Shown: positions 1-64,000 of the stretch, in pieces
Layout: each line of letters opens with the position of its first letter
Position numbering within the stretch: the first letter of the stretch is position 1
Assembly: GCF_021952865.1 (NCBI RefSeq)
Contig: NZ_CP040792.1
Coordinates: 992,001 to 1,056,000, forward strand
From: Clavibacter californiensis
GTDB lineage: Bacteria > Actinomycetota > Actinomycetes > Actinomycetales > Microbacteriaceae
Reading direction: 5' to 3'
DNA length: 64,000 bases
Program-made: the position numbers and the translations under genes
The notes under the pieces: generated by a model
Seen by the model: only the letters and a program-made list of their open reading frames with translations
Told to the model about the DNA's origin: nothing
Database searches by the model: none

Positions 1-253
1 CCGGGATCGTCGCGTTCACGATCACGTGGTCGCGGCGCGGCGCGGGCGGATCCGTCCAGCCGAAGTCGATCGCGGCCGCGAGCCAGGACGCGGACTCCAC
101 GTCGTCGTACTCGACGAACGGCGAGAACTCCGTCCAGCCGAGCGGGCCCTGGAAGAGCGCGGCCTCGCGCACGTCGAGGCCGCGGAAGCGCGTGCGGAGC
201 GGGAGGGCGACGACGCGGGCGGTGGCGAGGAGGTCGTCGAGGGCGGGGAGCAT
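1..253 (-). CDS. menC: o-Succinylbenzoate synthase, N-terminal part (cut by window edge)
   Basis: Only the first 84 codons lie in the window; the gene runs off the left edge. The enzyme dehydrates SHCHC to o-succinylbenzoate in menaquinone synthesis. The visible protein begins MLPALDDLLATARVVALPLR, followed by TRFRGLDVREAALFQGPLG and WTEFSPFVEYDD, the usual N-terminal capping region of actinobacterial MenC of the enolase superfamily. The catalytic lysines and metal ligands lie outside the window. The ATG at 251-253 is divergent from menB, which makes the next product of the same pathway, so the 54-bp gap probably holds both promoters. The identification rests on N-terminal similarity and on the adjacent men genes. 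Confidence 0.85.
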   Translation of the reverse strand, partial: MLPALDDLLATARVVALPLRTRFRGLDVREAALFQGPLGWTEFSPFVEYDDVESASWLAAAIDFGWTDPPAPRRDHVIVNATIP

Positions 254-295
254 GGATCCAGCCTCGCACCCGCGGGCGCCCGCCGGGGCGCCGCC

Positions 296-301
296 TAGGC
301 T
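296..301 (+). promoter_or_regulatory. -10 box TAGGCT, leaderless promoter of menB
   Basis: TAGGCT ends 6 nt before the menB ATG at 308, so transcription should start at or within a base of the start codon. No Shine-Dalgarno sequence is seen. The same spacing recurs at many genes in this window. Confidence 0.6.
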
Positions 302-307
302 GGACGC

Positions 308-1219
308 ATGGTGAAGCAGGTCTCCGACATCCACGATCCCACCCGCTGGCGCGACGTCCCCCTCGCGGAGGGCTTCACCGACATCACGTACCACCACGAC
401 CTCACCGGCCGCATCGCGCGCATCGCGTTCGACCGGCCCGAGGTGCGCAACGCCTTCCGCCCGCGCACGGTCGACGAGCTGTACCAGGCGCTCGACGACG
501 CACGGCAGGATCCGCGCATCGGCGTGGTGCTCCTCACCGGCAACGGCCCGAGCCCGAAGGACGGCGGCTGGGCGTTCTGCAGCGGCGGCGACCAGCGGAT
601 CCGCGGGCGCGACGGCTACAAGTACGCGGAGGGCGAGACCGCGGAGGGCGTCGACCCGGCGCGCGCCGGCCGGCTCCACATCCTCGAGGTGCAGCGCCTC
701 ATCCGCTTCATGCCCAAGGTCGTCATCGCGGTCGTCCCCGGCTGGGCCGCGGGCGGCGGGCACTCCCTGCACGTCGTGTGCGACCTCACGATCGCCTCGG
801 CCGAGCACGGTCGCTTCAAGCAGACCGACGCGGACGTCGGCTCGTTCGACGGCGGGTACGGATCCGCGTACTTCGCCCGCCAGGTCGGCCAGAAGTCCGC
901 GCGCGAGGTGTTCTTCCTGGCCGAGGAGCACAGCGCCCAGCGCATGTACGAGATGGGCGCCGTGAACCGCGTCGTGCCGCACGCCGAGCTCGAGGCGACC
1001 GCGTTGGACTGGGCCGAGACCATCCTCGGGAAGTCGCCCACCGCGATCCGCATGCTCAAGTACGCCTTCAACGCGGTCGACGACGGCATGGTCGGCCAGC
1101 AGGTGTTCGCGGGGGAGGCAACGCGCCTCGCTTACGGGACCGACGAGGCCGTCGAGGGGCGCGACTCCTTCCTCGAGAAGCGCGCGCCCGACTGGTCGCC
1201 GTTCCCGTGGCAGTTCTGA
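308..1219 (+). CDS. menB: 1,4-Dihydroxy-2-naphthoyl-CoA synthase
   Basis: 303 aa, the usual size for actinobacterial MenB, a cytosolic crotonase-fold enzyme that closes the naphthoate ring of o-succinylbenzoyl-CoA. Visible hallmarks are FDRPEVRNAFRPRTVDEL, the oxyanion-hole segment AFCSGGDQRIRG, the glycine-rich GWAAGGGHSLHVVCDLTIAS, and QTDADVGSFDGGYGSAYFAR, which carries the Asp and Gly-rich loop typical of MenB rather than enoyl-CoA hydratases. The C-terminus has the family-typical basic-aromatic ending RAPDWSPFPWQF. It lies 19 bp upstream of menE on the same strand and divergent from menC, forming a compact menaquinone locus. A TAGGCT box 6 nt before the ATG predicts leaderless translation. 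Confidence 0.96.
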   Translation: MVKQVSDIHDPTRWRDVPLAEGFTDITYHHDLTGRIARIAFDRPEVRNAFRPRTVDELYQALDDARQDPRIGVVLLTGNGPSPKDGGWAFCSGGDQRIRGRDGYKYAEGETAEGVDPARAGRLHILEVQRLIRFMPKVVIAVVPGWAAGGGHSLHVVCDLTIASAEHGRFKQTDADVGSFDGGYGSAYFARQVGQKSAREVFFLAEEHSAQRMYEMGAVNRVVPHAELEATALDWAETILGKSPTAIRMLKYAFNAVDDGMVGQQVFAGEATRLAYGTDEAVEGRDSFLEKRAPDWSPFPWQF

Positions 1220-1238
1220 TCGGCGCGGTCCCGCTCCC

Positions 1239-2423
1239 GTGAGGCGCCTCGAACGGCTGGCCGATTCCGGGGCCGACGTCCTGCCGCTCCTCCGCGCGGC
1301 GCTCGCGGGCGACGGCCCGGCCCTGCTCGCGCGGCCGGTGGACGCTCCCGTCGTCGCCGGCGATCCGCCGCCGCCCGCCGAGGTCGAGCGCCGCGTCGCG
1401 CTCGTGGTCGAGACGTCGGGCACCACCTCCCGGCCCAAGCGCGTCGCGCTGTCGTCGGACGCGCTGCTGGCGAGCGCCGCCGCGTCGCAGGCGGCGCTCG
1501 GGCCGCCCGGGCAGTGGATCCTCGCGCTCCCCACCCACTACATCGCCGGACTCCAGGTGCTCGTGCGCTCGATCGCCGCGGGTACGACGCCCGCGGTCCT
1601 CGCGCCCGGCAGCTTCGACCCGCGCGCGTTCGCGGAGCTGGCCGGGTCGATGGACGCGCGCGTCGCCCGCTACACCTCGCTCGTGCCGACGCAGCTGCAC
1701 CGGCTCGTGGAGGCGGCGGAGGGCGGCGCGGTCGATCACGCCCGCGGGATCCGCGACGCGGTCCGACGCCTCGAGGCGATCCTCGTCGGTGGCCAGGCCA
1801 CGCCCCCGCACCTGGTCGACCGCGCGGCCGCGCTGGGGTGGCGCGTGGTGCGCACCTACGGATCCAGCGAGACCGCGGGCGGCTGCGTGTACGACGGCGT
1901 GCCGGTCGCGACGGCCGAGGTCGCGGTCGTCGACGGCCAGGTCGAGCTCGCCGGCCCGATGCTCGCGGAGGGCTACCTCGGCGACCCGGGAGCGACCGAC
2001 GCGGCGTTCGGCGAGCACGACGGCCGCCGCTGGTACCGCACGGGCGACGGCGGCGAGCTCGTCGACGGCGTGCTGCGGATCACCGGGCGGCTCGACGACG
2101 TCGTGATCTCCGGGGGCGAGAAGCTGCGGCTCGCCGCGGTGGAGGAGGCCGTGCGGTCGCTCGCCGCGTGGGAGCCGCGCCTCGGCGAGGCCGTCGCGGT
2201 GCCCGGCGAGCACGCGGGCTGGGGGCAGCGGCCGGTCGTCTTCGTGCCGGGACCCGTGGATCCGGAGCTCGCCGAGCGCGTGCGCCGCGAGCTCGCCACG
2301 CGTCTCGGCCGCGTCGCGGGATCCGCCGTCGTCCGCGGCATCGACGCCATGCCGACGCTGCCGTCCGGCAAGCCCGACCGCCGGGCCCTCCGGGCGCTGG
2401 CCGACGCGGCTCCGGTCGCCTGA
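1239..2423 (+). CDS. menE: o-Succinylbenzoate-CoA ligase
   Basis: 394 aa ATP-dependent acyl-CoA synthetase (ANL superfamily) that makes o-succinylbenzoyl-CoA, the substrate of MenB. Motifs seen are the P-loop-like VVETSGTTSRPKRVALSS (about residues 51-68), ALPTHYIAGLQVLV, the adenylate motif RTYGSSETAGGCVYDG, WYRTGDGGEL, the hinge ITGRLDDVVISGGEKL, and the C-terminal lysine in LPSGKPDRRAL. It is shorter than most MenE proteins because its N-terminal part is compact, as is common in Actinobacteria. The GTG start at 1239 is the only sensible one, 19 bp after menB. The pair is probably one transcript ending at the hairpin at 2457-2481. Confidence 0.93.
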   Translation: MRRLERLADSGADVLPLLRAALAGDGPALLARPVDAPVVAGDPPPPAEVERRVALVVETSGTTSRPKRVALSSDALLASAAASQAALGPPGQWILALPTHYIAGLQVLVRSIAAGTTPAVLAPGSFDPRAFAELAGSMDARVARYTSLVPTQLHRLVEAAEGGAVDHARGIRDAVRRLEAILVGGQATPPHLVDRAAALGWRVVRTYGSSETAGGCVYDGVPVATAEVAVVDGQVELAGPMLAEGYLGDPGATDAAFGEHDGRRWYRTGDGGELVDGVLRITGRLDDVVISGGEKLRLAAVEEAVRSLAAWEPRLGEAVAVPGEHAGWGQRPVVFVPGPVDPELAERVRRELATRLGRVAGSAVVRGIDAMPTLPSGKPDRRALRALADAAPVA

Positions 2424-2456
2424 GCTGCCGCGCCTCCCGCCCGCGGACATGACGAA

Positions 2457-2481
2457 GGGCCGGATGCTCGGCACCCGGCCC
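2457..2481. terminator. Bidirectional hairpin between menE and csbD
   Basis: GGGCCGG (2457-2463) pairs perfectly with CCGGCCC (2475-2481) around an 11-nt loop. No U-run is visible. It sits between two converging genes and could end both transcripts. Confidence 0.55.
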
Positions 2482-2516
2482 CTCGCCTCTCGGGACGGAC
2501 GTCCCTCGTAGGAGTC

Positions 2517-2690
2517 CTACTTCTTGAAGACGTCCTTCACGTTCTCGCCGGCCTGCTTGGCGCTTGCCCCGGCCTGCTTCGCTTCGCCCTCGGCGACCTT
2601 GCTGTCGTCGCCGGTCAGCTTCCCGAAGGCCTCCTCGGCCTTCCCCGCGAGCTTCTCGCCGGTGTTCTGGGCCTTGTCATCCGCACTCAT
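2517..2690 (-). CDS. CsbD family stress-response protein
   Basis: 57 aa, strongly charged, Lys/Ala/Glu/Gly-rich and without hydrophobic stretches: MSADDKAQNTGEKLAGKAEE, then AFGKLTGDD, then a repeated helical pattern of the KQAGASAKQAGENVKD type. This matches the CsbD-like family (PF05532), small general-stress proteins of unknown biochemical role that are often under an alternative sigma factor. The ATG at 2688-2690 has GGAG about 7 nt upstream on the minus strand. It converges on menE with a hairpin between. It was identified directly from the sequence because the gene is short. Confidence 0.88.
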   Translation of the reverse strand: MSADDKAQNTGEKLAGKAEEAFGKLTGDDSKVAEGEAKQAGASAKQAGENVKDVFKK

Positions 2691-2822
2691 ATGCGCTCCT
2701 TCGTTCGGTGGATGGGACGCCTTCGACGCTACGCCCGCGCGCGTCCGGCGTCACCCCCTCCCACCGGACGCACGGGAGGGGGCGGCCCGGGGTACCCCCG
2801 CCGCGCGTGGGAGGATGGGCCC

Positions 2823-3143
2823 ATGGCCACCCGCACGCCCGACGCCCGCGCCAAGGGCCTGCTGTCCTGGCTGATCCTCGCGGTCGGGCTCGTCATCGCC
2901 GCCTTCACCGTCGCGATCCTCGTGGCCGCCGTGCAGGTCGACGGCGTCGGCGAGGTGACCGGCACGCTCGTCGCGGGCGGCATCGCGACAGTGGTGGCCG
3001 CCGTCGCGTTCGTCGACCAGCGCCGCAAGGTCCGCGCGACGCGAGCGGCCGAGCTGGCCGCCGGATCCCGCGTGCCCGGCGACGACGCCGCCGTGGCCCC
3101 GGCCGACGCCGCGAGCCCCGGGGACGACGCCGTCAGTCGATGA
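2823..3143 (+). CDS. Small two-helix membrane protein of unknown function
   Basis: 106 aa. After a short basic N-terminus (MATRTPDARAKG) there are two hydrophobic helices, about residues 12-35 (LLSWLILAVGLVIAAF and onward) and about 43-63 (GTLVAGGIATVVAAVAFV), then a basic RRKVRATR segment and a disordered Ala/Asp/Pro tail. I recognise no family and no motif beyond the predicted hairpin topology. The ATG at 2823 was chosen because the upstream in-frame extension to 2691 reads as Arg-rich non-coding sequence. The last 11 bp overlap the 3' end of the converging Nudix gene. Confidence 0.7.
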   Translation: MATRTPDARAKGLLSWLILAVGLVIAAFTVAILVAAVQVDGVGEVTGTLVAGGIATVVAAVAFVDQRRKVRATRAAELAAGSRVPGDDAAVAPADAASPGDDAVSR

Positions 3144-3678
3144 GCCGGAGCGCCACGAGGCGCTCCAGCGCGGCCTGGCCGGCGGGCGGGCAGCGGTCCG
3201 CGTCCGCGGATCCGACGAGCTCGACCTCCGCCACCTCGCCCGACGGCACCGGCTCCTGGCGCGTGCCCTCCCGCGGCTCCGCGCGGTAGACCGTCATGCT
3301 CACGAGGCGTCCCGCGTGCACGCCGTGCGCGTCGGCCAGGACGGTGAAGAGGTCCTCGATCGTGGCGGGGTCGATGTCGAGCCCCACCTCCTCGGCGGCC
3401 TCGCGCACGAGCGCCTGCCGCGCGCCCTCCCCGGGCTCGATCTTGCCGCCGGGCAGGTAGAGCACGTCGTGCCCCGCGACGCGCACCATCAGCACGCGGC
3501 GGTCGCGGATGAGGGCGAGCGCGGCCACGCGCAGCGGGCGCTCGTCGGGGCCGCGACGCCGGGCCGCGTCCGCGGGCCCGTCGAAGCCGAGCCCGTCCAG
3601 CTCGTCGAGGTCGTCGTCATCGTCGTCGTCGATGTCCGGGACGACGGGGCGTCCTGCAGGGTCGGGGGTCGATGTCAC
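3133..3678 (-). CDS. Nudix hydrolase
   Basis: 181 aa. A complete Nudix box, G-x5-E-x7-REAAEEVGL, is present at about residues 77-99 (GKIEPGE, then GARQALV, then REAAEEVGL), so Mg-dependent hydrolysis of a nucleoside-diphosphate-linked substrate is expected; the substrate cannot be told. The N-terminus carries an unusual acidic run of seven aspartates (DIDDDDDDDLDELDG) before the beta strand RVAALALIRDRRVLMVR. The ATG at 3678 has AGGAGG-like sequence upstream, 10 nt downstream of the preceding acetyltransferase gene, so the two probably form one minus-strand transcript. Confidence 0.88.
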   Translation of the reverse strand: MTSTPDPAGRPVVPDIDDDDDDDLDELDGLGFDGPADAARRRGPDERPLRVAALALIRDRRVLMVRVAGHDVLYLPGGKIEPGEGARQALVREAAEEVGLDIDPATIEDLFTVLADAHGVHAGRLVSMTVYRAEPREGTRQEPVPSGEVAEVELVGSADADRCPPAGQAALERLVALRLID

Positions 3679-3687
3679 GCGGTCCTC

Positions 3688-4293
3688 CTACAGGCCGTCG
3701 AGGCTCGTGCGAGCCGCCCACTCCACGTCGAGCAGGGCGACGACAACGGTATCGGCCCACGCTCCGCCGACCCATCGGTCGTGCACGAGGAGCCCCTCGC
3801 GCCGCATTCCGAGGCGCTCGGCCAGCCCGAGCGCGGTCGCGTCCGCGGCGTCGACCCGGCACGCGACGCGGTGCACGCCCACCTCCGCGAAGGCGAGCTC
3901 GAGGATCCGGTCCGCCGCCTCCGCCGCGAGGCCGGCGCCCCGCACGTCCTCGTGCAGGACCACGCCGAGCTCCGCCTGCCGGGCACCGGGAGCGCGCAGC
4001 AGCAGGTGCACCTCGCCGACCACGCGCGACCACCGCTGGCCCTGGGCGGGCAGCTCGATCGCGAGGGCGAGCCGGTCGCCCACCTCCGCCAGCCGGGTCC
4101 AGCCGAGGCGGTCGGCGAGCATGCGTCCGGGGTCGGATGCGGATCCGGCGAGGTGCCGCCGCGCGCCCGGGGACGCCGCGTAGGCCTCGATCGCGACCAC
4201 GTCGTCCGGCGCGAACGGCCGTAGCACGAGCCGGGCCGTGCGGACGGGACCGCGCACCTCGACCGGGTCGAGCGCGGGCAGGTCGCCGTCCAC
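3688..4293 (-). CDS. GNAT family N-acetyltransferase (RimJ/RimL type)
   Basis: 201 aa. TARLVLRPFAPDDVVAIEAY is the standard opening strand-helix of RimJ/RimL-like acetyltransferases. The acetyl-CoA-binding loop is represented by LHEDVRGAGLAAEAADRIL, and the C-terminal LGLAERLGMRREGLL is typical of the family. The substrate is unknown; relatives acetylate ribosomal-protein N-termini, drugs or small amines. It is a close paralogue of the gene immediately upstream (4307-4894, 13 nt apart), with the same order of motifs, so tandem duplication followed by divergence is likely. Cytosolic; no signal or membrane segment. Confidence 0.88.
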   Translation of the reverse strand: MDGDLPALDPVEVRGPVRTARLVLRPFAPDDVVAIEAYAASPGARRHLAGSASDPGRMLADRLGWTRLAEVGDRLALAIELPAQGQRWSRVVGEVHLLLRAPGARQAELGVVLHEDVRGAGLAAEAADRILELAFAEVGVHRVACRVDAADATALGLAERLGMRREGLLVHDRWVGGAWADTVVVALLDVEWAARTSLDGL

Positions 4294-4306
4294 GGGGATC
4301 CGCCGG

Positions 4307-4894
4307 TCAGGTGGCGGCGGGCGTCGTCGCCCACTCGTCGGCCAGCACGGCGTAGTAGAGGCTGTCGACCCACTCGCCCTTCACGAGGTGCTCCTCGCGG
4401 AAGTGACCCTCGCGGCGCATGCCGAGGCGCTCGGCCATGCGGGCGGACGACAAGTTGCGGGCGTCGAGCTGCGCGAGGACGCGGTGGGCGCCGGCGCGCT
4501 GGAAGGCGATGTCGAGCATGGCGCGGCTGGCCTCGGTGGCGTAGCCGCGGCCGGCGAAGTCCGGGTTCATGACCCAGCCGATCTCGAGCTGGCGCGAGGC
4601 CGCGTTGCGGAGGAGGAGGGACACGTCGCCGACGACGCGGCCGGATCCCGCGCGCGGGTTGAGGCTCGACTCGTCCGGCAGCTCGACGGCGAGCCCGAGG
4701 AAGTCGTTCGACTGCTCGAGCCGGATCTTCCGGCGGCGGGCGGCGAGGTGGCGCTTCGACGCCTCGCGGTCGCGGAGCGGCCAGAACATGTACTCGACCA
4801 CGTCGGGTCGGCGCTGGATGTCGGCGTAGTCGTCGAGGTCGTCGGCCGTGTAGGGCCGGATCACCAGGCGCTCGGTGCGCACGGGCTCCGTCAT
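4307..4894 (-). CDS. GNAT family N-acetyltransferase (RimJ/RimL type), paralogue
   Basis: 195 aa. The start MTEPVRTERLVIRPYTADDL, the acetyl-CoA site MNPDFAGRGYATEASRAML and the end ARMAERLGMRREGHFREEHL are classic RimJ/RimL features. PDVVEYMFWPLRDREASKRH resembles relatives annotated as ribosomal-protein alanine acetyltransferases, but the substrate is not inferable. The ATG at 4894 is preferred; the open frame runs far upstream as an antisense shadow of hemA. It follows hemA on the same strand by 44 bp and precedes the second GNAT gene by 13 bp, so read-through from hemA is possible. Confidence 0.88.
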   Translation of the reverse strand: MTEPVRTERLVIRPYTADDLDDYADIQRRPDVVEYMFWPLRDREASKRHLAARRRKIRLEQSNDFLGLAVELPDESSLNPRAGSGRVVGDVSLLLRNAASRQLEIGWVMNPDFAGRGYATEASRAMLDIAFQRAGAHRVLAQLDARNLSSARMAERLGMRREGHFREEHLVKGEWVDSLYYAVLADEWATTPAAT

Positions 4895-4938
4895 CCTGAG
4901 CGGCGCGTCGAGGCGCGGGCCGCGGAGGATGCGGGGCC

Positions 4939-6258
4939 TCACGACGCCTGGCCCGCTTCGGCCGTGCGCGGGAGCGCGACGGCGACGGGGGAGGACACCG
5001 CGGCGGGCATCTCCACGTCCAGGCCGAAGAGCGCCTGGACGGCGTCCACGACGCGGGCGCCCTCGCCCTGGCGCGCGAGCTCGCGGGCGCGGACGGAGGG
5101 CTGGTGGACGAGGACGCTCACGAGGTGCCGGAGCGCCTTCTCGGTGGCGTCGGAGGAGTCGCCGCGCTTGCGCACGCGCTCCAGCTCGCCCTCGAGCACG
5201 TCGAAGATGTGCGAGCGGAGCGCCACGACGGCGGGGGCCACCTCGTCCTCGGCGCTGGCGGCGCGGAACTCGGCGGCCGCGGTGCTGACGATCTCGCGCG
5301 CGTCGTCCGTGGCGGTGAGGTCGCGCAGCGGCGCGTGCAGGCTGATGGTCTCGAGGTCGAGGAGCTCGACGCCCTCGACCGTGACGACGTCCGGATCCAC
5401 GTTGCGGGGGAGGCCGAGGTCGATGACGAGGCGGCGGCGCCCGTCGCCCGACACCGCGGCGGCGCCCTGCATGTGGTGCGCGGCGAGCACGGCGGTGGGC
5501 GCGGTGCTGCAGGTGACGACCATGTCGGACGCGGCGAGCGCCCGGAGGAGGTCGCGGCCCTCGACGGCGGGGATCCCGTGCGGGCCCGCGAACTTCTGCG
5601 CGCGGCCCGAGGGGGAGTAGACGTGCACGTCGACGACGCCGCGGTCGCGGAGAGCGGCGAGGCTCGCGCCCGCGTACGCGCCCGTCCCGACGAGGAGGAC
5701 GCGAGTGGCCGACCAGTCGGCGATGCGGCTCTCGGCGAGGTCCAGCGCGAGGCGGACCATGGACCGTCCGGCGCTCTGCAGGCCCGTGCGGGTCTTGACG
5801 CCGCGCGACGTGTTGGACGCGGTCTGGAAGAGGCGCTCGAGGCCGGTGCTCGTGGTGCCGCCGATGCGAGCGCCCTCGAGCGCCCGGCGGACCTGGCCCG
5901 CGATCTCGCCCTCGCCGACGACGACGGACTCGAGGCCAGAGGACACGGCGAAGAGGTGCTCCGCGACCGCGTCGCCGCACTTGACGTCGACGCTGCCGCG
6001 GACGTCGTCCCGGGCGATGCCGCTGGCGTCGCTGACCACGTCGACGGTGGCCTCCACGGCCAGCGCGCGGGCAGCGGTGAGGGGCTCCTCCACGTCGAGG
6101 TAGGCCTCGAAGCGGTTGCAGGTGGCGAGGACGACGGCCCCCGCGATGAAGTCGTTCTGCTCCATGAGCGCGCCGGCGACGGAGGGTGCGGCCACGGACA
6201 GCTTCTCGAGGACCTCGAAGCTGGCGTTGTGATGACTCGCCGTCAGACATATGAGCAC
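4939..6258 (-). CDS. hemA: Glutamyl-tRNA reductase
   Basis: 439 aa NADPH-dependent enzyme that reduces glutamyl-tRNA(Glu) to glutamate-1-semialdehyde, the committed step of the C5 heme pathway; its product is used by HemL at 17.5 kb. Motifs are [19 protein letters not shown] at the N-terminus, the nucleophile region [13 protein letters not shown] (catalytic Cys about residue 46), [16 protein letters not shown], the tRNA/NADPH segment [15 protein letters not shown], and the Rossmann loop [22 protein letters not shown] start at 6258 directly precedes the conserved LICLTASH; upstream in-frame starts would add non-conserved residues. It is divergent from hemE across 104 bp that must hold both promoters. 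Confidence 0.95.
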
Positions 6259-6362
6259 GCTCCATGGTAAGCCTCCCCGCCGTGTGCTCCGGGTCGGTGA
6301 GGGCACCCTGACTACGCGCGGCCGGCCTTCCCAGCCGAGCGGGCGCGCAGGCGGGGGATGCG

Positions 6363-7490
6363 ATGATCTCCTCCGTGATCACGCCCATCTCCTCCGCCGC
6401 CTCCGCTCCCTCGTCCGACGTCGTCCCGCTCCCCGCGGAGCATCCGCTCAACATGCGCACCGCGTCGTCGCTCCTCGTCGAGGCGTACCGCGGCCATCGC
6501 GGTGAGCGCGCCCCCGTGTGGTTCATGCGCCAGGCCGGCCGGTCGCTGCCCGAGTACCGCGAGCTGCGCGTGGGCACGCGCATGCTCGACGCGTGCCTCG
6601 ATCCGGAGATGGCCAGCGAGATCACGCTGCAGCCGGTGCGCCGCCACCACGTGGACGCGGGCATCTTCTTCAGCGACATCGTCATCCCGCTGAAGCTCGC
6701 GGGCGTGGGCGTCGACATCGTCGCGGGTCGCGGACCGGTGCTGGAGAAGCCCGTGCGCACCGCGGCCGACGTCGCCGCGCTCCCGTCGCTGGATCCGGCC
6801 GCCCTCGAGCCCATCCGCCAGGCGGTCGCGCGCACGGTCGCCGAGCTGGGCGACACCCCGCTCATCGGCTTCGCGGGCGCGCCGTTCACGCTCGCCGCGT
6901 ACCTCGTGGAGGGCGGACCGAGCAAGGACCACATCGCGGCGCGAGGCCTCATGCACGCGGATCCCGACGCCTGGGACGCGCTCATGCGCTGGTGCGCCGA
7001 GATCACGGGCGTCTTCCTGCACGCGCAGGTCATGGCCGGCGCCTCCGCCGCGCAGCTCTTCGACTCGTGGGCCGGCGGCCTCTCGCTCGCCGACTACACG
7101 CAGCGCGTCGCCCCGGCGTCCTCCCTCGCGCTCGACCACGTGCGCACGATCACCGCCGCGGACGGCCGCACGGTGCCGCTCGTCCACTTCGGCGTCGGCA
7201 CGGGCGAGCTGCTCGGCGCGATGCACGACGTCGGCGTCGACGCGGTGGGCGTCGACTGGCGCATCCCGCTCGACGAGGCCTCGCGCCGGCTCGGCGGATC
7301 CGTGCCCGTCCAGGGCAACGTCGACCCGGCGCTCCTCGCCGCCCCGTGGCCCATCCTCGAGGCGCACGTCCGCGACGTGCTCGAGCGCGGTAAGGCGGCA
7401 CCCGCCCACGTCCTCAACCTCGGCCACGGCGTCCCGCCCGAGACCGACCCGACCGTGCTCACCCGCATCGTGGACCTCGTCCGTGAGTAG
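6363..7490 (+). CDS. hemE: Uroporphyrinogen III decarboxylase
   Basis: 375 aa cofactor-free enzyme that decarboxylates the four acetate arms of uroporphyrinogen III to coproporphyrinogen III. The signature [21 protein letters not shown] near residues 48-68 contains the substrate-anion-binding arginines, and [19 protein letters not shown] carries the conserved Asp region. [19 protein letters not shown] and [11 protein letters not shown] are also family hallmarks. The first 30 residues are Ser/Ala/Pro-rich and not conserved, so initiation at a later Met (about 6453, before [11 protein letters not shown]) is possible. The gene overlaps hemY by 8 bp, which indicates translational coupling. Confidence 0.95.
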
Positions 7491-8922
7491 CGATCCTCGC
7501 CAGGCGGCCGGCGAGGTCGACCCGACCGACGTCGTCGTGATCGGCGGCGGCGTGGGCGGCCTCATCGCCGCCCGCGCCTGCGCCCTCGCTGGGAAGCGCG
7601 TGATCCTCGTGGAGGCGTCGCCCGCGCTCGGCGGCACCGTCGGATCCCACGTGGTCGACGGCCTCCGCCTCGACAGCGGCGCCGAGAGCTTCGCCACCCG
7701 CCGCGGCACCGTGGCCACGTTCCTGGGCGAGCTGGGCCTCGCCGACCTGATCGTGCAGCCGAACCCGGACGGCGCGTGGGTGCAGCTCGCCGAGCGCGCC
7801 ATCCAGCTGCCGCGCACGGGACTGCTCGGGATCCCCGCGCACCCGTTCGACGCGACCATCGCCACCGCGATCGGCCGGGCCGGCGTCGCCCGCGCCAAGG
7901 CCGACCTCCTCCTCCCCGCCGCCGTCGGCGCGAAGGAGCGCACGCTCGGCGGCCTCGTCCGCGCCCGCATGGGCGGCCGCGTGGTCGACCGGCTGGTCGC
8001 CCCCATCGTCTCCGGCGTGCACAGCGCCCACCCCGACGAGGTCGACGCCGACGCCGTCGCGCCCGGCCTCCGCGCCGGGCTCGCCGAGCAGGGGTCGCTC
8101 GGGCGCGCGGTCGCGTCCATGCGCGCGGCGTCCCCCGCGGGATCCGCCGTCAGCGGCATCGTGGGCGGCGTGCACCTGCTGGTCGACGCGCTGGTCGCCG
8201 AGCTCGCGCGCCTCGGCGTCGACGTGCGCACGTCGCTCGCGGTCGAGTCGGTGCACCGGCACCGCTCCCACGAGGGTGCGGCTGCGTACGACGACTGGCA
8301 CGTCGAGCTCGCCGACGGCCGGGGCGTCGACGCTGCGGGTGTCATCCTGGCGATCCCCGCGGCGGGGCTCATCCGCCTCTTCTCCGGACTCGCGCCGCCC
8401 GCCGTCACGGAGGGCTGGCCCGCGCCGTCCTCCGTCGAGCTGGTCACGCTCGTCGTTCGCGCGCCCGAGCTCGACGCCGCTCCGCGCGGCACCGGCGTGC
8501 TGGTCGCGGCCGACGCCCCGGGGATCCGGGCCAAGGCCCTCACGCACGCCACCGCCAAGTGGCCGTGGCTGAAGGAGCAGGCGGGCGACCGCCACGTGCT
8601 CCGCCTCTCCTACGGGCGCGCGGGCGGCGACGACGACACCGCAGGCGTCGCCGACGACGAGCTCACCGCGATCGCCGTGCACGACGCGTCGGCGCTGCTC
8701 GGGGTCGACCTCGCCGGCCGCGTCACCGGGTCCGCCCGCGTGCGCTGGACCAACGCCCTCCCGTTCGCCGCCTCCGGCCACCGCGAGCGCGTGCAGGCCG
8801 TGCGCGACGAGGCGGCCGAGCACCCGGGGCTCGAGATCACCGGGTCCGCCGTCGCGGGCACCGGGCTCGCCTCCGTGGTGGCCGACGCGCAGGCCGCGGC
8901 GGCGCGCCTCCTGGCCCGCTGA
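7483..8922 (+). CDS. hemY: Coproporphyrinogen III oxidase / protoporphyrinogen oxidase, FAD-type
   Basis: 479 aa flavoprotein. The dinucleotide-binding motif VVVIGGGVGGLIAARACAL (about residues 15-33) and LVEASPALGGTVGSHVVDG then LDSGAESFATR match the HemG/HemY (CgoX) family. With HemQ and a coproporphyrin-type HemH in the same cluster and no hemF/hemN seen, it most likely oxidises coproporphyrinogen III to coproporphyrin III. That is an inference from family and neighbourhood, not from a substrate-specific residue. The GTG start at 7483 overlaps the end of hemE by 8 bp. The C-terminal FAD-contacting segment reads ITGSAVAGTGLASVVADAQ. Confidence 0.92.
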   Translation: MSSDPRQAAGEVDPTDVVVIGGGVGGLIAARACALAGKRVILVEASPALGGTVGSHVVDGLRLDSGAESFATRRGTVATFLGELGLADLIVQPNPDGAWVQLAERAIQLPRTGLLGIPAHPFDATIATAIGRAGVARAKADLLLPAAVGAKERTLGGLVRARMGGRVVDRLVAPIVSGVHSAHPDEVDADAVAPGLRAGLAEQGSLGRAVASMRAASPAGSAVSGIVGGVHLLVDALVAELARLGVDVRTSLAVESVHRHRSHEGAAAYDDWHVELADGRGVDAAGVILAIPAAGLIRLFSGLAPPAVTEGWPAPSSVELVTLVVRAPELDAAPRGTGVLVAADAPGIRAKALTHATAKWPWLKEQAGDRHVLRLSYGRAGGDDDTAGVADDELTAIAVHDASALLGVDLAGRVTGSARVRWTNALPFAASGHRERVQAVRDEAAEHPGLEITGSAVAGTGLASVVADAQAAAARLLAR

Positions 8923-8996
8923 TGGGCGATCGCGGCCCCGCGTGGCCGGGCACCGACCGCCCAGCGGCCGCCGACCACGCGTCCACGCCGGAGGGA

Positions 8997-9002
8997 TACG
9001 CT
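8997..9002 (+). promoter_or_regulatory. -10 box TACGCT upstream of the YtxH-like gene
   Basis: GGATACGCTGGA-type context with TACGCT at 8997-9002, 48 nt before the ATG at 9050. Nearly the same 11-mer occurs before the RDD gene at 55789-55794. A separate promoter here would uncouple the following block from hemE-hemY. Confidence 0.45.
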
Positions 9003-9049
9003 GGACCGACGTGTGCTGCACGTGCCCCCTCAACGATCGGAGATCTCCC

Positions 9050-9391
9050 ATGAAAGGCAAGCTTCTCTTCGTCGCCGGAGCCGGTGTCGGCTACGTCCTC
9101 GGCGCCCGCGCCGGTCGCAAGCGCTACGAGCAGATCCGCACGAACGCCAAGAAGGTCTGGGACGACCCGAAGGTCCAGCGCCAGGTCGACAACGCGGCCG
9201 GCTTCGTGAAGGACCACACCCCCGACGTCGCGCACGCGGTCGTCGGCGGCGCCAAGAAGGTCGTCGGCACCGTCACCGGCGGCAAGAAGGACTCCGCGAG
9301 TGGCTCCACCCCCTCGAGCGCCTCGGGCACGCACTACCCGACCATGGACCCCGCATCGCCCGAGCCGAACGGCTCCGGCACCTCCCGCTGA
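9050..9391 (+). CDS. YtxH-like small membrane-associated protein
   Basis: 113 aa. The N-terminal MKGKLLFVAGAGVGYVLGAR is a single short glycine-rich hydrophobic helix. It is followed by AGRKRYEQIRTNAKKVWDD, a basic amphipathic region, and a Ser/Thr/Pro-rich tail. This resembles YtxH-like and similar actinobacterial proteins with an inner-membrane anchor and cytoplasmic helices; function unknown. AGATCTCCC precedes the ATG, so the Shine-Dalgarno sequence is weak. It starts a four-gene same-strand block inserted between hemY and hemQ: this gene, a holin-like protein, DUF3618 and a mannosyltransferase. Confidence 0.75.
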   Translation: MKGKLLFVAGAGVGYVLGARAGRKRYEQIRTNAKKVWDDPKVQRQVDNAAGFVKDHTPDVAHAVVGGAKKVVGTVTGGKKDSASGSTPSSASGTHYPTMDPASPEPNGSGTSR

Positions 9392-9423
9392 CCCGCAAGC
9401 CCATCCCCAGGAGGGAAACCCGC

Positions 9424-9840
9424 ATGACGGATCAGGATCTCAATCCGAAGAGCAAGCGCTCGCTCGTCCGGCTCGTCGCCGACCTGCCGACGCTCATCGT
9501 CCAGCTGATCAAGGACGAGATCGAGTCGTTCAAGAACGAGCTCGTCTCCAAGCTCAAGCACGCGGGGATCGGTGCCGGCTTCCTCGTCGTGGCGCTGTTC
9601 TTCGCGCTCATCGCGTTCCTGGTGCTCGTCGCCGCCGCGATCCTCGGCCTGTCCGAGGCGTTCTCGCCGTGGCTCTCCGCGCTCATCGTCGCGGGCGTCT
9701 TCCTCCTCATCACGGTGGTGCTGGCGTTGCTCGGCATCCGCTGGATCAAGAAGGGCGTCCCGCCGACGCCCGAGGAGACGGTCGACAGCCTCAAGGAGGA
9801 CGTCGACGCGGTGAAGGGGACCGGCAAGTATGACCACTGA
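9424..9840 (+). CDS. Phage-holin-superfamily / DUF1469-type membrane protein
   Basis: 138 aa. A charged N-terminus (LVRLVADLPTLIVQLIKDEI, then ESFKNELVSKLKHAG) leads into two long hydrophobic helices at about residues 48-78 and 84-106. IRWIKKGVPPTPEETVDSLK and a charged tail follow. This layout is that of actinobacterial 'phage holin family' proteins (PF07332), which are chromosomal membrane proteins of unknown role, not lysis holins. AGGAGG about 9 nt upstream of the ATG is a good ribosome-binding site. It overlaps the DUF3618 gene by 11 bp; the two families usually travel together, which supports both calls. Confidence 0.85.
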   Translation: MTDQDLNPKSKRSLVRLVADLPTLIVQLIKDEIESFKNELVSKLKHAGIGAGFLVVALFFALIAFLVLVAAAILGLSEAFSPWLSALIVAGVFLLITVVLALLGIRWIKKGVPPTPEETVDSLKEDVDAVKGTGKYDH

Positions 9841-10105
9841 CCGCCCCCGCCCCACGGGACCCCGGTCCCGCACCGAGCTGAAGCTCGACATCCAGCACAC
9901 GCGCGAGGAGATCTCCGCGACGCTCGACGCGCTCGAGGCCAAGCTGAACGTCCGCCGCCGGGCGCAGGACGGCATCGCCGACCTGCGCCGCCGCATCCGC
10001 CGCACGGCCGACGAGGACCCGCTGCTCCTCGTGGCCGTCGGGGTGGGCGCGGTCGTCGTGGTCGGCGGCGTGGTCTGGGCCGTGGCCCGCGCCGCGCGTC
10101 GCTGA
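9830..10105 (+). CDS. DUF3618 domain membrane protein
   Basis: 91 aa. SRTELKLDIQHTREEISATL followed by DALEAKLNVRRRAQDG is the DUF3618 signature, a helical region thought to lie against the membrane. A single C-terminal helix (LLLVAVGVGAVVVVGGVVWA) and a basic RAARR end follow. The start overlaps the holin-like gene by 11 bp. Function unknown. In other actinobacteria this gene and its partner sit near envelope or stress genes. Confidence 0.85.
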   Translation: MTTDRPRPTGPRSRTELKLDIQHTREEISATLDALEAKLNVRRRAQDGIADLRRRIRRTADEDPLLLVAVGVGAVVVVGGVVWAVARAARR

Positions 10106-10126
10106 CCCGCAGGTCGAGCTTCCGTC

Positions 10127-11764
10127 ATGGCCGAGGGGGAGTCCGTGCGTCCACGCCGCCGCGAGGCACGTGATCCCGGATCCCTCGGGGCGCATCCGCT
10201 GCTGCTGCCCGGGATCATCGGGCTCGTCGGCTCGCTGCTCCTCCTCGCGGCCTCGTTCGTCGTCGGCCACGCGCCGGCCGAGTCGGAGCTGTCCCGCACC
10301 CCGGTGATCGGCGCCCTCCGCGTCTCGCCCCTCGGGACGAGCGTCGGGTCCGTCGCGGTCGTGGTGGGCGGGCTCATGCTCACGGCCGCGTGGCTCCTCC
10401 TCGGCGCGCTGCTCCCGCGGCTGGGCCAGGCGGGCCTGCGTGCCACCCTGCGGCTCGCGGTCATCTGGACGGCCCCGCTCCTGGTGAGCGCGCCGCTGTT
10501 CAGCCGCGACATCTACTCGTACATCGCCCAGGGCCGCGTGCTCGGCGCCGGCCTCTCGCCGTACGAGCACGGGCCCGCCGTGCTTCCCGACTGGCGGAGC
10601 ACGGGCGTCGACCCGCTGTGGGCCCACAACCCCGCGCCCTACGGCCCGCTGTTCCTCGCGATCGAGCGCGTCGTCGGCGGGATCGACGACGCCCTCGGCG
10701 TCGAGGTCGCGGTCCTCGCGGCGCGCGGCGTCGCCGTCGTCGGCGTCGTCCTGATGGTCGCGTGCGGCCTCCGCATCGCCCGCCGACGCCGGATCGACCC
10801 CGTCCGCACCGCGTGGTTCCTCGCCGCCAGCCCGCTCGTCAGCTTCAACTTCGTGGTGGCCGCGCACAACGACGCGCTGATGATGGGCCTGCTGGTCGCC
10901 GGCCTCCTCGCCGCCATCGACTCGCGGCCCGTGCTCGGCGTCCTGCTCGTGACGTGCGCGGTGGCGGTCAAGCCCATCGCGCTCGTCGCCCTGCCCATCA
11001 TCGCGATCGTGCACGCGGAGATGCGCGCCCGACGCGTGGACGACCGAGCGCCCGAGGGCGTGGCCGTCGACGGGTCGGCCGGCGGGGTCGTCGGCCTCCG
11101 TCCGCCCACGCGCGACCCGCGGGTCTGGGCGGCGTGGACCGCGTCCGGCTTCGCCGCCATGGGCCTCCTCGCACTCGGCGGCGAGCTGCTCGGCGTCGGC
11201 CTCGGCTGGATCTCCGCGCTGTCGAGCCCCGTCTCCGTCGTCTCGTGGTTCATGCCATTCGGCGTGGCCGCGGGCGCGTTCGGCCCGCTGGTCGATGCGC
11301 TCGGCGGGCCGGGGGACGCCGTCGAGGGCGGCATCAAGACCGCGGGCATCCTGCTCGGCTTCGCGGGCGCCGCCTGGTGCATCCTCACGACCCGCACGCT
11401 CTCCGGCGAGGCCCGCCTCGCGCTCGCGTTCGCGTGCATCGTCGCGATGTCGCCCGTCGTCTACCCTTGGTACGGCCTGTGGGTGCTCGTGATCCTCGCC
11501 GTCGTCGGCATCGCGGACGGCGCGGCCATGGCGCTCGCGGTCTCGGCGACCGTGTTCCTCGTCGGCGTCAACCTGCTGGAGCCCATGGCCGTCGTGCACT
11601 CCGTCGCGTCCGGCTGGCCGCGCCTGCTGGTCGTCGTCATGACGGTCGTGGGGGTCCTCGGGATCCTCGCGCCGGGGCTGCAGGGGCTCGCGGGCACGGA
11701 TCCGTTCCGCGCCCTCCGCGCGCCGCGGCACCACTTCTCGGCCGCGCGGCAGCCCCCGGCCTGA
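10127..11764 (+). CDS. GT-C family polyprenol-phosphate-mannose mannosyltransferase (MptA/MptB-like)
   Basis: 545 aa polytopic protein with about 12-13 hydrophobic segments. The first loop has LFSRDIYSYIAQGRVLGAGL, the Asp-containing motif of the actinobacterial MptA/MptB group that adds alpha-1,6-mannose to lipoglycans, and SPYEHGPAVLPDWRSTGVDP then WAHNPAPYGPLFLAIE, also typical. A role in lipomannan-like glycan synthesis at the membrane is inferred from the family. The C-terminal coding end and stop lie inside a 70-bp tandem repeat (11721-11860), so the last about 14 residues are repeat-encoded. The ATG follows the DUF3618 gene by 21 bp. Confidence 0.85.
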   Translation: MAEGESVRPRRREARDPGSLGAHPLLLPGIIGLVGSLLLLAASFVVGHAPAESELSRTPVIGALRVSPLGTSVGSVAVVVGGLMLTAAWLLLGALLPRLGQAGLRATLRLAVIWTAPLLVSAPLFSRDIYSYIAQGRVLGAGLSPYEHGPAVLPDWRSTGVDPLWAHNPAPYGPLFLAIERVVGGIDDALGVEVAVLAARGVAVVGVVLMVACGLRIARRRRIDPVRTAWFLAASPLVSFNFVVAAHNDALMMGLLVAGLLAAIDSRPVLGVLLVTCAVAVKPIALVALPIIAIVHAEMRARRVDDRAPEGVAVDGSAGGVVGLRPPTRDPRVWAAWTASGFAAMGLLALGGELLGVGLGWISALSSPVSVVSWFMPFGVAAGAFGPLVDALGGPGDAVEGGIKTAGILLGFAGAAWCILTTRTLSGEARLALAFACIVAMSPVVYPWYGLWVLVILAVVGIADGAAMALAVSATVFLVGVNLLEPMAVVHSVASGWPRLLVVVMTVVGVLGILAPGLQGLAGTDPFRALRAPRHHFSAARQPPA

Positions 11765-11860
11765 TCCGCGCCGCGGCACCTCCTCCCGCGCGCCGCGGCA
11801 CCACTTCTCGGCCGCCCGGCAGCCGCGGGCCTGAACCGCGCCGCGGCACCTCCTCCCGCG
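11721..11860. repeat. Two tandem copies of a 70-bp GC-rich repeat
   Basis: 11721-11790 and 11791-11860 align without gaps and with 4 mismatches (in the fourth to sixth decamers). A third copy starts (CGCCGCGGC) and breaks off at 11869. The first copy contains the 3' end and TGA stop of the mannosyltransferase gene; the second lies in the gap before 11933. Each unit holds palindromic GCGCCGCGGC-type cores, so slippage or hairpin formation is likely. Confidence 0.9.
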
Positions 11861-11932
11861 CGCCGCGGCGCGCGGGAATGCGCGCGAGGGCCGCCGACGT
11901 TCCCCGAGCACACCACCGACGGGAGCTCGACC

Positions 11933-12496
11933 ATGGACACCGACCTCGACTGGCACGACCTGATCCGCCGGGCCCACGGCGGCTTCGCCGACCGCCTCGC
12001 CGCCGTCACCGACTGGACGGCGCCCACGCCCGACGTCGAGTGGGACGTCCGCGAGCTCGTGGCGCACGTCATCGAGGAGCAGCAGTGGGTGCCGCTCCTC
12101 CTCGCCGGCCACACCGTGCAGACCGGCCAGCCGCTCATCCGCGACCTCGACGACGACCTCGTGGCCGAGTGGGGCCGCTACTCCCGCGAGGCGCTCGCGG
12201 CGTGGGAGGGCGTCGACCCGGAGCGTCCCGTCCTGCTGTCGAGCGACCGCGTGCCCGCCCGGGAGTACCTGCGCGAGCAGCTGTCCGACGTCGTGATCCA
12301 CGGCTGGGACCTCGCGCGCGCGGTCGGCGCCGACGAGCGCATCGACGACGAGCTGGTGCGCGCCACGTGGACGGTGTTCGCCCCGCAGAAGGACACGCTC
12401 GAGGCCAGCGGGCTGTTCGCGTCGCCCGTGCCGGTCGCCGAGGACGCGCCGTTGCAGGTGCGGCTGCTCGCGCTCACGGGCCGCGACGCCCGGTAG
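11933..12496 (+). CDS. DinB-like / TIGR03086-type mycothiol-dependent enzyme family protein
   Basis: 187 aa. DLIRRAHGGFADRLAAVTDW then WDVRELVAHVIEEQQWVPLL are the opening helices of the maleylpyruvate-isomerase-like N-terminal fold (DinB superfamily). The histidine of LVAHV and that of VVIHGWDLARAVGAD are the usual metal ligands. Members bind a divalent metal and many are linked to mycothiol, the actinobacterial thiol, but the reaction of this one is unknown. It stands alone between the 70-bp repeats and hemQ on the same strand. ACGGGAGCTCGACC precedes the ATG. Confidence 0.8.
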   Translation: MDTDLDWHDLIRRAHGGFADRLAAVTDWTAPTPDVEWDVRELVAHVIEEQQWVPLLLAGHTVQTGQPLIRDLDDDLVAEWGRYSREALAAWEGVDPERPVLLSSDRVPAREYLREQLSDVVIHGWDLARAVGADERIDDELVRATWTVFAPQKDTLEASGLFASPVPVAEDAPLQVRLLALTGRDAR

Positions 12497-12557
12497 CCCG
12501 CGGATGATCTGACGGCGGCCCGTCCGATGCAGGGGCAGGGTCCCCGCGAGACGTACC

Positions 12558-13337
12558 ATGGGGATCATGAGCATCCCGGCTGCCGAGTCGGCGGCATCTC
12601 AGGTCCCCCCGATCGAGTCCCCCGGAGAGGCCCGTCCTGACGACGGGTCAACCCCCGAGGCATCCCCCAGCGGCTACGCCCTCTGGGCCGTCCTCCGCCG
12701 CGATCCCGCCCGCCCCGACGACCTCGACGGTCGCGAGGTCCCCGGGGCCGTCGACGAGCTCGACGGCATCGTCCACATCGTGGAGGCGGAGGGCGTCACC
12801 GTCCGCGGCTTCTACGACGTCTCGGGCATGCGCGCGGACGCCGACCTCATGGTCTGGATCCACGGCCCGCAGATGGAGACCCTCCAGTGGGCCTTCCGCG
12901 AGATCCGCCGCGCGCGCCTCATCCGCGCGCTCATCCCGTCGTGGAGCGCCGCGGGCGTCCACCGCGACGCCGAGTTCAACCGCAGCCACGTGCCCGGCTT
13001 CCTCCGGGGCGAGGAGCCGCGCGACTGGCTCTGCGTCTACCCCTTCGTCCGCTCCTACGAGTGGTACCTGCTGCCGCCCGAGGAGCGCGGGCGCATGCTC
13101 GCCCAGCACGGTCGCCAGGGCGCGGCCTTCCGCAGCGTCATCGCCAACACGGTCTCGTCGTTCGGCCTCGGCGACTACGAGTGGATCCTCCCCCTCGAGT
13201 CGAACGAGCTCGTCGACCTGGTCGACATGATGCGCGACCTGCGCAACACGGACGCGCGCCGTCATGTGCGCGAGGAGGTCCCGTTCTACACGGGCCGCCG
13301 CATCACCACCGCCGAGCTCGTGGAGGTCCTCCAGTAA
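12558..13337 (+). CDS. hemQ: Coproheme decarboxylase (chlorite-dismutase fold)
   Basis: 259 aa. It converts coproheme to heme b with hydrogen peroxide, the last step of the coproporphyrin-dependent pathway. AEFNRSHVPGFLRGEEPRD, YPFVRSYEWYLLPPEERGRM with the catalytic tyrosine, and LAQHGRQGAAF with the proximal histidine are all present. ADLMVWIHGPQMETLQW is also family-typical. The first about 40 residues are Pro/Ser-rich and variable. An ATG at 12567 (MSIPAAES) is an alternative start 3 codons in. The stop TAA shares its last A with the hemH ATG, so the two final enzymes are translationally coupled. Confidence 0.95.
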   Translation: MGIMSIPAAESAASQVPPIESPGEARPDDGSTPEASPSGYALWAVLRRDPARPDDLDGREVPGAVDELDGIVHIVEAEGVTVRGFYDVSGMRADADLMVWIHGPQMETLQWAFREIRRARLIRALIPSWSAAGVHRDAEFNRSHVPGFLRGEEPRDWLCVYPFVRSYEWYLLPPEERGRMLAQHGRQGAAFRSVIANTVSSFGLGDYEWILPLESNELVDLVDMMRDLRNTDARRHVREEVPFYTGRRITTAELVEVLQ

Positions 13338-14593
13338 TGGCCGCAGTGAACCTGGGTCGCAAGCCCGCCCCCGCCACCGACGCCCCGCGCGCGCCCGGCG
13401 CCCTCGTCTCCGCCGCGAGCGAGGCCGCGAAGATGGGCCCCGCACACGTCGAGGAGCCCGTCGCGTACGACGCGATCCTGCTCGCGTCCTTCGGCGGCCC
13501 CGAGGGCCAGGACGACGTCATCCCGTTCCTCCGCAACGTCACCGCCGGTCGCGGGATCCCGGAGGAGCGCCTCGAGGAGGTCGCCCACCACTACCGCGCC
13601 TTCGGCGGCATCAGCCCCATCAACGAGCAGAACCGCGAGCTGAAGGCCGCCCTCGAGGCGCGCCTCGCCGAGCGCGGCATCGACCTGCCCGTGCTGTGGG
13701 GCAACCGCAACTGGGGCCCGTACCTCAACGACGCGCTGCGCGAGGCCGAGGAGAAGGGCTACCGCCAGCTCATCGCCGTCGCCACGAGCGCGTACAGCTC
13801 GTACTCCTCCTGCCGCCAGTACCGCGAGGACTTCGCGGATGCACTGGAGGACACGCAGCTGCAGGGCGTCGTCCGGATCGACAAGGTGCGCCAGTTCTTC
13901 GACCACCCCGGCTTCGTCACGCCGTTCATCGAGGGCACGCGCGACGGGATCCGCGACGTGATCGCCCACTTCGAGCAGGCCGAGGGCGAGGCGCCGATCG
14001 ACCTGTCGACGGACGTCGAGATCCTCTTCTCCACGCACTCCATCCCGTCGTCGGACGCCGCGAAGTCCGGACCCGCCGAGCGCGGATTCGACGAGGACGG
14101 CGCGTACGCAGCGCAGCACCTGGCCGTCGCCGAGGTCGTGATGCACGAGGTCACGAAGGAGCTCGGCATCGACCAGGACGTGCCGTGGCAGCTCGTCTAC
14201 CAGTCGCGCTCCGGCCCGCCCTCGATGCCGTGGCTCGAGCCCGACGTGAACGACGCCATCGGCGAGCTGCCCGCGCAGGGCCGTCGCGCCGTCGTGATCG
14301 TGCCGCTCGGCTTCGTGAGCGACCACATGGAGGTCAAGTGGGACCTCGACAACGAGGCCACCGAGTCCGCAGCCGAGAACGGGCTCTACTCGGTGCGCGT
14401 GCCCACGCCGGGCGTGCACGCCGCGTACGTCGACGGCCTCATCGACCTGGTGCTCGAGCGCCGCGACGGCATGAAGGCGGCCGACCGTCCCCACATGACC
14501 GACCTCGGACCCTGGTACGACGTGTGCCGCACGGGCTGCTGCGAGAACGTGCGGCTGGGCTTCAAGCCCGCCGTCTCCGGGCTGGCACCGTGA
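13337..14593 (+). CDS. hemH: Coproporphyrin ferrochelatase
   Basis: 418 aa. It inserts ferrous iron into coproporphyrin III (inferred for this clade from the presence of HemQ). The core motifs are AILLASFGGPEGQDDVIPFL at about residues 48-67, YRAFGGISPINEQNREL, and the active-site STHSIPSSD with the conserved histidine. Cysteines at about residue 159 (YSSCRQYRED) and in the C-terminal CRTGCCEN match the [2Fe-2S] ligand pattern known for actinobacterial ferrochelatases. It has an unusual disordered N-terminal extension of about 40 residues. The start ATG overlaps the hemQ stop; the stop overlaps the hemC GTG by 4 bp. Confidence 0.95.
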   Translation: MAAVNLGRKPAPATDAPRAPGALVSAASEAAKMGPAHVEEPVAYDAILLASFGGPEGQDDVIPFLRNVTAGRGIPEERLEEVAHHYRAFGGISPINEQNRELKAALEARLAERGIDLPVLWGNRNWGPYLNDALREAEEKGYRQLIAVATSAYSSYSSCRQYREDFADALEDTQLQGVVRIDKVRQFFDHPGFVTPFIEGTRDGIRDVIAHFEQAEGEAPIDLSTDVEILFSTHSIPSSDAAKSGPAERGFDEDGAYAAQHLAVAEVVMHEVTKELGIDQDVPWQLVYQSRSGPPSMPWLEPDVNDAIGELPAQGRRAVVIVPLGFVSDHMEVKWDLDNEATESAAENGLYSVRVPTPGVHAAYVDGLIDLVLERRDGMKAADRPHMTDLGPWYDVCRTGCCENVRLGFKPAVSGLAP

Positions 14594-15576
14594 CGGACGG
14601 TCCCACGACGTCGGCTCCGACGACGACGCTCCGCATCGGGACCAGGGGGAGCGCGCTCGCCCTGGCCCAGACGCGGGCGATCGCCGCGGAGATCACCGAC
14701 GCGTCGGGACTCGAGGTCGAGCTCGTGCCCGTGACCACGCACGGCGACACGTCGCGCGAGTCCCTGTCGAGCCTCGGCGGCACGGGCGTGTTCGCCAGCG
14801 CGCTCCGGGAGTCGCTGCTCCGCGGCGAGTGCGACCTCGTGGTGCACTCGCTCAAGGACCTGCCGACCACGCCGTACGCGGGCCTCACCGTGGCGTCCGT
14901 GCCGGCGCGCGAGGATCCGCGCGACGTGCTCTGCGCGCGCGACGGACTCACCCTCGCGACCCTGCCGCGCGGCGCCCGCGTCGGCACCGGATCCCCGCGC
15001 CGCCGCGCGCAGATCCTCGCCGAGCGCCCGGACCTCGACGTGGTCGACATCCGCGGCAACATCGACACGCGCCTCTCCCGCGTGACCGCGGGCGACCTCG
15101 ATGCCGTCGTGCTCGCCGCCGCGGGCCTCGAGCGCATCGGCCGCATCGACGCCGCCACCGAGCACCTCGAGCTCGACCGCTGGCCCACCGCGCCCGGCCA
15201 GGGCGCGCTGGCGCTGGAGATCCGCACGGAGGACGCCGAGACGCACTCGGTCGTCGGCCGCGCAGTCGAGGCCGTCGACGACCCGTTCACGCACGCCGCC
15301 GTCCTCGCGGAGCGCGGCGTGCTCGCCGCGCTCGAGGCCGGCTGCGCGGCGCCCATCGGCGCCTGGGCGACCGTCACGAGCGCCCGCCTCGCCCTCACCG
15401 CCGTGGTCTACCGGCCCGACGGCACGCAGCGCATGGCCGCGAGCCACGAGCTCGACACGGCGGGGCTCGACCTCGCGCAGCTGGGCGCATCCGCCTCCGC
15501 GCTCTCGGGGCCCGTGTCCCGCGAGCTCCTCGACGCCGGAGCGGCCGATCTCGCGCCGCTGGGAGGGACCCGATGA
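14590..15576 (+). CDS. hemC: Porphobilinogen deaminase (hydroxymethylbilane synthase)
   Basis: 328 aa. It joins four porphobilinogens into hydroxymethylbilane on a dipyrromethane cofactor. LRIGTRGSALALAQTRAIA, the catalytic-Asp region VVHSLKDLPTT, the anion-binding GTGSPRRRAQIL and DIRGNIDTRL are present. The cofactor attachment cysteine lies in ALEAGCAAPIGAW at about residue 252. The GTG start at 14590 forms GTGA with the hemH stop, and the ATGA overlap with hemD shows a tightly coupled operon hemQ-H-C-D-B. Confidence 0.96.
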   Translation: MTDGPTTSAPTTTLRIGTRGSALALAQTRAIAAEITDASGLEVELVPVTTHGDTSRESLSSLGGTGVFASALRESLLRGECDLVVHSLKDLPTTPYAGLTVASVPAREDPRDVLCARDGLTLATLPRGARVGTGSPRRRAQILAERPDLDVVDIRGNIDTRLSRVTAGDLDAVVLAAAGLERIGRIDAATEHLELDRWPTAPGQGALALEIRTEDAETHSVVGRAVEAVDDPFTHAAVLAERGVLAALEAGCAAPIGAWATVTSARLALTAVVYRPDGTQRMAASHELDTAGLDLAQLGASASALSGPVSRELLDAGAADLAPLGGTR

Positions 15577-16412
15577 CCTCGACAGACCAGAAGCCCCTGA
15601 AGGGCTGGCGCGTCCTCGTGCCCCGCGGCGGACCGTGGGGCGACGGGGTCGCCTACGACCTCCGCGCGCAGGGCGCCACGCCCGTCGTCGCGCCCATGAT
15701 CAACTTCGCCGCCACGCAGGACGCGCAGGCGCTGGATTCGGCGCTCGCCGACCTGGCCGCGGGATCCTTCGACTGGCTCACCGTGACGAGCGCCACCACG
15801 GTCGACGTGCTCGCCTCGCACCGCGCCGTCGTGCCCGAGGGCACGCGCATCGCGGCCGTCGGCGAGACCACGGCCGCCGCGCTCGTCGCCGCCGGCTACA
15901 CCGTCGACTTCGTGCCCTCCATCGACTCGTCGGCCACCGCGCTCCTCGAGGAGTGGACGGAGATGGCCGCCGGATCCCCGCGGCGCCGCGTGCTCACGCT
16001 CCGGTCCGAGATCGCGAAGCCCACGCTCACCGACGGCCTCATCGCGCGCGGCCACGACGTGCGCTCGGTCGTCGCGTACCGCACGGTCGGCGTGCCCGTC
16101 AGCGACCGCATCCGCCAGGACGTCTCCTCCGGCCGCGTCCGCGCGATCCTCGTCACCTCGGGCAGCGTCGCGGAGCAGGTGCACGAGCAGCTGGGTGACG
16201 TGCCCGACGGCGTCCTCATCGCCTGCATCGGCCCGCGCACCGCGAAGGACGCCCGCCGCTCCGGCGTGCGCGTGGACGTGGTCGCGTCGGAGCGCTCCGC
16301 CGCGTCGCTCATCCAGTCCCTGGTCGAGATCGCCCGCCACGAGGAGCCGCGTCCCGACACCGCGGGGCTGACCGGCCTCGCCGACCTCCTCGATCGGAGC
16401 AGCACCGAATGA
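15573..16412 (+). CDS. hemD: Uroporphyrinogen III synthase
   Basis: 279 aa. It closes hydroxymethylbilane with D-ring inversion. Sequence conservation in this family is low; support comes from [35 protein letters not shown] and [20 protein letters not shown] in the first lobe, [12 protein letters not shown], and [12 protein letters not shown] plus [11 protein letters not shown] in the second, together with its position between hemC and hemB. Both ends overlap neighbours by 4 bp (ATGA). Cytosolic, no membrane segment. Confidence 0.92.
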
Positions 16413-17389
16413 CCTCCCCCTACTACCGCCCGCGCCGCCTCCGCACCACGCCGGCGATGCGCCGGCTCACCGCCGAGACGCGCCTGCACGCCGCCGACCT
16501 GGTGCTGCCGATGTTCGTGCGCGAGGGCCTCACGGAGGCGTCGCCCATCACGTCGATGCCCGGCGTCTCCCAGCACTCGCTCGACAGCCTGCGACGCGCG
16601 CTCGTCGAGGCGGCCGAGGCGGGCATCGGCGGCGTGATGCTGTTCGGCGTCCCCGAGGTGCACGACGCCGAGGGCTCCGGCGCGAGCGACCCCGACGGCA
16701 TCCTCAACGTCGCCACGCGCGTCGCGGTCGAGGAGGTCGGCGACGCCCTCGTCGTGCAGACCGACCTCTGCCTCGACGAGTTCACGGACCACGGCCACTG
16801 CGGCGTGCTCGACGCGCACGGCGTAGTCGACAACGACCGCACCCTCGACCGCTACCGCGCCATGGGCCTCGCCCAGGCCGAGGCGGGATCCCACCTGATC
16901 GGCCTCAGCGGCATGATGGACGGCCAGGTCGGCGCCGTCCGCGAGGCCCTCGACGACGCCGGTCACCACGACGTCGCGATCCTCGCCTACGCAGCCAAGT
17001 ACGCGAGCGCGTTCTACGGCCCCTTCCGCGAGGCCGTCGACTCCCAGCTGAAGGGCGACCGCCGCACGTACCAGATGGACAACGGCAACCGCCGCGAGGC
17101 CCTGCGCGAGGTGGAGCTCGACATCGAGGAGGGCGCCGACATCGTCATGGTGAAGCCCGCCATGAGCTACCTCGACATCCTCGCCGACGTCGCCGCGACG
17201 AGCAGCGTCCCCGTCTGGGCGTACCAGGTCTCCGGCGAGCACGCGATGATCGAGGCCGCCGCGCGGAACGGCTGGATCGACCGGGAGCGCGCCATCGACG
17301 AGAGCGTCCTCGGCATCAAGCGGGCCGGCGCCGACGCGATCCTCACCTACTGGGCCGTCGAGCTCGCCGAGCGTCTCGCCCGGCGCTGA
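16409..17389 (+). CDS. hemB: Delta-aminolevulinic acid dehydratase (porphobilinogen synthase)
   Basis: 326 aa. It condenses two 5-aminolevulinate molecules into porphobilinogen. The two Schiff-base lysines lie in [13 protein letters not shown] (about residue 197) and [12 protein letters not shown] (about 248). The metal site reads [14 protein letters not shown], that is Cys-Asp-Cys where all-cysteine zinc enzymes have three Cys and Mg/K enzymes have Ala-Asp-Asp, so this is an intermediate ligand set. ATGA overlap with hemD. It is followed by two hairpins before hemL. Confidence 0.96.
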
Positions 17390-17412
17390 GCCGCCCCACC
17401 TCCCTCCTCCTC

Positions 17413-17455
17413 GCCGGACGCGTCCGGCCCACCTTCCGGGCGGATCCCCGCCCGG
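17413..17455 (+). other. Two adjacent hairpins between hemB and hemL
   Basis: 17413-17428 is a perfect 16-bp palindrome (GCCGGACG then CGTCCGGC). 17436-17443 (CCGGGCGG) pairs with 17448-17455 (CCGCCCGG) around a 4-nt loop. The second hairpin ends 5 nt before the AAGGA ribosome-binding site of hemL. They could act as an internal partial terminator or RNA processing site that lowers or separates hemL expression; no U-run is present. Confidence 0.5.
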
Positions 17456-17472
17456 CACCGAAGGACATCACC

Positions 17473-18840
17473 GTGACCCACTCCCAGGACCTCTTCGACC
17501 GCGCCCGCGACGTCATCCCCGGGGGAGTGAACTCGCCCGTCCGCGCGTTCGGCTCCGTCGGCGGCACCCCGCGCATGATGGTGAAGGCGGCCGGCCCCTA
17601 CGTGACCGACGCCGACGGCGTCGAGTACGTCGACCTCGTCAACTCGTGGGGCCCCGCGATCCTCGGCCACGCCCGTCCCGAGGTCGTGCGGGCCGTGCAG
17701 GACGCCGCCGCCCTCGGCCTCGGCTTCGGCGCGACGACGCCCGCGGAGACGGAGCTCGCCGAGCTCGTCACCGAGCGCGTGCGGGTCGCGGGCGTCGCCG
17801 GATCGCCGGACCGTCGCCCCATCGAGAAGCTCCGCCTCGTGTCCACGGGCACCGAGGCCACCATGACCGCGATCCGCCTGGCGCGCGGGTTCACCGGCCG
17901 CGACCTGCTCGTGAAGTTCGCCGGCCACTACCACGGCCACTCCGACAGCCTCCTCGCCGAGGCGGGCTCGGGAGTCGCGACGCTCGCGCTGCCCGGCTCC
18001 GCGGGGATCCCCGAGGCCATCGCCGCGCAGACCATCGTCGTGCCCTACAACGACCTCGGCGCCGTGCGGGCCGTGTTCGCCGAGCACGGGCCGCGCATCG
18101 CCGCCGTGATCACCGAGGCCGCCGCCGCGAACATGGGCGTCGTGCCGCCGCTGCCCGGCTTCACCGCCGAGCTCGCGCGCATCGCCCACGAGAACGGATC
18201 CCTCCTCATCTCCGACGAGGTCCTCACGGGCTTCCGCGTGCACCCGGCCGGCTACTGGGGCCTCGACAACGCGGGGCTCGCAGCCGACCACCCCGACGCC
18301 TGGACCCCCGATCTCGTCACGTACGGCAAGGTCATCGGCGGCGGGCTCCCCGTCGCCGCGCTCGGCGGCCGGGCCGATGTGATGGACCATCTCGCGCCCC
18401 TCGGCCCCGTCTACCAGGCGGGCACGCTCTCGGGGAACCCGGTCGCGGTCGCGGCGGGCCTCACGACCCTCCGCCTCGCCGACGACGGCGTCTACCGCGC
18501 GCTCGACATCGCCGCCGACATCCTGATCTACGCGGTCGAGCTCGCCTTCGACCGCGCCGGCCTCGCCTACTCGGTGCAGCGCGCGGGCAGCCTCTTCAGC
18601 TTCACGTTCGGCACGCCGCCCGAGCACGGGATCACCGACTACGCCACGGTGCAGGCGCAGGAGACCTGGCGCTACCCGGCCTTCTTCCACTCCATGCTCG
18701 ACCAGGGCGTGAGCCTGCCGCCGTCGGTCTTCGAGGCGTGGTTCGTGTCGGCCGCCATGGACGAGGCGTCGCTCGACCGCGTGATCCGCGCCCTCCCGGC
18801 TGCCGCCCGCGCCGCCGCCGCGGCGACCCCGCCGGCGTAG
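17473..18840 (+). CDS. hemL: Glutamate-1-semialdehyde 2,1-aminomutase
   Basis: 455 aa PLP enzyme, class III aminotransferase fold, that converts glutamate-1-semialdehyde (from HemA) to 5-aminolevulinate for Hem[21 protein letters not shown] at the N-terminus, [33 protein letters not shown] and [12 protein letters not shown] are typical. The PLP lysine lies in [19 protein letters not shown] (about residue 285), and [16 protein letters not shown] follows. The GTG start at 17473 has AAGGA 7 nt upstream. It is the last gene of the heme cluster and is followed by a strong terminator at 18866-18893. Confidence 0.96.
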
Positions 18841-18865
18841 CCCCCTGGCGAACGGGGGAACGGGA

Positions 18866-18893
18866 ACGGGCCCGGCCGATCGGTCGGGCCCGT
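18866..18893. terminator. Strong hairpin after hemL
   Basis: 12-bp arms 18866-18877 and 18882-18893 around a GATC loop, with one G-T position. The right arm is followed by CGTCGTGCC. It lies between hemL and the converging endonuclease gene and so is placed to end both. Confidence 0.75.
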
Positions 18894-18914
18894 CGTCGTG
18901 CCGGGTACTGCGCG

Positions 18915-19736
18915 TCAGAGCGTGATCGCCGCGAACCGCTCCAGCTCGACCCAGCCGTCGCGACCGTCCGCGGGCGTGCCGGGCCGCGCGGTCGCGGGCA
19001 CGCCGAGCCGGTCGGCCGCGGCGAGCTGCGCCACGTCGTACCCCGTCAGCGCACCGATCTCCGAGACCGCCACCTGGTAGGTGCGGTAGGGCCCGAGCTC
19101 GGGCGCGTCCGCGGCCGCCGACTGCCGGTCGAGGTCGCCGAGCTCCGGCGCCTGGTCGAGGAGGTAGGCGGTGGCCGCGAGCTCGTCCCCGGAGGCCCAG
19201 GCCGCGATCTTCCAGAACATGAGCGGGATCCGCACGCCGCGGTAGACCGGGTCGTCGTCCGAGGACACCGGACCGGTGAACACCGTCATGCGCCGGTCGC
19301 CGAGGTCGGCGTTGCCGAGCACGTAGTCCTCGAGGCCGAGCCACAGCTCCTTGGACTGGTTGAACTCCGCCGCCTGCGGGGCCGCGTTCGTATAGGCGAA
19401 GGTGTCGGCGCTGGCGCGGGCCGCTTCCGCGATGTCGCCCCACACCGGATCCCGTCGCCGCACGAGGTGCCCGCGGTCGATGTCGTTGCGGGCGTACAGC
19501 TCGGGGCCGCACTGCTGGTCGGCCGGGAGGCGCGGATCCAGGTGCCAGTCGTCGGAGCGCTCCACGTCCACGAGGCGCGCACCGTCGATGTTCACGGCCG
19601 TGAGGGCGGCGAGGCGCCGGTCCGTGTCCATGAGGACCGTGAAGTGCAGGTAGTCGAGCCGCACGGGCTGGGCGTCGGCCGGAGGATCCGGCAGCGGGAG
19701 GGCGATGGGCAGGAAGTCGAGGTCGTAGCCGTCCAT
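18915..19736 (-). CDS. DNA/RNA non-specific endonuclease (NUC / EndoG type)
   Basis: 273 aa. RLDYLHFTVLMDTDRRLAAL then TAVNIDGARL is the NUC-domain opening. The catalytic DRGH lies in ARNDIDRGHLVRRRDPVWG (about residues 83-101), and the metal-binding asparagine motif reads EFNQSKELWLGLEDYVL. These are the beta-beta-alpha-metal nuclease signatures of the Serratia/NucA/EndoG family, which cuts DNA and RNA without sequence specificity. No signal peptide is visible (MDGYDLDFLPIALPLPDPPA), so unlike most bacterial relatives it may be cytoplasmic or exported by another route. No inhibitor gene is recognised beside it. TAGGCT 6 nt before the ATG predicts a leaderless mRNA. Confidence 0.88.
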   Translation of the reverse strand: MDGYDLDFLPIALPLPDPPADAQPVRLDYLHFTVLMDTDRRLAALTAVNIDGARLVDVERSDDWHLDPRLPADQQCGPELYARNDIDRGHLVRRRDPVWGDIAEAARASADTFAYTNAAPQAAEFNQSKELWLGLEDYVLGNADLGDRRMTVFTGPVSSDDDPVYRGVRIPLMFWKIAAWASGDELAATAYLLDQAPELGDLDRQSAAADAPELGPYRTYQVAVSEIGALTGYDVAQLAAADRLGVPATARPGTPADGRDGWVELERFAAITL

Positions 19737-19742
19737 GCCCGG

Positions 19743-19748
19743 AGCCTA
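19743..19748 (-). promoter_or_regulatory. -10 box TAGGCT, leaderless promoter of the endonuclease gene
   Basis: Read on the minus strand, TAGGCT is followed by 6 nt and then the ATG at 19736. Confidence 0.6.
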
Positions 19749-19818
19749 TGCCCGGCCTCGGACGCTCGACCGGGGGCCGGGTGGACGCGCGGCGGACGGC
19801 GGACGACGGGAGGTCGGC

Positions 19819-20478
19819 TCAGGCCAGGCGGAGGGGAGCCGTGGCGCGCCCGCGCGCGAGCTCGGCGAACACGTCGGTGGTGAGCCGGTACGCGTTCTCG
19901 ACCTCGGCGACGACGCGGGCGCGCTCGTCGTCGTCCCACGGCGCCTGATCGAGCGCCTCGCGGTAGGTGCTGCAGAACCGTCGGGGCTCGGCGATCTCCG
20001 CGAACAGGTACAGGCCCACGCCGTTCGTCTCGAAGCCGAACTGGCGCTGCAGGAGCGAGCGGAGCAGTCGCCCGCCGGAGAGGTCGCCGAGGTAGCGCGT
20101 GTAGTGGTGCGCGACGAAGCCGCCGACCCAGACCGAGGCGACCTGCTCGATCCGCTCGACGTACGCCGCGGTGCTCGCGAGCGGCCGCACGACCTCGCGC
20201 CAGTCCGGCCCGACGAGGTAGTCGAGGTCGGCCTCGATGGCGGGCAGGCGCGTGAGGCGGGGGCTGATGAAGCGCGCGGCCACGGGATCCGCCGCCATGC
20301 GCCCGGTCGCCTGCTCGATGGCGCGGTAGACGAAGTAGTGCTGGGCGACGAGCGCGACGTAGTCGTCGCGGCAGCCGCGGCCCGTGACGAGCGCGGTCAT
20401 GAACTCGTCCGCGTCCTGCGCCTCGGCACGTGGCCGTGCCCGGTCGCGGATGGCCTCGGTGAGGGGGACGACGTTCAT
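19819..20478 (-). CDS. hmuO: Heme oxygenase family protein lacking the proximal histidine
   Basis: 219 aa, the normal size. It belongs to the biliverdin-producing heme oxygenase family, which opens heme to release iron. The distal-helix signature is intact in VAHHYTRYLGDLSGGRLLRS, and FGFETNGVGLYLFAEI plus YREALD match HmuO-type enzymes. The N-terminal helix that should carry the heme-ligating histidine (AHEKAE in Corynebacterium HmuO) reads ARPRAEAQDADEF; the first histidine of the protein is only at about residue 47. So either another ligand is used or activity is altered. A DtxR/IdeR-type box covers the promoter, so iron repression is expected. Confidence 0.85.
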   Translation of the reverse strand: MNVVPLTEAIRDRARPRAEAQDADEFMTALVTGRGCRDDYVALVAQHYFVYRAIEQATGRMAADPVAARFISPRLTRLPAIEADLDYLVGPDWREVVRPLASTAAYVERIEQVASVWVGGFVAHHYTRYLGDLSGGRLLRSLLQRQFGFETNGVGLYLFAEIAEPRRFCSTYREALDQAPWDDDERARVVAEVENAYRLTTDVFAELARGRATAPLRLA

Positions 20479-20481
20479 GAT

Positions 20482-20500
20482 GTAGGTGAGCCTAACCTCA
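20482..20500 (-). promoter_or_regulatory. DtxR/IdeR iron box over the hmuO promoter
   Basis: The 19-mer GTAGGTGAGCCTAACCTCA (plus strand) matches the DtxR consensus TWAGGTWAGSCTWACCTWA at most fixed positions. It ends 3 nt from the hmuO ATG. On the minus strand it contains TAGGCT, a plausible -10 box, so repressor binding would directly block RNA polymerase under iron-replete conditions. Confidence 0.8.
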
Positions 20501-20577
20501 TCTGCGTCTCGCGCGGAAGAGGACGGCGGGCAGGATCGCGACGCTCCGGCCCGCGGTCGCGCGGTTGCGGCTGCGGC

Positions 20578-20970
20578 TCAGGAGGCGGCGGCGAAGAAGA
20601 CGAGGCCGAGCAGCGGCGGCACGCCCTGGATCAGGGCGGGGACGAGGTACTTCTTGCCCGTGCTGGCGATGATGATCGACGCCAGCACCATGCACGCGGT
20701 CGTGAACAGCACGAGCGTGAGGCCGGCGGGCACGTTGCCGACGAAGTAGAGGATCAGCCCGAGGCCTGCGCCGAGCGCGAGGAAGAGGTTGTAGAAGCCC
20801 TGGTTGTAGGCCCACGGCTTGATGATGAGGGCCTTCTCCTGGTCGGCCACGCCGAAGCGCTTCCAGGCGAACGGCTTCTCGAACCAGACGCTCTCCAGGA
20901 GGAAGAAGAACACGTGCAGCAGCGCCGCGAGTCCGACGAAGATGGTGCCGGTGGCGGCGACTGCGGTCAT
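20578..20970 (-). CDS. DUF1304 family membrane protein
   Basis: 130 aa with four hydrophobic helices (about residues 3-25, 53-75, 80-100 and 106-128). The family signature FFFLLESVWFEKPFAWKRFG followed by WAYNQGFYNLFLALGAGLGL identifies DUF1304, small integral membrane proteins of unknown function widespread in bacteria. GAGGG precedes the ATG. It is on the same strand as hmuO, but the DtxR box sits between them, so they are probably separately controlled. Confidence 0.9.
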   Translation of the reverse strand: MTAVAATGTIFVGLAALLHVFFFLLESVWFEKPFAWKRFGVADQEKALIIKPWAYNQGFYNLFLALGAGLGLILYFVGNVPAGLTLVLFTTACMVLASIIIASTGKKYLVPALIQGVPPLLGLVFFAAAS

Positions 20971-21054
20971 GATCCCTCACTCCGGCGGCACGGTGCCGCA
21001 CGGGGCCCAGGGTAGCGCGGCCGGGGATCGCGGCGGCGCCGGGAGCGGCGGGTG

Positions 21055-22080
21055 CTAGGCGCGGACGTCCACCACGACGCGGCCGCTCGACCCGCCCGCG
21101 AGGATCCGCTCGCCCGCGGCGATCGCGCCGTCGAGCGGCACGGTGGTGGTGATCGTGTCGAGGAGCGCGGGATCGAGGTCGCTGGCGAGCCGGACCCACG
21201 CCTCCTCGCGCAGCGCGGCCGGCGCCTCGACGGAGTTGATGCCCGCGAGCGTGACGGCCCGGAGGATGAACGGGAGCACGGTGCCCGGGAGGTCGGGGCC
21301 CTGCGCCAGTCCCGCCGCCGTGACGACGCCGCCCCAGCGGGTCTGCGCGAGCACGTTGACGAGGGTCGCGCTGCCGACGCTGTCGACCGCACCCGCCCAG
21401 CGGATGCGCTGCAGCGGCTTCCCCGGCTCGCCGAGCTCGGAGCGGTCGATCACGTCGGCGGCGCCGAGCGCGCGCAGCCGGTCGCCGAGCTCGTCGACGC
21501 GGCCGGTCGAGGCGACCACGCGGTGGCCGAGGCGCGCGAGGAGCGCGACGGCGACGGATCCGACCCCGCCGCCCGCGCCCGTGACGAGCACGTCGCCGGA
21601 TCCGGGCTCCACGCCGCCGCGCTCGAGCGCGAGCACCGAGAGCATCGCCGTGAAGCCGGCGGTGCCGACGGCGGCCGCGCGCGCGGCGGAGAACCCGGCG
21701 GGCACGCGCACGAGCGACGCGGCCGGCACGCGCACGCGCTCGGCAAGCCCGCCGTCGCGGCTCTCGCCCAGGCCCGCGCCGTTGAGGACGACCAGGTCGC
21801 CGGGGCTGAAGGCGTCGGATCCGCTCCCGGCGACCGTGCCCACCGCGTCGATGCCGGCGACGAGCGGGCTGGTGCGCGCGATGCCGGGCCGCCCGCCGAG
21901 GAGCATGCCGTCCTTGTAGTTGACGCTGGAGTAGAGGACGTCGAGCGCGACCTCGCCGTCGCCGGGTCCGTCGGGGCCGCCCGTCGCCCGCTCGTCGGGG
22001 AGGTCGCGCAGCGCGACCTCGATGCCTGTGGTGCCGTCGTCGGCGACGGTCTGCTCGGCCACGAGCGCGCGGTACGTCAT
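21055..22080 (-). CDS. acuI: Acryloyl-CoA reductase / YhdH-type quinone oxidoreductase (MDR superfamily)
   Basis: 341 aa zinc-free medium-chain dehydrogenase. VALDVLYSSVNYKDGMLLGG and PLVAGIDAVGTVAGSGSDAF are close to the YhdH/AcuI subgroup; VLVTGAGGGVGSVAVALLAR is the NADPH-binding loop, and GGVVTAAGLAQGPDLPGTVL then PFILRAVTLAGINSV are also characteristic. AcuI reduces acryloyl-CoA to propionyl-CoA in some bacteria, while others reduce small enones. I call the family with confidence and the substrate not. TAGCGT 6 nt before the ATG predicts leaderless translation. Confidence 0.85.
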   Translation of the reverse strand: MTYRALVAEQTVADDGTTGIEVALRDLPDERATGGPDGPGDGEVALDVLYSSVNYKDGMLLGGRPGIARTSPLVAGIDAVGTVAGSGSDAFSPGDLVVLNGAGLGESRDGGLAERVRVPAASLVRVPAGFSAARAAAVGTAGFTAMLSVLALERGGVEPGSGDVLVTGAGGGVGSVAVALLARLGHRVVASTGRVDELGDRLRALGAADVIDRSELGEPGKPLQRIRWAGAVDSVGSATLVNVLAQTRWGGVVTAAGLAQGPDLPGTVLPFILRAVTLAGINSVEAPAALREEAWVRLASDLDPALLDTITTTVPLDGAIAAGERILAGGSSGRVVVDVRA

Positions 22081-22086
22081 GCCGTC

Positions 22087-22092
22087 ACGCTA
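22087..22092 (-). promoter_or_regulatory. -10 box TAGCGT, leaderless promoter of the AcuI-type gene
   Basis: On the minus strand TAGCGT is followed by GACGGC and the ATG at 22080. Confidence 0.6.
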
Positions 22093-22112
22093 CGCCCGGG
22101 GTCGGGCGCGAC

Positions 22113-23138
22113 CTAGCCGAAGAGGATCGCGGCCTCGTCGTAGCGGTGCTGCGGCACGGTCTTGAGGCGGCCGAGCGCCTCCTCGAACCCCACGTGCACG
22201 ATGTCGGTGCCGCGGAGCGCGACCATGCGGCCCCAGTGGCCGTCGCGCACGCTGTCGACCGCGGCGAGGCCGAGGCGCGTCGCGAGCACGCGGTCGTAGG
22301 ACGACGGGGTGCCGCCGCGCTGGATGTGGCCGAGGGTCGTCGCGCGGGTCTCGATGCCCGTGCGCTCCTCGATGATCGGGGCGAGCTGCTCGCCGATGCC
22401 GCCGAGCCGCGGGCGGCCGAAGGCGTCGAGGCCGCGCTCGCCGTGCGCGTCCGACGCGTGCTCGGGGACGAAGCCCTCCGCGACGACGACGAGCGGCGCG
22501 CGCCCGCGGTCGTAGGCCGAGCGGACCCAGCCGATGATCTCGTCCATGCTCGTCTTCTGCTCGGGGATGAGGATCGCGTGCGCGCCCGCGGCCATGCCGG
22601 AGTGCAGCGCGATCCAGCCCACGTGCCGGCCCATGACCTCGGCCACCATGCAGCGGCTGTGCGAGTCGCCCGTGGTGCGGAGGCGGTCCATGGCGTCGGT
22701 CGCGATCTGCACCGCGGTGTCGAAGCCGAACGTGTAGTCGGTGGCGTCGAGGTCGTTGTCGACGGTCTTGGGGACGCCGACGATCTTGAGGCCCGCGTCC
22801 GTCAGCCGCTTGGCCGCCGCGAGCGTTCCCTCGCCGCCGATGGCGAGGATCGCGTCGATGCCGAGGCGGTCGAGGTTCTCCTGGATCCGCTCCACGCCGC
22901 CGTCGCCCTCGAACGGGTTCGTTCGGCTGGTGCCGAGGATCGTGCCGCCCTGCTTGCCGATGCCCTGGATGTCGCGGCGCGCGAGCGGCATGACGTCGCC
23001 GTCGACGACGCCCCGCCAGCCGTCGCGGAAGCCCACGAACTCCTGCTTGTGGATGGTCGTTCCCTTGAGCACCGCCCCGCGGATGACCGCGTTGAGTCCG
23101 GGGCAGTCTCCGCCTGAGGTGAGGATTCCGATGCGCAC
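22113..23138 (-). CDS. pfkA: 6-Phosphofructokinase
   Basis: 341 aa glycolytic enzyme. MRIGILTSGGDCPGLNAVIR, LGTSRTNPFE, AILAIGGEGTLAAAKRL, GVPKTVDNDLDATDYTFGFD and MGRHVGWIALHSGMAAGAHA are diagnostic. The nucleotide-binding GGEGT keeps glycine at the position that is aspartate in PPi-dependent enzymes, while PKTVDND keeps the lysine; this Gly/Lys pair is that of ATP-dependent actinobacterial PFKs. The GTG at 23138 directly precedes the conserved RIGILTSGG; upstream in-frame codons are not conserved. It is divergent from the kinase gene at 23177, with only 38 bp between the start codons. Confidence 0.95.
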   Translation of the reverse strand: MRIGILTSGGDCPGLNAVIRGAVLKGTTIHKQEFVGFRDGWRGVVDGDVMPLARRDIQGIGKQGGTILGTSRTNPFEGDGGVERIQENLDRLGIDAILAIGGEGTLAAAKRLTDAGLKIVGVPKTVDNDLDATDYTFGFDTAVQIATDAMDRLRTTGDSHSRCMVAEVMGRHVGWIALHSGMAAGAHAILIPEQKTSMDEIIGWVRSAYDRGRAPLVVVAEGFVPEHASDAHGERGLDAFGRPRLGGIGEQLAPIIEERTGIETRATTLGHIQRGGTPSSYDRVLATRLGLAAVDSVRDGHWGRMVALRGTDIVHVGFEEALGRLKTVPQHRYDEAAILFG

Positions 23139-23176
23139 ACGTCCATCATGGGGCACGGGTCCGCGAGACTGGCCGG

Positions 23177-23884
23177 ATGGACTCCGGACCCGACCGCCGA
23201 CCGCACCCCGCATCGCCCGCGACGGACGACCTCGACGCCCTCGCGCGCCGCGCCATGGGCCTCGTGCGCGACGGCCGTCGGGCGATCCTCGCCATCGCGG
23301 GCAGCCCCGGCGCCGGCAAGACGACCCTCGCGCGGGCGCTCGTGGCGCGTGTCGACGCGATGGCGGGCGACGGCACCGCGGCCTGCGTGCCCATGGACGG
23401 CTTCCACCTCGCCAACGCGACGCTCGACCGGCTGGGCCGCCACGACCGCAAGGGCGCGATCGACACGTTCGACGGCTGGGGCGTGCTCGCCCTGGTGCGG
23501 CGCCTCCGCGTCGAGACGGACCACGTCGTCTACGCGCCGTCCTTCGACCGGGCCGTCGACGAGGGCGTCGCGGGCGCCGTGGCGGTGGATCCCGGCATCC
23601 GGCTCGTGGTGCTGGAGGGCAACTACCTGCTGGTCGACGAGGATCCGTGGGGGCAGCTCGCCGCGGAGCTCGACGAGGCGTGGTTCTGCGCGACGCCGGG
23701 CGACGAGCGCTTCGCCCGGCTGGTGGACCGGCACAAGGCCGGCGGACGCGCGCCGAGCGCGGCAGAGGCCTGGGCCCGCGAGGTGGACGGCGCGAACGCC
23801 GCGCTCATCGAGGCGACCCGCGGCCGTGCCGACCTCGTGGTGGACGGCACGGCCGCGGGCGTGCCGGACGCGATCTCCGGCTAG
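23177..23884 (+). CDS. Nucleoside/nucleotide kinase-family P-loop protein
   Basis: 235 aa. Walker A is GSPGAGKTTLARALVARVD (about residues 42-60); VPMDGFHLANATLDRLGRHD then KGAIDTFDGWGVLAL is the substrate loop shared by the uridine-kinase, pantothenate-kinase and FrcK-like group. VVLEGNYLLVDEDPWGQL and RLVDRHKAGG (lid arginines) complete the fold. Members phosphorylate nucleosides, fructose or pantothenate-like substrates; this one's substrate is unknown. It is divergent from pfkA, so a sugar-linked role is possible but not shown. Confidence 0.85.
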   Translation: MDSGPDRRPHPASPATDDLDALARRAMGLVRDGRRAILAIAGSPGAGKTTLARALVARVDAMAGDGTAACVPMDGFHLANATLDRLGRHDRKGAIDTFDGWGVLALVRRLRVETDHVVYAPSFDRAVDEGVAGAVAVDPGIRLVVLEGNYLLVDEDPWGQLAAELDEAWFCATPGDERFARLVDRHKAGGRAPSAAEAWAREVDGANAALIEATRGRADLVVDGTAAGVPDAISG

Positions 23885-23894
23885 CGCACGCGGG

Positions 23895-24395
23895 TCAGAG
23901 CTCGACGGTGCCGTGCTCCCCGACGTCCTTCGGACGCTCGCCCGTGATCGCGGCCTTGGCGTACTTGATGAGCGCGATCGGCTTCGGGGTGTCCTGGTAC
24001 CAGTACTCGGCGGCGTCGGCGTGCACGCGGATCAGCGCGACCGTCGGGTCGTCCTTCCCGCCCTCGAACCAGGCCTCGGCGCCGGCCGACCACAGCTCGT
24101 CGATGCGCGCGCGGTCGCGCGTGATCTCCGCGGTGCCCGCGATCGAGAGGAACCCGTCGCCCGACTGCAGCGACACGTTGACCTGGTCGTTCGCGCGGAT
24201 CTCGGCGGTCTTGTCGCTCGGATCCTGGGTGAAGAACCAGAGGTCGCCGTCGAAGTCGCGCTCCTGGCTGGCGAGCGGGCGGCTGACTAGCTGCCCGCGG
24301 GCGTTGACGGTGGTGAGCAGCGCGATCCGGGCGCTCTTCACGAGCTCGGCGACGCGCTCGCGGTCGTCCTGGTGGTCGTTCGTCGTGTCGGTCAT
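23895..24395 (-). CDS. Pyridoxamine 5'-phosphate oxidase-family general stress protein
   Basis: 166 aa split-barrel flavin-binding protein. RVAELVKSARIALLTTVNAR, LVSRPLASQERDFDGDLWFF and VNVSLQSGDGFLSIAGTAEI are characteristic of the general-stress-protein 26-like PPOX group, as is the C-terminal RVHADAAEYWYQDTP. Members bind FMN or F420; the reaction is unknown. The 3' end converges on the kinase gene with 10 bp between. TAGCGT 7 nt before the ATG predicts a leaderless mRNA, and a second divergent leaderless promoter for the glycosylase gene starts about 40 bp away. Confidence 0.88.
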   Translation of the reverse strand: MTDTTNDHQDDRERVAELVKSARIALLTTVNARGQLVSRPLASQERDFDGDLWFFTQDPSDKTAEIRANDQVNVSLQSGDGFLSIAGTAEITRDRARIDELWSAGAEAWFEGGKDDPTVALIRVHADAAEYWYQDTPKPIALIKYAKAAITGERPKDVGEHGTVEL

Positions 24396-24402
24396 GCGGC
24401 CG

Positions 24403-24408
24403 ACGCTA
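24403..24408 (-). promoter_or_regulatory. -10 box TAGCGT, leaderless promoter of the PPOX gene
   Basis: On the minus strand TAGCGT is followed by 7 nt and the ATG at 24395. Confidence 0.55.
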
Positions 24409-24448
24409 CGCGCGCCCGGCGCGTCCGAGGAGGGTCGGCGGCCGTGCG

Positions 24449-24454
24449 TACCCT
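24449..24454 (+). promoter_or_regulatory. -10 box TACCCT, leaderless promoter of the glycosylase gene
   Basis: TACCCT is followed by GAGTGG and the ATG at 24461. Confidence 0.55.
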
Positions 24455-24460
24455 GAGTGG

Positions 24461-25426
24461 ATGGACCAGGGCGGCGCGGCGGTGACGGCCCCCGACGCGC
24501 GCACGACGTACCTGCCCGACCGCGAGGTGGACCTCCGGCTCGTGCTCCGCCCGCTGTTCCGCGGCGTCGTGGATCCGACCTGCCGCTGGGATCCGGCCCC
24601 GCCCGGATCCCGCCGCGCCGGCGTCTGGCGCACCGCCCGCACGCCGCTCGGCGACGCGTCGCTCCGGCTGGATCCGCGCGCGGACGGCGGCGTCGACGCC
24701 CGCGCCTGGGGCCCCGGAGCCGAGTGGGTGATCGCCGGCGTGCCGGAGCTGCTGGGCGAGGGCGACGACTGGTCCGACCTCGACGTCTCCGCGCATCCGC
24801 TGCTCCGCGACGCGCACCGCCGCCTGCCCGCGCTGCGCCTCATGCGCACCAACCACGTCTTCGAGGCGATGGCCTCGGCGGTGCTCGAGCAGAAGGTCAC
24901 CGGGCTCGAGGCCAGGCGGGCGTGGCGGCAGCTGATCCTCGCGCACGGCGACCCCGCGCCCGGGCCGGTGCCGGCGGGCATGCGCGTGCTGCCGTCGCCC
25001 GAGCGCTGGCGCCTCATCCCGTCGTGGGAGTGGCACCGCGCGGGCGTGGATCCGAAGCGGTCGCGCACGCTGATCGCGGTCGCGACCTCGGCTGCGGGCC
25101 TCGAGCGCACGCTCGCGCTCGGGCGGGGGAGCGAGGAGATCACGCGGCGGCTGCGCTCGATCCCGGGCGTGGGGATCTGGACGGCGGCGGAGACCACGCA
25201 GCGCGCCCACGGGGATCCGGACTCGGTGAGCGTCGGCGACTACCACGTGCACGACATGGTCGGGTGGGCGCTCGCCGGCCACGCGGTCGACGACGACGGG
25301 ATGCTCGAGCTGCTGGCGCCGTGGCGGGGCCAGCGTCAGCGGGTGATGCGGCTCATCGAGGCGAGCGGGTTCCGGAAGCCCCGGTTCGGCCCGCGCATGA
25401 CGGTGCAGGACCACCGCGCGCACTGA
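24461..25426 (+). CDS. DNA-3-methyladenine glycosylase II-like (HhH-GPD) protein
   Basis: 321 aa. The N-terminal half (VDLRLVLRPLFRGVVDPTC and onward) resembles the AlkA-like beta domain. NHVFEAMASAVLEQKVTGLE and the helix-hairpin-helix LRSIPGVGIWTAAETTQRA are diagnostic, followed by DPDSVSVGDYHVHDMVGWAL with the candidate catalytic aspartate. The protein should excise alkylated purines as the first step of base-excision repair. No Ada or MGMT gene is adjacent. It is divergent from the PPOX stress gene; both have leaderless-type promoters. Confidence 0.88.
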   Translation: MDQGGAAVTAPDARTTYLPDREVDLRLVLRPLFRGVVDPTCRWDPAPPGSRRAGVWRTARTPLGDASLRLDPRADGGVDARAWGPGAEWVIAGVPELLGEGDDWSDLDVSAHPLLRDAHRRLPALRLMRTNHVFEAMASAVLEQKVTGLEARRAWRQLILAHGDPAPGPVPAGMRVLPSPERWRLIPSWEWHRAGVDPKRSRTLIAVATSAAGLERTLALGRGSEEITRRLRSIPGVGIWTAAETTQRAHGDPDSVSVGDYHVHDMVGWALAGHAVDDDGMLELLAPWRGQRQRVMRLIEASGFRKPRFGPRMTVQDHRAH

Positions 25427-25453
25427 GCGTCGCCGCGGTCCTGCGTCCGCGGA

Positions 25454-26254
25454 TCAGCTGTCGGCCGCGATGCCGTCGGGCAGCTGCGCGCCGGCCTTCG
25501 TGAGCGCGTCCACGAGGTCCTGGCCGGCGACGGTCGTGATGATGTCGCCCTGGATGCGCAGCGTCGGGGTGCCGGTGACGCCCGCCGAGGTCGCGTCGGA
25601 GGTGTTGCTCGTGATCCACGACGAGTACTTGCCCTCGGCCACGCACGTGCGCGCCGCATCGGCCGTGACGCCCTGCGTGGTGAGCCAGGTGACGAAGTCG
25701 GCGTGGGTCCACGAGTCGGTGATGGTGGAGTGGTTGTCGAACAGCGCCGAGTGCACGGCCGGCCACTTGTCGGGCTCCTCGGCGAGGACGCACGCGGCGG
25801 CGCTGCCCGCGACCACGCCGTACTTCGTGACGATCTGGATGGGGTGGTAGACGATGCGCACCTGGTCCGTGGCGGCGATCCGGTCGAGCAGCGGGCCGGT
25901 CTCGGCCTCGTACTGCGCGCAGTGGGGGCACGAGTAGTCCTCGTACACGTCCATGGTGACGGGGGCGTCGGCCGCGCCCACGCTGACGCCGGTGGGCTCG
26001 GTCGCGATGCGCACCTGGTCGCCCGTGGACATCGGCGCCGTGGTGTCCTGCACGGGGCCCGCGGCGCTCGCCGCCCGGGACTGGCCCATGAGGTAGACGC
26101 CGCCGGCGATGGCCGCGATGACGATGACGAGGCCGCCCGCGACGGAGAACTGGGCGATGAGGCGGCGGCGCTTGCGGCGCCGGTCGTCGAGGGCCCTCTC
26201 GATGCGTGCCTTCTCGCGGATAGCGCGTGCCTTCTCGTTCTCATGCCGGACCAT
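25454..26254 (-). CDS. DsbA-like thioredoxin-fold protein, membrane-anchored
   Basis: 266 aa. A basic coiled-coil-like N-terminus (KARAIREKARIERALDDRRR) precedes one membrane anchor (about residues 36-58, FSVAGGLVIVIAAIAGGVYL). An extracellular DsbA/DsbG-like domain carries the redox motif CPHC in DVYEDYSCPHCAQYEAETG, and the cis-Pro loop reads GVTGTPTLRIQG. It should act in oxidative folding or disulfide exchange outside the membrane. The start at 26254 is favoured by TAGGAT 7 nt upstream; an ATG at 26278 would add 8 residues. It is divergent from galM-like 26330. Confidence 0.88.
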   Translation of the reverse strand: MVRHENEKARAIREKARIERALDDRRRKRRRLIAQFSVAGGLVIVIAAIAGGVYLMGQSRAASAAGPVQDTTAPMSTGDQVRIATEPTGVSVGAADAPVTMDVYEDYSCPHCAQYEAETGPLLDRIAATDQVRIVYHPIQIVTKYGVVAGSAAACVLAEEPDKWPAVHSALFDNHSTITDSWTHADFVTWLTTQGVTADAARTCVAEGKYSSWITSNTSDATSAGVTGTPTLRIQGDIITTVAGQDLVDALTKAGAQLPDGIAADS

Positions 26255-26261
26255 GGCGACG

Positions 26262-26267
26262 ATCCTA
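26262..26267 (-). promoter_or_regulatory. -10 box TAGGAT, leaderless promoter of the DsbA-like gene
   Basis: On the minus strand TAGGAT is followed by 7 nt and the ATG at 26254. It supports that start over the one at 26278. Confidence 0.5.
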
Positions 26268-26317
26268 GGGATCGGCATGTCCGTGCCCCTGGGAGGCGCC
26301 ACAGCCCTGCGTATGGA

Positions 26318-26323
26318 TAGGCT
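26318..26323 (+). promoter_or_regulatory. -10 box TAGGCT, leaderless promoter of the aldose epimerase gene
   Basis: TAGGCT is followed by 6 nt and the GTG start at 26330, a leaderless GTG. Confidence 0.55.
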
Positions 26324-26329
26324 CGGGGA

Positions 26330-27283
26330 GTGCCCGACGACGTGACGTACGTACCCCGCCTCCCCACCGGCCAGCAGCACGAGCTCACCGCGGAGGTCGA
26401 CGGGCGCTCCCAGCGCATCGTGATCGCCGAGGTCGGCGCCGCGCTCCGCGTCTTGCAGGTCGACGGCACGGACCTCGTGCAGTCCTACCCGGACCACGCG
26501 CGGCCTCCCTTCTGCAGCGGCATCGTGCTCGCGCCCTGGCCCAACCGGATCCGCGACGGCATCTGGGAGCAGGACGGCGTCACGCACCAGCTCGACATCA
26601 CCGAGGTGGACCGCGAGAACGCGATCCACGGCCTCCTCGAGAACGCGCCCTACCGCCTCGCGGAGCGCGACGACGTCTCCGTGACGCTCGCCGCCGACGT
26701 CCACCCGCAGCGCGGCTACCCGTTCGCCCTCGAGACGACCGTGCGCTACGAGCTCACGGGGAACGGCGTCCGCGTCACGCACGGGATCCGCAACGTCGGC
26801 TCCGCGGACGCGCCCGTCGCCGTCGGCACGCACCCCTTCCTGCGCGTCGGCGACGTGCCCACCGAGGACCTCGAGGTCGTCATCGACGCGCCCACCCACA
26901 TCGAGGTGGATCCCGTGCGCCTCAACCCCACGGGCGTCCAGACCCCGGTCGACGGCACCCGCTACGACCTGCGCGAGGGCGTCCGCGTGCGCGACGCCCA
27001 GCTCGACGACGCGTGGGCCGACGCCCGCGTGGTCGACGGCGTCACCCGCCACGGCGTCCAGGCGCCCGACGGCCGCCGCACCGAGATCTGGGCCGACGGC
27101 GAGTTCACCTACTGGCAGGTCTTCGTCACGCCGTGGTACCCGGTCGCCGACGGACACGTGTGGGCCGTCGCGGTCGAGCCGATGACAGCGCCGGCCGACG
27201 CGTTCAACTCGGGCGACGGCCTCATCACGCTCGCGCCCGGATCCGAGTGGTCCGGCACCTGGGGCATCGACCTCCACGACTGA
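26330..27283 (+). CDS. Aldose 1-epimerase family protein
   Basis: 317 aa with a beta-sandwich galactose-mutarotase-like fold. GIVLAPWPNRIRDGIWEQDG, NAIHGLLENAPYRL with the conserved HG, VAVGTHPFLRVG with the second active-site histidine, and the C-terminal VAVEPMTAPADAFNSGDGL with the catalytic glutamate all match the YeaD/GalM superfamily. It interconverts alpha and beta anomers of hexoses or phospho-hexoses; the exact sugar is unknown. It starts at GTG 26330. Confidence 0.92.
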   Translation: MPDDVTYVPRLPTGQQHELTAEVDGRSQRIVIAEVGAALRVLQVDGTDLVQSYPDHARPPFCSGIVLAPWPNRIRDGIWEQDGVTHQLDITEVDRENAIHGLLENAPYRLAERDDVSVTLAADVHPQRGYPFALETTVRYELTGNGVRVTHGIRNVGSADAPVAVGTHPFLRVGDVPTEDLEVVIDAPTHIEVDPVRLNPTGVQTPVDGTRYDLREGVRVRDAQLDDAWADARVVDGVTRHGVQAPDGRRTEIWADGEFTYWQVFVTPWYPVADGHVWAVAVEPMTAPADAFNSGDGLITLAPGSEWSGTWGIDLHD

Positions 27284-27368
27284 GCCCGGCGGTGATGGTC
27301 GTCTGGACGCCGGCTGGGAGCTGTGGTCGGAAACCGAAGCGACCCGGGACGCCCGGCGCGGATCGTCC

Positions 27369-27374
27369 TAGCGT
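27369..27374 (+). promoter_or_regulatory. -10 box TAGCGT, leaderless promoter of the VOC gene
   Basis: TAGCGT is followed by CGGACC and the ATG at 27381. Confidence 0.6.
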
Positions 27375-27380
27375 CGGACC

Positions 27381-27830
27381 ATGACCGACACCAGCGCGAC
27401 CACAGCTCTCGACTCCATCACCGGCGTGCACCACGTGCGCATCTCCGTCACCGACCTGGCCCGATCGCGCGCCTTCTACGAGGGCGTGCTGGGCCTCTCG
27501 CCCGCCGTGGAGAGCGAGGGCGACCCCAGCGACCCCGCCGTGCTCGCGGATCCCGCCCAGTACTTCGGCGGCGTCATCTACGGCGTCGGCTCGCAGCTGT
27601 TCGGCCTCCGCCCGATCGCGGACAACGACGCCGCGTTCGACCCCGCGACCCGCGGCCTCGACCACGTGAGCCTCCAGGTCGGGTCGCGCGACGACCTCGT
27701 GCGCGCGGCCGCGCTGTTCGAGGAGCGCGGCGTCGCCCACGGCGAGGTCATCGACTTCCCCACGGGCATGTCGATCCTCTCCGTGCAGGACCCGGACGAC
27801 ATCAACGTCGAGCTCGTCGTCGCGGGCTGA
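27381..27830 (+). CDS. VOC family protein (glyoxalase/bleomycin-resistance fold)
   Basis: 149 aa. ITGVHHVRISVTDLARSRAF then YEGVLGLSP is the first beta-alpha-beta-beta-beta unit with its metal-ligand histidine; DHVSLQVGSRDDLVRAAALF opens the second, and VQDPDDINVELVVA supplies the C-terminal glutamate ligand. Such single-subunit VOC proteins are metal-dependent isomerases, dioxygenases or resistance proteins; nothing in the sequence fixes the substrate. It has its own leaderless-type promoter and is followed by a separately started OhrR-like regulator. Confidence 0.88.
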   Translation: MTDTSATTALDSITGVHHVRISVTDLARSRAFYEGVLGLSPAVESEGDPSDPAVLADPAQYFGGVIYGVGSQLFGLRPIADNDAAFDPATRGLDHVSLQVGSRDDLVRAAALFEERGVAHGEVIDFPTGMSILSVQDPDDINVELVVAG

Positions 27831-27933
27831 TCCGCGACCCCGCCGGCGGCGCGCACGAGCGCGCCGCCGCCGTCCGCCTGCGTAGCATCTCCCCTGGTGC
27901 CGAGCAGGGCACGACCCGGTCGAGGAGGACGCG

Positions 27934-28395
27934 ATGACGATGACGGACCCCCTGGCGCTCGAGAGCCAGGTCTGCTTCCAGGCGGTGGTCGCCGCCCGCA
28001 CCGTGGTGGCCGTCTACCGGCCGATCCTCGAGCCGCTCGGGCTGACGCACACGCAGTACCTCGTGATGCTCGCGCTGTGGGAGCGCGACGACCGCTCGGT
28101 GTCGGACCTCGGATCCACCCTGCAGCTGGAACCCGCCACGCTGACGCCGCTGCTCAAGCGCCTGCAGGCCGCCGGCTTCGTCGACCGGGCCAGGAGCGCC
28201 GCGGACGAGCGCGTCGTCGTGGTCTCCCTCACGGACGCCGGCCGCGAGCTCCGCGGCCGAGCGGTCGACGTGCCCGCGCAGGCGGCCGCGCGCACCGGCA
28301 TGACCGTCGCCGAGCTCGAGGCGCTCCGCGACGCGCTCGACGACGTGGTGGGCCGGCTCACCGCAGCGCTCGCGGACGGCGGGGCCGCCGCCTGA
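27934..28395 (+). CDS. MarR family regulator, OhrR-like peroxide sensor
   Basis: 153 aa winged-helix protein. [20 protein letters not shown] carries a single cysteine near residue 14 at the place of the redox-sensing cysteine of OhrR, and [20 protein letters not shown] is the characteristic OhrR opening. The recognition region is [20 protein letters not shown], and the wing is [17 protein letters not shown]. It should repress an organic-hydroperoxide resistance gene and be inactivated by oxidation. No ohr gene is seen in the window, so the target lies elsewhere. GAGGAGG precedes the ATG at good spacing. Confidence 0.88.
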
Positions 28396-28416
28396 TCGGA
28401 CCCGCCCGGTGCTCCG

Positions 28417-29163
28417 TCAGTCCCCGGTCGCCGGCCCCTCGCGGGTGAAGGTGAGGACGTCGCCGAACGACGCGAGGAGCTCGGCCTCCGCGTTCGCCGG
28501 CGCGGCGGGATCGATGGACACGCTGACGCGGTCGGCGATCGTGTCGACACCCCATCCGGTGAGCCAGCCCGCCCGTCCCATGGGCGTGGACTCCAGGGCC
28601 TCCGCGATGTCCATGAGCTGCTGCTCCGTGCGCTCCGCGGTCGTGATGCGCAGCGGGTCCTCGCCGGCGATGTCGGCGATCCGCTGCCGCACGTCCGCGC
28701 CGACCTCGCCGACGATCGCGACGACCATGACCTGCGGCTCGGCGACCGGGTTCTCGACCCACACGCCGCCGGAGGCGCCGAGAGGGGTGAGGATCGCGCG
28801 CATCTCCTCGAGCTTCGGCGCGAGCGTCTCCTGGCGCGCGAACTCGGCGGCCTCGGCCGGCGTGAGGCGGAGCCCGGTCCAGTCGCTCTCCACGGAGTCG
28901 GCCGCGGCCGCGACCTGCTCCACGTAGGGGCGGTCGGAGCGCAGGGCGAAGATCCGGCGCTGCGCGACCTGCTGATCGATCTCGCTGGGCTCGGCGGCGG
29001 GGGTCGCGGCGGCGGCGGTCGGCGCGTCGGCGGCGGCCTCCTGGACCGCCGGACGCTCCTCCGGCCGCATGGCTGTGGCGACGGCGAGGGTGCCCGTCGC
29101 GACGACGGCGGCCGCCGCGACGACGATGACGGCACGGGTCCGACGCGTGGGCGTGCGGGTCAT
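28417..29163 (-). CDS. Secreted or membrane-anchored protein of unknown function
   Basis: 248 aa. The N-terminus [20 protein letters not shown] is a basic n-region followed by a hydrophobic segment (about residues 12-31), then an Ala/Pro/Glu-rich linker to about residue 60. The body is helical and charged, with [20 protein letters not shown] and [20 protein letters not shown], and includes a beta-rich part [19 protein letters not shown] do not recognise a family; the arrangement loosely recalls pro-regions of secreted serine proteases, but there is no protease domain. It is the neighbour downstream of the truncated levanase on the same strand. Confidence 0.65.
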
Positions 29164-29255
29164 GGCGGGCGACCTCTCCGCGGAGGGCGCGTCCGCAGGT
29201 CGATCCTCCCGCGCGGTCACGCCCGCGGGCAAGGGCGTCGGGATGGCCTGTGCGC

Positions 29256-30310
29256 TCAGCGGCCGCCGTCGAACGGCGCCCAGCTCGCGTCGGTCACGCG
29301 CGTCGTGCCGTCCACGCCCTCCACGGAGAGGCCGGCGCCGTCGAGCGTGCCGACCGTCGCGGTCGTGAGGACGGCCGCGTCGCCGTCGACGAAGGCCTCC
29401 AGCGTGCGGTCGTCGAGGACGAGGTCGAGCGTGACCGGGTCCCCGGCCGCCGTGTCCGCGAGCGGCGCGGTCGCGGGCCGGTCGTAGGCGTCCGGCATGG
29501 TCCCGTCCGGGTCGTCGTCGCGCACGACGAACGCCTGCCGCCTGGCGGCGTCGTAGCCGACCGTGACGGTGCCGCCCTCGGGGGAGGCGAGCCGCACGCG
29601 GGCCTCGCGCGCGGGATCCGCGGGGTCGGGCGTGAGCGTGAGGCGGAGGCGCGAGGGGCCGCGTGGCGCGTCGGCGAGCGGGGTCGCGGCGTCGATCCGC
29701 GCGTCCGGGATGGCCCGGGCATCGCCCTCGCGCGCCGCCAGCGCATCGAGGGGAGCCGAGCGCAGGGCCCAGCCGGCGCCGTCGGGTACCAGCCGCAGCT
29801 CCCGCACCAGCGACTGGCCGCCGCCCGCGCCGCCGTCGCGCAGCGGCAGGCGCCCCGCGTAGGCCCAGCTGCTCGTCCAGCTCATCGCGTAGCGGCGGGT
29901 GGGGGCCGCGCCGTCGGCCGGATCCGCCCAGGTGACCCCCGCGTAGAGGTCGGGGCCCTGGTCGAGCCAGCGCGGGGCGTCGTCGTCGGTCGTGAAGCGC
30001 TCGCCGTCGAGGTCGCCGACCCAGTACGCGTAGCCCGTGCCGCGGCCCCGGGCGGCGCCGTCCGCGCCGACGCCGAGGACCCAGCGGACGCGGCCGGGAT
30101 CGTCCGCGCTCGCGATGGGGAAGACGTCGGGTGTCTCCATCGTGCCGAGGTCGTCGCGCGCGAAGTCGGAGCGGTAGGTCCAGTGGATGAGGTCGGGCGA
30201 CGTGTAGAAGCCGACGCGCCCGCTCTCCGCGAGCGCCATGCTCCACCGCCCGTGCGCGCCGTCCCACACCACCTTCGGGTCGCGGAAGTCGGGGCCGCCC
30301 GGGGGGATCC
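29256..30310 (-). pseudogene. GH32 levanase/fructan hydrolase, 5' part missing
   Basis: About 350 codons of the middle and C-terminal region of a glycoside hydrolase family 32 enzyme. The remnant starts at PPGGPDFRDPKVVWDGAHG, which holds the RDP motif, and includes the acid/base region METPDVFPIASADD and a C-terminal beta-sandwich. The whole N-terminal part with the signal peptide and the nucleophile motif (WxNDPNG) is absent. At about 30300-30315 the frame runs directly into the antisense strand of a levansucrase gene facing the other way. The remnant has no internal stop and ends normally, so the truncation looks recent. It cannot encode an active enzyme. Confidence 0.85.
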
Positions 30311-31338
30311 TCCCCGACCAGTCGTTCACGCAGCAGGCCGAGTGGTCGGGATCCGCGCGGATCATGGCCTACGGAACGGTCAAGCTGTTCTTCACCGACG
30401 TGGCCTTCTACCGCGATGCGAAGGGGCAGGACGTGAAGCCGGCCGACCCGGTCATCTCGCTGAGCCAGGGGCGCATCGAGAAGACGGACGGCGCGGTGAA
30501 GGTGGCCGGCTTCGAGACGGTGACCCCGCTCCTGCGGCCCGACGGGCAGAGGTACCAGACGAACGAGCAGAACTGGTCCACCAGCTTCCGCGACCCGTTC
30601 ACGTTCACTGATCCCGACCACCCGGGCAAGACGTACATGGTGTTCGAGGCCGACGTCGCCGGGAAGCGCGGCGAGCAGGAGTGCGACGAGACCGACCTCG
30701 GCTACCGGAAGGGCGACCCCGCGGCGGAGGACCCGAAGGAGGTGACCGCGAGAGGCGCGAACTACCAGATGGCGTCCATCGGCCTGGCGGTCGCGGATGA
30801 CGCGGACCTCACGAAGTGGCACTTCCTGGATCCGCTGCTCGAGTCGGCCTGCGTCACCGACCAGACCGAGCGGCCCGAGGTGATGATCGAGAACGGCAAG
30901 CACTACCTGTTCACGATCAGCCACCGCTCGACGTTCGCGAAGGGCATGGACGGCCCCGAGGGCGTCTACGGCTTCCTGGGGAACGGCCTGCGCAGCGACT
31001 ACAAGCCCATGAACGGCGGATCCGGCCTCGTGCTCGGCAACCCGACCGACCTGGACTACGCGGGCGGCACCGCGTACGCGCCCGACCACAACCAGACTCC
31101 GGGCGCGTTCCAGGCGTACTCGAGCTACATCCTCCCGGGCGGGCTGGTGGAGTCGTTCATCGACGCCGTCGGCACGAAGGAGTCCTTCCGCCGCGGCGGG
31201 ACGCTCGGGCCGACGGTGCGGCTCGAGTTCGACGGCGACACGTCGAAGCTCGACAGGGGCTACGGCGAGGGCGGGCTCGGCGGGTACGCCGACATCCCGA
31301 CGACCCGGGTCTTCGACCCGGCGCACCCGCCGCAGTAG
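30303..31338 (+). pseudogene. GH68 levansucrase, 5' part missing
   Basis: About 345 codons of the GH68 catalytic domain, from LPDQSFTQQAEWSGSARIMA to the natural stop. The transition-state aspartate motif is present in NWSTSFRDPFTFTDPDHPG, and the acid/base glutamate in VTDQTERPEVMIENGKHY, but the signal peptide and the nucleophile region (around WDxW) are missing. It abuts the oppositely oriented levanase remnant head to head at about 30300-30315. The simplest reading is one deletion that removed the divergent promoter region and both 5' halves. The upstream in-frame extension to 30238 is antisense levanase sequence. Inactive unless it is an assembly artefact. Confidence 0.85.
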
Positions 31339-31407
31339 GGCGAGGAGCGGCGAGGCGCGGCGGCGGCGGTCATCCCGTCGTCGCCGCGTCCTCCCGGGCC
31401 GCTGATC

Positions 31408-31413
31408 TACACT
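31408..31413 (+). promoter_or_regulatory. -10 box TACACT before the copper-type operon
   Basis: TACACT ends 8 nt before the ATG at 31422, so the transcript would have at most a couple of leader bases. It is the first gene of the putative copper operon. Confidence 0.5.
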
Positions 31414-31421
31414 CGCTGTCG

Positions 31422-32075
31422 ATGCCCGCCCCGTCCCCGACCCCGATCCCGCCGCGCGTCCAGCGCGTGATCCGGGGGCTCGCCGCATCCACCACCGCCA
31501 CGTTCGTGGCCGCCCTCTTCCACGAGGCCGGCGGCGGGGCCGCCCCGTCGTGGGCCGTCGTGGCGTTCGGGCTCGCGCTCGCGTCGCTCGCGGCCATCGC
31601 GCTCGCCGGCACGCGCACGTCGCTGTGGCGCCTCGTCGCCGCGGTGGGCGTCAGCCAGCTGCTCTTCCACGGCCTGTTCACCGCGGCGGGCGACGTGACC
31701 GGCCAGGCCGTCGCGGCGGATCCGCACGCGGGCATGGGGCACGGCGCGTCACCTGTCGCGCTCCCGGGCCTCGACGGCGCGACCGGCGGATCCGGCGCGC
31801 TCGACCCCGGCATGCTGCTCTCGCACAGCGCGGCCCTCATCGTCACCGTGCTCGCGCTGCGGCACGGCGAGGCGGCCATCCGCGCGCTCGTCGGCGCCTC
31901 CGCGGTCCGCGTCGTGCGCGCCCTCGCGATCCCGTTCCTCCGGCCAGAGGGACGGCGCGACACCGCGCTCGCCCGGGCCGTCCGCGCTCCGCTGGCGCTG
32001 CGCGACCTCTGCGTCCGGCTCGGGCGCCTGCGTCACCGCGGCCCGCCGCGCCCGCGCGCCCTCGCCGCAGCCTGA
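31422..32075 (+). CDS. Polytopic membrane protein, probable copper-operon partner
   Basis: 217 aa with about four hydrophobic helices (around residues 15-35, 45-65, 68-90 and 130-150). Histidines sit in or near the helices (AALFHEAGG, QLLFHGLFTAAGD), in a Met/His-rich loop DPHAGMGHGA, and in MLLSHSAALIV. I know no named family for it. The metal-ligand-like residues and its place just before ycnI and copC suggest membrane handling of copper. The ATG was chosen from the -10 box TACACT 8 nt upstream. The C-terminus is Arg/Pro-rich. Confidence 0.7.
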   Translation: MPAPSPTPIPPRVQRVIRGLAASTTATFVAALFHEAGGGAAPSWAVVAFGLALASLAAIALAGTRTSLWRLVAAVGVSQLLFHGLFTAAGDVTGQAVAADPHAGMGHGASPVALPGLDGATGGSGALDPGMLLSHSAALIVTVLALRHGEAAIRALVGASAVRVVRALAIPFLRPEGRRDTALARAVRAPLALRDLCVRLGRLRHRGPPRPRALAAA

Positions 32076-32243
32076 CGCGCCGGCCGGATCCCGCGACCCG
32101 CGGATCCTCCGCCCACCGCGCGAGCCCGCTCGCGCCGCGGACGCGATGCCCCGCATCGCCCGCCCCTCTCCTCCCTCACCGGACGCCGGCACCGCCGCGT
32201 CCGCTCCCGGGGCCGCTCCGCGCGGCCCGGAACAGGACATGCC

Positions 32244-33008
32244 ATGACCCGCTCATCCACCCCCGCCCCCCGCCGCCGGATCCTCCGCTCGGCCACCGCG
32301 CTCGTCGGCGGCGTCGCGCTCGCCGTCGCCGTGCCGCTCGCGGCCTCCGCGCACGTGCGCGTCTCGCCCGACCAGGCGGCCGCCGGCAGCTACAGCACGC
32401 TGACCTTCAAGGTCCCGACGGAGTCCGCGACCGCGACGACCAGGAGCGTCACGGTCGACCTGCCGAAGGACGCCCCCTTCTCGAGCCTCTCCACCGAGCC
32501 CGTGCCCGGCTGGACCGCCAAGGTCACGACCGAGAAGCTCGGCACCCCCGTGAAGACGGACGACGCGACCATCACGGACGCGCCCGTCGAGGTCACCTGG
32601 ACCGCCGACGACGGCGTGGGCATCAAGGCAGGCGAGTTCCAGCGCTTCACCGTCTCGGTCGGACCGGTGCCCGACACCGGCAGCATCATGCTCCCCGCGC
32701 ACCAGGCCTACTCGGACGGATCCGTCGTCGACTGGGACCAGGCCACCCCCGCCTCCGGCGAGGAGCCGGAGCACCCCGCGCCCACGCTCTACGTGGACGA
32801 CGCCCCGCCCGCCGACTCCATGAGCGCGATGACGACCACCGCGGCGCCCGACGCGACCGTCACGACGGCGGCGTCCGACACGAGCGCCACGAGCAGCGCG
32901 GTCGCGGTGGGTCTCGGCGTCGGCGGACTCGCCCTCGGCGCGGTGGCCCTCGTGGTCGCGGTCTTCGCGCTCACCCGCGTGCGCCGCGAGGGCGGCGGCC
33001 AGGCGTGA
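32244..33008 (+). CDS. YcnI family copper-associated exported protein (DUF1775)
   Basis: 254 aa. The signal peptide (MTRSSTPAPRRRILRSATAL and hydrophobic core) ends at ASA, and the mature protein begins HVRVSPDQAAAGSYSTLTFK. In YcnI this N-terminal histidine together with a tryptophan (here VEVTWTADDG) binds Cu(II), so the ligand set is preserved. A DUF1775 beta-sandwich follows, then a Thr/Ala-rich linker, and a C-terminal membrane helix (about residues 218-242) anchors it. The stop overlaps the copC GTG by 4 bp. Copper scavenging or delivery outside the membrane is inferred. Confidence 0.9.
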   Translation: MTRSSTPAPRRRILRSATALVGGVALAVAVPLAASAHVRVSPDQAAAGSYSTLTFKVPTESATATTRSVTVDLPKDAPFSSLSTEPVPGWTAKVTTEKLGTPVKTDDATITDAPVEVTWTADDGVGIKAGEFQRFTVSVGPVPDTGSIMLPAHQAYSDGSVVDWDQATPASGEEPEHPAPTLYVDDAPPADSMSAMTTTAAPDATVTTAASDTSATSSAVAVGLGVGGLALGAVALVVAVFALTRVRREGGGQA

Positions 33009-33829
33009 CGCCCGGAGACCGGATCCCGGCCCGCACCGGCAGGCGCCCGCTCCGGCGGCTCGCCGCGGCGGTCGCCGGCGCCGCGCTCGCGACCGGGGCG
33101 CTCGCGTTCGCCGGGCTCGCGCAGGGGAGCGGTCCCGACGGGGCGCTGTCGGCGTCGGCGCACAACTACCTCGTGTCGAGCTCGCCCGCGGCCGGATCCA
33201 CGATCGACGCTCCGCCGTCGGAGTTCACGCTGACCTTCAACGACGTGATCCTCGACCTCGCCGCGGCGGGCGGGGGCGGCGGCGACGCGTCGAGCGGGTC
33301 CGCGGCCGCAGGCGGCTCGTCCGTGGTGCAGGTGACGGGACCCGACGGCCAGGGCACGCACTTCGAGACCGGCTGCGCGACGGACTCCGGACGCACGGTC
33401 TCGGTGCCGGTCGCGCTCGGTGGATCCGGGCAGTACACGGTCACGTGGCGCGTGGTCTCCGCGGACGGGCATCCGGTCTCCGACTCGATCGCTTTCACTT
33501 ACCAGGCGCCCGCGGGCGCGACGGCATCGGCGGGCACGCCCGACGGGCCGGGGTGCGCGGCGGCGCAGGAGGGGGCGGCCGGATCCGGCGCGACCTCGTC
33601 GGGCGGCACCGGGTCGTCCGCCGCGGATCCGGGCACCGCGGCAGGCCAGGAGCAGGGCGTCGCGCCCTACCTCGGCGTCATCGTCGGCGTGGGCATCGGG
33701 ATCGTCGTGCTCGCGGCGGCCGCGGTCGTGCTCATCGTGGTGACCGGGCGGCGGAAGCCCGCCGCGGCCGCCGCGACGGGCGAGGCCGATGGCGACGCCC
33801 CGCGCGAGGGCGGCCCACCCGTCGCCTGA
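33005..33829 (+). CDS. CopC-domain copper-binding protein with C-terminal membrane anchor
   Basis: 274 aa. The signal segment is followed by AHNYLVSSSPAAGSTIDAPP, the CopC opening whose first histidine is a copper ligand; VVSADGHPVSDSIAFTY contains the second conserved histidine. A glycine-rich insert (AAAGGGGGDASSGSAAAGG) interrupts the beta-sandwich. After a Ser/Gly linker there is one transmembrane helix (about residues 220-247). No CopD domain is fused. GTG start within GTGA coupled to ycnI. It ends 14 bp before a very strong palindromic terminator. Confidence 0.88.
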   Translation: MTPGDRIPARTGRRPLRRLAAAVAGAALATGALAFAGLAQGSGPDGALSASAHNYLVSSSPAAGSTIDAPPSEFTLTFNDVILDLAAAGGGGGDASSGSAAAGGSSVVQVTGPDGQGTHFETGCATDSGRTVSVPVALGGSGQYTVTWRVVSADGHPVSDSIAFTYQAPAGATASAGTPDGPGCAAAQEGAAGSGATSSGGTGSSAADPGTAAGQEQGVAPYLGVIVGVGIGIVVLAAAAVVLIVVTGRRKPAAAAATGEADGDAPREGGPPVA

Positions 33830-33843
33830 CCGCACGCGCCCCG

Positions 33844-33885
33844 CGACGACGGGCCCGGATCCGCGCGGATCCGGGCCCGTCGTCG
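33844..33885. terminator. Perfect 42-bp palindrome, bidirectional terminator
   Basis: 33844-33863 and 33866-33885 are exact reverse complements with CG at the centre, so the whole 42-mer is palindromic; it includes two GGATCC sites. It lies between converging copC and lysR-type genes. Confidence 0.8.
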
Positions 33886-33906
33886 TCGTCGGCACGCGCA
33901 GGCGGC

Positions 33907-34809
33907 TCAGCCCGCGCCCGGCCCCATCACCTCGACGGCGCGTGCGAGGGCATCGCGGCAGGCGCGGATCCCCGGCCGGTCGAGGCTGCCCACGCGCGAC
34001 GACGTGAACACCGTGCGCCGGGGCGACCCCGGCAGGCCGATGAGCCGCACGTCGGGCTCGCGGCCGGCCCACACGAGGTCCGGCAGCACGGACGCCGCGT
34101 GCCCGCCGCGCACGAGGTCGATGTGCGCCTGCAGGTCGGCCGTCACGTACCGCACGTCCGGCTCGAAGCCCGCGACCCGGCACACCTGCTCGGCGAAGTG
34201 GCGGGACGCCGTGCCCGCTGGCTCCATCACCCACGGCAGGCGGCGCGCGTCGGAGATGGAGCGCACGTCGTCGCGGCCGGGCGGGAGGCCGAGGCGGAGC
34301 GGATCCACGCACAGCTCCTCGCGGTCGAGGTCGGCCGGCCGCGGTGCGGCGTGCGCCGGGTACTGCTCGGCGATGACGAGGTCGTGGTCGCGCGCCCACA
34401 CGTCGTGCAGGCCCGACTCGGGCTCGCGCATGGTGATCTCGACCCGGAGGTCCGGGTAGTCGTCGCGGAGGATCGTCAGCGCGGGCGGCACGAGCGCGAG
34501 CAGCGCCGACTGGAACGCCGCCACGCGGATGGTGCCGGACACGTTCGCGAGCGACGCGTTCACCTCCGTCTCGGCGCGCTCGAGGCGCTCGAGCAGGGCC
34601 GTGGTGTGCTCGACGAGGATCTCGGCCTGCGGCGTGAGCACCACCCGCCGGCCGACCCGGCGCAGGAGCGGGACGCCGGCCTCGCGCTCCAGCTGCGCGA
34701 GCTGCTGCGACACCGACGACGGGCTGAACGACAGCGCGTCGGCGACCGCGCCGATCGTGCCGCGCAGCTTGAGCTCGCGCAGGAGCCGCAGCCGTCGCAT
34801 CTCGAGCAC
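33907..34809 (-). CDS. LysR family transcriptional regulator
   Basis: 300 aa. The N-terminal winged helix is RRLRLLRELKLRGTIGAVAD then ALSFSPSSVSQQLAQLEREA, with LLRRVGRRVVLTPQAEILVE as the wing and linker helix. A periplasmic-binding-like effector domain starts at about residue 90 (GTIRVAAFQSALLALVPPAL). It starts at GTG 34809, with AGGAGG 5 nt upstream. It is divergent from putA across 172 bp that holds inverted repeats, so it is the obvious candidate regulator of proline oxidation, with proline or an aromatic/amino-acid effector possible; not proven. Confidence 0.88.
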   Translation of the reverse strand: MLEMRRLRLLRELKLRGTIGAVADALSFSPSSVSQQLAQLEREAGVPLLRRVGRRVVLTPQAEILVEHTTALLERLERAETEVNASLANVSGTIRVAAFQSALLALVPPALTILRDDYPDLRVEITMREPESGLHDVWARDHDLVIAEQYPAHAAPRPADLDREELCVDPLRLGLPPGRDDVRSISDARRLPWVMEPAGTASRHFAEQVCRVAGFEPDVRYVTADLQAHIDLVRGGHAASVLPDLVWAGREPDVRLIGLPGSPRRTVFTSSRVGSLDRPGIRACRDALARAVEVMGPGAG

Positions 34810-34860
34810 TCGCGCCTCCTCGGGATCTCAGGCGAGCGTGGAATCATCGGCAGGACCGCA

Positions 34861-34895
34861 CGATGATCATCGGAAACGTTCAGCGCATCCGATGA
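34861..34895. promoter_or_regulatory. Inverted repeats in the lysR-putA gap, candidate LysR-type site
   Basis: TCATCGGA (34867-34874) and TCCGATGA (34888-34895) form an inverted repeat with 13-nt spacing. 34861-34872 is also a perfect 12-bp palindrome, and a further ATCATCGG lies at 34843-34850. LysR-type regulators usually bind such dyads between divergent genes. Confidence 0.5.
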
Positions 34896-34981
34896 GAGCA
34901 TGGTCGCACACTGGGAGGACGCGCCCGCAGCGCGGCCGACGCCGGGGCAGAGCGCCCGACCCGAGACGAAGAGGTTCCCGC

Positions 34982-37900
34982 ATGACCGCCGAGACCGCAT
35001 CCGCCCCCGAGACCGCCGCGATCCCGACGGTCGATGGCACCGCCGCAGCACCCGACCGCGAGGCGCTCGCCGACCGGTCCGTCGCCCTCGTGCGCACCTG
35101 GCTCGCGGAGGCGGCGCAGCACCCCGCGGATCCCTCCGCCGAGCGCCTCGCGGGCGTCCTCAAGGATGAGAACGGCCTCGACTTCACCATCGGCTTCGTC
35201 GACCGCGTCGTCCGTCCCGAGGACCTGCCTGTCGCCGGCAACAGCCTCGCCGCGCTCACCGCCAAGACCCCCGGCTTCCTGCCCTGGTACATGCAGGGCG
35301 CGATCCGGGCGGGCGGCATCCTCGGCCCCGTCCTCCCGCAGGTCGTCGTCCCGGTGGCGCGCCGCGTGCTGCGCGAGATGGTCGGGCACCTCATCGTCGA
35401 CGCGACGAGCGAGAAGCTCGGCCCGGCCATCGCCAAGCTGCGCGAGGGCGGATCCCGCCTCAACCTCAACCTGCTCGGCGAGGCCGTGCTCGGCGAGAAG
35501 GAGGCCGCGCGCCGCCTCGCGGGCACGCGCGAGCTGCTCGCGCGTGACGACGTGGACTACGTCTCCATCAAGGTGTCGAGCGTCGTCTCGCAGCTGTCGA
35601 TGTGGGCGTTCGACGAGGCCGTCGAGAAGGTCGTCGAGCGCCTGACCCCCCTGTACGAGCTGGCCGCGAAGGCCGCTGCGCCGAAGTTCATCAACCTCGA
35701 CATGGAGGAGTACAAGGACCTCGACCTCACGATCGAGGTGTTCACGCGCGTGCTCGACCAGCCGCAGCTCAAGGACCTCGAGGCCGGCATCGTGCTGCAG
35801 GCGTACCTGCCCGACGCGCTCGCCGGGCTCCAGCGGCTCACGGCGTGGGCGCAGGAGCGGCGCGCGGCGGGCGGGGCGCCCATCAAGGTCCGCATCGTCA
35901 AGGGCGCGAACCTGGCGATGGAGCAGGTCGACGGCCGGATGCACGACTGGGCGGTCGCCACCTGGGCCACGAAGGAGCAGACCGACACGCACTACAAGCG
36001 GATGCTCGAGCACGCGCTCACCCCCGCCGCGGCCGACGCCGTGAAGATCGGGGTCGCCGGCCACAACCTCTTCGACGTCGCGTACGCGTGGCTGCTCGCG
36101 GAGGAGCGCGGCGTGACCGACCGGATCGAGTTCGAGATGCTGCTCGGCATGGCGACCGGCCAGGCCGAGGCCGTGAAGCGCACGGTCGGCGGGCTCCTGC
36201 TCTACACGCCCGTCGTGCACCCGACCGAGTTCGACGTGGCGATCTCGTACCTCATCCGCCGCCTGGAGGAGAACGCGAGCCAGGAGAACTTCATGTCGGC
36301 GGTGTTCGAGCTGAGCACGTCGAGCGAGCTGTTCGCGCGGGAGGAGTCGCGGTTCCGGGCGTCGCTCCAGGGAGTGGACGACACGATCCCGGCGCCGAAC
36401 CGCACACAGGACCGCCGCTTCCCGCCGGAGCTCGACGACGTGGATCCGCTCGCCGAGCCCGAGACGCCGGAGGAGCCCGAGGAGGAGGTCGACCCGCAGC
36501 TCACGAGCGTGGTGCAGGGCTTCACCCGCGGCTCGCTGCTGACGCCCGACGCGCTCGTGGACCCCGACGCCTCCGCGACGCCGTTCCACAACGCGGCCGA
36601 CACGGATCCGGCGCTGCCGACGAACCGCGCCTGGGGCCGCGAGATCCTGTCCCGCGTCGAGGCCTCGCAGCTGGGCGTCGCGACCATCGAGGCCGCGCGC
36701 ATCGACTCCACCGGGCAGCTGGACGACATCATCGACGGCGTCCGCACGGCCGCCGCGTCCTGGGGCGCCCGCCCCGGCGAGCAGCGCGCGGCGCTCCTGC
36801 ACCGCGTCGGCGTCGCGATCGAGCGCAACCGCGCGCGCCTCATCGAGGTGATGGCGTCGGAGACCGGCAAGACCATCGCCGAGGCCGACCCCGAGGTCAG
36901 CGAGGCCGTGGACTTCGCGCACTACTACGCCGAGCGCGCCCGCGACCTCGACCGCGTGCAGGGCGCCCGCTTCGTGCCGTCGCGCGTCACCGTCGTGGCG
37001 CCGCCGTGGAACTTCCCCGTCGCGATCCCCGCGGGCAGCATGCTCGCGGCCCTCGCCTCCGGCAGCGGCGTGGTCGTCAAGCCCGCCGGCCAGGCCCGCC
37101 GATCCGGCGCCGTGCTCGTCGAGGCGCTCCGCGAGGCCGGAGTGCCGCGCGAGCTGCTCGCGCTCGTCGACGCGGGCGAGGCCGAGTTCGGCGAGCACCT
37201 CATCTCCCACCCGGCGGTCGACCGCGTGATCCTCACGGGCGGCTACGAGACCGCCGAGGTCTTCCGCTCCTGGCGCTCGGACCTCCCGCTCCTCGCGGAG
37301 ACCAGCGGCAAGAACGCCATCATCGTCACGCCCAGCGCCGACCTCGACCTTGCCGCGGCCGACGTCGTGAAGAGCGCGTTCGGCCACGCCGGCCAGAAGT
37401 GCTCGGCGGCGAGCCTCGTGATCCTCGTGGGCTCGGTCGGCAGGTCCCGCCGGTTCCTCACGCAGCTCGTCGACGCGGTGTCGTCGCTGCGCGTGGGCTA
37501 TCCCTCGGATCCCACCACGCAGATGGGCCCGATCATCGAGCCGGCCGCCGGCAAGCTGAAGCACGCGCTCACGCAGCTCGGCGTCGGCGAGAAGTGGCTC
37601 GTGGAGCCGGAGGCGAAGGACGAGACCGGGCGCCTCTGGTCGCCGGGCGTCCGCGATGGCGTGAAGCCGGGGTCGTACTTCCACCTCACCGAGTTCTTCG
37701 GGCCCGTGCTCGGCGTGATGCGCGCGCGCACCCTCGAGGAGGCCATCCGCTTCCAGAACGCCATCCCCTACGGCCTCACCGCGGGCCTGCACAGCCTCGA
37801 CGCGCGCGAGCTCGAGCAGTGGCTCGAGACCGTGGAGGCGGGCAACCTCTACGTGAACCGCGGGATCACCGGCGCGATCGTGCAGCGCCAGCCGTTCGGC

Positions 37901-38632
37901 GGCTGGAAGCGCTCCTCGGTCGGATCCGGCACCAAGGCCGGCGGCCCGAACTACCTCATGGGACTCGGCTCCTGGGTCGCCGACGCCGGCCGGCACTCGA
38001 GCTCCCTGCACCTCCGCGGCCTGTCGCCGCGGGTCACGGAGCTCATCGAGTCGGCGCAGCCCGCGATCCGCTACGAGGACTTCGACCTCGTCCGCCGCTC
38101 TGCGCTGAGCGACGCGGTCGCGTGGCACGACGAGTTCGGCCAGGTGAAGGACCCGAGCGGCCTCGGCGTCGAGCGGAACCTGTTCCGCTACCGGCCGCTG
38201 CCCGTCACGGTGCGGCTCACGGAGTCGGGCGCGCTCGCGGACCTGCTGCGCGTGCTCGCGGCAGGACGCCTCGCGCGGGCCGAGATGCACGTGTCGGTGC
38301 CCGGGATCCTGCCGGCCGGCCTCGGCCAGGTGCTCGAGGACCTGCCGAGCGTGCACGTGACCATCGAGACGGACGATGCGTGGCTCGCCCAGGTCGCCGC
38401 CGACGGGATCGCGACGGAGCGCGTGCGGCTCGTCGCCGCCCGCGACTCGCGGCTCGTGGAGGCGCGGGCCCTGTCCGACGCGCTCCGCGGCACACCCGAC
38501 GTGGCCGTCTTCGCCGACGAGATCACCGCGGCAGGCCGCGTCGAGATGCTCACGTTCCTGCGCGAGCAGGCGATCAGCATCACGGCCCACCGCTTCGGCA
38601 ACCCGGACGCCTGGAGCGAGGCGGTCATCTAG
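34982..38632 (+). CDS. putA: Bifunctional proline dehydrogenase / L-glutamate gamma-semialdehyde dehydrogenase
   Basis: 1216 aa fusion. The FAD-dependent proline dehydrogenase barrel spans about residues 50-480 (YVSIKVSSVVSQLSMWAFDE, KFINLDMEEYKDLDLTIEVF, RIVKGANLAMEQVDGR). An acidic Pro/Glu linker follows at about 485-510, then an NAD-dependent aldehyde dehydrogenase domain at about 570-1060. That domain has VVAPPWNFPVAIPAGSMLAA, the catalytic glutamate LLAETSGKNAIIV (about 774), and the catalytic cysteine FGHAGQKCSAASLVI (about 806). It lacks the N-terminal DNA-binding domain of enterobacterial PutA. It oxidises proline to glutamate and would also use the semialdehyde made by RocD at 48.3 kb. 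Confidence 0.95.
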   Translation: MTAETASAPETAAIPTVDGTAAAPDREALADRSVALVRTWLAEAAQHPADPSAERLAGVLKDENGLDFTIGFVDRVVRPEDLPVAGNSLAALTAKTPGFLPWYMQGAIRAGGILGPVLPQVVVPVARRVLREMVGHLIVDATSEKLGPAIAKLREGGSRLNLNLLGEAVLGEKEAARRLAGTRELLARDDVDYVSIKVSSVVSQLSMWAFDEAVEKVVERLTPLYELAAKAAAPKFINLDMEEYKDLDLTIEVFTRVLDQPQLKDLEAGIVLQAYLPDALAGLQRLTAWAQERRAAGGAPIKVRIVKGANLAMEQVDGRMHDWAVATWATKEQTDTHYKRMLEHALTPAAADAVKIGVAGHNLFDVAYAWLLAEERGVTDRIEFEMLLGMATGQAEAVKRTVGGLLLYTPVVHPTEFDVAISYLIRRLEENASQENFMSAVFELSTSSELFAREESRFRASLQGVDDTIPAPNRTQDRRFPPELDDVDPLAEPETPEEPEEEVDPQLTSVVQGFTRGSLLTPDALVDPDASATPFHNAADTDPALPTNRAWGREILSRVEASQLGVATIEAARIDSTGQLDDIIDGVRTAAASWGARPGEQRAALLHRVGVAIERNRARLIEVMASETGKTIAEADPEVSEAVDFAHYYAERARDLDRVQGARFVPSRVTVVAPPWNFPVAIPAGSMLAALASGSGVVVKPAGQARRSGAVLVEALREAGVPRELLALVDAGEAEFGEHLISHPAVDRVILTGGYETAEVFRSWRSDLPLLAETSGKNAIIVTPSADLDLAAADVVKSAFGHAGQKCSAASLVILVGSVGRSRRFLTQLVDAVSSLRVGYPSDPTTQMGPIIEPAAGKLKHALTQLGVGEKWLVEPEAKDETGRLWSPGVRDGVKPGSYFHLTEFFGPVLGVMRARTLEEAIRFQNAIPYGLTAGLHSLDARELEQWLETVEAGNLYVNRGITGAIVQRQPFGGWKRSSVGSGTKAGGPNYLMGLGSWVADAGRHSSSLHLRGLSPRVTELIESAQPAIRYEDFDLVRRSALSDAVAWHDEFGQVKDPSGLGVERNLFRYRPLPVTVRLTESGALADLLRVLAAGRLARAEMHVSVPGILPAGLGQVLEDLPSVHVTIETDDAWLAQVAADGIATERVRLVAARDSRLVEARALSDALRGTPDVAVFADEITAAGRVEMLTFLREQAISITAHRFGNPDAWSEAVI

Positions 38633-39091
38633 GTGACCGCGATCGAGGTCCGTGCGCTCCAGGCCTCGGAGGTCGGGCGGCTCGAGCAGGGGGAGCCGTC
38701 CGGCCGCGGGTTCGCGCGCGCCATCTGGGAGCTGCAGGAGGCGGGCGGATCCACGCTGCTCGTCGCGTGGGACGGCAGCCGTCCCGTGGGCGCCGGCCAG
38801 CTCGACCTCCGCGGCGACGTGCCGGAGCTGCGGAACCTGAGGGTGGATGCGGCGGAGCGGGGTCGCGGGATCGGCACGGCGATCGTGCGGGCGGCCGAGG
38901 AGCGGATCGCCCCCGGCCGGCTCACCGTCGGGGTCGGCCTCGACAACCCGCGTGCCCGAGCTCTGTACGAGCGGCTCGGCTACCACGGCACGGGGGAGAT
39001 GACGACGACCACGTACGCGTACGTCGACGACGCGGGCGTCACCCGGCAGGCCACGGAGACGGACGAGCGGTTGGCACGCGACCTGGGCTGA
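38633..39091 (+). CDS. GNAT family N-acetyltransferase
   Basis: 152 aa. The core is LLVAWDGSRPVGAGQLDLRG, ELRNLRVDAAERGRGIGTAI with the acetyl-CoA pyrophosphate loop RGRGIG, VGLDNPRARALYERLGYHGT and a short C-terminal strand. The substrate is unknown. The GTG start at 38633 directly follows the putA stop codon, so it is probably co-translated with putA; whether it acts on an amino-acid substrate is speculation. Confidence 0.85.
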   Translation: MTAIEVRALQASEVGRLEQGEPSGRGFARAIWELQEAGGSTLLVAWDGSRPVGAGQLDLRGDVPELRNLRVDAAERGRGIGTAIVRAAEERIAPGRLTVGVGLDNPRARALYERLGYHGTGEMTTTTYAYVDDAGVTRQATETDERLARDLG

Positions 39092-39153
39092 GCGCCGTGT
39101 CCCGCACACCGAGGGCGGATGCGGTCGCATCCGCCGCCTGCCACGATGAGCGG

Positions 39154-39831
39154 ATGGACGAGGCCGGGGCGATCGCGCGCGCCGAGGCGATGCGGGATGC
39201 GGGTGAGCGCGCGAGGGGGATCCAGTCGCTGCGGACGCGCGTGGAGCGGAACCCGACCGAGCTCGAGGCCCGGCGGATCCTCGCGGAGTGGTACCGCGAC
39301 GACGGTACGCACGACCAGGCCGGCCGGTGGGGCATCGTGCTCCCCGGCTGGACCACCACCTACGAGCGCGACCGCACCGCACGGCTCTTCGCGGCCTCGT
39401 ACCCGGTCGGCGGCGACGTGCTCGCCTTCCTGCACCTCCCTGCCGGGCCGATCCCGGAGGATGCGCGGCTGCTGGCGGCGCGGATCCCGGTGCAGCGGGA
39501 GCTGCTGTCCCGCCGGGCGGATCCGCCGACGCCGGGCCAGCTGCCCGGACCCCCGGGCCCGCTGGACGGCTACGCCCTGGTCGTCGGGATCGTCGCCGTC
39601 GTGCTCCTCCTCGTCGACATCGCGGTGACGGTGGTCGGGGCGCTCCTCGGCGCGTCGACCAGCGGCTTCACGCGCTGGGTCACGGCGGGCGTGCTCGTGC
39701 TCGCGGTCGCCGCGGTCCTGCTGGCGTGGGTGAACGCTCGGCGGACACCGGCCCGGCCGGCCGCGCAGGACGTGGACGAGGGCGTGCTCCCCGCGGACCC
39801 GCCGGGCACTGGCAACCCCAGCGGATCATGA
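39154..39831 (+). CDS. DUF6584-like membrane protein
   Basis: 225 aa. The N-terminal helical-repeat-like part (AEAMRDAGERARGIQSLRTR, then LEARRILAEWYRDDGTHDQA and GRWGIVLPG) resembles actinobacterial DUF6584 proteins, which look like a short TPR hairpin. Two transmembrane helices follow (about residues 137-160 and 172-195), then a Pro/Asp-rich tail. Function unknown. Its stop overlaps the PPTase ATG by 4 bp (ATGA), so the two are coupled. Confidence 0.65.
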   Translation: MDEAGAIARAEAMRDAGERARGIQSLRTRVERNPTELEARRILAEWYRDDGTHDQAGRWGIVLPGWTTTYERDRTARLFAASYPVGGDVLAFLHLPAGPIPEDARLLAARIPVQRELLSRRADPPTPGQLPGPPGPLDGYALVVGIVAVVLLLVDIAVTVVGALLGASTSGFTRWVTAGVLVLAVAAVLLAWVNARRTPARPAAQDVDEGVLPADPPGTGNPSGS

Positions 39832-40400
39832 CGCACATCGTCGTCGCGCGCGTCGCCGTGGACGCGTCCGCCGCCCGCCCCGCCCGCACCGCCGTCGGCC
39901 GGGACGCGCTGCGGTCGATCGCCGCGGAGCTCGTGGGCGCGCATCCCGCCGACGTCACCGTCCGGGCCCGCTGCGCGACCTGCGGCGGGCCCCACGGGCG
40001 GCCGGTGCTCGGCGGATCCCGCGCGCTCGACGCCCTGCACGCGAGCGTCGCGCACGCGGGCGCCGCGGTGGTCGTCGCGGTCAGCGCGGGCGGGCCGGTC
40101 GGGATCGACGCCGAGCCGCGCGGACGGGAGGCGCCGCCCGGGACGACGCTCGAGGAGTGGGTGCGGATCGAGGCCGTGCTGAAGGCCGACGGCCGCGGCC
40201 TGCGCATCGACCCGTCGCGCGTCCGCTTCGCGGACGACGCCCACGGGTCCGTCGCGTGGATCGACGGCGAGCCCGCGCGCTATCGCGTGGCTGACGTGGA
40301 GCTCGGAAGCGATCTGGTCACGGCCCTGGCCCAGCGCGGGACCAGGCCGAGAGGAGACTCGATCAGCGCCATCGTCGTTGTGCATCGGCCCGAAGCATAG
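39828..40400 (+). CDS. 4'-Phosphopantetheinyl transferase superfamily protein
   Basis: 190 aa. The family features are CATCGGPHGRPVLGG (substrate-binding CGxxHGRP), the Mg-ligand motif VGIDAEPRGREA (GIDxE, about residue 92), and EEWVRIEAVLKADGRGL (WxxxEAxxK type, with Ile where Sfp has Lys). It should move phosphopantetheine from CoA to a carrier-domain serine. The Pls-like NRPS with an LGGGS carrier site lies only 1.3 kb away on the opposite strand and is an attractive client. This client link is inferred from proximity. It is coupled to the upstream DUF6584-like gene. Confidence 0.85.
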   Translation: MTHIVVARVAVDASAARPARTAVGRDALRSIAAELVGAHPADVTVRARCATCGGPHGRPVLGGSRALDALHASVAHAGAAVVVAVSAGGPVGIDAEPRGREAPPGTTLEEWVRIEAVLKADGRGLRIDPSRVRFADDAHGSVAWIDGEPARYRVADVELGSDLVTALAQRGTRPRGDSISAIVVVHRPEA

Positions 40401-40427
40401 GGACGATTCGCCAGCGGAGGTCGGCCG

Positions 40428-41741
40428 TCAGCGCCGCCCCACCCGCGGCAGCGCCGGCAGCGGCGCGTCCGCGAGCCACGCGCGCAGCAGCGCGCCGGCG
40501 TCGCCTGCCGCGCCCACGAGGTCGGCCGTGGTGCGCGGCGCCGTCCACGCCGGATCCGTCCAGCGCAGCAGCAGCTGCCGCCACGCCGTGTCACCGAGCG
40601 TCAGCCGCAGCGCGTGCACCGCGAGGGCGCCGCGCTTGTAGACGACGTCGTCGAACATCGACTCCGGCCCGGGATCGCCGATGCCCATCTGCGTGCCGTA
40701 GCGGTCGAGGCGCGCGTGGTGCTGGCGTGCGAGCGTGTCCGCGGTGGGCCCGCCGGACTCCTCCGACCACAGCCACTCGGCGTAGCAGGCGAAGCCCTCG
40801 TTGAGCCAGATGTGCTGCCACGACGCGAGGCCCACGGAGTTGCCGAACCACTGGTGCGCGAGCTCGTGGGCGACGAGCCGCTCGGATCCGCCCGTGCCGT
40901 CGGCGTGGTTCGCGCCGAGCACGGCCATCGCCTGCGCCTCGAGCGGGATCTCCAGCTCGTCGTCCGTGACCACCACGCGGTACTCGCCGAACGGGTACGG
41001 CCCGAACAGGGTCTCGAAGAACGCCATCATGCGGGGCACCGGCGCGAGGTCGTGCAGCACGCGGGCCTCGCGCGGCTTCGGGTACGCGAACACGGCCTCG
41101 GTGGATCCGGCGGGCACGCGCCGCTCGGCGTAGCGGCCGATCTGCACGGTCGCGAGGTACGGCGCGGTGGACGCGTCCTGCTCGTAGGTCCAGGTGGCGC
41201 GGCCCGAGCGCTCGAGCCGGGAGACGAGCCGGCCGCTCGCGACCACGGAGTAGTCGACCTCGCACGCGACGCGGATCCGGAACGGGGCCCGCACATCCGG
41301 CCGGTCGTTGCAGGGGAACCAGGTCGACGCACCGCTCGGCTGCGACGCCACGAGCACGCCGTCGCCGAGCTCCTCCCAGCCGAGCTCGCCCCAGACGGTG
41401 CGGCGGGGGCCGGGCTCGCCGGAGTAGGCCACGTCTACCGTGAAGGACGCGCCTGCGGGGATCGGCGTGGCCGGGGTGACGACGAGCCGCCCGCCGCGCT
41501 GCACGTGCCGGGTCTCGCGGCGGCCGTCGACGCGCACGTCCGAGGCGCGGAGGCCCGTGAGGTCGAGCTCGAACCGGGGGAGGTCCTCGCGGGCGGTGGC
41601 GCTGATCACGGCGCGCGCCTTCAGCCGGTTGCGCGCCACGCGGTAGTCGAGGTCGAGGTCGTACCGCTCCACGGAGTAGGCGGTGGAGCCGACCTCGGGG
41701 GTGTATCCGTCGCCGGACGAGGGACCTGCCGCGGCCCTCAC
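40428..41741 (-). CDS. M1 family zinc metallopeptidase
   Basis: 437 aa. The N-terminal beta-sandwich runs from YSVERYDLDLDYRVARNRLK to about residue 190. The exopeptidase motif DELEIPLEAQAMAVLG stands at the position of the GxMEN loop but without the exact GAMEN sequence. The zinc site HELAHQWFGNSVGLASWQHI then WLNEGFACYAEWLWSE gives HExxH-x18-E (about residue 289). The C-terminal domain of aminopeptidase N is missing, as in many short actinobacterial M1 proteins. The GTG start forms GTGA with the NRPS stop, so it is translated with the synthetase and may process its product or a substrate. No signal peptide is seen. Confidence 0.88.
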   Translation of the reverse strand: MRAAAGPSSGDGYTPEVGSTAYSVERYDLDLDYRVARNRLKARAVISATAREDLPRFELDLTGLRASDVRVDGRRETRHVQRGGRLVVTPATPIPAGASFTVDVAYSGEPGPRRTVWGELGWEELGDGVLVASQPSGASTWFPCNDRPDVRAPFRIRVACEVDYSVVASGRLVSRLERSGRATWTYEQDASTAPYLATVQIGRYAERRVPAGSTEAVFAYPKPREARVLHDLAPVPRMMAFFETLFGPYPFGEYRVVVTDDELEIPLEAQAMAVLGANHADGTGGSERLVAHELAHQWFGNSVGLASWQHIWLNEGFACYAEWLWSEESGGPTADTLARQHHARLDRYGTQMGIGDPGPESMFDDVVYKRGALAVHALRLTLGDTAWRQLLLRWTDPAWTAPRTTADLVGAAGDAGALLRAWLADAPLPALPRVGRR

Positions 41742-44700
41742 CGGCGACCGGCGGGCGCGGGAGCGGGAGCGGCGGAGTCGGCGGAGGCCGGGGAGCCGGC
41801 GGCGGGCGCGGCCGCGGCGGGCAGGTAGCGTCCCGTCTTCACCTCGCGCCACGGGCCGATCGGGTTGCCGCTCCAGCGGCTGGCCTCGGGCACGAGCTCC
41901 CCGCGCATCACGAGGCTCGCGGGGCCCACGGTGGCCTGCGGGCCGATGCGCGCCGCGGGGAGGATGACGCTGTGCGGCCCGAGGGTCGCACCGGCGTCGA
42001 GGGTGACGGTGTCCATGCTCATGATCCGATCATGGAACAGATGCGTCTGCACGACACATCCGCGGTTGACAGTGGACGCGTCGCCGAGGGTCACCAGGTC
42101 CGCCTCGGGCAGCCAGTGCGAGTCGCACCACACGCCGGATCCGATGCGCGCGCCGAGGCTCCGCAGCCACCAGACGAGCGCGGGCGTTCCCGCCGCCGAC
42201 GACGCGAACCAGGGCGCCGCGACCATCTCGGTGAACACGTCCGACACCTCGCTGCGCCACACGAACGACGACCACAGCGGGTGCTCCTCGGCGCGGATGC
42301 GGCCGATGAGGATCCACTTGGCCGCCGTCGAGATGCCCGCCGCGACCGCGCCGGCGACCAGCAGCACCACACCGCCGAGCAGGAACGCGACGAACGGGCC
42401 CCATGCCCCGGTCAGCGCGGCGAGCGTCACGAGGACAGCGAGGCCGATGGCGCAGGTGACGAGGACGGGCACGACGCGCAGCAGCTCCCAGAGGATCCGC
42501 GCGACGCGCAGGCGGGTCGGCGGCCGGAACGTGCGCGAGTCGTCGGCGGCGGCGACCGTGCGCCGGAGTCGCACGGGCGGGGAGCCGAGCCAGGAGGATC
42601 CGGCCTTCGACTTCGTGGGCGCCGCCGAGAGCACGGCGACGAGGCCGTCCTTAGGCACCCTGTGGCCGGGCCCCGCCATGCCGGAGTTGCCGAGGAACGC
42701 GCGCTGGCCGATCTCGGCGCGGGCGACGCGCATCCACCCGCCGCCGAGCTCGTAGCCGGCGACGAGCGTGTCGTCGGCGAGGAAGGCGCCGTCGCGGATG
42801 GTGGTCATGGCGGGGATGAGCAGCACGGTCGACGCCTCGACGTCCTTGCCCACGCGGGCGCCGAGGAGGCGCAGCCACACGGGCGTGAAGAGGCCGGCGT
42901 AGAGCGGGAAGAGCACGGTGCGCGCGAGGTCGAGCAGGCGCTCGGTGGTCCACAGCTGCCAGCCGACGCGGCTGCGCACCGCGTGGATGCCCTCGGTGAC
43001 GCCGAGGCCGAGGAGGCGCACGGATCCGACGACGAGCAGCGCGAGCACGAGGCCGGTCATGAGCACCGCGGGCACGAGCACGCCGAGGCCGCGCCACCAC
43101 ACGTCGCCGAGGTCGGCGGATCCGCGGATGGAGGCCGCGAGGATCCCGCCGCCCGCGACGAAGCCGACCACCGGCACGAGCGCGGTCGCGACGGAGGCGG
43201 CGCCGTACGCCGCGACCCAGCGCGTGTTGCGCGGCGGCCGGTGGTCGGGCCACCAGACCCGGGCCTTGCCCTCGCGCGCGGCGGGGGATCCGGCCCAGCG
43301 CTGGCCCGACGGCACCCGGCCGAACACGGCCGAGCCCGGCGCGATCTCCGCGCCCTTGCCGATGCGCGTGCCCGGCAGGAGCGTCGAGCGGGTGCCGACC
43401 GTGGAGCCCGCGCCGATGCGGACCGCGCCGACGCGCACGGTGTCGCCGTCGATCCAGTACCCGGAGAGGTCCACCTCGGGCTCGACGGACGCGCCGCGGC
43501 CGACGCGGAGCATGCCCGTCACGGGCGGCAGCGTGTGCAGGTCGACGTCGTCGGCGATGCGCGCGCCGAGCGCCCGGGCGTAGTACGTGATCCACGGCGC
43601 GCCCGCGAGCCCGACCGCGCCGATCTGCTGCGCGATCTGCTCGGCCAGCCAGATCCGCAGGTGCCAGCGGCCGCCGCGCGGGTGGTCGCCGGGCTCGAGC
43701 CCGCGGAGGAGCAGGCGCGCGGCGACCGCGGAGATCGCCATGCGGCCGAACGGCGTCGCGAAGAGGAGCAGGCCCGGGATGAGCAGCCCGAGCGGCACGG
43801 ACGGCAGAGCGTCGAACCCGCCGAGCGGGCGCAGCAGCGCGCTCGCGGTGAGGAGCAGCGCGAGCCAGCGGAGGCTCTGCAGGGCGAGGAGGGGCGCGCC
43901 GAGGAGGGTCTGGATCCACTGGGTGCGACGCGGCGTGGGCGTCACGTCGACGCGCGGCCCGCTGCGCTCCGCCCGCGGCGCGCGACCGGCGATGGCGGCG
44001 TGCATCGCGCCGAGGCGCGGGTGGGCGTAGACGTCGGCGACCGTGAACTCGGGGTCGATGGTGCGGATCCGGGCCACGAGCTGCGCGGCCGACAGGGATC
44101 CGCCGCCGAGGTCGAAGAAGTTGGCGTCGGCGCTCGCGACGGGCGTGCCGAGCGCGGCCGACCACATCTCGGCGAGGGGGCGCAGCTCGGCGTCGAGGTC
44201 GGCGCCGTCGTCGCCCGCGGCGCCCGGGAGCGGCCACGGGAGCGCGGCCTTGTCGACCTTGCCGGACGTGCGCGTCGGCAACGACTCGACCACGCCGATG
44301 AGCGGCACGAGCGCGGCCGGCAGCGCGACACGGAGGCGCTGCACGGCGTCCTCGCGGGAGAAGGTCGCGGGATCCCGGGGCACGAGGTAGCCGACGAGCA
44401 CCTGGTTGCCCGCACCCGTGGTCTGCACGGCGACGGCCGCGCCCTGCACGTCGTCGAGCGCCTGCAGCGCGGCCTCGATCTCGCCCAGCTCGATGCGGCG
44501 GCCGCCGACCTTCACCTGGTCGTCGGCGCGGCCCTGGAACACGAGACCCTCGGCCTCGAAGCGCACGAGGTCGCCCGAGCGGTAGGCGCGGTCCCAGCCG
44601 AGCGCGGGGAACGGGGCGTACTTCTCGGCGTCCTTGGCCGGATCCAGGTAGCGGGCCAGCCCGACGCCGCCGATGATCAGCTCGCCCACGCCGCCCTCGG

Positions 44701-45877
44701 GGACGCGCGCGCCCTCGGGATCGACGACCGCGAGGTCCCAGCCGTCGAGCGGCAGGCCGATGCGCACCGGGCCGGGGCCGCCGAGCGGTGCGGCGCACGC
44801 GACGACGGTCGCCTCGGTGGGGCCGTACGTGTTCCAGACCTCGCGCCCGTCGGTCGCGAGCCGCTGGCCGAGCTCGGGCGGGCAGGCCTCGCCGCCGAAG
44901 ATGAGCAGCCGCACGTTCTCGAGCGACTCCGCGGGCCACAGCGCCGCGAGCGTCGGGACGGTGGAGACGATCGTCACGCCGTGCGTGGTGAGCCAGGGCC
45001 CGAGGTCCATGCCGCTGCGGACAAGGCTGCGCGGCGCGGGCACGAGGCACGCGCCGTGGCGCCAGGCGAGCCACATCTCCTCGCAGCTGGCGTCGAACGC
45101 GACCGAGAGGCCGGCGAGCACGCGGTCGCCGGGGCCGATCGGCTCCTCCTGCAGGAAGAGGCGCGCCTCCGCATCGACGAAGGCCGCGGCCGAGCGGTGC
45201 GAGACCGCGACGCCCTTGGGCGTGCCGGTGGATCCCGAGGTGAAGATGATCCACGCGTCGTCCTCCGGCGCGGGCGGCGCCACGAGCGGCAGCGCGGAGG
45301 TGGAGGCGTGCGCGGCGGCGGCGGGGAGGATGCGGAGGGCCTCGGCCGCCGCGGCGTCGGCGTCGGCGTCGCCGGCCGACCCGGTGCCCGCCGCCTGCGG
45401 CATGTACTCGCCCGTGCCGGTCACGACGCCCGCGACGCGCGCCTCGCCGAACACGAGCCGCGCGCGCTCCTCGGGGTCGTCGGCGTCCACCGGCACGTAG
45501 GCGGCGCCGGCCGCGAGCACGCCGAGCACGGTGACGTAGAGGTCGCGGGATCCCGACGGCATGCGGATCCCGACCCGGTCGCCCTTGCCGACGCCCGCGT
45601 CCCGCAGCGACGCGGCGACCTGCACCACGCGCGCCATGAGCTCGCGGTAGCTGAGCGCGCCGTCGCCGTCCTCGATGGCGGACGCGTCGGGGTGCGCGGC
45701 GACCGTCGCGCGGAGCACCTCGACGAGCGTGCGCGGGGGAGTGACGGCGTCGGCCCGATCCAGCACGTGCTGGGCGTCGTCGGCGTGGGCCCGGGCGGTG
45801 CCGGTGGACACGGCGGGAGCGCTCGCGCGAGGGGCGTCGTCGTGCGGCGTCGCCGCCTCCGGGGAGGACTCGGGCAT
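41738..45877 (-). CDS. Pls/PosA-type single-module membrane NRPS
   Basis: About 1379 aa. The adenylation domain spans about residues 40-560: IIFTSGSTGTPKGVAVSHRS, VAFDASCEEMWLAWRHG, NTYGPTEATVVACA, AYRSGDLVRFEAEGL, GRADDQVKVGGRRIELGEIE, and TRTSGKVDKAALP with the A10 lysine. A carrier domain has Ser in FFDLGGGSLSAAQLV (about 593). There is no condensation or thioesterase domain. Instead about 750 residues alternate membrane helices with three left-handed beta-helix (hexapeptide) segments, as in the Pls/PosA family that includes epsilon-polylysine synthetase. ATG 45877 has GGAGA upstream; ATG 45985 overlapping gntR is an alternative. Substrate unknown; my hand-read specificity residues are about D-A-E-S-I-G-T-V-V-K. 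Confidence 0.88.
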   Translation of the reverse strand: MPESSPEAATPHDDAPRASAPAVSTGTARAHADDAQHVLDRADAVTPPRTLVEVLRATVAAHPDASAIEDGDGALSYRELMARVVQVAASLRDAGVGKGDRVGIRMPSGSRDLYVTVLGVLAAGAAYVPVDADDPEERARLVFGEARVAGVVTGTGEYMPQAAGTGSAGDADADAAAAEALRILPAAAAHASTSALPLVAPPAPEDDAWIIFTSGSTGTPKGVAVSHRSAAAFVDAEARLFLQEEPIGPGDRVLAGLSVAFDASCEEMWLAWRHGACLVPAPRSLVRSGMDLGPWLTTHGVTIVSTVPTLAALWPAESLENVRLLIFGGEACPPELGQRLATDGREVWNTYGPTEATVVACAAPLGGPGPVRIGLPLDGWDLAVVDPEGARVPEGGVGELIIGGVGLARYLDPAKDAEKYAPFPALGWDRAYRSGDLVRFEAEGLVFQGRADDQVKVGGRRIELGEIEAALQALDDVQGAAVAVQTTGAGNQVLVGYLVPRDPATFSREDAVQRLRVALPAALVPLIGVVESLPTRTSGKVDKAALPWPLPGAAGDDGADLDAELRPLAEMWSAALGTPVASADANFFDLGGGSLSAAQLVARIRTIDPEFTVADVYAHPRLGAMHAAIAGRAPRAERSGPRVDVTPTPRRTQWIQTLLGAPLLALQSLRWLALLLTASALLRPLGGFDALPSVPLGLLIPGLLLFATPFGRMAISAVAARLLLRGLEPGDHPRGGRWHLRIWLAEQIAQQIGAVGLAGAPWITYYARALGARIADDVDLHTLPPVTGMLRVGRGASVEPEVDLSGYWIDGDTVRVGAVRIGAGSTVGTRSTLLPGTRIGKGAEIAPGSAVFGRVPSGQRWAGSPAAREGKARVWWPDHRPPRNTRWVAAYGAASVATALVPVVGFVAGGGILAASIRGSADLGDVWWRGLGVLVPAVLMTGLVLALLVVGSVRLLGLGVTEGIHAVRSRVGWQLWTTERLLDLARTVLFPLYAGLFTPVWLRLLGARVGKDVEASTVLLIPAMTTIRDGAFLADDTLVAGYELGGGWMRVARAEIGQRAFLGNSGMAGPGHRVPKDGLVAVLSAAPTKSKAGSSWLGSPPVRLRRTVAAADDSRTFRPPTRLRVARILWELLRVVPVLVTCAIGLAVLVTLAALTGAWGPFVAFLLGGVVLLVAGAVAAGISTAAKWILIGRIRAEEHPLWSSFVWRSEVSDVFTEMVAAPWFASSAAGTPALVWWLRSLGARIGSGVWCDSHWLPEADLVTLGDASTVNRGCVVQTHLFHDRIMSMDTVTLDAGATLGPHSVILPAARIGPQATVGPASLVMRGELVPEASRWSGNPIGPWREVKTGRYLPAAAAPAAGSPASADSAAPAPAPAGRR

Positions 45878-45981
45878 GTGGTCTCCGTTCGGATCGTGCG
45901 GCGTGTGCACTGTCGGGCCTCCAGGTGAACGGGAGGTGGATTCGCCGCGACCTGGCGTCGCCGCCCCGCCCGACGGCCCCG

Positions 45982-46350
45982 TCATCCGGCCGCGAGCGCC
46001 TCGTCGAGCAGGCGGCGGGCCTCGGAGTCCGCGACGCCGAGCCGTCCCGCGAGCTGCGCGTACGCGACGGCCGCCGCCCGCAGCGCGGCGGGCACGTCGT
46101 CCTGCGCGGCGACGAAGGACCCGGCGCGGCCGCGCGTCTCGATCACGCCGTCCGCCTCGAGCTCCTTGTACGCGCGTGCCACCGTGTTGACGGCGACGCC
46201 CGTCTGCTCCGCGAGCGCCCGCACCGTCGGCAGCCGCGCGCCGACCGGCAGCTCGCCGTCCGACGCCCGACGCGCGACCTCCGCGCGGAGCTGCTCGAAG
46301 GGCGGGGTGCCGGAGCCCGGGTCGATGCGGTAGCCGAGCGCGGGATCCAT
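45982..46350 (-). CDS. GntR family (YtrA-like) transcriptional regulator
   Basis: 122 aa. The winged helix is GTPPFEQLRAEVARRASDGE, then LPTVRALAEQTGVAVNTVARAY and VIETRGRAGSFVA. The C-terminal part is only about 45 residues and purely helical, which places it in the short YtrA-like subgroup with no large effector domain. It is the first gene of the minus-strand operon with the Pls-like NRPS and M1 peptidase, and YtrA-type regulators commonly repress their own operon. TAGCCT 6 nt before the ATG predicts leaderless transcription. Confidence 0.88.
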   Translation of the reverse strand: MDPALGYRIDPGSGTPPFEQLRAEVARRASDGELPVGARLPTVRALAEQTGVAVNTVARAYKELEADGVIETRGRAGSFVAAQDDVPAALRAAAVAYAQLAGRLGVADSEARRLLDEALAAG

Positions 46351-46356
46351 GCGCCG

Positions 46357-46362
46357 AGGCTA
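46357..46362 (-). promoter_or_regulatory. -10 box TAGCCT, leaderless promoter of gntR / NRPS operon
   Basis: On the minus strand TAGCCT is followed by CGGCGC and the ATG at 46350. Confidence 0.55.
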
Positions 46363-46474
46363 GCGATCCGCGGAGCGACGGCAGACGCGACATGCACGGC
46401 GGCGCGCGCTGCCGGGGCCCGCGGCGGGGGCAGGATGGGAGGGCGGCGCATCGGCCGCCGACGGGAGGATCCGC

Positions 46475-46846
46475 ATGTCCGAGCTCGAGCTGATCACGAT
46501 GTGGTCGCGCGCCCGCAAGCAGATGATCACGAGCCAGCTGGGCCCGATCTTCCTGCTCACGTCCACGGTGGTCCTGCTCCGCACGGGCCTCGCCGACGCC
46601 GACCTCGGCACGCGACTCGCGGCCGCGCTCATCCTGCTCGCGACGGGCGCGCTCGGATCCGCCGTCCAGTTCTCCGTCAACTCGCAGGCCATCGCGATCG
46701 CCCGCGACCTCCGCGACGCCGGCGCGACCTCGCACGCGGCCCGCATGGTCATCGCCGCCGAGGGCATCACGAATCTGATCCGCTACGCGATCCCCGCGCT
46801 CTTCGTGGTCATCTACGTCGTGATCCTGGTGGCGCTGTTCGCCTGA
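46475..46846 (+). CDS. Small integral membrane protein of unknown function
   Basis: 123 aa. A soluble N-terminal stretch MSELELITMWSRARKQMITS precedes three hydrophobic helices (about residues 24-40, 47-66 and 98-122, the last IPALFVVIYVVILVALFA). SQAIAIARDLRDAGATSHAA forms a cytoplasmic charged loop. No family recognised. GGGAGG lies upstream of the ATG. It is divergent from gntR and converges on the Lrp gene with 18 bp between. Confidence 0.7.
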   Translation: MSELELITMWSRARKQMITSQLGPIFLLTSTVVLLRTGLADADLGTRLAAALILLATGALGSAVQFSVNSQAIAIARDLRDAGATSHAARMVIAAEGITNLIRYAIPALFVVIYVVILVALFA

Positions 46847-46864
46847 CCCGGCGGTGCCCCGGCG

Positions 46865-47302
46865 CTACTCCAGCGTCCGGTTCACCAGACGCGAGAGCAC
46901 GATCGCGCTGCGCGTGTGGTCGACGTTCGGGGCGAGGCGCACCTTCTCGAGGGCGTCCTCGAGGCTCGGGATGTCGCGGGAGCGGATCCGCACGATCGCG
47001 TCCGCGTCGCCCGTGACGGTGCCGGCGTCGACGACCTCGGGCACGCCCTGCAGGATCCGCCGCAGCTCGTCGGGCGCCACCGTCCCGCGGCAGAACAGCT
47101 CCACGTAGGCCTCGGTGCTGAGGCCGTCGACGGCCGGGTCGACCTGGATCGTGAAGCCGCGGATCACGCCGTCGGCCACCAGCCGGTCGACCCGCCGCTT
47201 CACCGCGCTGGCCGAGAGGCCCACCGTCCCACCGATGTCGCCGTAGCCGGCGCGTCCGTTCTGGCGGAGGAGGTCGATGATCCGGTGGTCCAGGTTGTCC
47301 AT
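46865..47302 (-). CDS. Lrp/AsnC family transcriptional regulator
   Basis: 145 aa. The helix-turn-helix is DHRIIDLLRQNGRAGYGDIG, then GTVGLSASAVKRRVDRLVAD. The C-terminal RAM ligand-binding domain includes AYVELFCRGTVAPDELRRIL and VTGDADAIVRIRSRDIPSLE. It binds an amino acid and controls its metabolism. It is divergent from ddaH-rocD across 183 bp and so probably senses arginine, ornithine or a related amino acid. TAGGCT 6 nt before the ATG predicts a leaderless mRNA. Confidence 0.92.
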   Translation of the reverse strand: MDNLDHRIIDLLRQNGRAGYGDIGGTVGLSASAVKRRVDRLVADGVIRGFTIQVDPAVDGLSTEAYVELFCRGTVAPDELRRILQGVPEVVDAGTVTGDADAIVRIRSRDIPSLEDALEKVRLAPNVDHTRSAIVLSRLVNRTLE

Positions 47303-47308
47303 GGTCCG

Positions 47309-47314
47309 AGCCTA
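47309..47314 (-). promoter_or_regulatory. -10 box TAGGCT, leaderless promoter of lrp
   Basis: On the minus strand TAGGCT is followed by CGGACC and the ATG at 47302. Confidence 0.6.
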
Positions 47315-47485
47315 TGGCGGGATCGTGCGTGGGACGGTGCCCCCACGCGCGGAATCCGCGCCGCACCCTCTCGAACGGGCGCGATGCGCCTGCCAGGCTG
47401 TCCGGAAGGCGTCCCCTCGGGGCTCTGGGACATCGTCCGCCTCCACGACCGCGCCACCCGGCGCGCCGCACGAAGCAGGAGCACC

Positions 47486-48328
47486 ATGCCCTCCACCCTC
47501 TCCCGAACCGCGGACACGTCCGGCGGCCGCACGCCCGTCGCGAAGCGCGTGCTCATGTGCCGGCCCGACCACTTCGACGTGGTCTACAAGATCAACCCGT
47601 GGATGGATCCCGCCGTCCCGACCGACACGTCGCTCGCGGTGCGCCAGTGGCAGACCCTCTACGACACCTACGTGGGCCTCGGCTTCCAGGTCGACCTCAT
47701 CGACGGGATCGCCGGGCTGCCCGACATGGTCTACGCGGCCAACGGCGGCTTCACGCTCGACGGCATCGCGTACGGCGCCGCCTTCCAGCACCCCGAGCGC
47801 CAGCCCGAGGGCCCCGCGTACATGGACTGGTTCCGCGAGGCGGGCTTCGACGTGCGCGTGCCCGAGCAGGTCAACGAGGGCGAGGGAGACATCCTCCTCG
47901 TCGGCGACACGATCCTCGCGGGCACCGGCTTCCGCAGCGACAGCACCAGCCACGCCGAGGTGGCCCGGATCTTCGACCGCGAGGTCGTGACCCTGCGCCT
48001 CGTGAACCCGTCGTTCTACCACCTGGACACCGCGATCGCCGTGCTCGACGACACCAACATCGCCTACCTGCCGAGCGCGTTCGACGCCGACAGCCTCGAC
48101 GAGATCGAGCGCCGCTTCCCCGACGCCGTCGAGGTCAGCGAGCAGGACGCCTCGATCCTCGGCCTCAACTCCTACAGCGACGGGTTCAACGTCGTCATCG
48201 CGGAGAAGGCCGTCGGCTTCGAGGCGTCGCTGCGCGAGCGCGGGTACAACCCCATCGGCGTCGACCTGTCCGAGCTGCTGCTCGGCGGCGGCGGCGTGAA
48301 GTGCTGCACGCTCGAGCTGCGACAGTGA
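47486..48328 (+). CDS. ddaH: Dimethylarginine dimethylaminohydrolase / arginine-deiminase-family protein
   Basis: 280 aa pentein-fold enzyme. LMCRPDHFDVVYKINPWMDP (substrate loop), LPDMVYAANGGFTLDGIAYG with the active-site region, EGEGDILLVGDTILAGTGFR, PSFYHLDTAIAVLDDTNIAY with the catalytic histidine, and the C-terminal GGGGVKCCTLEL with the nucleophilic cysteine are all present. It should hydrolyse methylarginines, or a related guanidino amino acid, to citrulline. AGGAG 5 nt before the ATG selects this start. It is followed after 20 bp by rocD, with which it forms an Lrp-flanked arginine/ornithine utilisation unit. Confidence 0.92.
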   Translation: MPSTLSRTADTSGGRTPVAKRVLMCRPDHFDVVYKINPWMDPAVPTDTSLAVRQWQTLYDTYVGLGFQVDLIDGIAGLPDMVYAANGGFTLDGIAYGAAFQHPERQPEGPAYMDWFREAGFDVRVPEQVNEGEGDILLVGDTILAGTGFRSDSTSHAEVARIFDREVVTLRLVNPSFYHLDTAIAVLDDTNIAYLPSAFDADSLDEIERRFPDAVEVSEQDASILGLNSYSDGFNVVIAEKAVGFEASLRERGYNPIGVDLSELLLGGGGVKCCTLELRQ

Positions 48329-48348
48329 CGATCAGGACGGATGAGGAC

Positions 48349-49593
48349 ATGACCGACACCATCGACCGCCCCGCCGCATCCGACGCCGGCGCCCTCGCGA
48401 TCCACGCCGAGGAGGCGCACGCCGCGCACAACTACCACCCGCTCCCCGTCGTGGTCGCGTCCGGCGAGGGCGCGTGGGTCACCGACCTCGACGGCCGGCG
48501 CCTCCTCGACTGCCTCGCCGCGTACTCGGCCGTGAACTTCGGGCACTCGCACCCGGAGCTCGTGCGGGTCGCGACCGAGCAGCTCGGGCGGATCACGCTC
48601 ACGAGCCGCGCGTTCCACAACGACAAGCTGGGCCCGTTCGTCACGGCGCTCGCCGAGCTCGCCGGCAAGGACATGGTCCTGCCGATGAACACGGGCGCCG
48701 AGGCCGTGGAGTCCGGGATCAAGGTCGCGCGCGCCTGGGGCTACCGCGTGAAGGGCGTGGCAGCGGGCCGGGCGAAGATCATCGTGATGGCGGGCAACTT
48801 CCACGGCCGCACCACCACCATCGTGAGCTTCAGCGACGACGAGGAGGCGCGCGCCGACTTCGGGCCGTTCACGCCCGGCTTCGTCACCGTGCCGTACGGC
48901 GACGCCGCGGCGCTCGAGGCCGCGATCGACGCGGACACCGTCGCGGTGCTCGTGGAGCCGATCCAGGGCGAGGCCGGCATCGTCGTGCCGCCCGCGGGCT
49001 ACCTCGCCGACGTGCGGCGGATCTGCACGCGCGAGCGGGTGCTGATGATCGCGGACGAGATCCAGTCGGGCCTCGGCCGCACGGGCGCGACCTTCGAGTG
49101 CGACAACTCCGACGTCGTGCCCGACCTGTACCTGCTCGGCAAGGCGCTCGGCGGCGGCATCGTGCCCGTCTCGGCCGTGGTCGGCGACGCGGACGTGCTC
49201 GGCGTGATCCAGCCGGGGCAGCACGGATCCACGTTCGGCGGCAACCCGCTCGCCGCGGCCGTGGGCCACGCGGTCGTCGACATGCTCGCGACGGGCGAGC
49301 CGCAGGAGCGCGCGCGTCGCCTCGGGGCCGTACTGCACGCCCGGCTGGCGGATCTGGTGGGCCACGGCGTCCTCGAGGTGCGCGGCCGCGGGCTGTGGGC
49401 CGGCATCGACATCGACCCGGCGCTCGCCACGGGCCGCGCGGTCTGCGAGCGGCTGGCCGAGCGCGGCGTGCTCGCGAAGGACACGCACGGCTCGACGATC
49501 CGGCTCGCGCCGCCCATCGTGGTGGAGGAGGAGGACCTCGTCTGGGCCGTCGGCCAGCTCGCCGAGGTGCTGACGGAGCTCGGGGCGCGCTGA
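48349..49593 (+). CDS. rocD: Ornithine-oxo-acid transaminase
   Basis: 414 aa PLP-dependent class III aminotransferase that converts ornithine to glutamate gamma-semialdehyde. HNYHPLPVVVASGEGAWVTD, AVNFGHSHPELVRVATEQL, MNTGAEAVESGIKVARAWGY, LVEPIQGEAGIVVPPAGYL, MIADEIQSGLGRTG and the PLP-lysine motif YLLGKALGGGIVPVSAVVG are diagnostic of RocD. ATG 48349 (AGGACGG upstream) is preferred; GTG 48325, overlapping the ddaH stop as GTGA, is possible. PutA, encoded at 35-38.6 kb, would oxidise the product to glutamate. Confidence 0.95.
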   Translation: MTDTIDRPAASDAGALAIHAEEAHAAHNYHPLPVVVASGEGAWVTDLDGRRLLDCLAAYSAVNFGHSHPELVRVATEQLGRITLTSRAFHNDKLGPFVTALAELAGKDMVLPMNTGAEAVESGIKVARAWGYRVKGVAAGRAKIIVMAGNFHGRTTTIVSFSDDEEARADFGPFTPGFVTVPYGDAAALEAAIDADTVAVLVEPIQGEAGIVVPPAGYLADVRRICTRERVLMIADEIQSGLGRTGATFECDNSDVVPDLYLLGKALGGGIVPVSAVVGDADVLGVIQPGQHGSTFGGNPLAAAVGHAVVDMLATGEPQERARRLGAVLHARLADLVGHGVLEVRGRGLWAGIDIDPALATGRAVCERLAERGVLAKDTHGSTIRLAPPIVVEEEDLVWAVGQLAEVLTELGAR

Positions 49594-49618
49594 CCCCGAC
49601 ACCGCGCTGACCCGGTCC

Positions 49619-49650
49619 GCGCCCGGCCGCCCTACGACGCGGCCGGGCGC
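49619..49650. terminator. Bidirectional hairpin overlapping the end of the EamA gene
   Basis: GCGCCCGGCCGC (49619-49630) pairs with GCGGCCGGGCGC (49639-49650) around an 8-nt loop that contains the EamA stop codon. It separates converging rocD and EamA genes. Confidence 0.75.
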
Positions 49651-50645
49651 GTCCGCGTCCGGGGGCCGCGCGGTCGGCGCCGCGCCGCGGGACCCGCGGG
49701 CGCGCGCGTCGCGATGGCCACGCCCGCCGCGACGCACACGACCACGATCGCGCCGAGCTGGATCGGCGACAGCGACTCCCGCAGCACGATCACGCCGAGG
49801 ATCGCCGCGACGACCGGGCTGAGGCTCGTCAGCACGGCGAAGAGGCGCGGGGTGATGCGGCGGAGGATCACGGTGTCGAGCGAGTACGGCACGGCGGACG
49901 ACAGCAGGCCGATCGCCACGAGGAGGCCGAGGATCCGCCCGTCGATCGCGGCGACGTCGAGCGTGAGGAGCGCCCACGGCACCAGGACGACGAGGCTCAC
50001 GATGCTGGCCACGGCGATCCCCTGGAAGCCCGGCAGCCGCTCGGCGACCCGGCGCGTGAAGACGATGTAGCCGGCCCAGGTGACCGCCGCGGTGGCGCCG
50101 CAGACCAGGCCGAACGGGTCGATCCGGCCCTCGAGCCCGGTGAGCACGACGACGCCCGCGGCCGCCACGAGCGCGCACGCGGCGTCGAGCAGGCGGCGCG
50201 AGGCGAGCAGCGCGATCGACAGCGGGCCGAGGAACTCGATGGTCGCGGCGATGCCGAGTCCCAGGCGGTCGACGGCCGCGTAGTACGAGAGGTTCATCAG
50301 CGAGAGCGCGAGGCCGAGCATCACGGCGGGCACGAGCTGCGCGCGCGTCATCCGGTGGATCCGCGGCCGCGCCACCGGCAGCACGAGCGCCGCCATCATC
50401 ACCTGCCGTGCGGCGACCACCAGGACGGGGCCGACGGCGGGGATCACGAGCCCGGCGAGCGAGGACCCGTAGCTGACGCTCACGATCGTGCCGACCTGCA
50501 GGGCGGCGCCCGCGGCGGTGCTGCGGGCGCTCGGGTCATCGGCCGCCGCGATCCCTCCCGGATCCCCGGCGACGGCGCCCTCCAGCGCGGCGGGCGTCGA
50601 GCCCGACGGGGGAGCGGGCTCGCCGTCCGAACCGGCCGTGCTCAT
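49632..50645 (-). CDS. EamA/RhtA family transporter
   Basis: 337 aa with ten predicted helices in two EamA repeats. Segments include QVGTIVSVSYGSSLAGLVIP, LGLALSLMNLSYYAAVDRLG (family hallmark), LGIAATIEFLGPLSIALLAS, VTWAGYIVFTRRVAERLPGF and RRITPRLFAVLTSLSPVVAA then ILGVIVLRESL. RhtA-like members export threonine, homoserine or other metabolites. The first 45 residues are a disordered acidic tail. It is the last gene of an overlapping four-gene operon (benE, unknown, epimerase, EamA); the ATG overlaps the epimerase stop by 4 bp. Confidence 0.9.
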   Translation of the reverse strand: MSTAGSDGEPAPPSGSTPAALEGAVAGDPGGIAAADDPSARSTAAGAALQVGTIVSVSYGSSLAGLVIPAVGPVLVVAARQVMMAALVLPVARPRIHRMTRAQLVPAVMLGLALSLMNLSYYAAVDRLGLGIAATIEFLGPLSIALLASRRLLDAACALVAAAGVVVLTGLEGRIDPFGLVCGATAAVTWAGYIVFTRRVAERLPGFQGIAVASIVSLVVLVPWALLTLDVAAIDGRILGLLVAIGLLSSAVPYSLDTVILRRITPRLFAVLTSLSPVVAAILGVIVLRESLSPIQLGAIVVVCVAAGVAIATRAPAGPAARRRPRGPRTRTRPAAS

Positions 50646-51526
50646 CGCGGCAGCGCGTTCCCGTCCGCGTCGAGGTGGTCGCGCCAGCTGCGCGTCGGCT
50701 CCCAGCCGAGGAGCCGGCGGGCCTTCGCGGTCGAGATGCCCGAGGAGTCGACCCGCTCGATCGCCCGCAGCTCGATCGCGTCGCCGTAGTGGCGCGTGAG
50801 CTCGGCGACGAAGTCGTGCCCGCCCGCGTTGTCCGCGGCCGCGATGTAGAACACCTCGTGGCCGGGCAGGTCGGAGGCGACAGACAGCACGATCGCGTCG
50901 GCCAGGTCGTCCGCGTCGATGTAGCTCCAGAGGTTCGCCGTGAGCACGGACGCGTCGCGCACCTGCGCGCCGAGGTTCGACGCGTAGTTGTCCTCGTTGT
51001 GCACGGTGCTCGGGCGGAGCGAGATCACGCGGATGTCGGAGCGGCGCACGGCCGCGTCCATCAGCTGCTCGCCGAAGGCCTTGGAGAGCGCGTACGGATC
51101 CTGCGGGCGGAGCGGGTGCTCCTCGTCGACGGGCGCGTAGTCGGGCAGGAAGGGCCGCTCCGGGAAGAAGTTGCCGACGATGCTCTCGCTCGAGATGTTG
51201 ACGAAGCGCGGCACGCCGAAGCGCACGGCGGCCTCGATCATGTTGAAGGTCGACATGAGGTTGGTCTGCAGCACGACGTGCGCGGGGTTGCCGGTGGGCT
51301 GCGGGATGGCGGCGACATGCACGACGGCGTCCATGCCGGCGACGAGCGCGAACGCGGATCCGGCGTCGGTGAGGTCGGCCATGACGTACCGGCCCGGCAC
51401 CACGACGCCCGCGTCGAAGACGGGACGGACGAGGTCGACGCCCGTGACGTCGTGCCCGGCGGCGACGAGCGCCTCGACGGCGGCGCGCCCGACCTTGCCG
51501 CGGGATCCGGTGACGAGGACCTTCAC
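50642..51526 (-). CDS. NAD-dependent epimerase/dehydratase (extended SDR)
   Basis: 294 aa. The Rossmann motif is VLVTGSRGKVGRAAVEALVA, AALVAGMDAVVHVAAIPQPT follows, and the catalytic tyrosine-lysine pair lies in LRPQDPYALSKAFGEQLMD, with the serine in VNISSESIVGNF. It resembles UDP-glucose 4-epimerase-like and uronate-dehydrogenase-like SDRs; the substrate is unclear. Its start and stop both overlap neighbours by 4 bp (ATGA), so it is translated as part of the benE operon. Confidence 0.88.
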   Translation of the reverse strand: MKVLVTGSRGKVGRAAVEALVAAGHDVTGVDLVRPVFDAGVVVPGRYVMADLTDAGSAFALVAGMDAVVHVAAIPQPTGNPAHVVLQTNLMSTFNMIEAAVRFGVPRFVNISSESIVGNFFPERPFLPDYAPVDEEHPLRPQDPYALSKAFGEQLMDAAVRRSDIRVISLRPSTVHNEDNYASNLGAQVRDASVLTANLWSYIDADDLADAIVLSVASDLPGHEVFYIAAADNAGGHDFVAELTRHYGDAIELRAIERVDSSGISTAKARRLLGWEPTRSWRDHLDADGNALPR

Positions 51527-51939
51527 GCGCCGACCCCCGCCTGGCCCTCGGGCGCCTTCATCACGACGGGGACGAACGGGTCGTCATCGAGCCGCTCGGC
51601 GAACCACGTCTCGTCGACGTAGCCCTCCGACCAGAGCTTCAGCGGCGTCGCGACCGTGGGCGTGAACAGCTCCCACCGGGTCCAGAGGCGCGCCTCCTCG
51701 GTCATCATGCGGCCGACCTCGCGGGTCCACCGGACGACGACGTGGTCGACGGGCAGCAGGCGCTCGAAGGCGGCCTGCGCCTCGGCCAGGCGGGCGGACC
51801 TCGTGCCGTCGCCCGAGACCTGCTCGGCGCTCAGCGCCAGGACCAGCGTCCAGGTCGTGCTCTGCAGCTCGGGGTCGCGGGGCGCGACGGCGGCGTCGGC
51901 TCCGGCTCCGGGCGATGCGGGGGTGGTGTCGTGGCTCAT
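51523..51939 (-). CDS. Conserved-looking soluble protein of unknown function
   Basis: 138 aa. After a flexible Ser/Ala/Pro leader it continues DPELQSTTWTLVLALSAEQV, LAEAQAAFERLLPVDHVVVR, WTREVGRMMTEEARLWTRWE and WFAERLDDDPFVPVVMKAPE. It is rich in Trp and charged residues, with no membrane segment or recognised motif. The ATGA overlaps on both sides (benE upstream, epimerase downstream) and the normal codon pattern argue that it is real. Its place suggests a role in the same pathway as the BenE-type transporter. Confidence 0.65.
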   Translation of the reverse strand: MSHDTTPASPGAGADAAVAPRDPELQSTTWTLVLALSAEQVSGDGTRSARLAEAQAAFERLLPVDHVVVRWTREVGRMMTEEARLWTRWELFTPTVATPLKLWSEGYVDETWFAERLDDDPFVPVVMKAPEGQAGVGA

Positions 51940-53171
51940 GCGGCGTCGCGCTCCTCGTGTCGATCGAGTCTGCCACGCGGCATCGCGCGCGTCCGGAGCG
52001 CGAGGTGCACCAGGACGCCGGCCACGAGCGCGCAGAACGCGGCGCCGAGCCCGCCGACCGTGATCCCGGACGCCGCCACCACGAACGTCGCGATCGCGGG
52101 CAGGTGCGCCCCCGGCTCCCGCATGGCGGACGCCAGGCTCGACGCGAGCGACGGCGCGAGCGCGAGCCCGGCGGCGGCCGCCACGACGCCCGCCGGACCC
52201 GCGACGATCACGGCCGCGAGCGCAGCCGACGCCAGCCCGAGCACGAGGTTGGTCCACCCGGCCGCGCTGGCGGCGCGCCACCGCTCGTCCGGATCCGGAT
52301 GCGCGGAAGGTGCCGCGGAGAGCGCGGCCGACAGGGCGGCGAGGTTCACGGCGTGCCCGCCGAACGGCGCGCTCACGAGCGTGGCCGCCGCGGTCGTCGT
52401 CATCGCCGCGCGCCACGGCGTCTCGTAGCCGAAGCTCGCGAGCACCGCGACGCCCGGCAGGTTCTGCGACGCCATGGTCACGACGAACAGGGGGATCCCG
52501 AGCGCGACCGCCGCCGCCATCGTGAAGACGGGTGCCGTCAGCTCGATCCGGGGCACGAGGTGGGCGAGGTCGAGCGACGCTCCGGGTGCGGGCCCCGCCA
52601 CCGCGAGCGAGATCCCGACCACCACGAGCGCGGCGGCCAGCGCGGTCGGGGCCGCCCAGCGCGGGGCGAGGCGGGCGGCGGCGAGCCAGGCGAGGATCAC
52701 GGGGAGCACGACGAGCGGGGAGGCGACCGCCGCCGTCACGGTCGCGACGCAGAGGGGGAGGAGGACGCCCGCGAGCATCGCGGCGGCCACGCTCGCCGGG
52801 ATCAGGCGCACGAGCCGGCCGAGCAGCGGCCAGAGCGCGGTCGCGAGCACGAGGATCCCGCAGACGAGGAACGCCCCCACCGCGGCCGCCCAGCCGCCCT
52901 CGACCGCGCCGGATCCGATGAGCAGCGCCGCTCCGGGCGTCGACCAGGAGAGCGTGATCGGACGCCGGAAGCGGTGCGCGAGGAGCACGGTGCCGAGCCC
53001 CTGCGTGACGCACAGCGCGAGCAGCCCGGACGCGGCCTGGGACGGCGACGCACCCACAGCGGTGAGGCCGGTCAGCACCACGGCCGACGTGCCGGCGAAC
53101 CCGACGACGGCGGTGGCGATCCCGGCTCCGCGCGTCTGCGCCCGGCCGCCGGGCGACTCGATGACCGTCAT
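51936..53171 (-). CDS. benE: BenE family benzoate/H+ symporter-like protein
   Basis: 411 aa with about 12 membrane helices. AGIATAVVGFAGTSAVVLTG, VTQGLGTVLLAHRFRRPITL then SWSTPGAALLIG, GIPLFVVTMASQNLPGVAVL and FGYETPWRAAMTTTAAATLV are the conserved BenE blocks; the PITLSWSTPGAAL and SQNLPG segments are diagnostic. Proton-coupled uptake of benzoate or a related aromatic acid is inferred. No benzoate-catabolic gene is in the window. ATG 53171 was chosen over far-upstream in-frame starts. It is the first gene of the overlapping four-gene operon. Confidence 0.9.
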   Translation of the reverse strand: MTVIESPGGRAQTRGAGIATAVVGFAGTSAVVLTGLTAVGASPSQAASGLLALCVTQGLGTVLLAHRFRRPITLSWSTPGAALLIGSGAVEGGWAAAVGAFLVCGILVLATALWPLLGRLVRLIPASVAAAMLAGVLLPLCVATVTAAVASPLVVLPVILAWLAAARLAPRWAAPTALAAALVVVGISLAVAGPAPGASLDLAHLVPRIELTAPVFTMAAAVALGIPLFVVTMASQNLPGVAVLASFGYETPWRAAMTTTAAATLVSAPFGGHAVNLAALSAALSAAPSAHPDPDERWRAASAAGWTNLVLGLASAALAAVIVAGPAGVVAAAAGLALAPSLASSLASAMREPGAHLPAIATFVVAASGITVGGLGAAFCALVAGVLVHLALRTRAMPRGRLDRHEERDAA

Positions 53172-53422
53172 GCGCGCTCCCGACCGGACGCCGGTCGCCC
53201 TGCCGCCCGATCCTAGGGTCGGCTCCGCGCCCGTCCGCCATCGCCGAGCGGATCTCCTCACATGCAGAAATAGAAGGGGATGGTGATGTTCGCCCTCATC
53301 TCGGCTACCGTCGGAAGATCCGCGCTCCACCGACCTCGACGAGGCCCGCCATCTCCCGCACCGCACGTACCTCCCGCCCCGCCGAACGGCGCCCGCGGAA
53401 CGCGACCGCGCCGCGCCTCCGA

Positions 53423-54691
53423 GTGGCCGCGACCCTCGCCGCATCCGCCCTCCTGCTCGGCCTCGGCATCCCGTCCGCCCAGGCCGCGGAGGAGTACCCC
53501 ACCTGGTCCGAGGTGCAGGCGGCGCGTTCGAGCGAGCAGGCCACCGCCGACCAGGTCACGCGCATCACCTCCCTCATCTCGGGCCTCTCCGCCGAGGTCG
53601 AGGCCGCCACGGCCCTCGCCCTCCAGCGCGCCGACGAGCACGCCGCCGCGGTGGATGCGCTCGACGAGGCCACCGGCGAGCTCCAGGCCCTCGAGTCCAA
53701 GGCCGAGAGGGCGCAGGCCGACGCGGACGACGCGAAGCGCCAGGTCGGCCAGCTCGTCGCCCAGCTCGCCCGCAGCGGCGGAGGCGGCGACGTCTCCCTC
53801 CGCCTCTTCACGAGCGGCGGCGAGGACGCCGACGCCCTCCTCGCCCGCATGGGCACGGCGACCAAGCTCGCCGACCGGCAGGACACCGCGTTCACCGCCG
53901 CCGTCACGTCGGCCCGCACGGCCGCGTCGCTCGGCAAGCAGGCGTCCGTCGCGAAGGAGGCGCTCGCCGTCCTCGCCGCCGACGCCGAGGCCAAGCTGCA
54001 GGAGGCGTCCGCGGCGCAGGCCCGCGCGGATCAGGCGCTCGCCGAGCAGGAGGCCCGCAGCTCGGAGCTCCAGGCGCAGCTCACCACGCTCCGCGACTCC
54101 CGCATCTCCGTCGAGGAGGGCTTCGCGATCGGCGAGCGGAAGCGCCAGGAGGAGGCGGCCGCGGAGGCCCGCCGCCAGGCCGATGCCCGCGCGGCCGCCG
54201 CAGCAGCTGCCGCCGCCGCGAACGCGGCGGCGCGTCCCCCGGCCAACGCACCCCGCCCGCCGTCGTCGGGCGGCCAGCCGTCCGCATCCGGCTGGACCAT
54301 GCCCATCCGCAGCTACGGCTCGTACCAGTCCTACGGGATGCGCCTGCACCCGATCCTCGGCTACTGGCGCCTGCACGCGGGCGACGACTTCGGCGCGGGC
54401 TGCGGCACGCCCATCTACGCGACGGCGGCCGGCACGGTGCAGTTCGCCGGCGGATCCAGCGGCTTCGGCAATGCGATCACCCTGAACCACGGCGGCGGCG
54501 TCACGAGCGTGTACGGCCACATGTACTCGTACGGCGTGATGGTCCGGACGGGCCAGAGCGTGCAGGCGGGCCAGCAGATCGGCGCGGTCGGCAGCGCGGG
54601 TCTCAGCACCGGCTGCCACCTCCACTTCGAGATCCGGCAGGGCGGCGTCGCGACCTCGCCCATGCCCTTCCTCCGCAACCGCGGCGTCTGA
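53423..54691 (+). CDS. M23 family metallopeptidase with coiled-coil region
   Basis: 422 aa. A hydrophobic signal core (AATLAASALLLGLGIPSAQA, predicted cleavage after AQA) leads to a long coiled coil (about residues 30-270), an Ala/Pro linker, and a LytM/M23 zinc peptidase domain. The zinc ligands are LHAGDDFGAGCG (HxxxD, about residue 318) and HLHFEIRQG (about 398), with YGHMYSYGVMV between. This layout is that of secreted cell-wall hydrolases or their activators. The only in-frame start is GTG 53423, which leaves the signal peptide without a basic n-region; the codons just upstream (about RPRNATAPRLR) would supply it, but no start codon precedes them. Confidence 0.88.
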   Translation: MAATLAASALLLGLGIPSAQAAEEYPTWSEVQAARSSEQATADQVTRITSLISGLSAEVEAATALALQRADEHAAAVDALDEATGELQALESKAERAQADADDAKRQVGQLVAQLARSGGGGDVSLRLFTSGGEDADALLARMGTATKLADRQDTAFTAAVTSARTAASLGKQASVAKEALAVLAADAEAKLQEASAAQARADQALAEQEARSSELQAQLTTLRDSRISVEEGFAIGERKRQEEAAAEARRQADARAAAAAAAAAANAAARPPANAPRPPSSGGQPSASGWTMPIRSYGSYQSYGMRLHPILGYWRLHAGDDFGAGCGTPIYATAAGTVQFAGGSSGFGNAITLNHGGGVTSVYGHMYSYGVMVRTGQSVQAGQQIGAVGSAGLSTGCHLHFEIRQGGVATSPMPFLRNRGV

Positions 54692-54843
54692 CCCGCCCGC
54701 AGGTCGTCGCCGTCCCGTTCCCCGGCGACCGGGTCGTGGACCTCGGCGATCCGGATGCCGCACAGGCCTCCCGCGTGTACGCGTCGTGGTCGCGCGCCTG
54801 CGTCCAGCAGCTCCTCGGATCCTCCCGCGCCGCCGAGGCGTGA
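54688..54843 (+). pseudogene. Possible 3' remnant of an unidentified gene
   Basis: The only stretch above 300 bp without a full gene is 54692-55006. Its first half contains an open frame with strong GC-rich third positions reading VVAVPFPGDRVVDLGDPDAA, then QASRVYASWSRACVQQLLGS and SRAAEA, then TGA at 54841. No proper start exists: a GTG inside would give about 35 residues. It looks like the C-terminus of a lost protein. I recognise no family. The second half (54844-55006) looks non-coding and probably holds the promoter of the next gene. Confidence 0.35.
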
Positions 54844-55006
54844 CCGGCGCTTGAACGTTGCCTGTGCATTCCTCGGGTGCCGGATACCCGGTGGGGCCCC
54901 GGCGTAGCGTCGAACACGTGCCCGCGCCGGTGTCCACATCGACGCCCGGGCTCCCGGGTCGCACGGCGACCCGACCCCACGCACCGAATCCGAACGAGGA
55001 GAAGCA

Positions 55007-55462
55007 ATGCCCCGAGTAATCGAGACCGTCGACGTCAACGTCCCCGTCAGCACCGCCTACAACCAGTGGACCCAGTTCGAGTCGTTCCCGAACTTCCTCA
55101 GCTACGTGGAGTCGATCACGCAGGTCACCGACACGCTCACCGAGTGGAAGGTCAAGATCGGCGGCATCGAGCGCACGTTCGAGGCCAACATCACCGAGCA
55201 GCACCCCGACGAGCGCGTCGCCTGGAACTCCACGGGCGGCGACGAGGACCACGCCGGCGTCGTCACGTTCCACAAGCTCAGCGACACCGAGACCCGCGTC
55301 ACCGTCCAGCTGGACTGGGAGGCGAAGGGCCTCGTCGAGAAGGTCGGCGCGGCGATCGGCGTGGACGACCACGTCATCAAGGCCGACCTCAAGAACTTCA
55401 AGGAGTTCATCGAGAAGCGCGGCACCGAGGACGGCGCCTGGCGCGGGGACGTGAAGGCCTGA
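55007..55462 (+). CDS. SRPBCC family protein (polyketide cyclase/START-like)
   Basis: 151 aa. VIETVDVNVPVSTAYNQWTQ, FESFPNFLSYVESITQVTDT and LTEWKVKIGGIERTFEANIT are the standard opening of the actinobacterial cyclase/dehydrase-like SRPBCC group, and RVAWNSTGGDEDHAGVVTFH plus VTVQLDWEAKGLVEKVGAAI complete the helix-grip fold. Members bind small hydrophobic ligands; in this subgroup the ligand is unknown and many are stress-induced. GAGGAG lies 6 nt upstream of the ATG. It is followed after 2 bp by a 78-aa gene, probably cotranscribed. Confidence 0.88.
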   Translation: MPRVIETVDVNVPVSTAYNQWTQFESFPNFLSYVESITQVTDTLTEWKVKIGGIERTFEANITEQHPDERVAWNSTGGDEDHAGVVTFHKLSDTETRVTVQLDWEAKGLVEKVGAAIGVDDHVIKADLKNFKEFIEKRGTEDGAWRGDVKA

Positions 55463-55464
55463 TC

Positions 55465-55701
55465 ATGGACACGTCCGAGATCGTCTGGAACCAGGAGGCG
55501 CGCGACAAGATCCTCACGGACAGCGACCGCGTGCTCCAGGAGGCCGTGCTCACCGCGGCGAAGGAGCTCGAGGGCGAGGACTGGGAGACCGTGTACCAGC
55601 GCCTGTTCGAGCAGCTCAAGGGCCGGTTCATCGACTTCGAGCCGGGGCCGGACCTCCGCAAGTACGCCGAGGCCGTCTCCCGCGGGGAGATCCAGGGCTG
55701 A
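55465..55701 (+). CDS. Small soluble protein of unknown function
   Basis: 78 aa, acidic and mostly helical: MDTSEIVWNQEARDKILTDS, DRVLQEAVLTAAKELEGEDW, ETVYQRLFEQLKGRFIDFEP and a short tail. No motif or membrane segment. It starts 2 bp after the SRPBCC gene and ends 25 bp before a strong terminator, so the two form a transcription unit. The conserved-looking amphipathic helices and codon pattern support a real gene; the function cannot be inferred. Confidence 0.7.
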   Translation: MDTSEIVWNQEARDKILTDSDRVLQEAVLTAAKELEGEDWETVYQRLFEQLKGRFIDFEPGPDLRKYAEAVSRGEIQG

Positions 55702-55725
55702 CGCCAGCGTCACCAGCACGACCGG

Positions 55726-55759
55726 GAGGGCCCGGCATCCGCGAGGGTGCCGGGCCCTC
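55726..55759 (+). terminator. Strong hairpin after the SRPBCC unit
   Basis: Perfect 12-bp arms, 55726-55737 and 55748-55759, around a 10-nt loop, followed by GTCGCG. It separates this unit from the RDD gene. Confidence 0.75.
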
Positions 55760-55788
55760 GTCGCGTCCCGGTTCCCTCACCCGCCGGA

Positions 55789-55794
55789 TACGCT
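55789..55794 (+). promoter_or_regulatory. -10 box TACGCT upstream of the RDD gene
   Basis: GGATACGCTGGA context, as at 8997-9002, placed 40 nt before the ATG at 55835. The TSS would fall near 55801, so this mRNA has a leader. Confidence 0.45.
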
Positions 55795-55834
55795 GGATCC
55801 GCGTCGCGGGGGCGCAGCGACCACGGGAGACGCG

Positions 55835-56614
55835 ATGAGCGACGGGCACGACGAACTTCGGCCGGACGCGGCGCAGGGCGACGCACGAGCGGAGGACGCG
55901 GCGCGAGCCGCGGGCGACGCGGAGGCCGGGCCCGCGTACGCGTACGCGCCGTCGGATGCGGCGTACCCCGCGTACCCGGCGGGCTCCTACCCGGGCGCCG
56001 CCTACGCCGGCGGCCCCTACCCCGGCGCGGTCCCGCCGCCCGGGTACGGGATGGTCCTCCTGCCGCACGCCCATCGCCCCCTCCCGGCGCACATCGACCC
56101 CGCCTGGCGGCTCGCGGGCGTCGGACGTCGGGCGGCCGGGCGGATCCTCGACCAGGTCGTCTTCGGGTTCGTCGGCGGGCTCTCGGCGGGAGCGTGGATC
56201 GTCCCGCTGCAGGGCATGGCCCGACAGCGCATCGAGGACCTGCAGCTGTTCGGCGAGGCGGCCGACGACGTGATGGACATCTACTTCGGCGGCGCCATGC
56301 TGGCCATCCTGATCAGCATCGTGGCCTACCTCCTCATCGCCACGTGGTGGCTCGGGTGGAAGGGCACGACGCCCGGCAAGGCCATGGTCGGGATCCGCGT
56401 CCAGCGCTTCTCGGAGCCCGGCATGCTCGGCTTCGGCCGCGCGCTGCTGCGCGGCGTGGTGCAGAACGCGTTCGTGCTCGGCTGGCTGTTCACGATCTGG
56501 CTGCCGTATGCGTCCGTCGGCTGGGACTCCCGCCACCTCCTCCGCGGCTGGCACGACCTCGCGGCCGACGACGTCGTGCTCGCGCGGCGCACGGAGGCCG
56601 TCGCCTCGTACTGA
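55835..56614 (+). CDS. RDD family membrane protein
   Basis: 259 aa. The N-terminal 85 residues are a disordered Asp/Ala region then a Tyr/Pro/Gly-rich stretch (AYPAYPAGSYPGAAYAGGPY and more), a cytoplasmic tail common in actinobacterial RDD proteins. The RDD domain follows: LAGVGRRAAGRILDQVVFGF with the RxxxxxxD hallmark, a second helix (MLAILISIVAYLLIATWWLG), and WKGTTPGKAMVGIRVQRFSE with the PGK motif. A third hydrophobic segment is VQNAFVLGWLFTIWLPYASV. Function unknown, presumably transport or membrane homeostasis. Single-gene unit with a promoter at 55789. Confidence 0.9.
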   Translation: MSDGHDELRPDAAQGDARAEDAARAAGDAEAGPAYAYAPSDAAYPAYPAGSYPGAAYAGGPYPGAVPPPGYGMVLLPHAHRPLPAHIDPAWRLAGVGRRAAGRILDQVVFGFVGGLSAGAWIVPLQGMARQRIEDLQLFGEAADDVMDIYFGGAMLAILISIVAYLLIATWWLGWKGTTPGKAMVGIRVQRFSEPGMLGFGRALLRGVVQNAFVLGWLFTIWLPYASVGWDSRHLLRGWHDLAADDVVLARRTEAVASY

Positions 56615-56814
56615 CGAGTCGCGTCCCCCGCGGGACGCGCCCGGGGCGTGGGGAGCCTGACGAGGGCCTGGGAGAAGGGGCGCTCGCGGAATGCCGTCCC
56701 GGGGCGTCCGGGTTGCCCGAGGGCGGTCCGCTAGGACCGCTGGCCCCCGCGGCCCTCCCCGACGTGATCCGTCGCGGCGCGCGGAGGCCACCTGCGAGAC
56801 GAAGGATCCCTCAC

Positions 56815-57888
56815 GTGAAGCTGTTCTCCCCCGTCGCCCTCGGCACCCTCGAGCTCCCCAACCGCGTCGCCATGGCGCCGCTGACCCGCATGCGCTCCGA
56901 CGAGCACGGCGTGCCCGGCGAAATCGTCGTCGAGTACTACCGCCAGCGCGCGTCCACCGGCCTCATCGTCTCCGAGGGCGTGTTCACGAGCGAGCGCAGC
57001 AAGGCGTACCCGGGCCAGCCCGGCATCGTCACGGACGAGCAGATCGCCGGCTGGCGTCGGGTCACCGACGCGGTGCACGAGGCCGGCGGCCGCATCGTCA
57101 TGCAGCTCATGCACGGCGGCCGCGTCTCGCACGAGGAGATCACGGGCGGCCTGCCGCTGCTCGCGCCGAGCGCCATCGCGATCCAGGGCGAGGTGCACAC
57201 GCCCACCGGGAAGGCGCCGTACCCCGTGCCGAGCGAGCCGGAGACCGACGAGGTCCCGCTCATCGTCGACGAGCTGACGGTCGCCGCGCGCAACGCGGTC
57301 GACGCCGGGTTCGACGGCGTCGAGATCCACTCCGCCAACGGCTACCTGCTGCACGAGTTCCTCTCGCCCGTCTCGAACGTCCGCACGGACGCCTACGGCG
57401 GATCGCCCGAGAACCGCGCGAAGCTCGGCATCGACGTGGCGCACGCGGTCTCCCGCGAGATCGGCGCCGAGCGCGTCGGCATCCGCATCTCGCCGTCGCA
57501 CAACATCCAGGACGTGCTCGAGGAGGACGCCGAGGAGACGCGCGCCACCTACGAGGCGCTGCTGTCCGGCATCGCGCCGCTCGGCCTGGCCTACGTGAGC
57601 ATCCTGCACGCCGAGCCCGCGGGCGAGCTCGTCCAGGGCCTCCGGAAGACGTTCGGCGGCCCGCTCATGATCAACAGCGGCTTCGGCGTGCAGACCGAGC
57701 GCGGCGAGGCGATCCAGCTGGTCGAGGAGGGCACGGCCGACGTCGTGGCCGTCGGCCGCATGGTCATCGCCAACCCCGACCTCGTCGAGCGCTGGGAGCA
57801 GGGGCTCGAGACGAACGAGCCGAACCCGGCCACGTTCTACGGCCCCGGCGCCGAGGGCTACACGGACTACCCGGCGCTCGCGAGCTGA
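56815..57888 (+). CDS. Old yellow enzyme / NADH:flavin oxidoreductase (alkene reductase)
   Basis: 357 aa FMN-binding TIM barrel. KLFSPVALGTLELPNRVAMA, PLTRMRSDEHG, YYRQRASTGLIVSEGVFTSE, GGRIVMQLMHGGRVSHEEIT with the conserved histidine, GFDGVEIHSANGYLLHEFLS and NVRTDAYGGSPENRAK with the catalytic tyrosine region are classical OYE signatures close to the NemA/xenobiotic-reductase group. It reduces activated C=C bonds with NAD(P)H; the natural substrate is unknown. GTG start at 56815, directly before the conserved KLFSPV, with GAAGGA upstream. It ends before a 16-bp hairpin terminator. Confidence 0.93.
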   Translation: MKLFSPVALGTLELPNRVAMAPLTRMRSDEHGVPGEIVVEYYRQRASTGLIVSEGVFTSERSKAYPGQPGIVTDEQIAGWRRVTDAVHEAGGRIVMQLMHGGRVSHEEITGGLPLLAPSAIAIQGEVHTPTGKAPYPVPSEPETDEVPLIVDELTVAARNAVDAGFDGVEIHSANGYLLHEFLSPVSNVRTDAYGGSPENRAKLGIDVAHAVSREIGAERVGIRISPSHNIQDVLEEDAEETRATYEALLSGIAPLGLAYVSILHAEPAGELVQGLRKTFGGPLMINSGFGVQTERGEAIQLVEEGTADVVAVGRMVIANPDLVERWEQGLETNEPNPATFYGPGAEGYTDYPALAS

Positions 57889-57906
57889 TCCACGCCCGAT
57901 GACGTG

Positions 57907-57942
57907 ACGAGAGCGGCCGCCCCGATGGGCGGTCGCTCTCGT
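57907..57942. terminator. Bidirectional hairpin after the OYE gene
   Basis: 16-bp arms 57907-57922 and 57927-57942 with one G-T position and a 4-nt loop. It lies between converging genes. Confidence 0.8.
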
Positions 57943-57952
57943 CGTCGGCGGG

Positions 57953-58318
57953 TCAGCGGGTGGAGCGGGTGGTGCGGGCCGCGCGACGCTCGGCGCGGGA
58001 GGCGCGCCAGCGGCGCCACGCGTCCCAGAAACGGTGCAGCTGGCGCTTGAGGAACACGTTCACGCGGTGGGCCGCGGGGAACTCGGTGCCGAGCACGGCG
58101 ATCCCGAGGAAGACGATGAGCCAGCCGGGTCCGGGCAGCGGGATGAGCACGATGCCGACGAGGACGATGGCGACGCCGAGGAGCCCCACCAGGATCCGGT
58201 AGAGCCAGCGGGCCTTGGGGTGCAGCTCGATCCAGGCCCGGCATCGGCGCAGGAACCGACGGAGCGGATGCGCGTGGCTGGAGCCCGCCTCGTACTCGCG
58301 GGTCAGTGTGTCGGACAT
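57953..58318 (-). CDS. TIGR02611 family membrane protein (PGPGW motif)
   Basis: 121 aa. WIELHPKARWLYRILVGLLG leads into a hydrophobic hairpin with LIPLPGPGWLIVFLGIAVLG, the PGPGW motif that defines this family of small membrane proteins. The C-terminus is very basic (RQLHRFWDAWRRWRASRAER and on). Topology: two membrane helices (about residues 41-60 and 66-85). Function unknown. TAGCGT 6 nt before the ATG predicts leaderless transcription. Confidence 0.88.
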   Translation of the reverse strand: MSDTLTREYEAGSSHAHPLRRFLRRCRAWIELHPKARWLYRILVGLLGVAIVLVGIVLIPLPGPGWLIVFLGIAVLGTEFPAAHRVNVFLKRQLHRFWDAWRRWRASRAERRAARTTRSTR

Positions 58319-58324
58319 GGGTTC

Positions 58325-58330
58325 ACGCTA
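58325..58330 (-). promoter_or_regulatory. -10 box TAGCGT, leaderless promoter of the PGPGW gene
   Basis: On the minus strand TAGCGT is followed by GAACCC and the ATG at 58318. Confidence 0.6.
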
Positions 58331-58422
58331 CGGGCGGGGCCTGGGAAGCGTCTCCCTCATCCGGGGAATCCGCAGGATGGCGTGACGACCAGGGGTCGGG
58401 CGCCGTCGTCGGCGGCGGAGCG

Positions 58423-59022
58423 TCAGCGCGCCGCCGGCGCCGTGATCCGACGGGCCGCCTCCACGACGGCCGCGCGGTCCGCGGCGCGCGCCCGGGGCGA
58501 GTCCGCGTGCATCGCCGGGTAGGGCGACTGCACCCACGCCTGCGCGAGCGCGAACAGCATCGTGAGGAGGCGCTGCGGATCCCACGACGGGTCGATGTGG
58601 CCCTCCTCCTGCCCGCGGCGGATGGCCTGCACCTTGGCCGACGGCGACGTCGCGCTGTGCGGCACGTCGAGCTCCAGGCCGTCGAGCCGCGCCCACGCGA
58701 GCATGCGGCGGTGCTGCGGGTGCTCGTAGGCGTGGTCGAAGAGCTGGCCGACGAAGCCGGGGAGGTCGGCGGGATCCAGCGTCACGGCGGAGAAGAACTC
58801 GACGCCGTTGAGCCTCAGCACCGCGTGGAACAGCGACTCCTTGTCGGTGAAGTGCGCGTACAGCCGCTCCTTGCTCGCGCGGCCCGAGCGGGCGATGCGG
58901 TCGACGCGCGCGCCCGCCAGCCCGTGGGCGGCGAACTCCTCGCGCGCGGCCAGGAGGATGCGGTGCCGGACGTCGTCCTGCTTCTCGTCGGTGGATCGGG
59001 CGGACCCCGTCGTCTCTGCCAT
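58423..59022 (-). CDS. TetR family transcriptional repressor
   Basis: 199 aa. The N-terminal HTH is VRHRILLAAREEFAAHGLAG, ARVDRIARSGRASKERLYAH, then FTDKESLFHAVL; the rest is a helical ligand-binding domain. It is divergent from the MFS exporter across an intergenic region with a perfect 24-bp palindrome that overlaps both promoters, so it almost certainly represses itself and the exporter and is released by the exporter's substrate. TACGCT 6 nt before the ATG at 59022 selects this start over longer in-frame ones. Confidence 0.93.
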   Translation of the reverse strand: MAETTGSARSTDEKQDDVRHRILLAAREEFAAHGLAGARVDRIARSGRASKERLYAHFTDKESLFHAVLRLNGVEFFSAVTLDPADLPGFVGQLFDHAYEHPQHRRMLAWARLDGLELDVPHSATSPSAKVQAIRRGQEEGHIDPSWDPQRLLTMLFALAQAWVQSPYPAMHADSPRARAADRAAVVEAARRITAPAAR

Positions 59023-59028
59023 GTGAAC

Positions 59029-59034
59029 AGCGTA
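59029..59034 (-). promoter_or_regulatory. -10 box TACGCT, leaderless promoter of tetR
   Basis: On the minus strand TACGCT is followed by GTTCAC and the ATG at 59022. The adjacent operator starts 2 bp upstream. Confidence 0.6.
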
Positions 59035-59035
59035 T

Positions 59036-59059
59036 GTCAAACGAACCGGTTCGTTTGAC
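59036..59059. promoter_or_regulatory. 24-bp perfect palindromic operator of the TetR regulator
   Basis: GTCAAACGAACC (59036-59047) is the exact reverse complement of GGTTCGTTTGAC (59048-59059). It overlaps the -35 of the exporter promoter and abuts the -10 of tetR, the typical placement for a TetR operator. Confidence 0.9.
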
Positions 59060-59084
59060 TCCGTCCACCACGCCGCCCTAGATT
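59055..59084 (+). promoter_or_regulatory. Promoter of the MFS exporter (TTGACT - 18 bp - TAGATT)
   Basis: -35 TTGACT at 59055-59060 and -10 TAGATT at 59079-59084 with an 18-bp spacer, close to the housekeeping consensus. TSS expected near 59091, leaving a leader of about 43 nt. The -35 is inside the TetR operator. Confidence 0.75.
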
Positions 59085-59133
59085 GGACCGTCCTCGCCCG
59101 CCATGGCGCCGCACGACCATCCAGGAGCACCAG

Positions 59134-60666
59134 ATCTCGCACGCACGCACCCCTGAGAACGCACCGCCGTCCACGTCATCCGCGTCGCTCGCCGGCCCCG
59201 CCGCGCCCACCGGCCCTGCCGCTCCGGCCGCGCCGTCCGCCCGCAGCAAGTGGATCCTCCTCGCCGTCGTCGCCCTCGCCCAGCTCATGGTCGTCCTCGA
59301 CGGCACCATCGTGAACATCGCCCTGCCCGCCGCCCAGCGCGACCTCGGGATGACCGACGCCGACCGCACCTGGGTCGTCACCGTCTACGCGCTCGCGTTC
59401 GGCTCGCTCCTCCTGCTCGGCGGCCGCATCGCCGACTACTGGGGCCGCAAGCGCTCCTTCCTCCTCGGCATGGTCGGCTTCGCGGCGGCCAGCGCGCTCG
59501 GCGGGTTCGCCGTCTCGAGCGAGATGCTCCTCATCGCGCGCGGCCTCCAGGGCGTCTTCGCGGCGCTCCTCGCGCCCGCCGCGCTCGCGCTCCTGTCGGT
59601 GACGTTCCCGTCCGGCCCCGACCGCGTCAAGGCGTTCGCGGTCTACGGCACCATCGCCGGATCCGGCGCGGCCGTCGGCCTGCTGCTCGGCGGCGTGCTC
59701 ACCGAGTACCTCAGCTGGCACTGGTGCCTGCTCGTCAACGTGCCCATCGCCATCGTCGCGATCGTCGCCGGCGTCCCGCTCGTGAAGGAGAGCCGCGCCG
59801 ACGGCGACCGCAGCTACGACGTGCCCGGCGCGCTGCTCGTCACGCTCGGACTCGCATCCATCGTCTACGGCTTCTCCCGCGCGGAGAACGGCTGGGGCGA
59901 GCCCGACACCATCGGCTTCCTCGCGCTCGGCGTCGGGATCATGGTCGCCTTCGTGTGGTGGGAGTCGCGGGCGCGCAACCCGCTGCTGCCGCTCCGCGTG
60001 GTGGCCGACCGCACCCGCGGCGGCGCGTACCTCACCTCGGTGATGGTGGGCGCGGCGCTCCTCGGCGGGCTGCTCTACCTCACGCTGCACTTCCAGATCG
60101 TGCTCGGCATGCCGCCGCTGGTCTCGGGCCTCGCGTCGCTGCCGATGGCGGCGACCATCATGCTCACGGCGCCGCAGGTCGCGCGGCTCCTGCCGCGGGT
60201 CGGCCCGCGCGTCCTCATGACCATCGGCCCGCTCCTCGCGGCCGCGGGGCTGCTGTGGTTCAGCCGCATCACGGTCGACGGCGCCTATGTCGTGCAGGTG
60301 CTGCCCGGCCAGATCCTCCTCGGCATCGGGCTCGCGTTCGTGTTCGTGCCCATGCAGAACGTCGCGCTCTCCGGGATCGAGCCGCGCGACGCGGGCGTCG
60401 CGGGCGCGGCGCTCACGGGCACGCAGCAGATCGGCGGATCCATCGGCACGGCCGTCTTCACCGCCCTGTTCGCCTCGGCGGTCACCGCCTCCGTCACCGA
60501 CGGCGTCGCGAACCCGCTGCAGCAGCAGGTCGACGGGTACCACGTGGTGTTCCTCGCGGCGGCGATCGGCGTGGCGCTCGCGTCGCCCATCGCGTTCTCG
60601 ATGGTGCGCGTGCCGCTCTCGCGCTTCCGCGAGGGCGCGTCGACCGAGGCCGTCGGCATGCACTGA
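59134..60666 (+). CDS. MFS drug exporter, DHA2 (14-helix EmrB/QacA) type
   Basis: About 510 aa with 14 hydrophobic segments. Signatures are LAQLMVVLDGTIVNIALPAA (motif D1-like), YALAFGSLLLLGGRIADYWG then RKRSFLLGM (motif A), LIARGLQGVFAALLAPAALA, and YGTIAGSGAAVGLLLGGVLT (motif C). It should extrude hydrophobic toxicants with proton antiport. The start is odd: the in-frame TTG at 59083 lies inside the -10 box, and there is no ATG, GTG or TTG between it and helix 1. The best placed codon is ATC 59134, 6 nt after AGGAG (59123-59127). It is controlled by the divergent TetR protein. Confidence 0.9.
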   Translation: MSHARTPENAPPSTSSASLAGPAAPTGPAAPAAPSARSKWILLAVVALAQLMVVLDGTIVNIALPAAQRDLGMTDADRTWVVTVYALAFGSLLLLGGRIADYWGRKRSFLLGMVGFAAASALGGFAVSSEMLLIARGLQGVFAALLAPAALALLSVTFPSGPDRVKAFAVYGTIAGSGAAVGLLLGGVLTEYLSWHWCLLVNVPIAIVAIVAGVPLVKESRADGDRSYDVPGALLVTLGLASIVYGFSRAENGWGEPDTIGFLALGVGIMVAFVWWESRARNPLLPLRVVADRTRGGAYLTSVMVGAALLGGLLYLTLHFQIVLGMPPLVSGLASLPMAATIMLTAPQVARLLPRVGPRVLMTIGPLLAAAGLLWFSRITVDGAYVVQVLPGQILLGIGLAFVFVPMQNVALSGIEPRDAGVAGAALTGTQQIGGSIGTAVFTALFASAVTASVTDGVANPLQQQVDGYHVVFLAAAIGVALASPIAFSMVRVPLSRFREGASTEAVGMH

Positions 60667-60680
60667 TCCCGTCCTGGATC

Positions 60681-60723
60681 ACGACGACGCCCCTCCCGCA
60701 GCTCGCGGGAGGGGCGTCGTCGT
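60681..60723. terminator. Strong bidirectional hairpin after the MFS gene
   Basis: Perfect 19-bp arms, 60681-60699 and 60705-60723, around a 5-nt loop. It lies between the converging MFS and luciferase-like genes. Confidence 0.85.
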
Positions 60724-60735
60724 GCGTGCGCCGGG

Positions 60736-61755
60736 TCAGGCGGCGGGCGACCAGCCGAGCGCCGGGCCGAGGCGCTCGGCGATGTCGGTGAGGATCTGCT
60801 CGAGGTCGGCCTCCCCGAAGGTGAAGGGCAGCGCGAACGCGACCTCGTCGACCGCCTGGAACGCGGGGTCGGCGTGCAGGGTCGCGGCGATCTCCTCGGA
60901 CGTGCCCACGAGGTCCGCCGCGAAGAGCATCCTCCGCGGCCCCATCGGCACGCCGACGCGGTGGGCCCGGGAGGCGGCGTACGCCTCGTAGCGGGCGACC
61001 TGCTCGGGCGTCGCGCGGTCGGTGGGGATCACGACGAGGCCCTGCGAGACGCGCGCCGCGGCGCCCGCCGGATGGGCGGCGCGGTAGGCGTCGATCTGGG
61101 CCCGCTGGTTCGCGCCGAAGTCGTTCCCCAGCTCGCCCTGGATCACGCTGGAGGTGAGCAGGTGGAAGCCGTTCTCGCCCGCCCACACCGCGGACCGCGT
61201 GCTCGCGGCTCCGTACCAGATCCGCTCGGCGAGCCCGGCGGCGTGCGGCTGCACGGTGGATGCGTACTCCTCCTGGCCCTCGCGCGCGACGGCGTCGCTG
61301 ACCGTGTCGCCGCGCACCAGGTCGCGGAAGCGGAGGAGGCGGTCGTAGCCGAGGTCCTCGAGGTCGGCGGTCGCGGGGTAGATCGCGTCGCGGTACGTCT
61401 CGAAGCGCATGGGCGTGCCCACCGAGAAGCCGGGCTGCACGCGGCCGCCCGTGAGGAGGTCCACCGTCGCGAGGTCCTCGGCGAGGCGGAACGGGTTCTC
61501 CGCGCCGATGGGCGTGACTGCCGTGCCGAGCTGGATGCGGCTGGTGCGCTGCGAGGCGGCGGCCATGACGGCGACGGGGGAGGAGATCCCGTGCTGGAGG
61601 TGGCGGTGCCGCAGCCACGCACTGTCGAAGCCCAGCTGCTCGCCGCGCTCGATGACGCGGAGCGTGGTCTCGTGGCCGGCCCTGGGATCCGCCGGGTCGA
61701 AGGTGCCGATGGTGAGGAAGCCGAGGCGGGAGAGCGGGGTACCGGATTCGGGCAT
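60736..61755 (-). CDS. Luciferase-like (LLM class) flavin-dependent oxidoreductase
   Basis: 339 aa TIM-barrel flavoenzyme. LGFLTIGTFDPADPRAGHET, SAWLRHRHLQHGISSPVAVM, RIQLGTAVTPIGAENPFRLA, EDLATVDLLTGGRVQPGFSV and ERIWYGAASTRSAVWAGENG are LLM-class hallmarks. Members use FMNH2 or F420; the substrate is unknown. A paralogue with the same N-terminal layout lies 84 bp upstream on the same strand, and both have a TACCCT box 6 nt before the ATG, so a tandem duplication that included the promoter is likely. Confidence 0.9.
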   Translation of the reverse strand: MPESGTPLSRLGFLTIGTFDPADPRAGHETTLRVIERGEQLGFDSAWLRHRHLQHGISSPVAVMAAASQRTSRIQLGTAVTPIGAENPFRLAEDLATVDLLTGGRVQPGFSVGTPMRFETYRDAIYPATADLEDLGYDRLLRFRDLVRGDTVSDAVAREGQEEYASTVQPHAAGLAERIWYGAASTRSAVWAGENGFHLLTSSVIQGELGNDFGANQRAQIDAYRAAHPAGAAARVSQGLVVIPTDRATPEQVARYEAYAASRAHRVGVPMGPRRMLFAADLVGTSEEIAATLHADPAFQAVDEVAFALPFTFGEADLEQILTDIAERLGPALGWSPAA

Positions 61756-61761
61756 GGATCG

Positions 61762-61767
61762 AGGGTA
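61762..61767 (-). promoter_or_regulatory. -10 box TACCCT, leaderless promoter of LLM gene 1
   Basis: On the minus strand TACCCT is followed by CGATCC and the ATG at 61755. Confidence 0.55.
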
Positions 61768-61839
61768 GGCGGCCGGCGATGCGGGTGGCGAGCGGAGTCC
61801 GCAGCCGGCGGTCGTCGGGTCGTCGGCTGCGGCGGGGGA

Positions 61840-62895
61840 TCAGGCGGTCGCGGGCGACCAGCCGAGCGCCGGGCCGAGGCGCTCCGCGACGTCGGTGAGG
61901 ATCCGCGCGAGGTCGCCCGCGGGCAGCCCGGCCGGGAGCGCGATCGCGAGCTCGTCGGCGGCCTGCACGGCGCGATCCGCGAGGAGCGCGGCGGCGATCT
62001 CGTCGGAGGGGCCCACGAGGTCCGGCGCGCGGACCATGCTCGACGCGGCCCGCGGATCCTCCGACTGGTCGGCCCGGGCGGCCCGCTCGGCGCGCGTCGC
62101 GGCGTCGGCCGCGTACCTGGCGCGCTGCTCGGCCGTGGCGCCGTCGGTGGGCACGACGACGAGCGCCAGCGTGACGTGCGCGGCGGCCGGGTCCGGATGC
62201 GCGGCGCGGTAGGCGTCGATGAGGCCGCGCTGGTCGGCCGCGAAGCCGCCGCCGCGGGATCCGCGCTCGGTCACGTCCGACGCGAGCAGGCGGAATCCGT
62301 GCTCACCCGCCCAGGCCGCCGTGCGGAGCGTCGCCGCGCCGTAGCCGAGGCGGTCGGCGAGCCCGGGCGACGCCGGCTGCACGGTGGGGGTGAGGGCCTC
62401 GTCGTCGTCTGGATCCGCGTCATGCTCCTCCGCTCCCGGCACCCGGCCGCCGCGCAGCAGCTCGCGGAAGCGCAGCAGCCGTGCGCGGCCCGGCTCCTCG
62501 AGCTCGGCGGTGAGCGGATGCACCGCCCGGTCGACGGCCGCGACGCGCTTCGGGCTGCCGACCGAGAGGCCGGGGCGGAGGCGTCCGCCGGAGAGGAGGT
62601 CGACGGTCGCGAGATCCTCGGCGAGCCGCAGCGGGTTCTCCGCGCGGACGGGGATCGACGCCGTGCCGAGCTCGATGCGCCGCGCGCGCTGCGACGCGGC
62701 GGCGAGCATGGCGACGGGGGAGGAGACGGCGTTCCTGAGGTGGTCGGGCCGGAGCCACGCGGTGTCGAGCCCGAGCGCGTCGCCGAGCTCGACGAGCCGG
62801 AGCGCGTCCTCGATGCCGGTCGCGGGGTCGGCCGGATCCAACGGGCCGGTGGTGAGGAAGCCGAGGCGCGTCAGCGCGGAACCGGGTGCGGGCAT
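61840..62895 (-). CDS. Luciferase-like (LLM class) oxidoreductase, divergent paralogue
   Basis: 351 aa. It is the paralogue of the gene downstream. Shared landmarks are LTRLGFLTTGPLDPADPATG, VSSPVAMLAAASQRARRIEL, ENPLRLAEDLATVDLLSGGR and ILTDVAERLGPALGWSPAT. It differs by an acidic insert (PGAEEHDADPDDDEA) and by alanine-rich replacement of several aromatic and basic positions (WLRPDHLRN for WLRHRHLQH), which suggests faster evolution or loss of the original function. The frame is intact. TACCCT 6 nt before the ATG copies the promoter of its paralogue. Confidence 0.85.
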   Translation of the reverse strand: MPAPGSALTRLGFLTTGPLDPADPATGIEDALRLVELGDALGLDTAWLRPDHLRNAVSSPVAMLAAASQRARRIELGTASIPVRAENPLRLAEDLATVDLLSGGRLRPGLSVGSPKRVAAVDRAVHPLTAELEEPGRARLLRFRELLRGGRVPGAEEHDADPDDDEALTPTVQPASPGLADRLGYGAATLRTAAWAGEHGFRLLASDVTERGSRGGGFAADQRGLIDAYRAAHPDPAAAHVTLALVVVPTDGATAEQRARYAADAATRAERAARADQSEDPRAASSMVRAPDLVGPSDEIAAALLADRAVQAADELAIALPAGLPAGDLARILTDVAERLGPALGWSPATA

Positions 62896-62901
62896 GGCTC
62901 G

Positions 62902-62907
62902 AGGGTA
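62902..62907 (-). promoter_or_regulatory. -10 box TACCCT, leaderless promoter of LLM gene 2
   Basis: On the minus strand TACCCT is followed by CGAGCC and the ATG at 62895. The sequence around it is almost the same as at 61762-61767. Confidence 0.55.
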
Positions 62908-62941
62908 GGCGGTGCGGGTGCGAGAGGGCCGAGCCGCTCGG

Positions 62942-63253
62942 TCACGCGCCGGCGTCGGCCCCGGCGATCTCCGTCAGCGCGGCCACGTGACCGTCGAACG
63001 CCCGGTGCCCCGATGCGGTGAGCGACAGCCAGGTGAGCTGTCGTCGGTCGCTGCGCCCAGCCGACGAGGCCTTGCGCGATGCCACGTAGCCGCTGTCCGT
63101 GAGCGCCTTCAGGTGCTTGGAGAGGCTCGCGTCCGCGACGCCGAGGGTGTCGCGGAGCACCGTGAAGTCGATCTGGTCGACGCGGCGGAGGATCCCGCAG
63201 ATGCGGAGACGGACGGGTGCGTGGATCAGCTCGTCGAAGGCGGCCTCAGCCAC
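62942..63253 (-). CDS. Winged-helix transcriptional regulator (ArsR/MarR-like, PF13601 type)
   Basis: 103 aa. FDELIHAPVRLRICGILRRV and VDQIDFTVLRDTLGVADASL, SKHLKALTDSGYVASRKAS form a single winged-helix domain, and the wing ends RRQLTWLSLTASGHRAFDGH. No metal-binding cysteines of the ArsR type are present. It is translated from GTG 63253, overlapping the stop of the upstream membrane-protein gene by 8 bp; regulator plus membrane protein is a common actinobacterial pair. It is the natural candidate to bind the palindrome at 63701-63736. Confidence 0.88.
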   Translation of the reverse strand: MAEAAFDELIHAPVRLRICGILRRVDQIDFTVLRDTLGVADASLSKHLKALTDSGYVASRKASSAGRSDRRQLTWLSLTASGHRAFDGHVAALTEIAGADAGA

Positions 63254-63704
63254 GGCGGGCGATCTCCCGCACCGCCGCGCGGAAGGCGAGCGTCGCGAGC
63301 CAGGTGACGAGGCCCGCCGCGGCCAGCGCGGTGATCGCCACGCCCCAGCCGATCCCCAGGGCCACGAGGCCGAGCGAGATCGAGAAGAGCACGAGGCAGG
63401 CGACGACGGCGGCGCTGACGAGCAGCACGGCCCTTGCCCCGACCCGCCGGAATCGGATGCCCGTGCGCCTGCGGATGAGGACCAGGAGGACCACCGCCGC
63501 CGCGACCGCGACCCACGACGTGGTCGGCGGTTCGTAGTCGGCGCCGGGGGAGAGGGTCGCGGCCTGGGCGACCCAGGCGAGGGCGATGGCGCCGAAGCCC
63601 GCGAGGTGCCATCGCGGCTCGGGGATGCGGGCCGCGAGCGTCTCCCGGTCGGTGCGGAGGCCGTCGAGGGCGGCGGCCGCGTCAGCTGCTCGATCGTTTT
63701 CCAT
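63246..63704 (-). CDS. Four-helix membrane protein paired with a winged-helix regulator
   Basis: 152 aa. A soluble N-terminal helix (AADAAAALDGLRTDRETLAA) precedes four hydrophobic segments: about residues 32-50 (WHLAGFGAIALAWVAQAATL), 62-78, 92-112 and 115-137. No enzymatic motif. Its role is unknown; in similar pairs the membrane protein is the main target of the regulator encoded just downstream. The ATG at 63704 lies inside a 36-bp palindrome that also contains the -10 box TAGCTT (63711-63716) 6 nt before the start, so expression should be tightly repressed and the mRNA leaderless. Confidence 0.75.
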   Translation of the reverse strand: MENDRAADAAAALDGLRTDRETLAARIPEPRWHLAGFGAIALAWVAQAATLSPGADYEPPTTSWVAVAAAVVLLVLIRRRTGIRFRRVGARAVLLVSAAVVACLVLFSISLGLVALGIGWGVAITALAAAGLVTWLATLAFRAAVREIARRG

Positions 63705-63736
63705 GAGGGAAAGCTACATGTCGCTTTCCCTCATGG
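63701..63736. promoter_or_regulatory. 36-bp palindrome over promoter and start codon
   Basis: CCATGAGGGAAAGC (63701-63714) is exactly complementary to GCTTTCCCTCATGG (63723-63736) around an 8-nt centre. It includes the ATG and -10 box of the membrane-protein gene. It is a likely operator of the winged-helix regulator encoded at 62942-63253. Confidence 0.75.
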
Positions 63737-63760
63737 CAAGTGATCTGACCGGATCCGCGC

Positions 63761-64000
63761 TCAGGGGATGAGCACGACCGACCCCGTCGTGCGCCGAGCC
63801 TCGAGGTCCTCGTGCGCGCGGGCCGCGTCGGCGAGCGGGTAGGTCGCGCCGACGCGCACGTCGAGGGATCCGTCGAGCACGCCCGCGAACAGCTCGCCCG
63901 CGCGCCACCGCCGCTCCTCCGCGTCGAGCAGGAAGTGGGCGAGCGTGGGGCGCGTGACCGAGAGGGACCCGCCCGAGTTGAGGCGCTGCAGGTCGAACGG
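63761..64000 (-). CDS. Quinone oxidoreductase-type zinc-free dehydrogenase, C-terminal part
   Basis: Only the last 79 codons are in the window. They read FDLQRLNSGGSLSVTRPTLA, then HFLLDAEERRWRAGELFAGV and DVRVGATYPLADAARAHEDL, EARRTTGSVVLIP and the stop. The VTRPTLAHF and YPLADAARAHEDLEARRTTG segments are diagnostic of the NADPH:quinone reductase (QOR) branch of the MDR superfamily. The NADPH-binding domain and start lie to the right of the window. The 56-bp gap to the palindrome-controlled gene belongs to the next unit upstream on the minus strand. Confidence 0.85.
   Translation of the reverse strand, partial: PFDLQRLNSGGSLSVTRPTLAHFLLDAEERRWRAGELFAGVLDGSLDVRVGATYPLADAARAHEDLEARRTTGSVVLIP

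What the first reader, a model, noticed from the sequence alone, without database searches (positions are those of the whole stretch)
29256..31338. Levanase and levansucrase genes both lost their 5' halves at one head-to-head junction
The minus strand carries the middle and C-terminal part of a GH32 fructan hydrolase and the plus strand the middle and C-terminal part of a GH68 levansucrase. Their homologies meet at about 30300-30315 (a GGGGGGATCCTCCCC-like sequence), with both nucleophile motifs, both signal peptides and any shared promoter missing. A single deletion of about 1 kb or more in a divergent fructan-synthesis/degradation pair explains this. It would remove synthesis and breakdown of levan in one step, an exopolysaccharide change that could matter for a plant-associated bacterium. 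No internal stops remain, so the event looks recent. A wrong join in the assembly is the main alternative.
Basis: partly seen in the sequence, partly recalled or inferred. Interest (0 to 1): 0.75.

Follow-up and report, generated by a model that had tools for sequence, protein, structure and literature searches.

The report
Deleted levan gene pair in Clavibacter
A plant-associated Clavibacter appears to have lost the front thirds of two neighbouring fructan genes (one likely making levan, one likely breaking it down) through one clean deletion of about 1.4 kb; this is an ordinary gene-loss event in a genus where levan production is already known to vary.

Summary
Window 29256-30303 (minus) is the 3' part of a GH32 fructan hydrolase and 30304-31338 (plus) the 3' part of a GH68 fructosyltransferase. 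The genus is Clavibacter. Of 17 congeners examined, 12 carry the divergent GH32/GH68 pair at this locus, one of them with a stop inside GH68. Against all 12, collinearity breaks at window 30303|30304 and 1378-1452 bp are missing. The missing piece is about a third (not half) of each gene plus the region between them. It was not found elsewhere in the genome, and there is no second GH68. The junction shows no microhomology when judged against relatives, and Ku is encoded, so end-joining is plausible. Substitution patterns in the remnants still look mostly constrained, which supports a late deletion; the absence of stops alone does not. Five of 17 congeners lack the whole pair, so its presence varies in the genus. 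Levan production is a published variable trait in Clavibacter. Verdict: a real, ordinary loss-of-function deletion; low interest. Not seen: raw reads, a second isolate, or a levan assay.

The parts
29256..30303 (-). 3' remnant of a GH32 fructan hydrolase gene (RDP motif and ETPD region kept; MNDP motif and the hydrophobic N-terminal segment lost)
   Evidence: Pfam GH32N from position 128 and GH32C; 86-93% DNA identity to the segment in the ten congener loci where it forms its own BLAST piece, and part of a longer 93-94% piece in the two nearest; intact protein of G010. Motif roles recalled.
30304..31338 (+). 3' remnant of a GH68 levansucrase/fructosyltransferase gene (FRDPF and TERPEV motifs kept; VWDTW motif and signal-like N terminus lost)
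   Evidence: Pfam GH68 from position 115; aligned to congener genes. Motif roles recalled.
30303..30304 (.). deletion junction; about 1.4 kb absent relative to 12 congeners; GGG of one side followed by GGG of the other
30238..30303 (+). antisense GH32 sequence that supplies the first ATG of the plus-strand ORF
   Evidence: ORF list; junction
30304..30365 (-). antisense GH68 sequence that supplies the first ATG of the minus-strand ORF
   Evidence: ORF list; junction

Best explanation
In the lineage of this Clavibacter isolate, one deletion of about 1.4 kb removed the region between, and the 5' thirds of, a head-to-head fructan pair: a GH68 sucrose fructosyltransferase with a signal-like N terminus and a GH32 enzyme related to levan-degrading enzymes. 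Shown: the breakpoint, the pair in 12 congeners, only short weak matches to the missing segment and no other GH68 in this genome. Inferred: the junction arose by double-strand-break end joining (Ku is encoded); both remnants are pseudogenes, because they lack the ancestral start, the export segment and the nucleophile motif; and the isolate therefore makes no levan from sucrose by this route.
For: Truncated Pfam matches. 12 of 17 congeners have the divergent pair; in the 11 of these compared with the GH32 protein of the twelfth (G010), GH32 runs in one frame over nearly its whole length. Same breakpoint and 1378-1452 bp missing against all 12. The deleted interval of G010 as a query finds nine short matches in the own genome, the best 50 bp at 88%, the longest 145 bp at 71%. 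One GH68 in the genome. Ku in 18 of 18 genomes including this one. No sigma-70-like promoter match in 30000-30700. Changes assigned to the G000 lineage: 13 non-synonymous of 29, below the neutral share of 0.64-0.79 (P 6e-5 to 0.03).
Against: No reads and no second isolate of the species were seen. The promoter scan does not cover other promoter types; it expects almost none by chance, so its zero says little. The 13:16 ratio is not significantly different from that of the intact sister lineages (10:23, Fisher P 0.30), so relaxed selection in the remnants is not shown either way. The junction was judged against relatives, not the true ancestor, so a few bases of microhomology cannot be excluded.
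Confidence: 0.93

Rival explanations
1. A wrong join in the assembly dropped 1.4 kb; the isolate has the intact pair.
For: No read data seen; one genome per species is held (tool description of the genome search), so no second isolate could be compared.
Against: Two contigs at 100% completeness; no repeat at the breakpoint that would make an assembler collapse; the missing sequence is not elsewhere in the assembly.
Confidence: 0.05
2. One remnant is still expressed and has a new role, for example as a non-catalytic fructan-binding protein.
For: Both frames are open and show dN/dS well below 1.
Against: First ATGs come from antisense sequence of the other gene; the N-terminal export-like segments seen in the G010 genes are lost (judged by eye); no promoter match; the substitution pattern is explained by time before the deletion.
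Confidence: 0.02

Closest known systems
Divergent GH32/GH68 pair of other Clavibacter genomes (handles such as G010 and G004; by name CFBP8019, VKM Ac-2873 and VKM Ac-2872 carry the GH68 gene)
   Same: Same locus and collinear flanks; pieces covering the pair are 86-95% identical in DNA
   Different: The window lacks about 1.4 kb covering both 5' ends
GH68 beta-fructofuranosidase 3vsr and levansucrase 1w18 (PDB)
   Same: 3vsr is the best-scoring solved-structure relative of the GH68 remnant and 1w18 the best one named levansucrase
   Different: The remnant corresponds to about residue 150 onward of 3vsr; product specificity is not determined
GH32 endo-levanase LevB1 (9h8i) and levan fructotransferase (4fff), PDB
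   Same: Best-scoring solved-structure relatives of the GH32 remnant
   Different: The match starts at residue 144 of both chains; exact specificity unknown

Membership tests
GH68 (functional levansucrase) | GH68 domain over its whole length | tested here: not met
   Matches only positions 115-417 of 424
GH68 (functional levansucrase) | catalytic nucleophile Asp in the WDxW motif (role recalled) | tested here: not met
   VWDTW in the G010 protein lies in the deleted part; not in the window ORF
GH68 (functional levansucrase) | secretion signal | tested here: not met
   Signal-like N terminus of G010 lies in the deleted part; judged by eye, no predictor run
GH32 (functional fructan hydrolase) | N-terminal NDP nucleophile motif (role recalled) | tested here: not met
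   EFMNDPQRP in G010 lies in the deleted part; GH32N match begins at position 128
Deletion pseudogene pair | fuller orthologues at the same locus in relatives and a clean breakpoint | tested here: met
   12 of 17 congeners
Deletion pseudogene pair | loss of expression and enzyme activity | not testable with these tools
   needs transcript and levan assays

The most novel reading that the evidence does not exclude
Levan synthesis and breakdown are coupled in one divergent cassette that Clavibacter lineages repeatedly discard (whole-cassette absence, a GH68 stop, and this deletion centred on the shared upstream region) as part of adaptation to hosts; this isolate shows an intermediate step of that loss.
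Probability: 0.25. Interest if true: 0.4.

Novelty: new member of a known kind. Interest (0 to 1): 0.2.

Why it matters
It gives a concrete candidate genotype for a trait that is scored as variable in Clavibacter (levan production positive, negative or variable by species: Table 3 of PMC5882085 and a comparison table in PMC8289203, passages seen) and allows a simple genotype-to-phenotype test. It does not change any general view of gene loss.

Tried and rejected
Repeat-mediated deletion: the repeat search of 30200-30420 and the parent-side bases show no repeat or shared bases at the break. Moved segment: one search found only short matches. Compensation by other copies: one GH68 only; two weak partial GH32N matches elsewhere (45.5 and 29.5 bits) were not followed. 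Levan phenotypes in print were therefore not tied to single genomes. A point against a simple gene-to-trait link, resting on recall: G011 has the chromosome length that I recall for C. sepedonicus, its GH68 frame is open, yet that species is described as levan-negative. DNA search of the plasmid collection gave 7 records at 60-80% in other genera.

Papers. Listings only: 9 of 9 shown; 20 of 29; 15 of 44; 1 of 1; 10 of 16; none found; none of the listed titles or abstract starts is about a broken levansucrase in Clavibacter, but unlisted papers and full texts were not checked. Passages only: PMC5882085, PMC8289203, PMC7839047 (tables list a putative levansucrase and a levan fructotransferase of C. 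nebraskensis), PMC12089995, PMC10049144. PMC4059874: a term search found no 'levan', 'sacB', 'sucrase' or 'fructan' in its main text.

In one search the G015 GH32 segment was 1049 bases and ended out of frame; one search shows one frame from residue 3 to 543, so this was an end effect of my extraction, and the odd G015 GH32 N terminus printed has the same cause. G015 stayed; it was not among the rows used to polarise changes, except that gapped columns in any of the 13 rows were dropped. Terminator scan: one weak match at 30365-30382, not followed.

Full report
What is there. The minus-strand ORF at 29256-30365 matches Pfam GH32N from profile position 128 onward and GH32C; the plus-strand ORF at 30238-31338 matches GH68 from position 115 to 417 of 424. 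Both ORFs cross a junction near 30303 and begin inside antisense sequence of the other gene.

Comparison with relatives. The window lies in a 3.24-Mb genome of two contigs. The genus is Clavibacter: three named Clavibacter records have the contig lengths of G005, G012 and G013. Of the 17 other genomes of the genus examined, 12 have a GH68 match, and the same 12 have a GH32N match over nearly the whole profile beside it in divergent orientation. GH32 runs in one frame in the 11 compared with G010. G002 has a TAG inside GH68, which leaves a downstream frame of 364 codons instead of 523; the other 11 GH68 frames have no stop inside. BLASTN of window 22000-40000 against the 12 loci shows collinearity on both sides and a break at 30303|30304. 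The missing length is 1391, 1434, 1392, 1391, 1390, 1391, 1391, 1406, 1388, 1395, 1378 and 1452 bp (L044 to L055 in order). In G010 the missing interval holds the first 593 bp of GH32 (start chosen by me), 267 bp between the genes and the first 531 bp of GH68 (from coordinates). It includes the VWDTW and MNDP motifs, which I recall as the nucleophile motifs of GH68 and GH32, and both hydrophobic N-terminal segments (judged by eye).

Mechanism. The junction is GGG from the GH32 side followed by GGG from the GH68 side; in the relatives the next base beyond each side differs from the window, so no shared bases are seen. A repeat search of 30200-30420 found only short imperfect repeats. All 18 genomes have a Ku match. 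A deletion closed by end joining is the simplest account; this step is inference. The deleted DNA of G010 has only nine short matches in the own genome (best 50 bp at 88%).

Age. Against G010 and G004 the remnants have dN/dS of 0.13-0.25; G010 against G004 gives 0.16 and 0.21. Codon changes assigned to the G000 lineage are 13 non-synonymous and 16 synonymous, against 10 and 23 for G010 and G004 together (Fisher P 0.30). In a simple model without selection the non-synonymous share is 0.64-0.79 depending on mutation bias, and 13 of 29 or fewer has P between 6e-5 and 0.03. This suggests that most changes were made under selection and that the deletion is late; the numbers are small.

Context in the genus. 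The other five of 17 congeners (G003, G006, G009, G014, G017) have the flanks abutting, with no piece of the pair matched (edges). On a tree of the flanks (18 rows, 6300 columns) the five need at least three changes of state. Whether these are losses, gains or exchange of the locus was not resolved; 6 of 15 inner branches of that tree are starred and 6 are open. In the family sample GH68 is rare: 12 of 299 genomes at E<=0.001 and 11 above the family cut-off, the window's genome and four congeners included.

Phenotype. Published tables score levan production as positive in some Clavibacter species and negative or variable in others (PMC5882085; PMC8289203; passages only). The species of the window is not known to me, so no phenotype can be assigned. 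An open GH68 frame need not mean levan: a genome that I take by recalled length for C. sepedonicus, described as levan-negative, has one (G011). Solved relatives suggest a fructosyltransferase for GH68 (3vsr beta-fructofuranosidase first, 1w18 levansucrase) and an endo-levanase or levan fructotransferase type for GH32, so 'levan pair' is a reasonable but unproven label.

Verdict. A cleanly mapped deletion that should knock out both genes of a fructan pair. It is an ordinary kind of event in a genus where this cassette is variably present.

Noticed in passing
L011 / G002:C1:2895516-2896856: The GH68 gene of one congener has an in-frame TAG although its GH32 partner is open: a second, independent lesion of the pair.
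   Followed up: partly
window 28400-29250: The segment left of the GH32 remnant (a small protein with a hydrophobic N terminus, by eye) has a long match in only 5 of 18 genomes (G000, G010, G004, G006, G015); in G015 it lies on the other side of the pair.
   Followed up: partly
L092-L096 (G006, G009, G014, G017, G003): Five congeners lack the whole pair; the empty sites have similar edges in window terms (left 28375-28397, or 29248 in G006; right 31375-31407).
   Followed up: partly
L055 (G015): GH68 of the distant G015 is closer to the window (dS 0.18) than its GH32 segment is (dS 0.36), which hints at exchange of GH68 between lineages.
   Followed up: no
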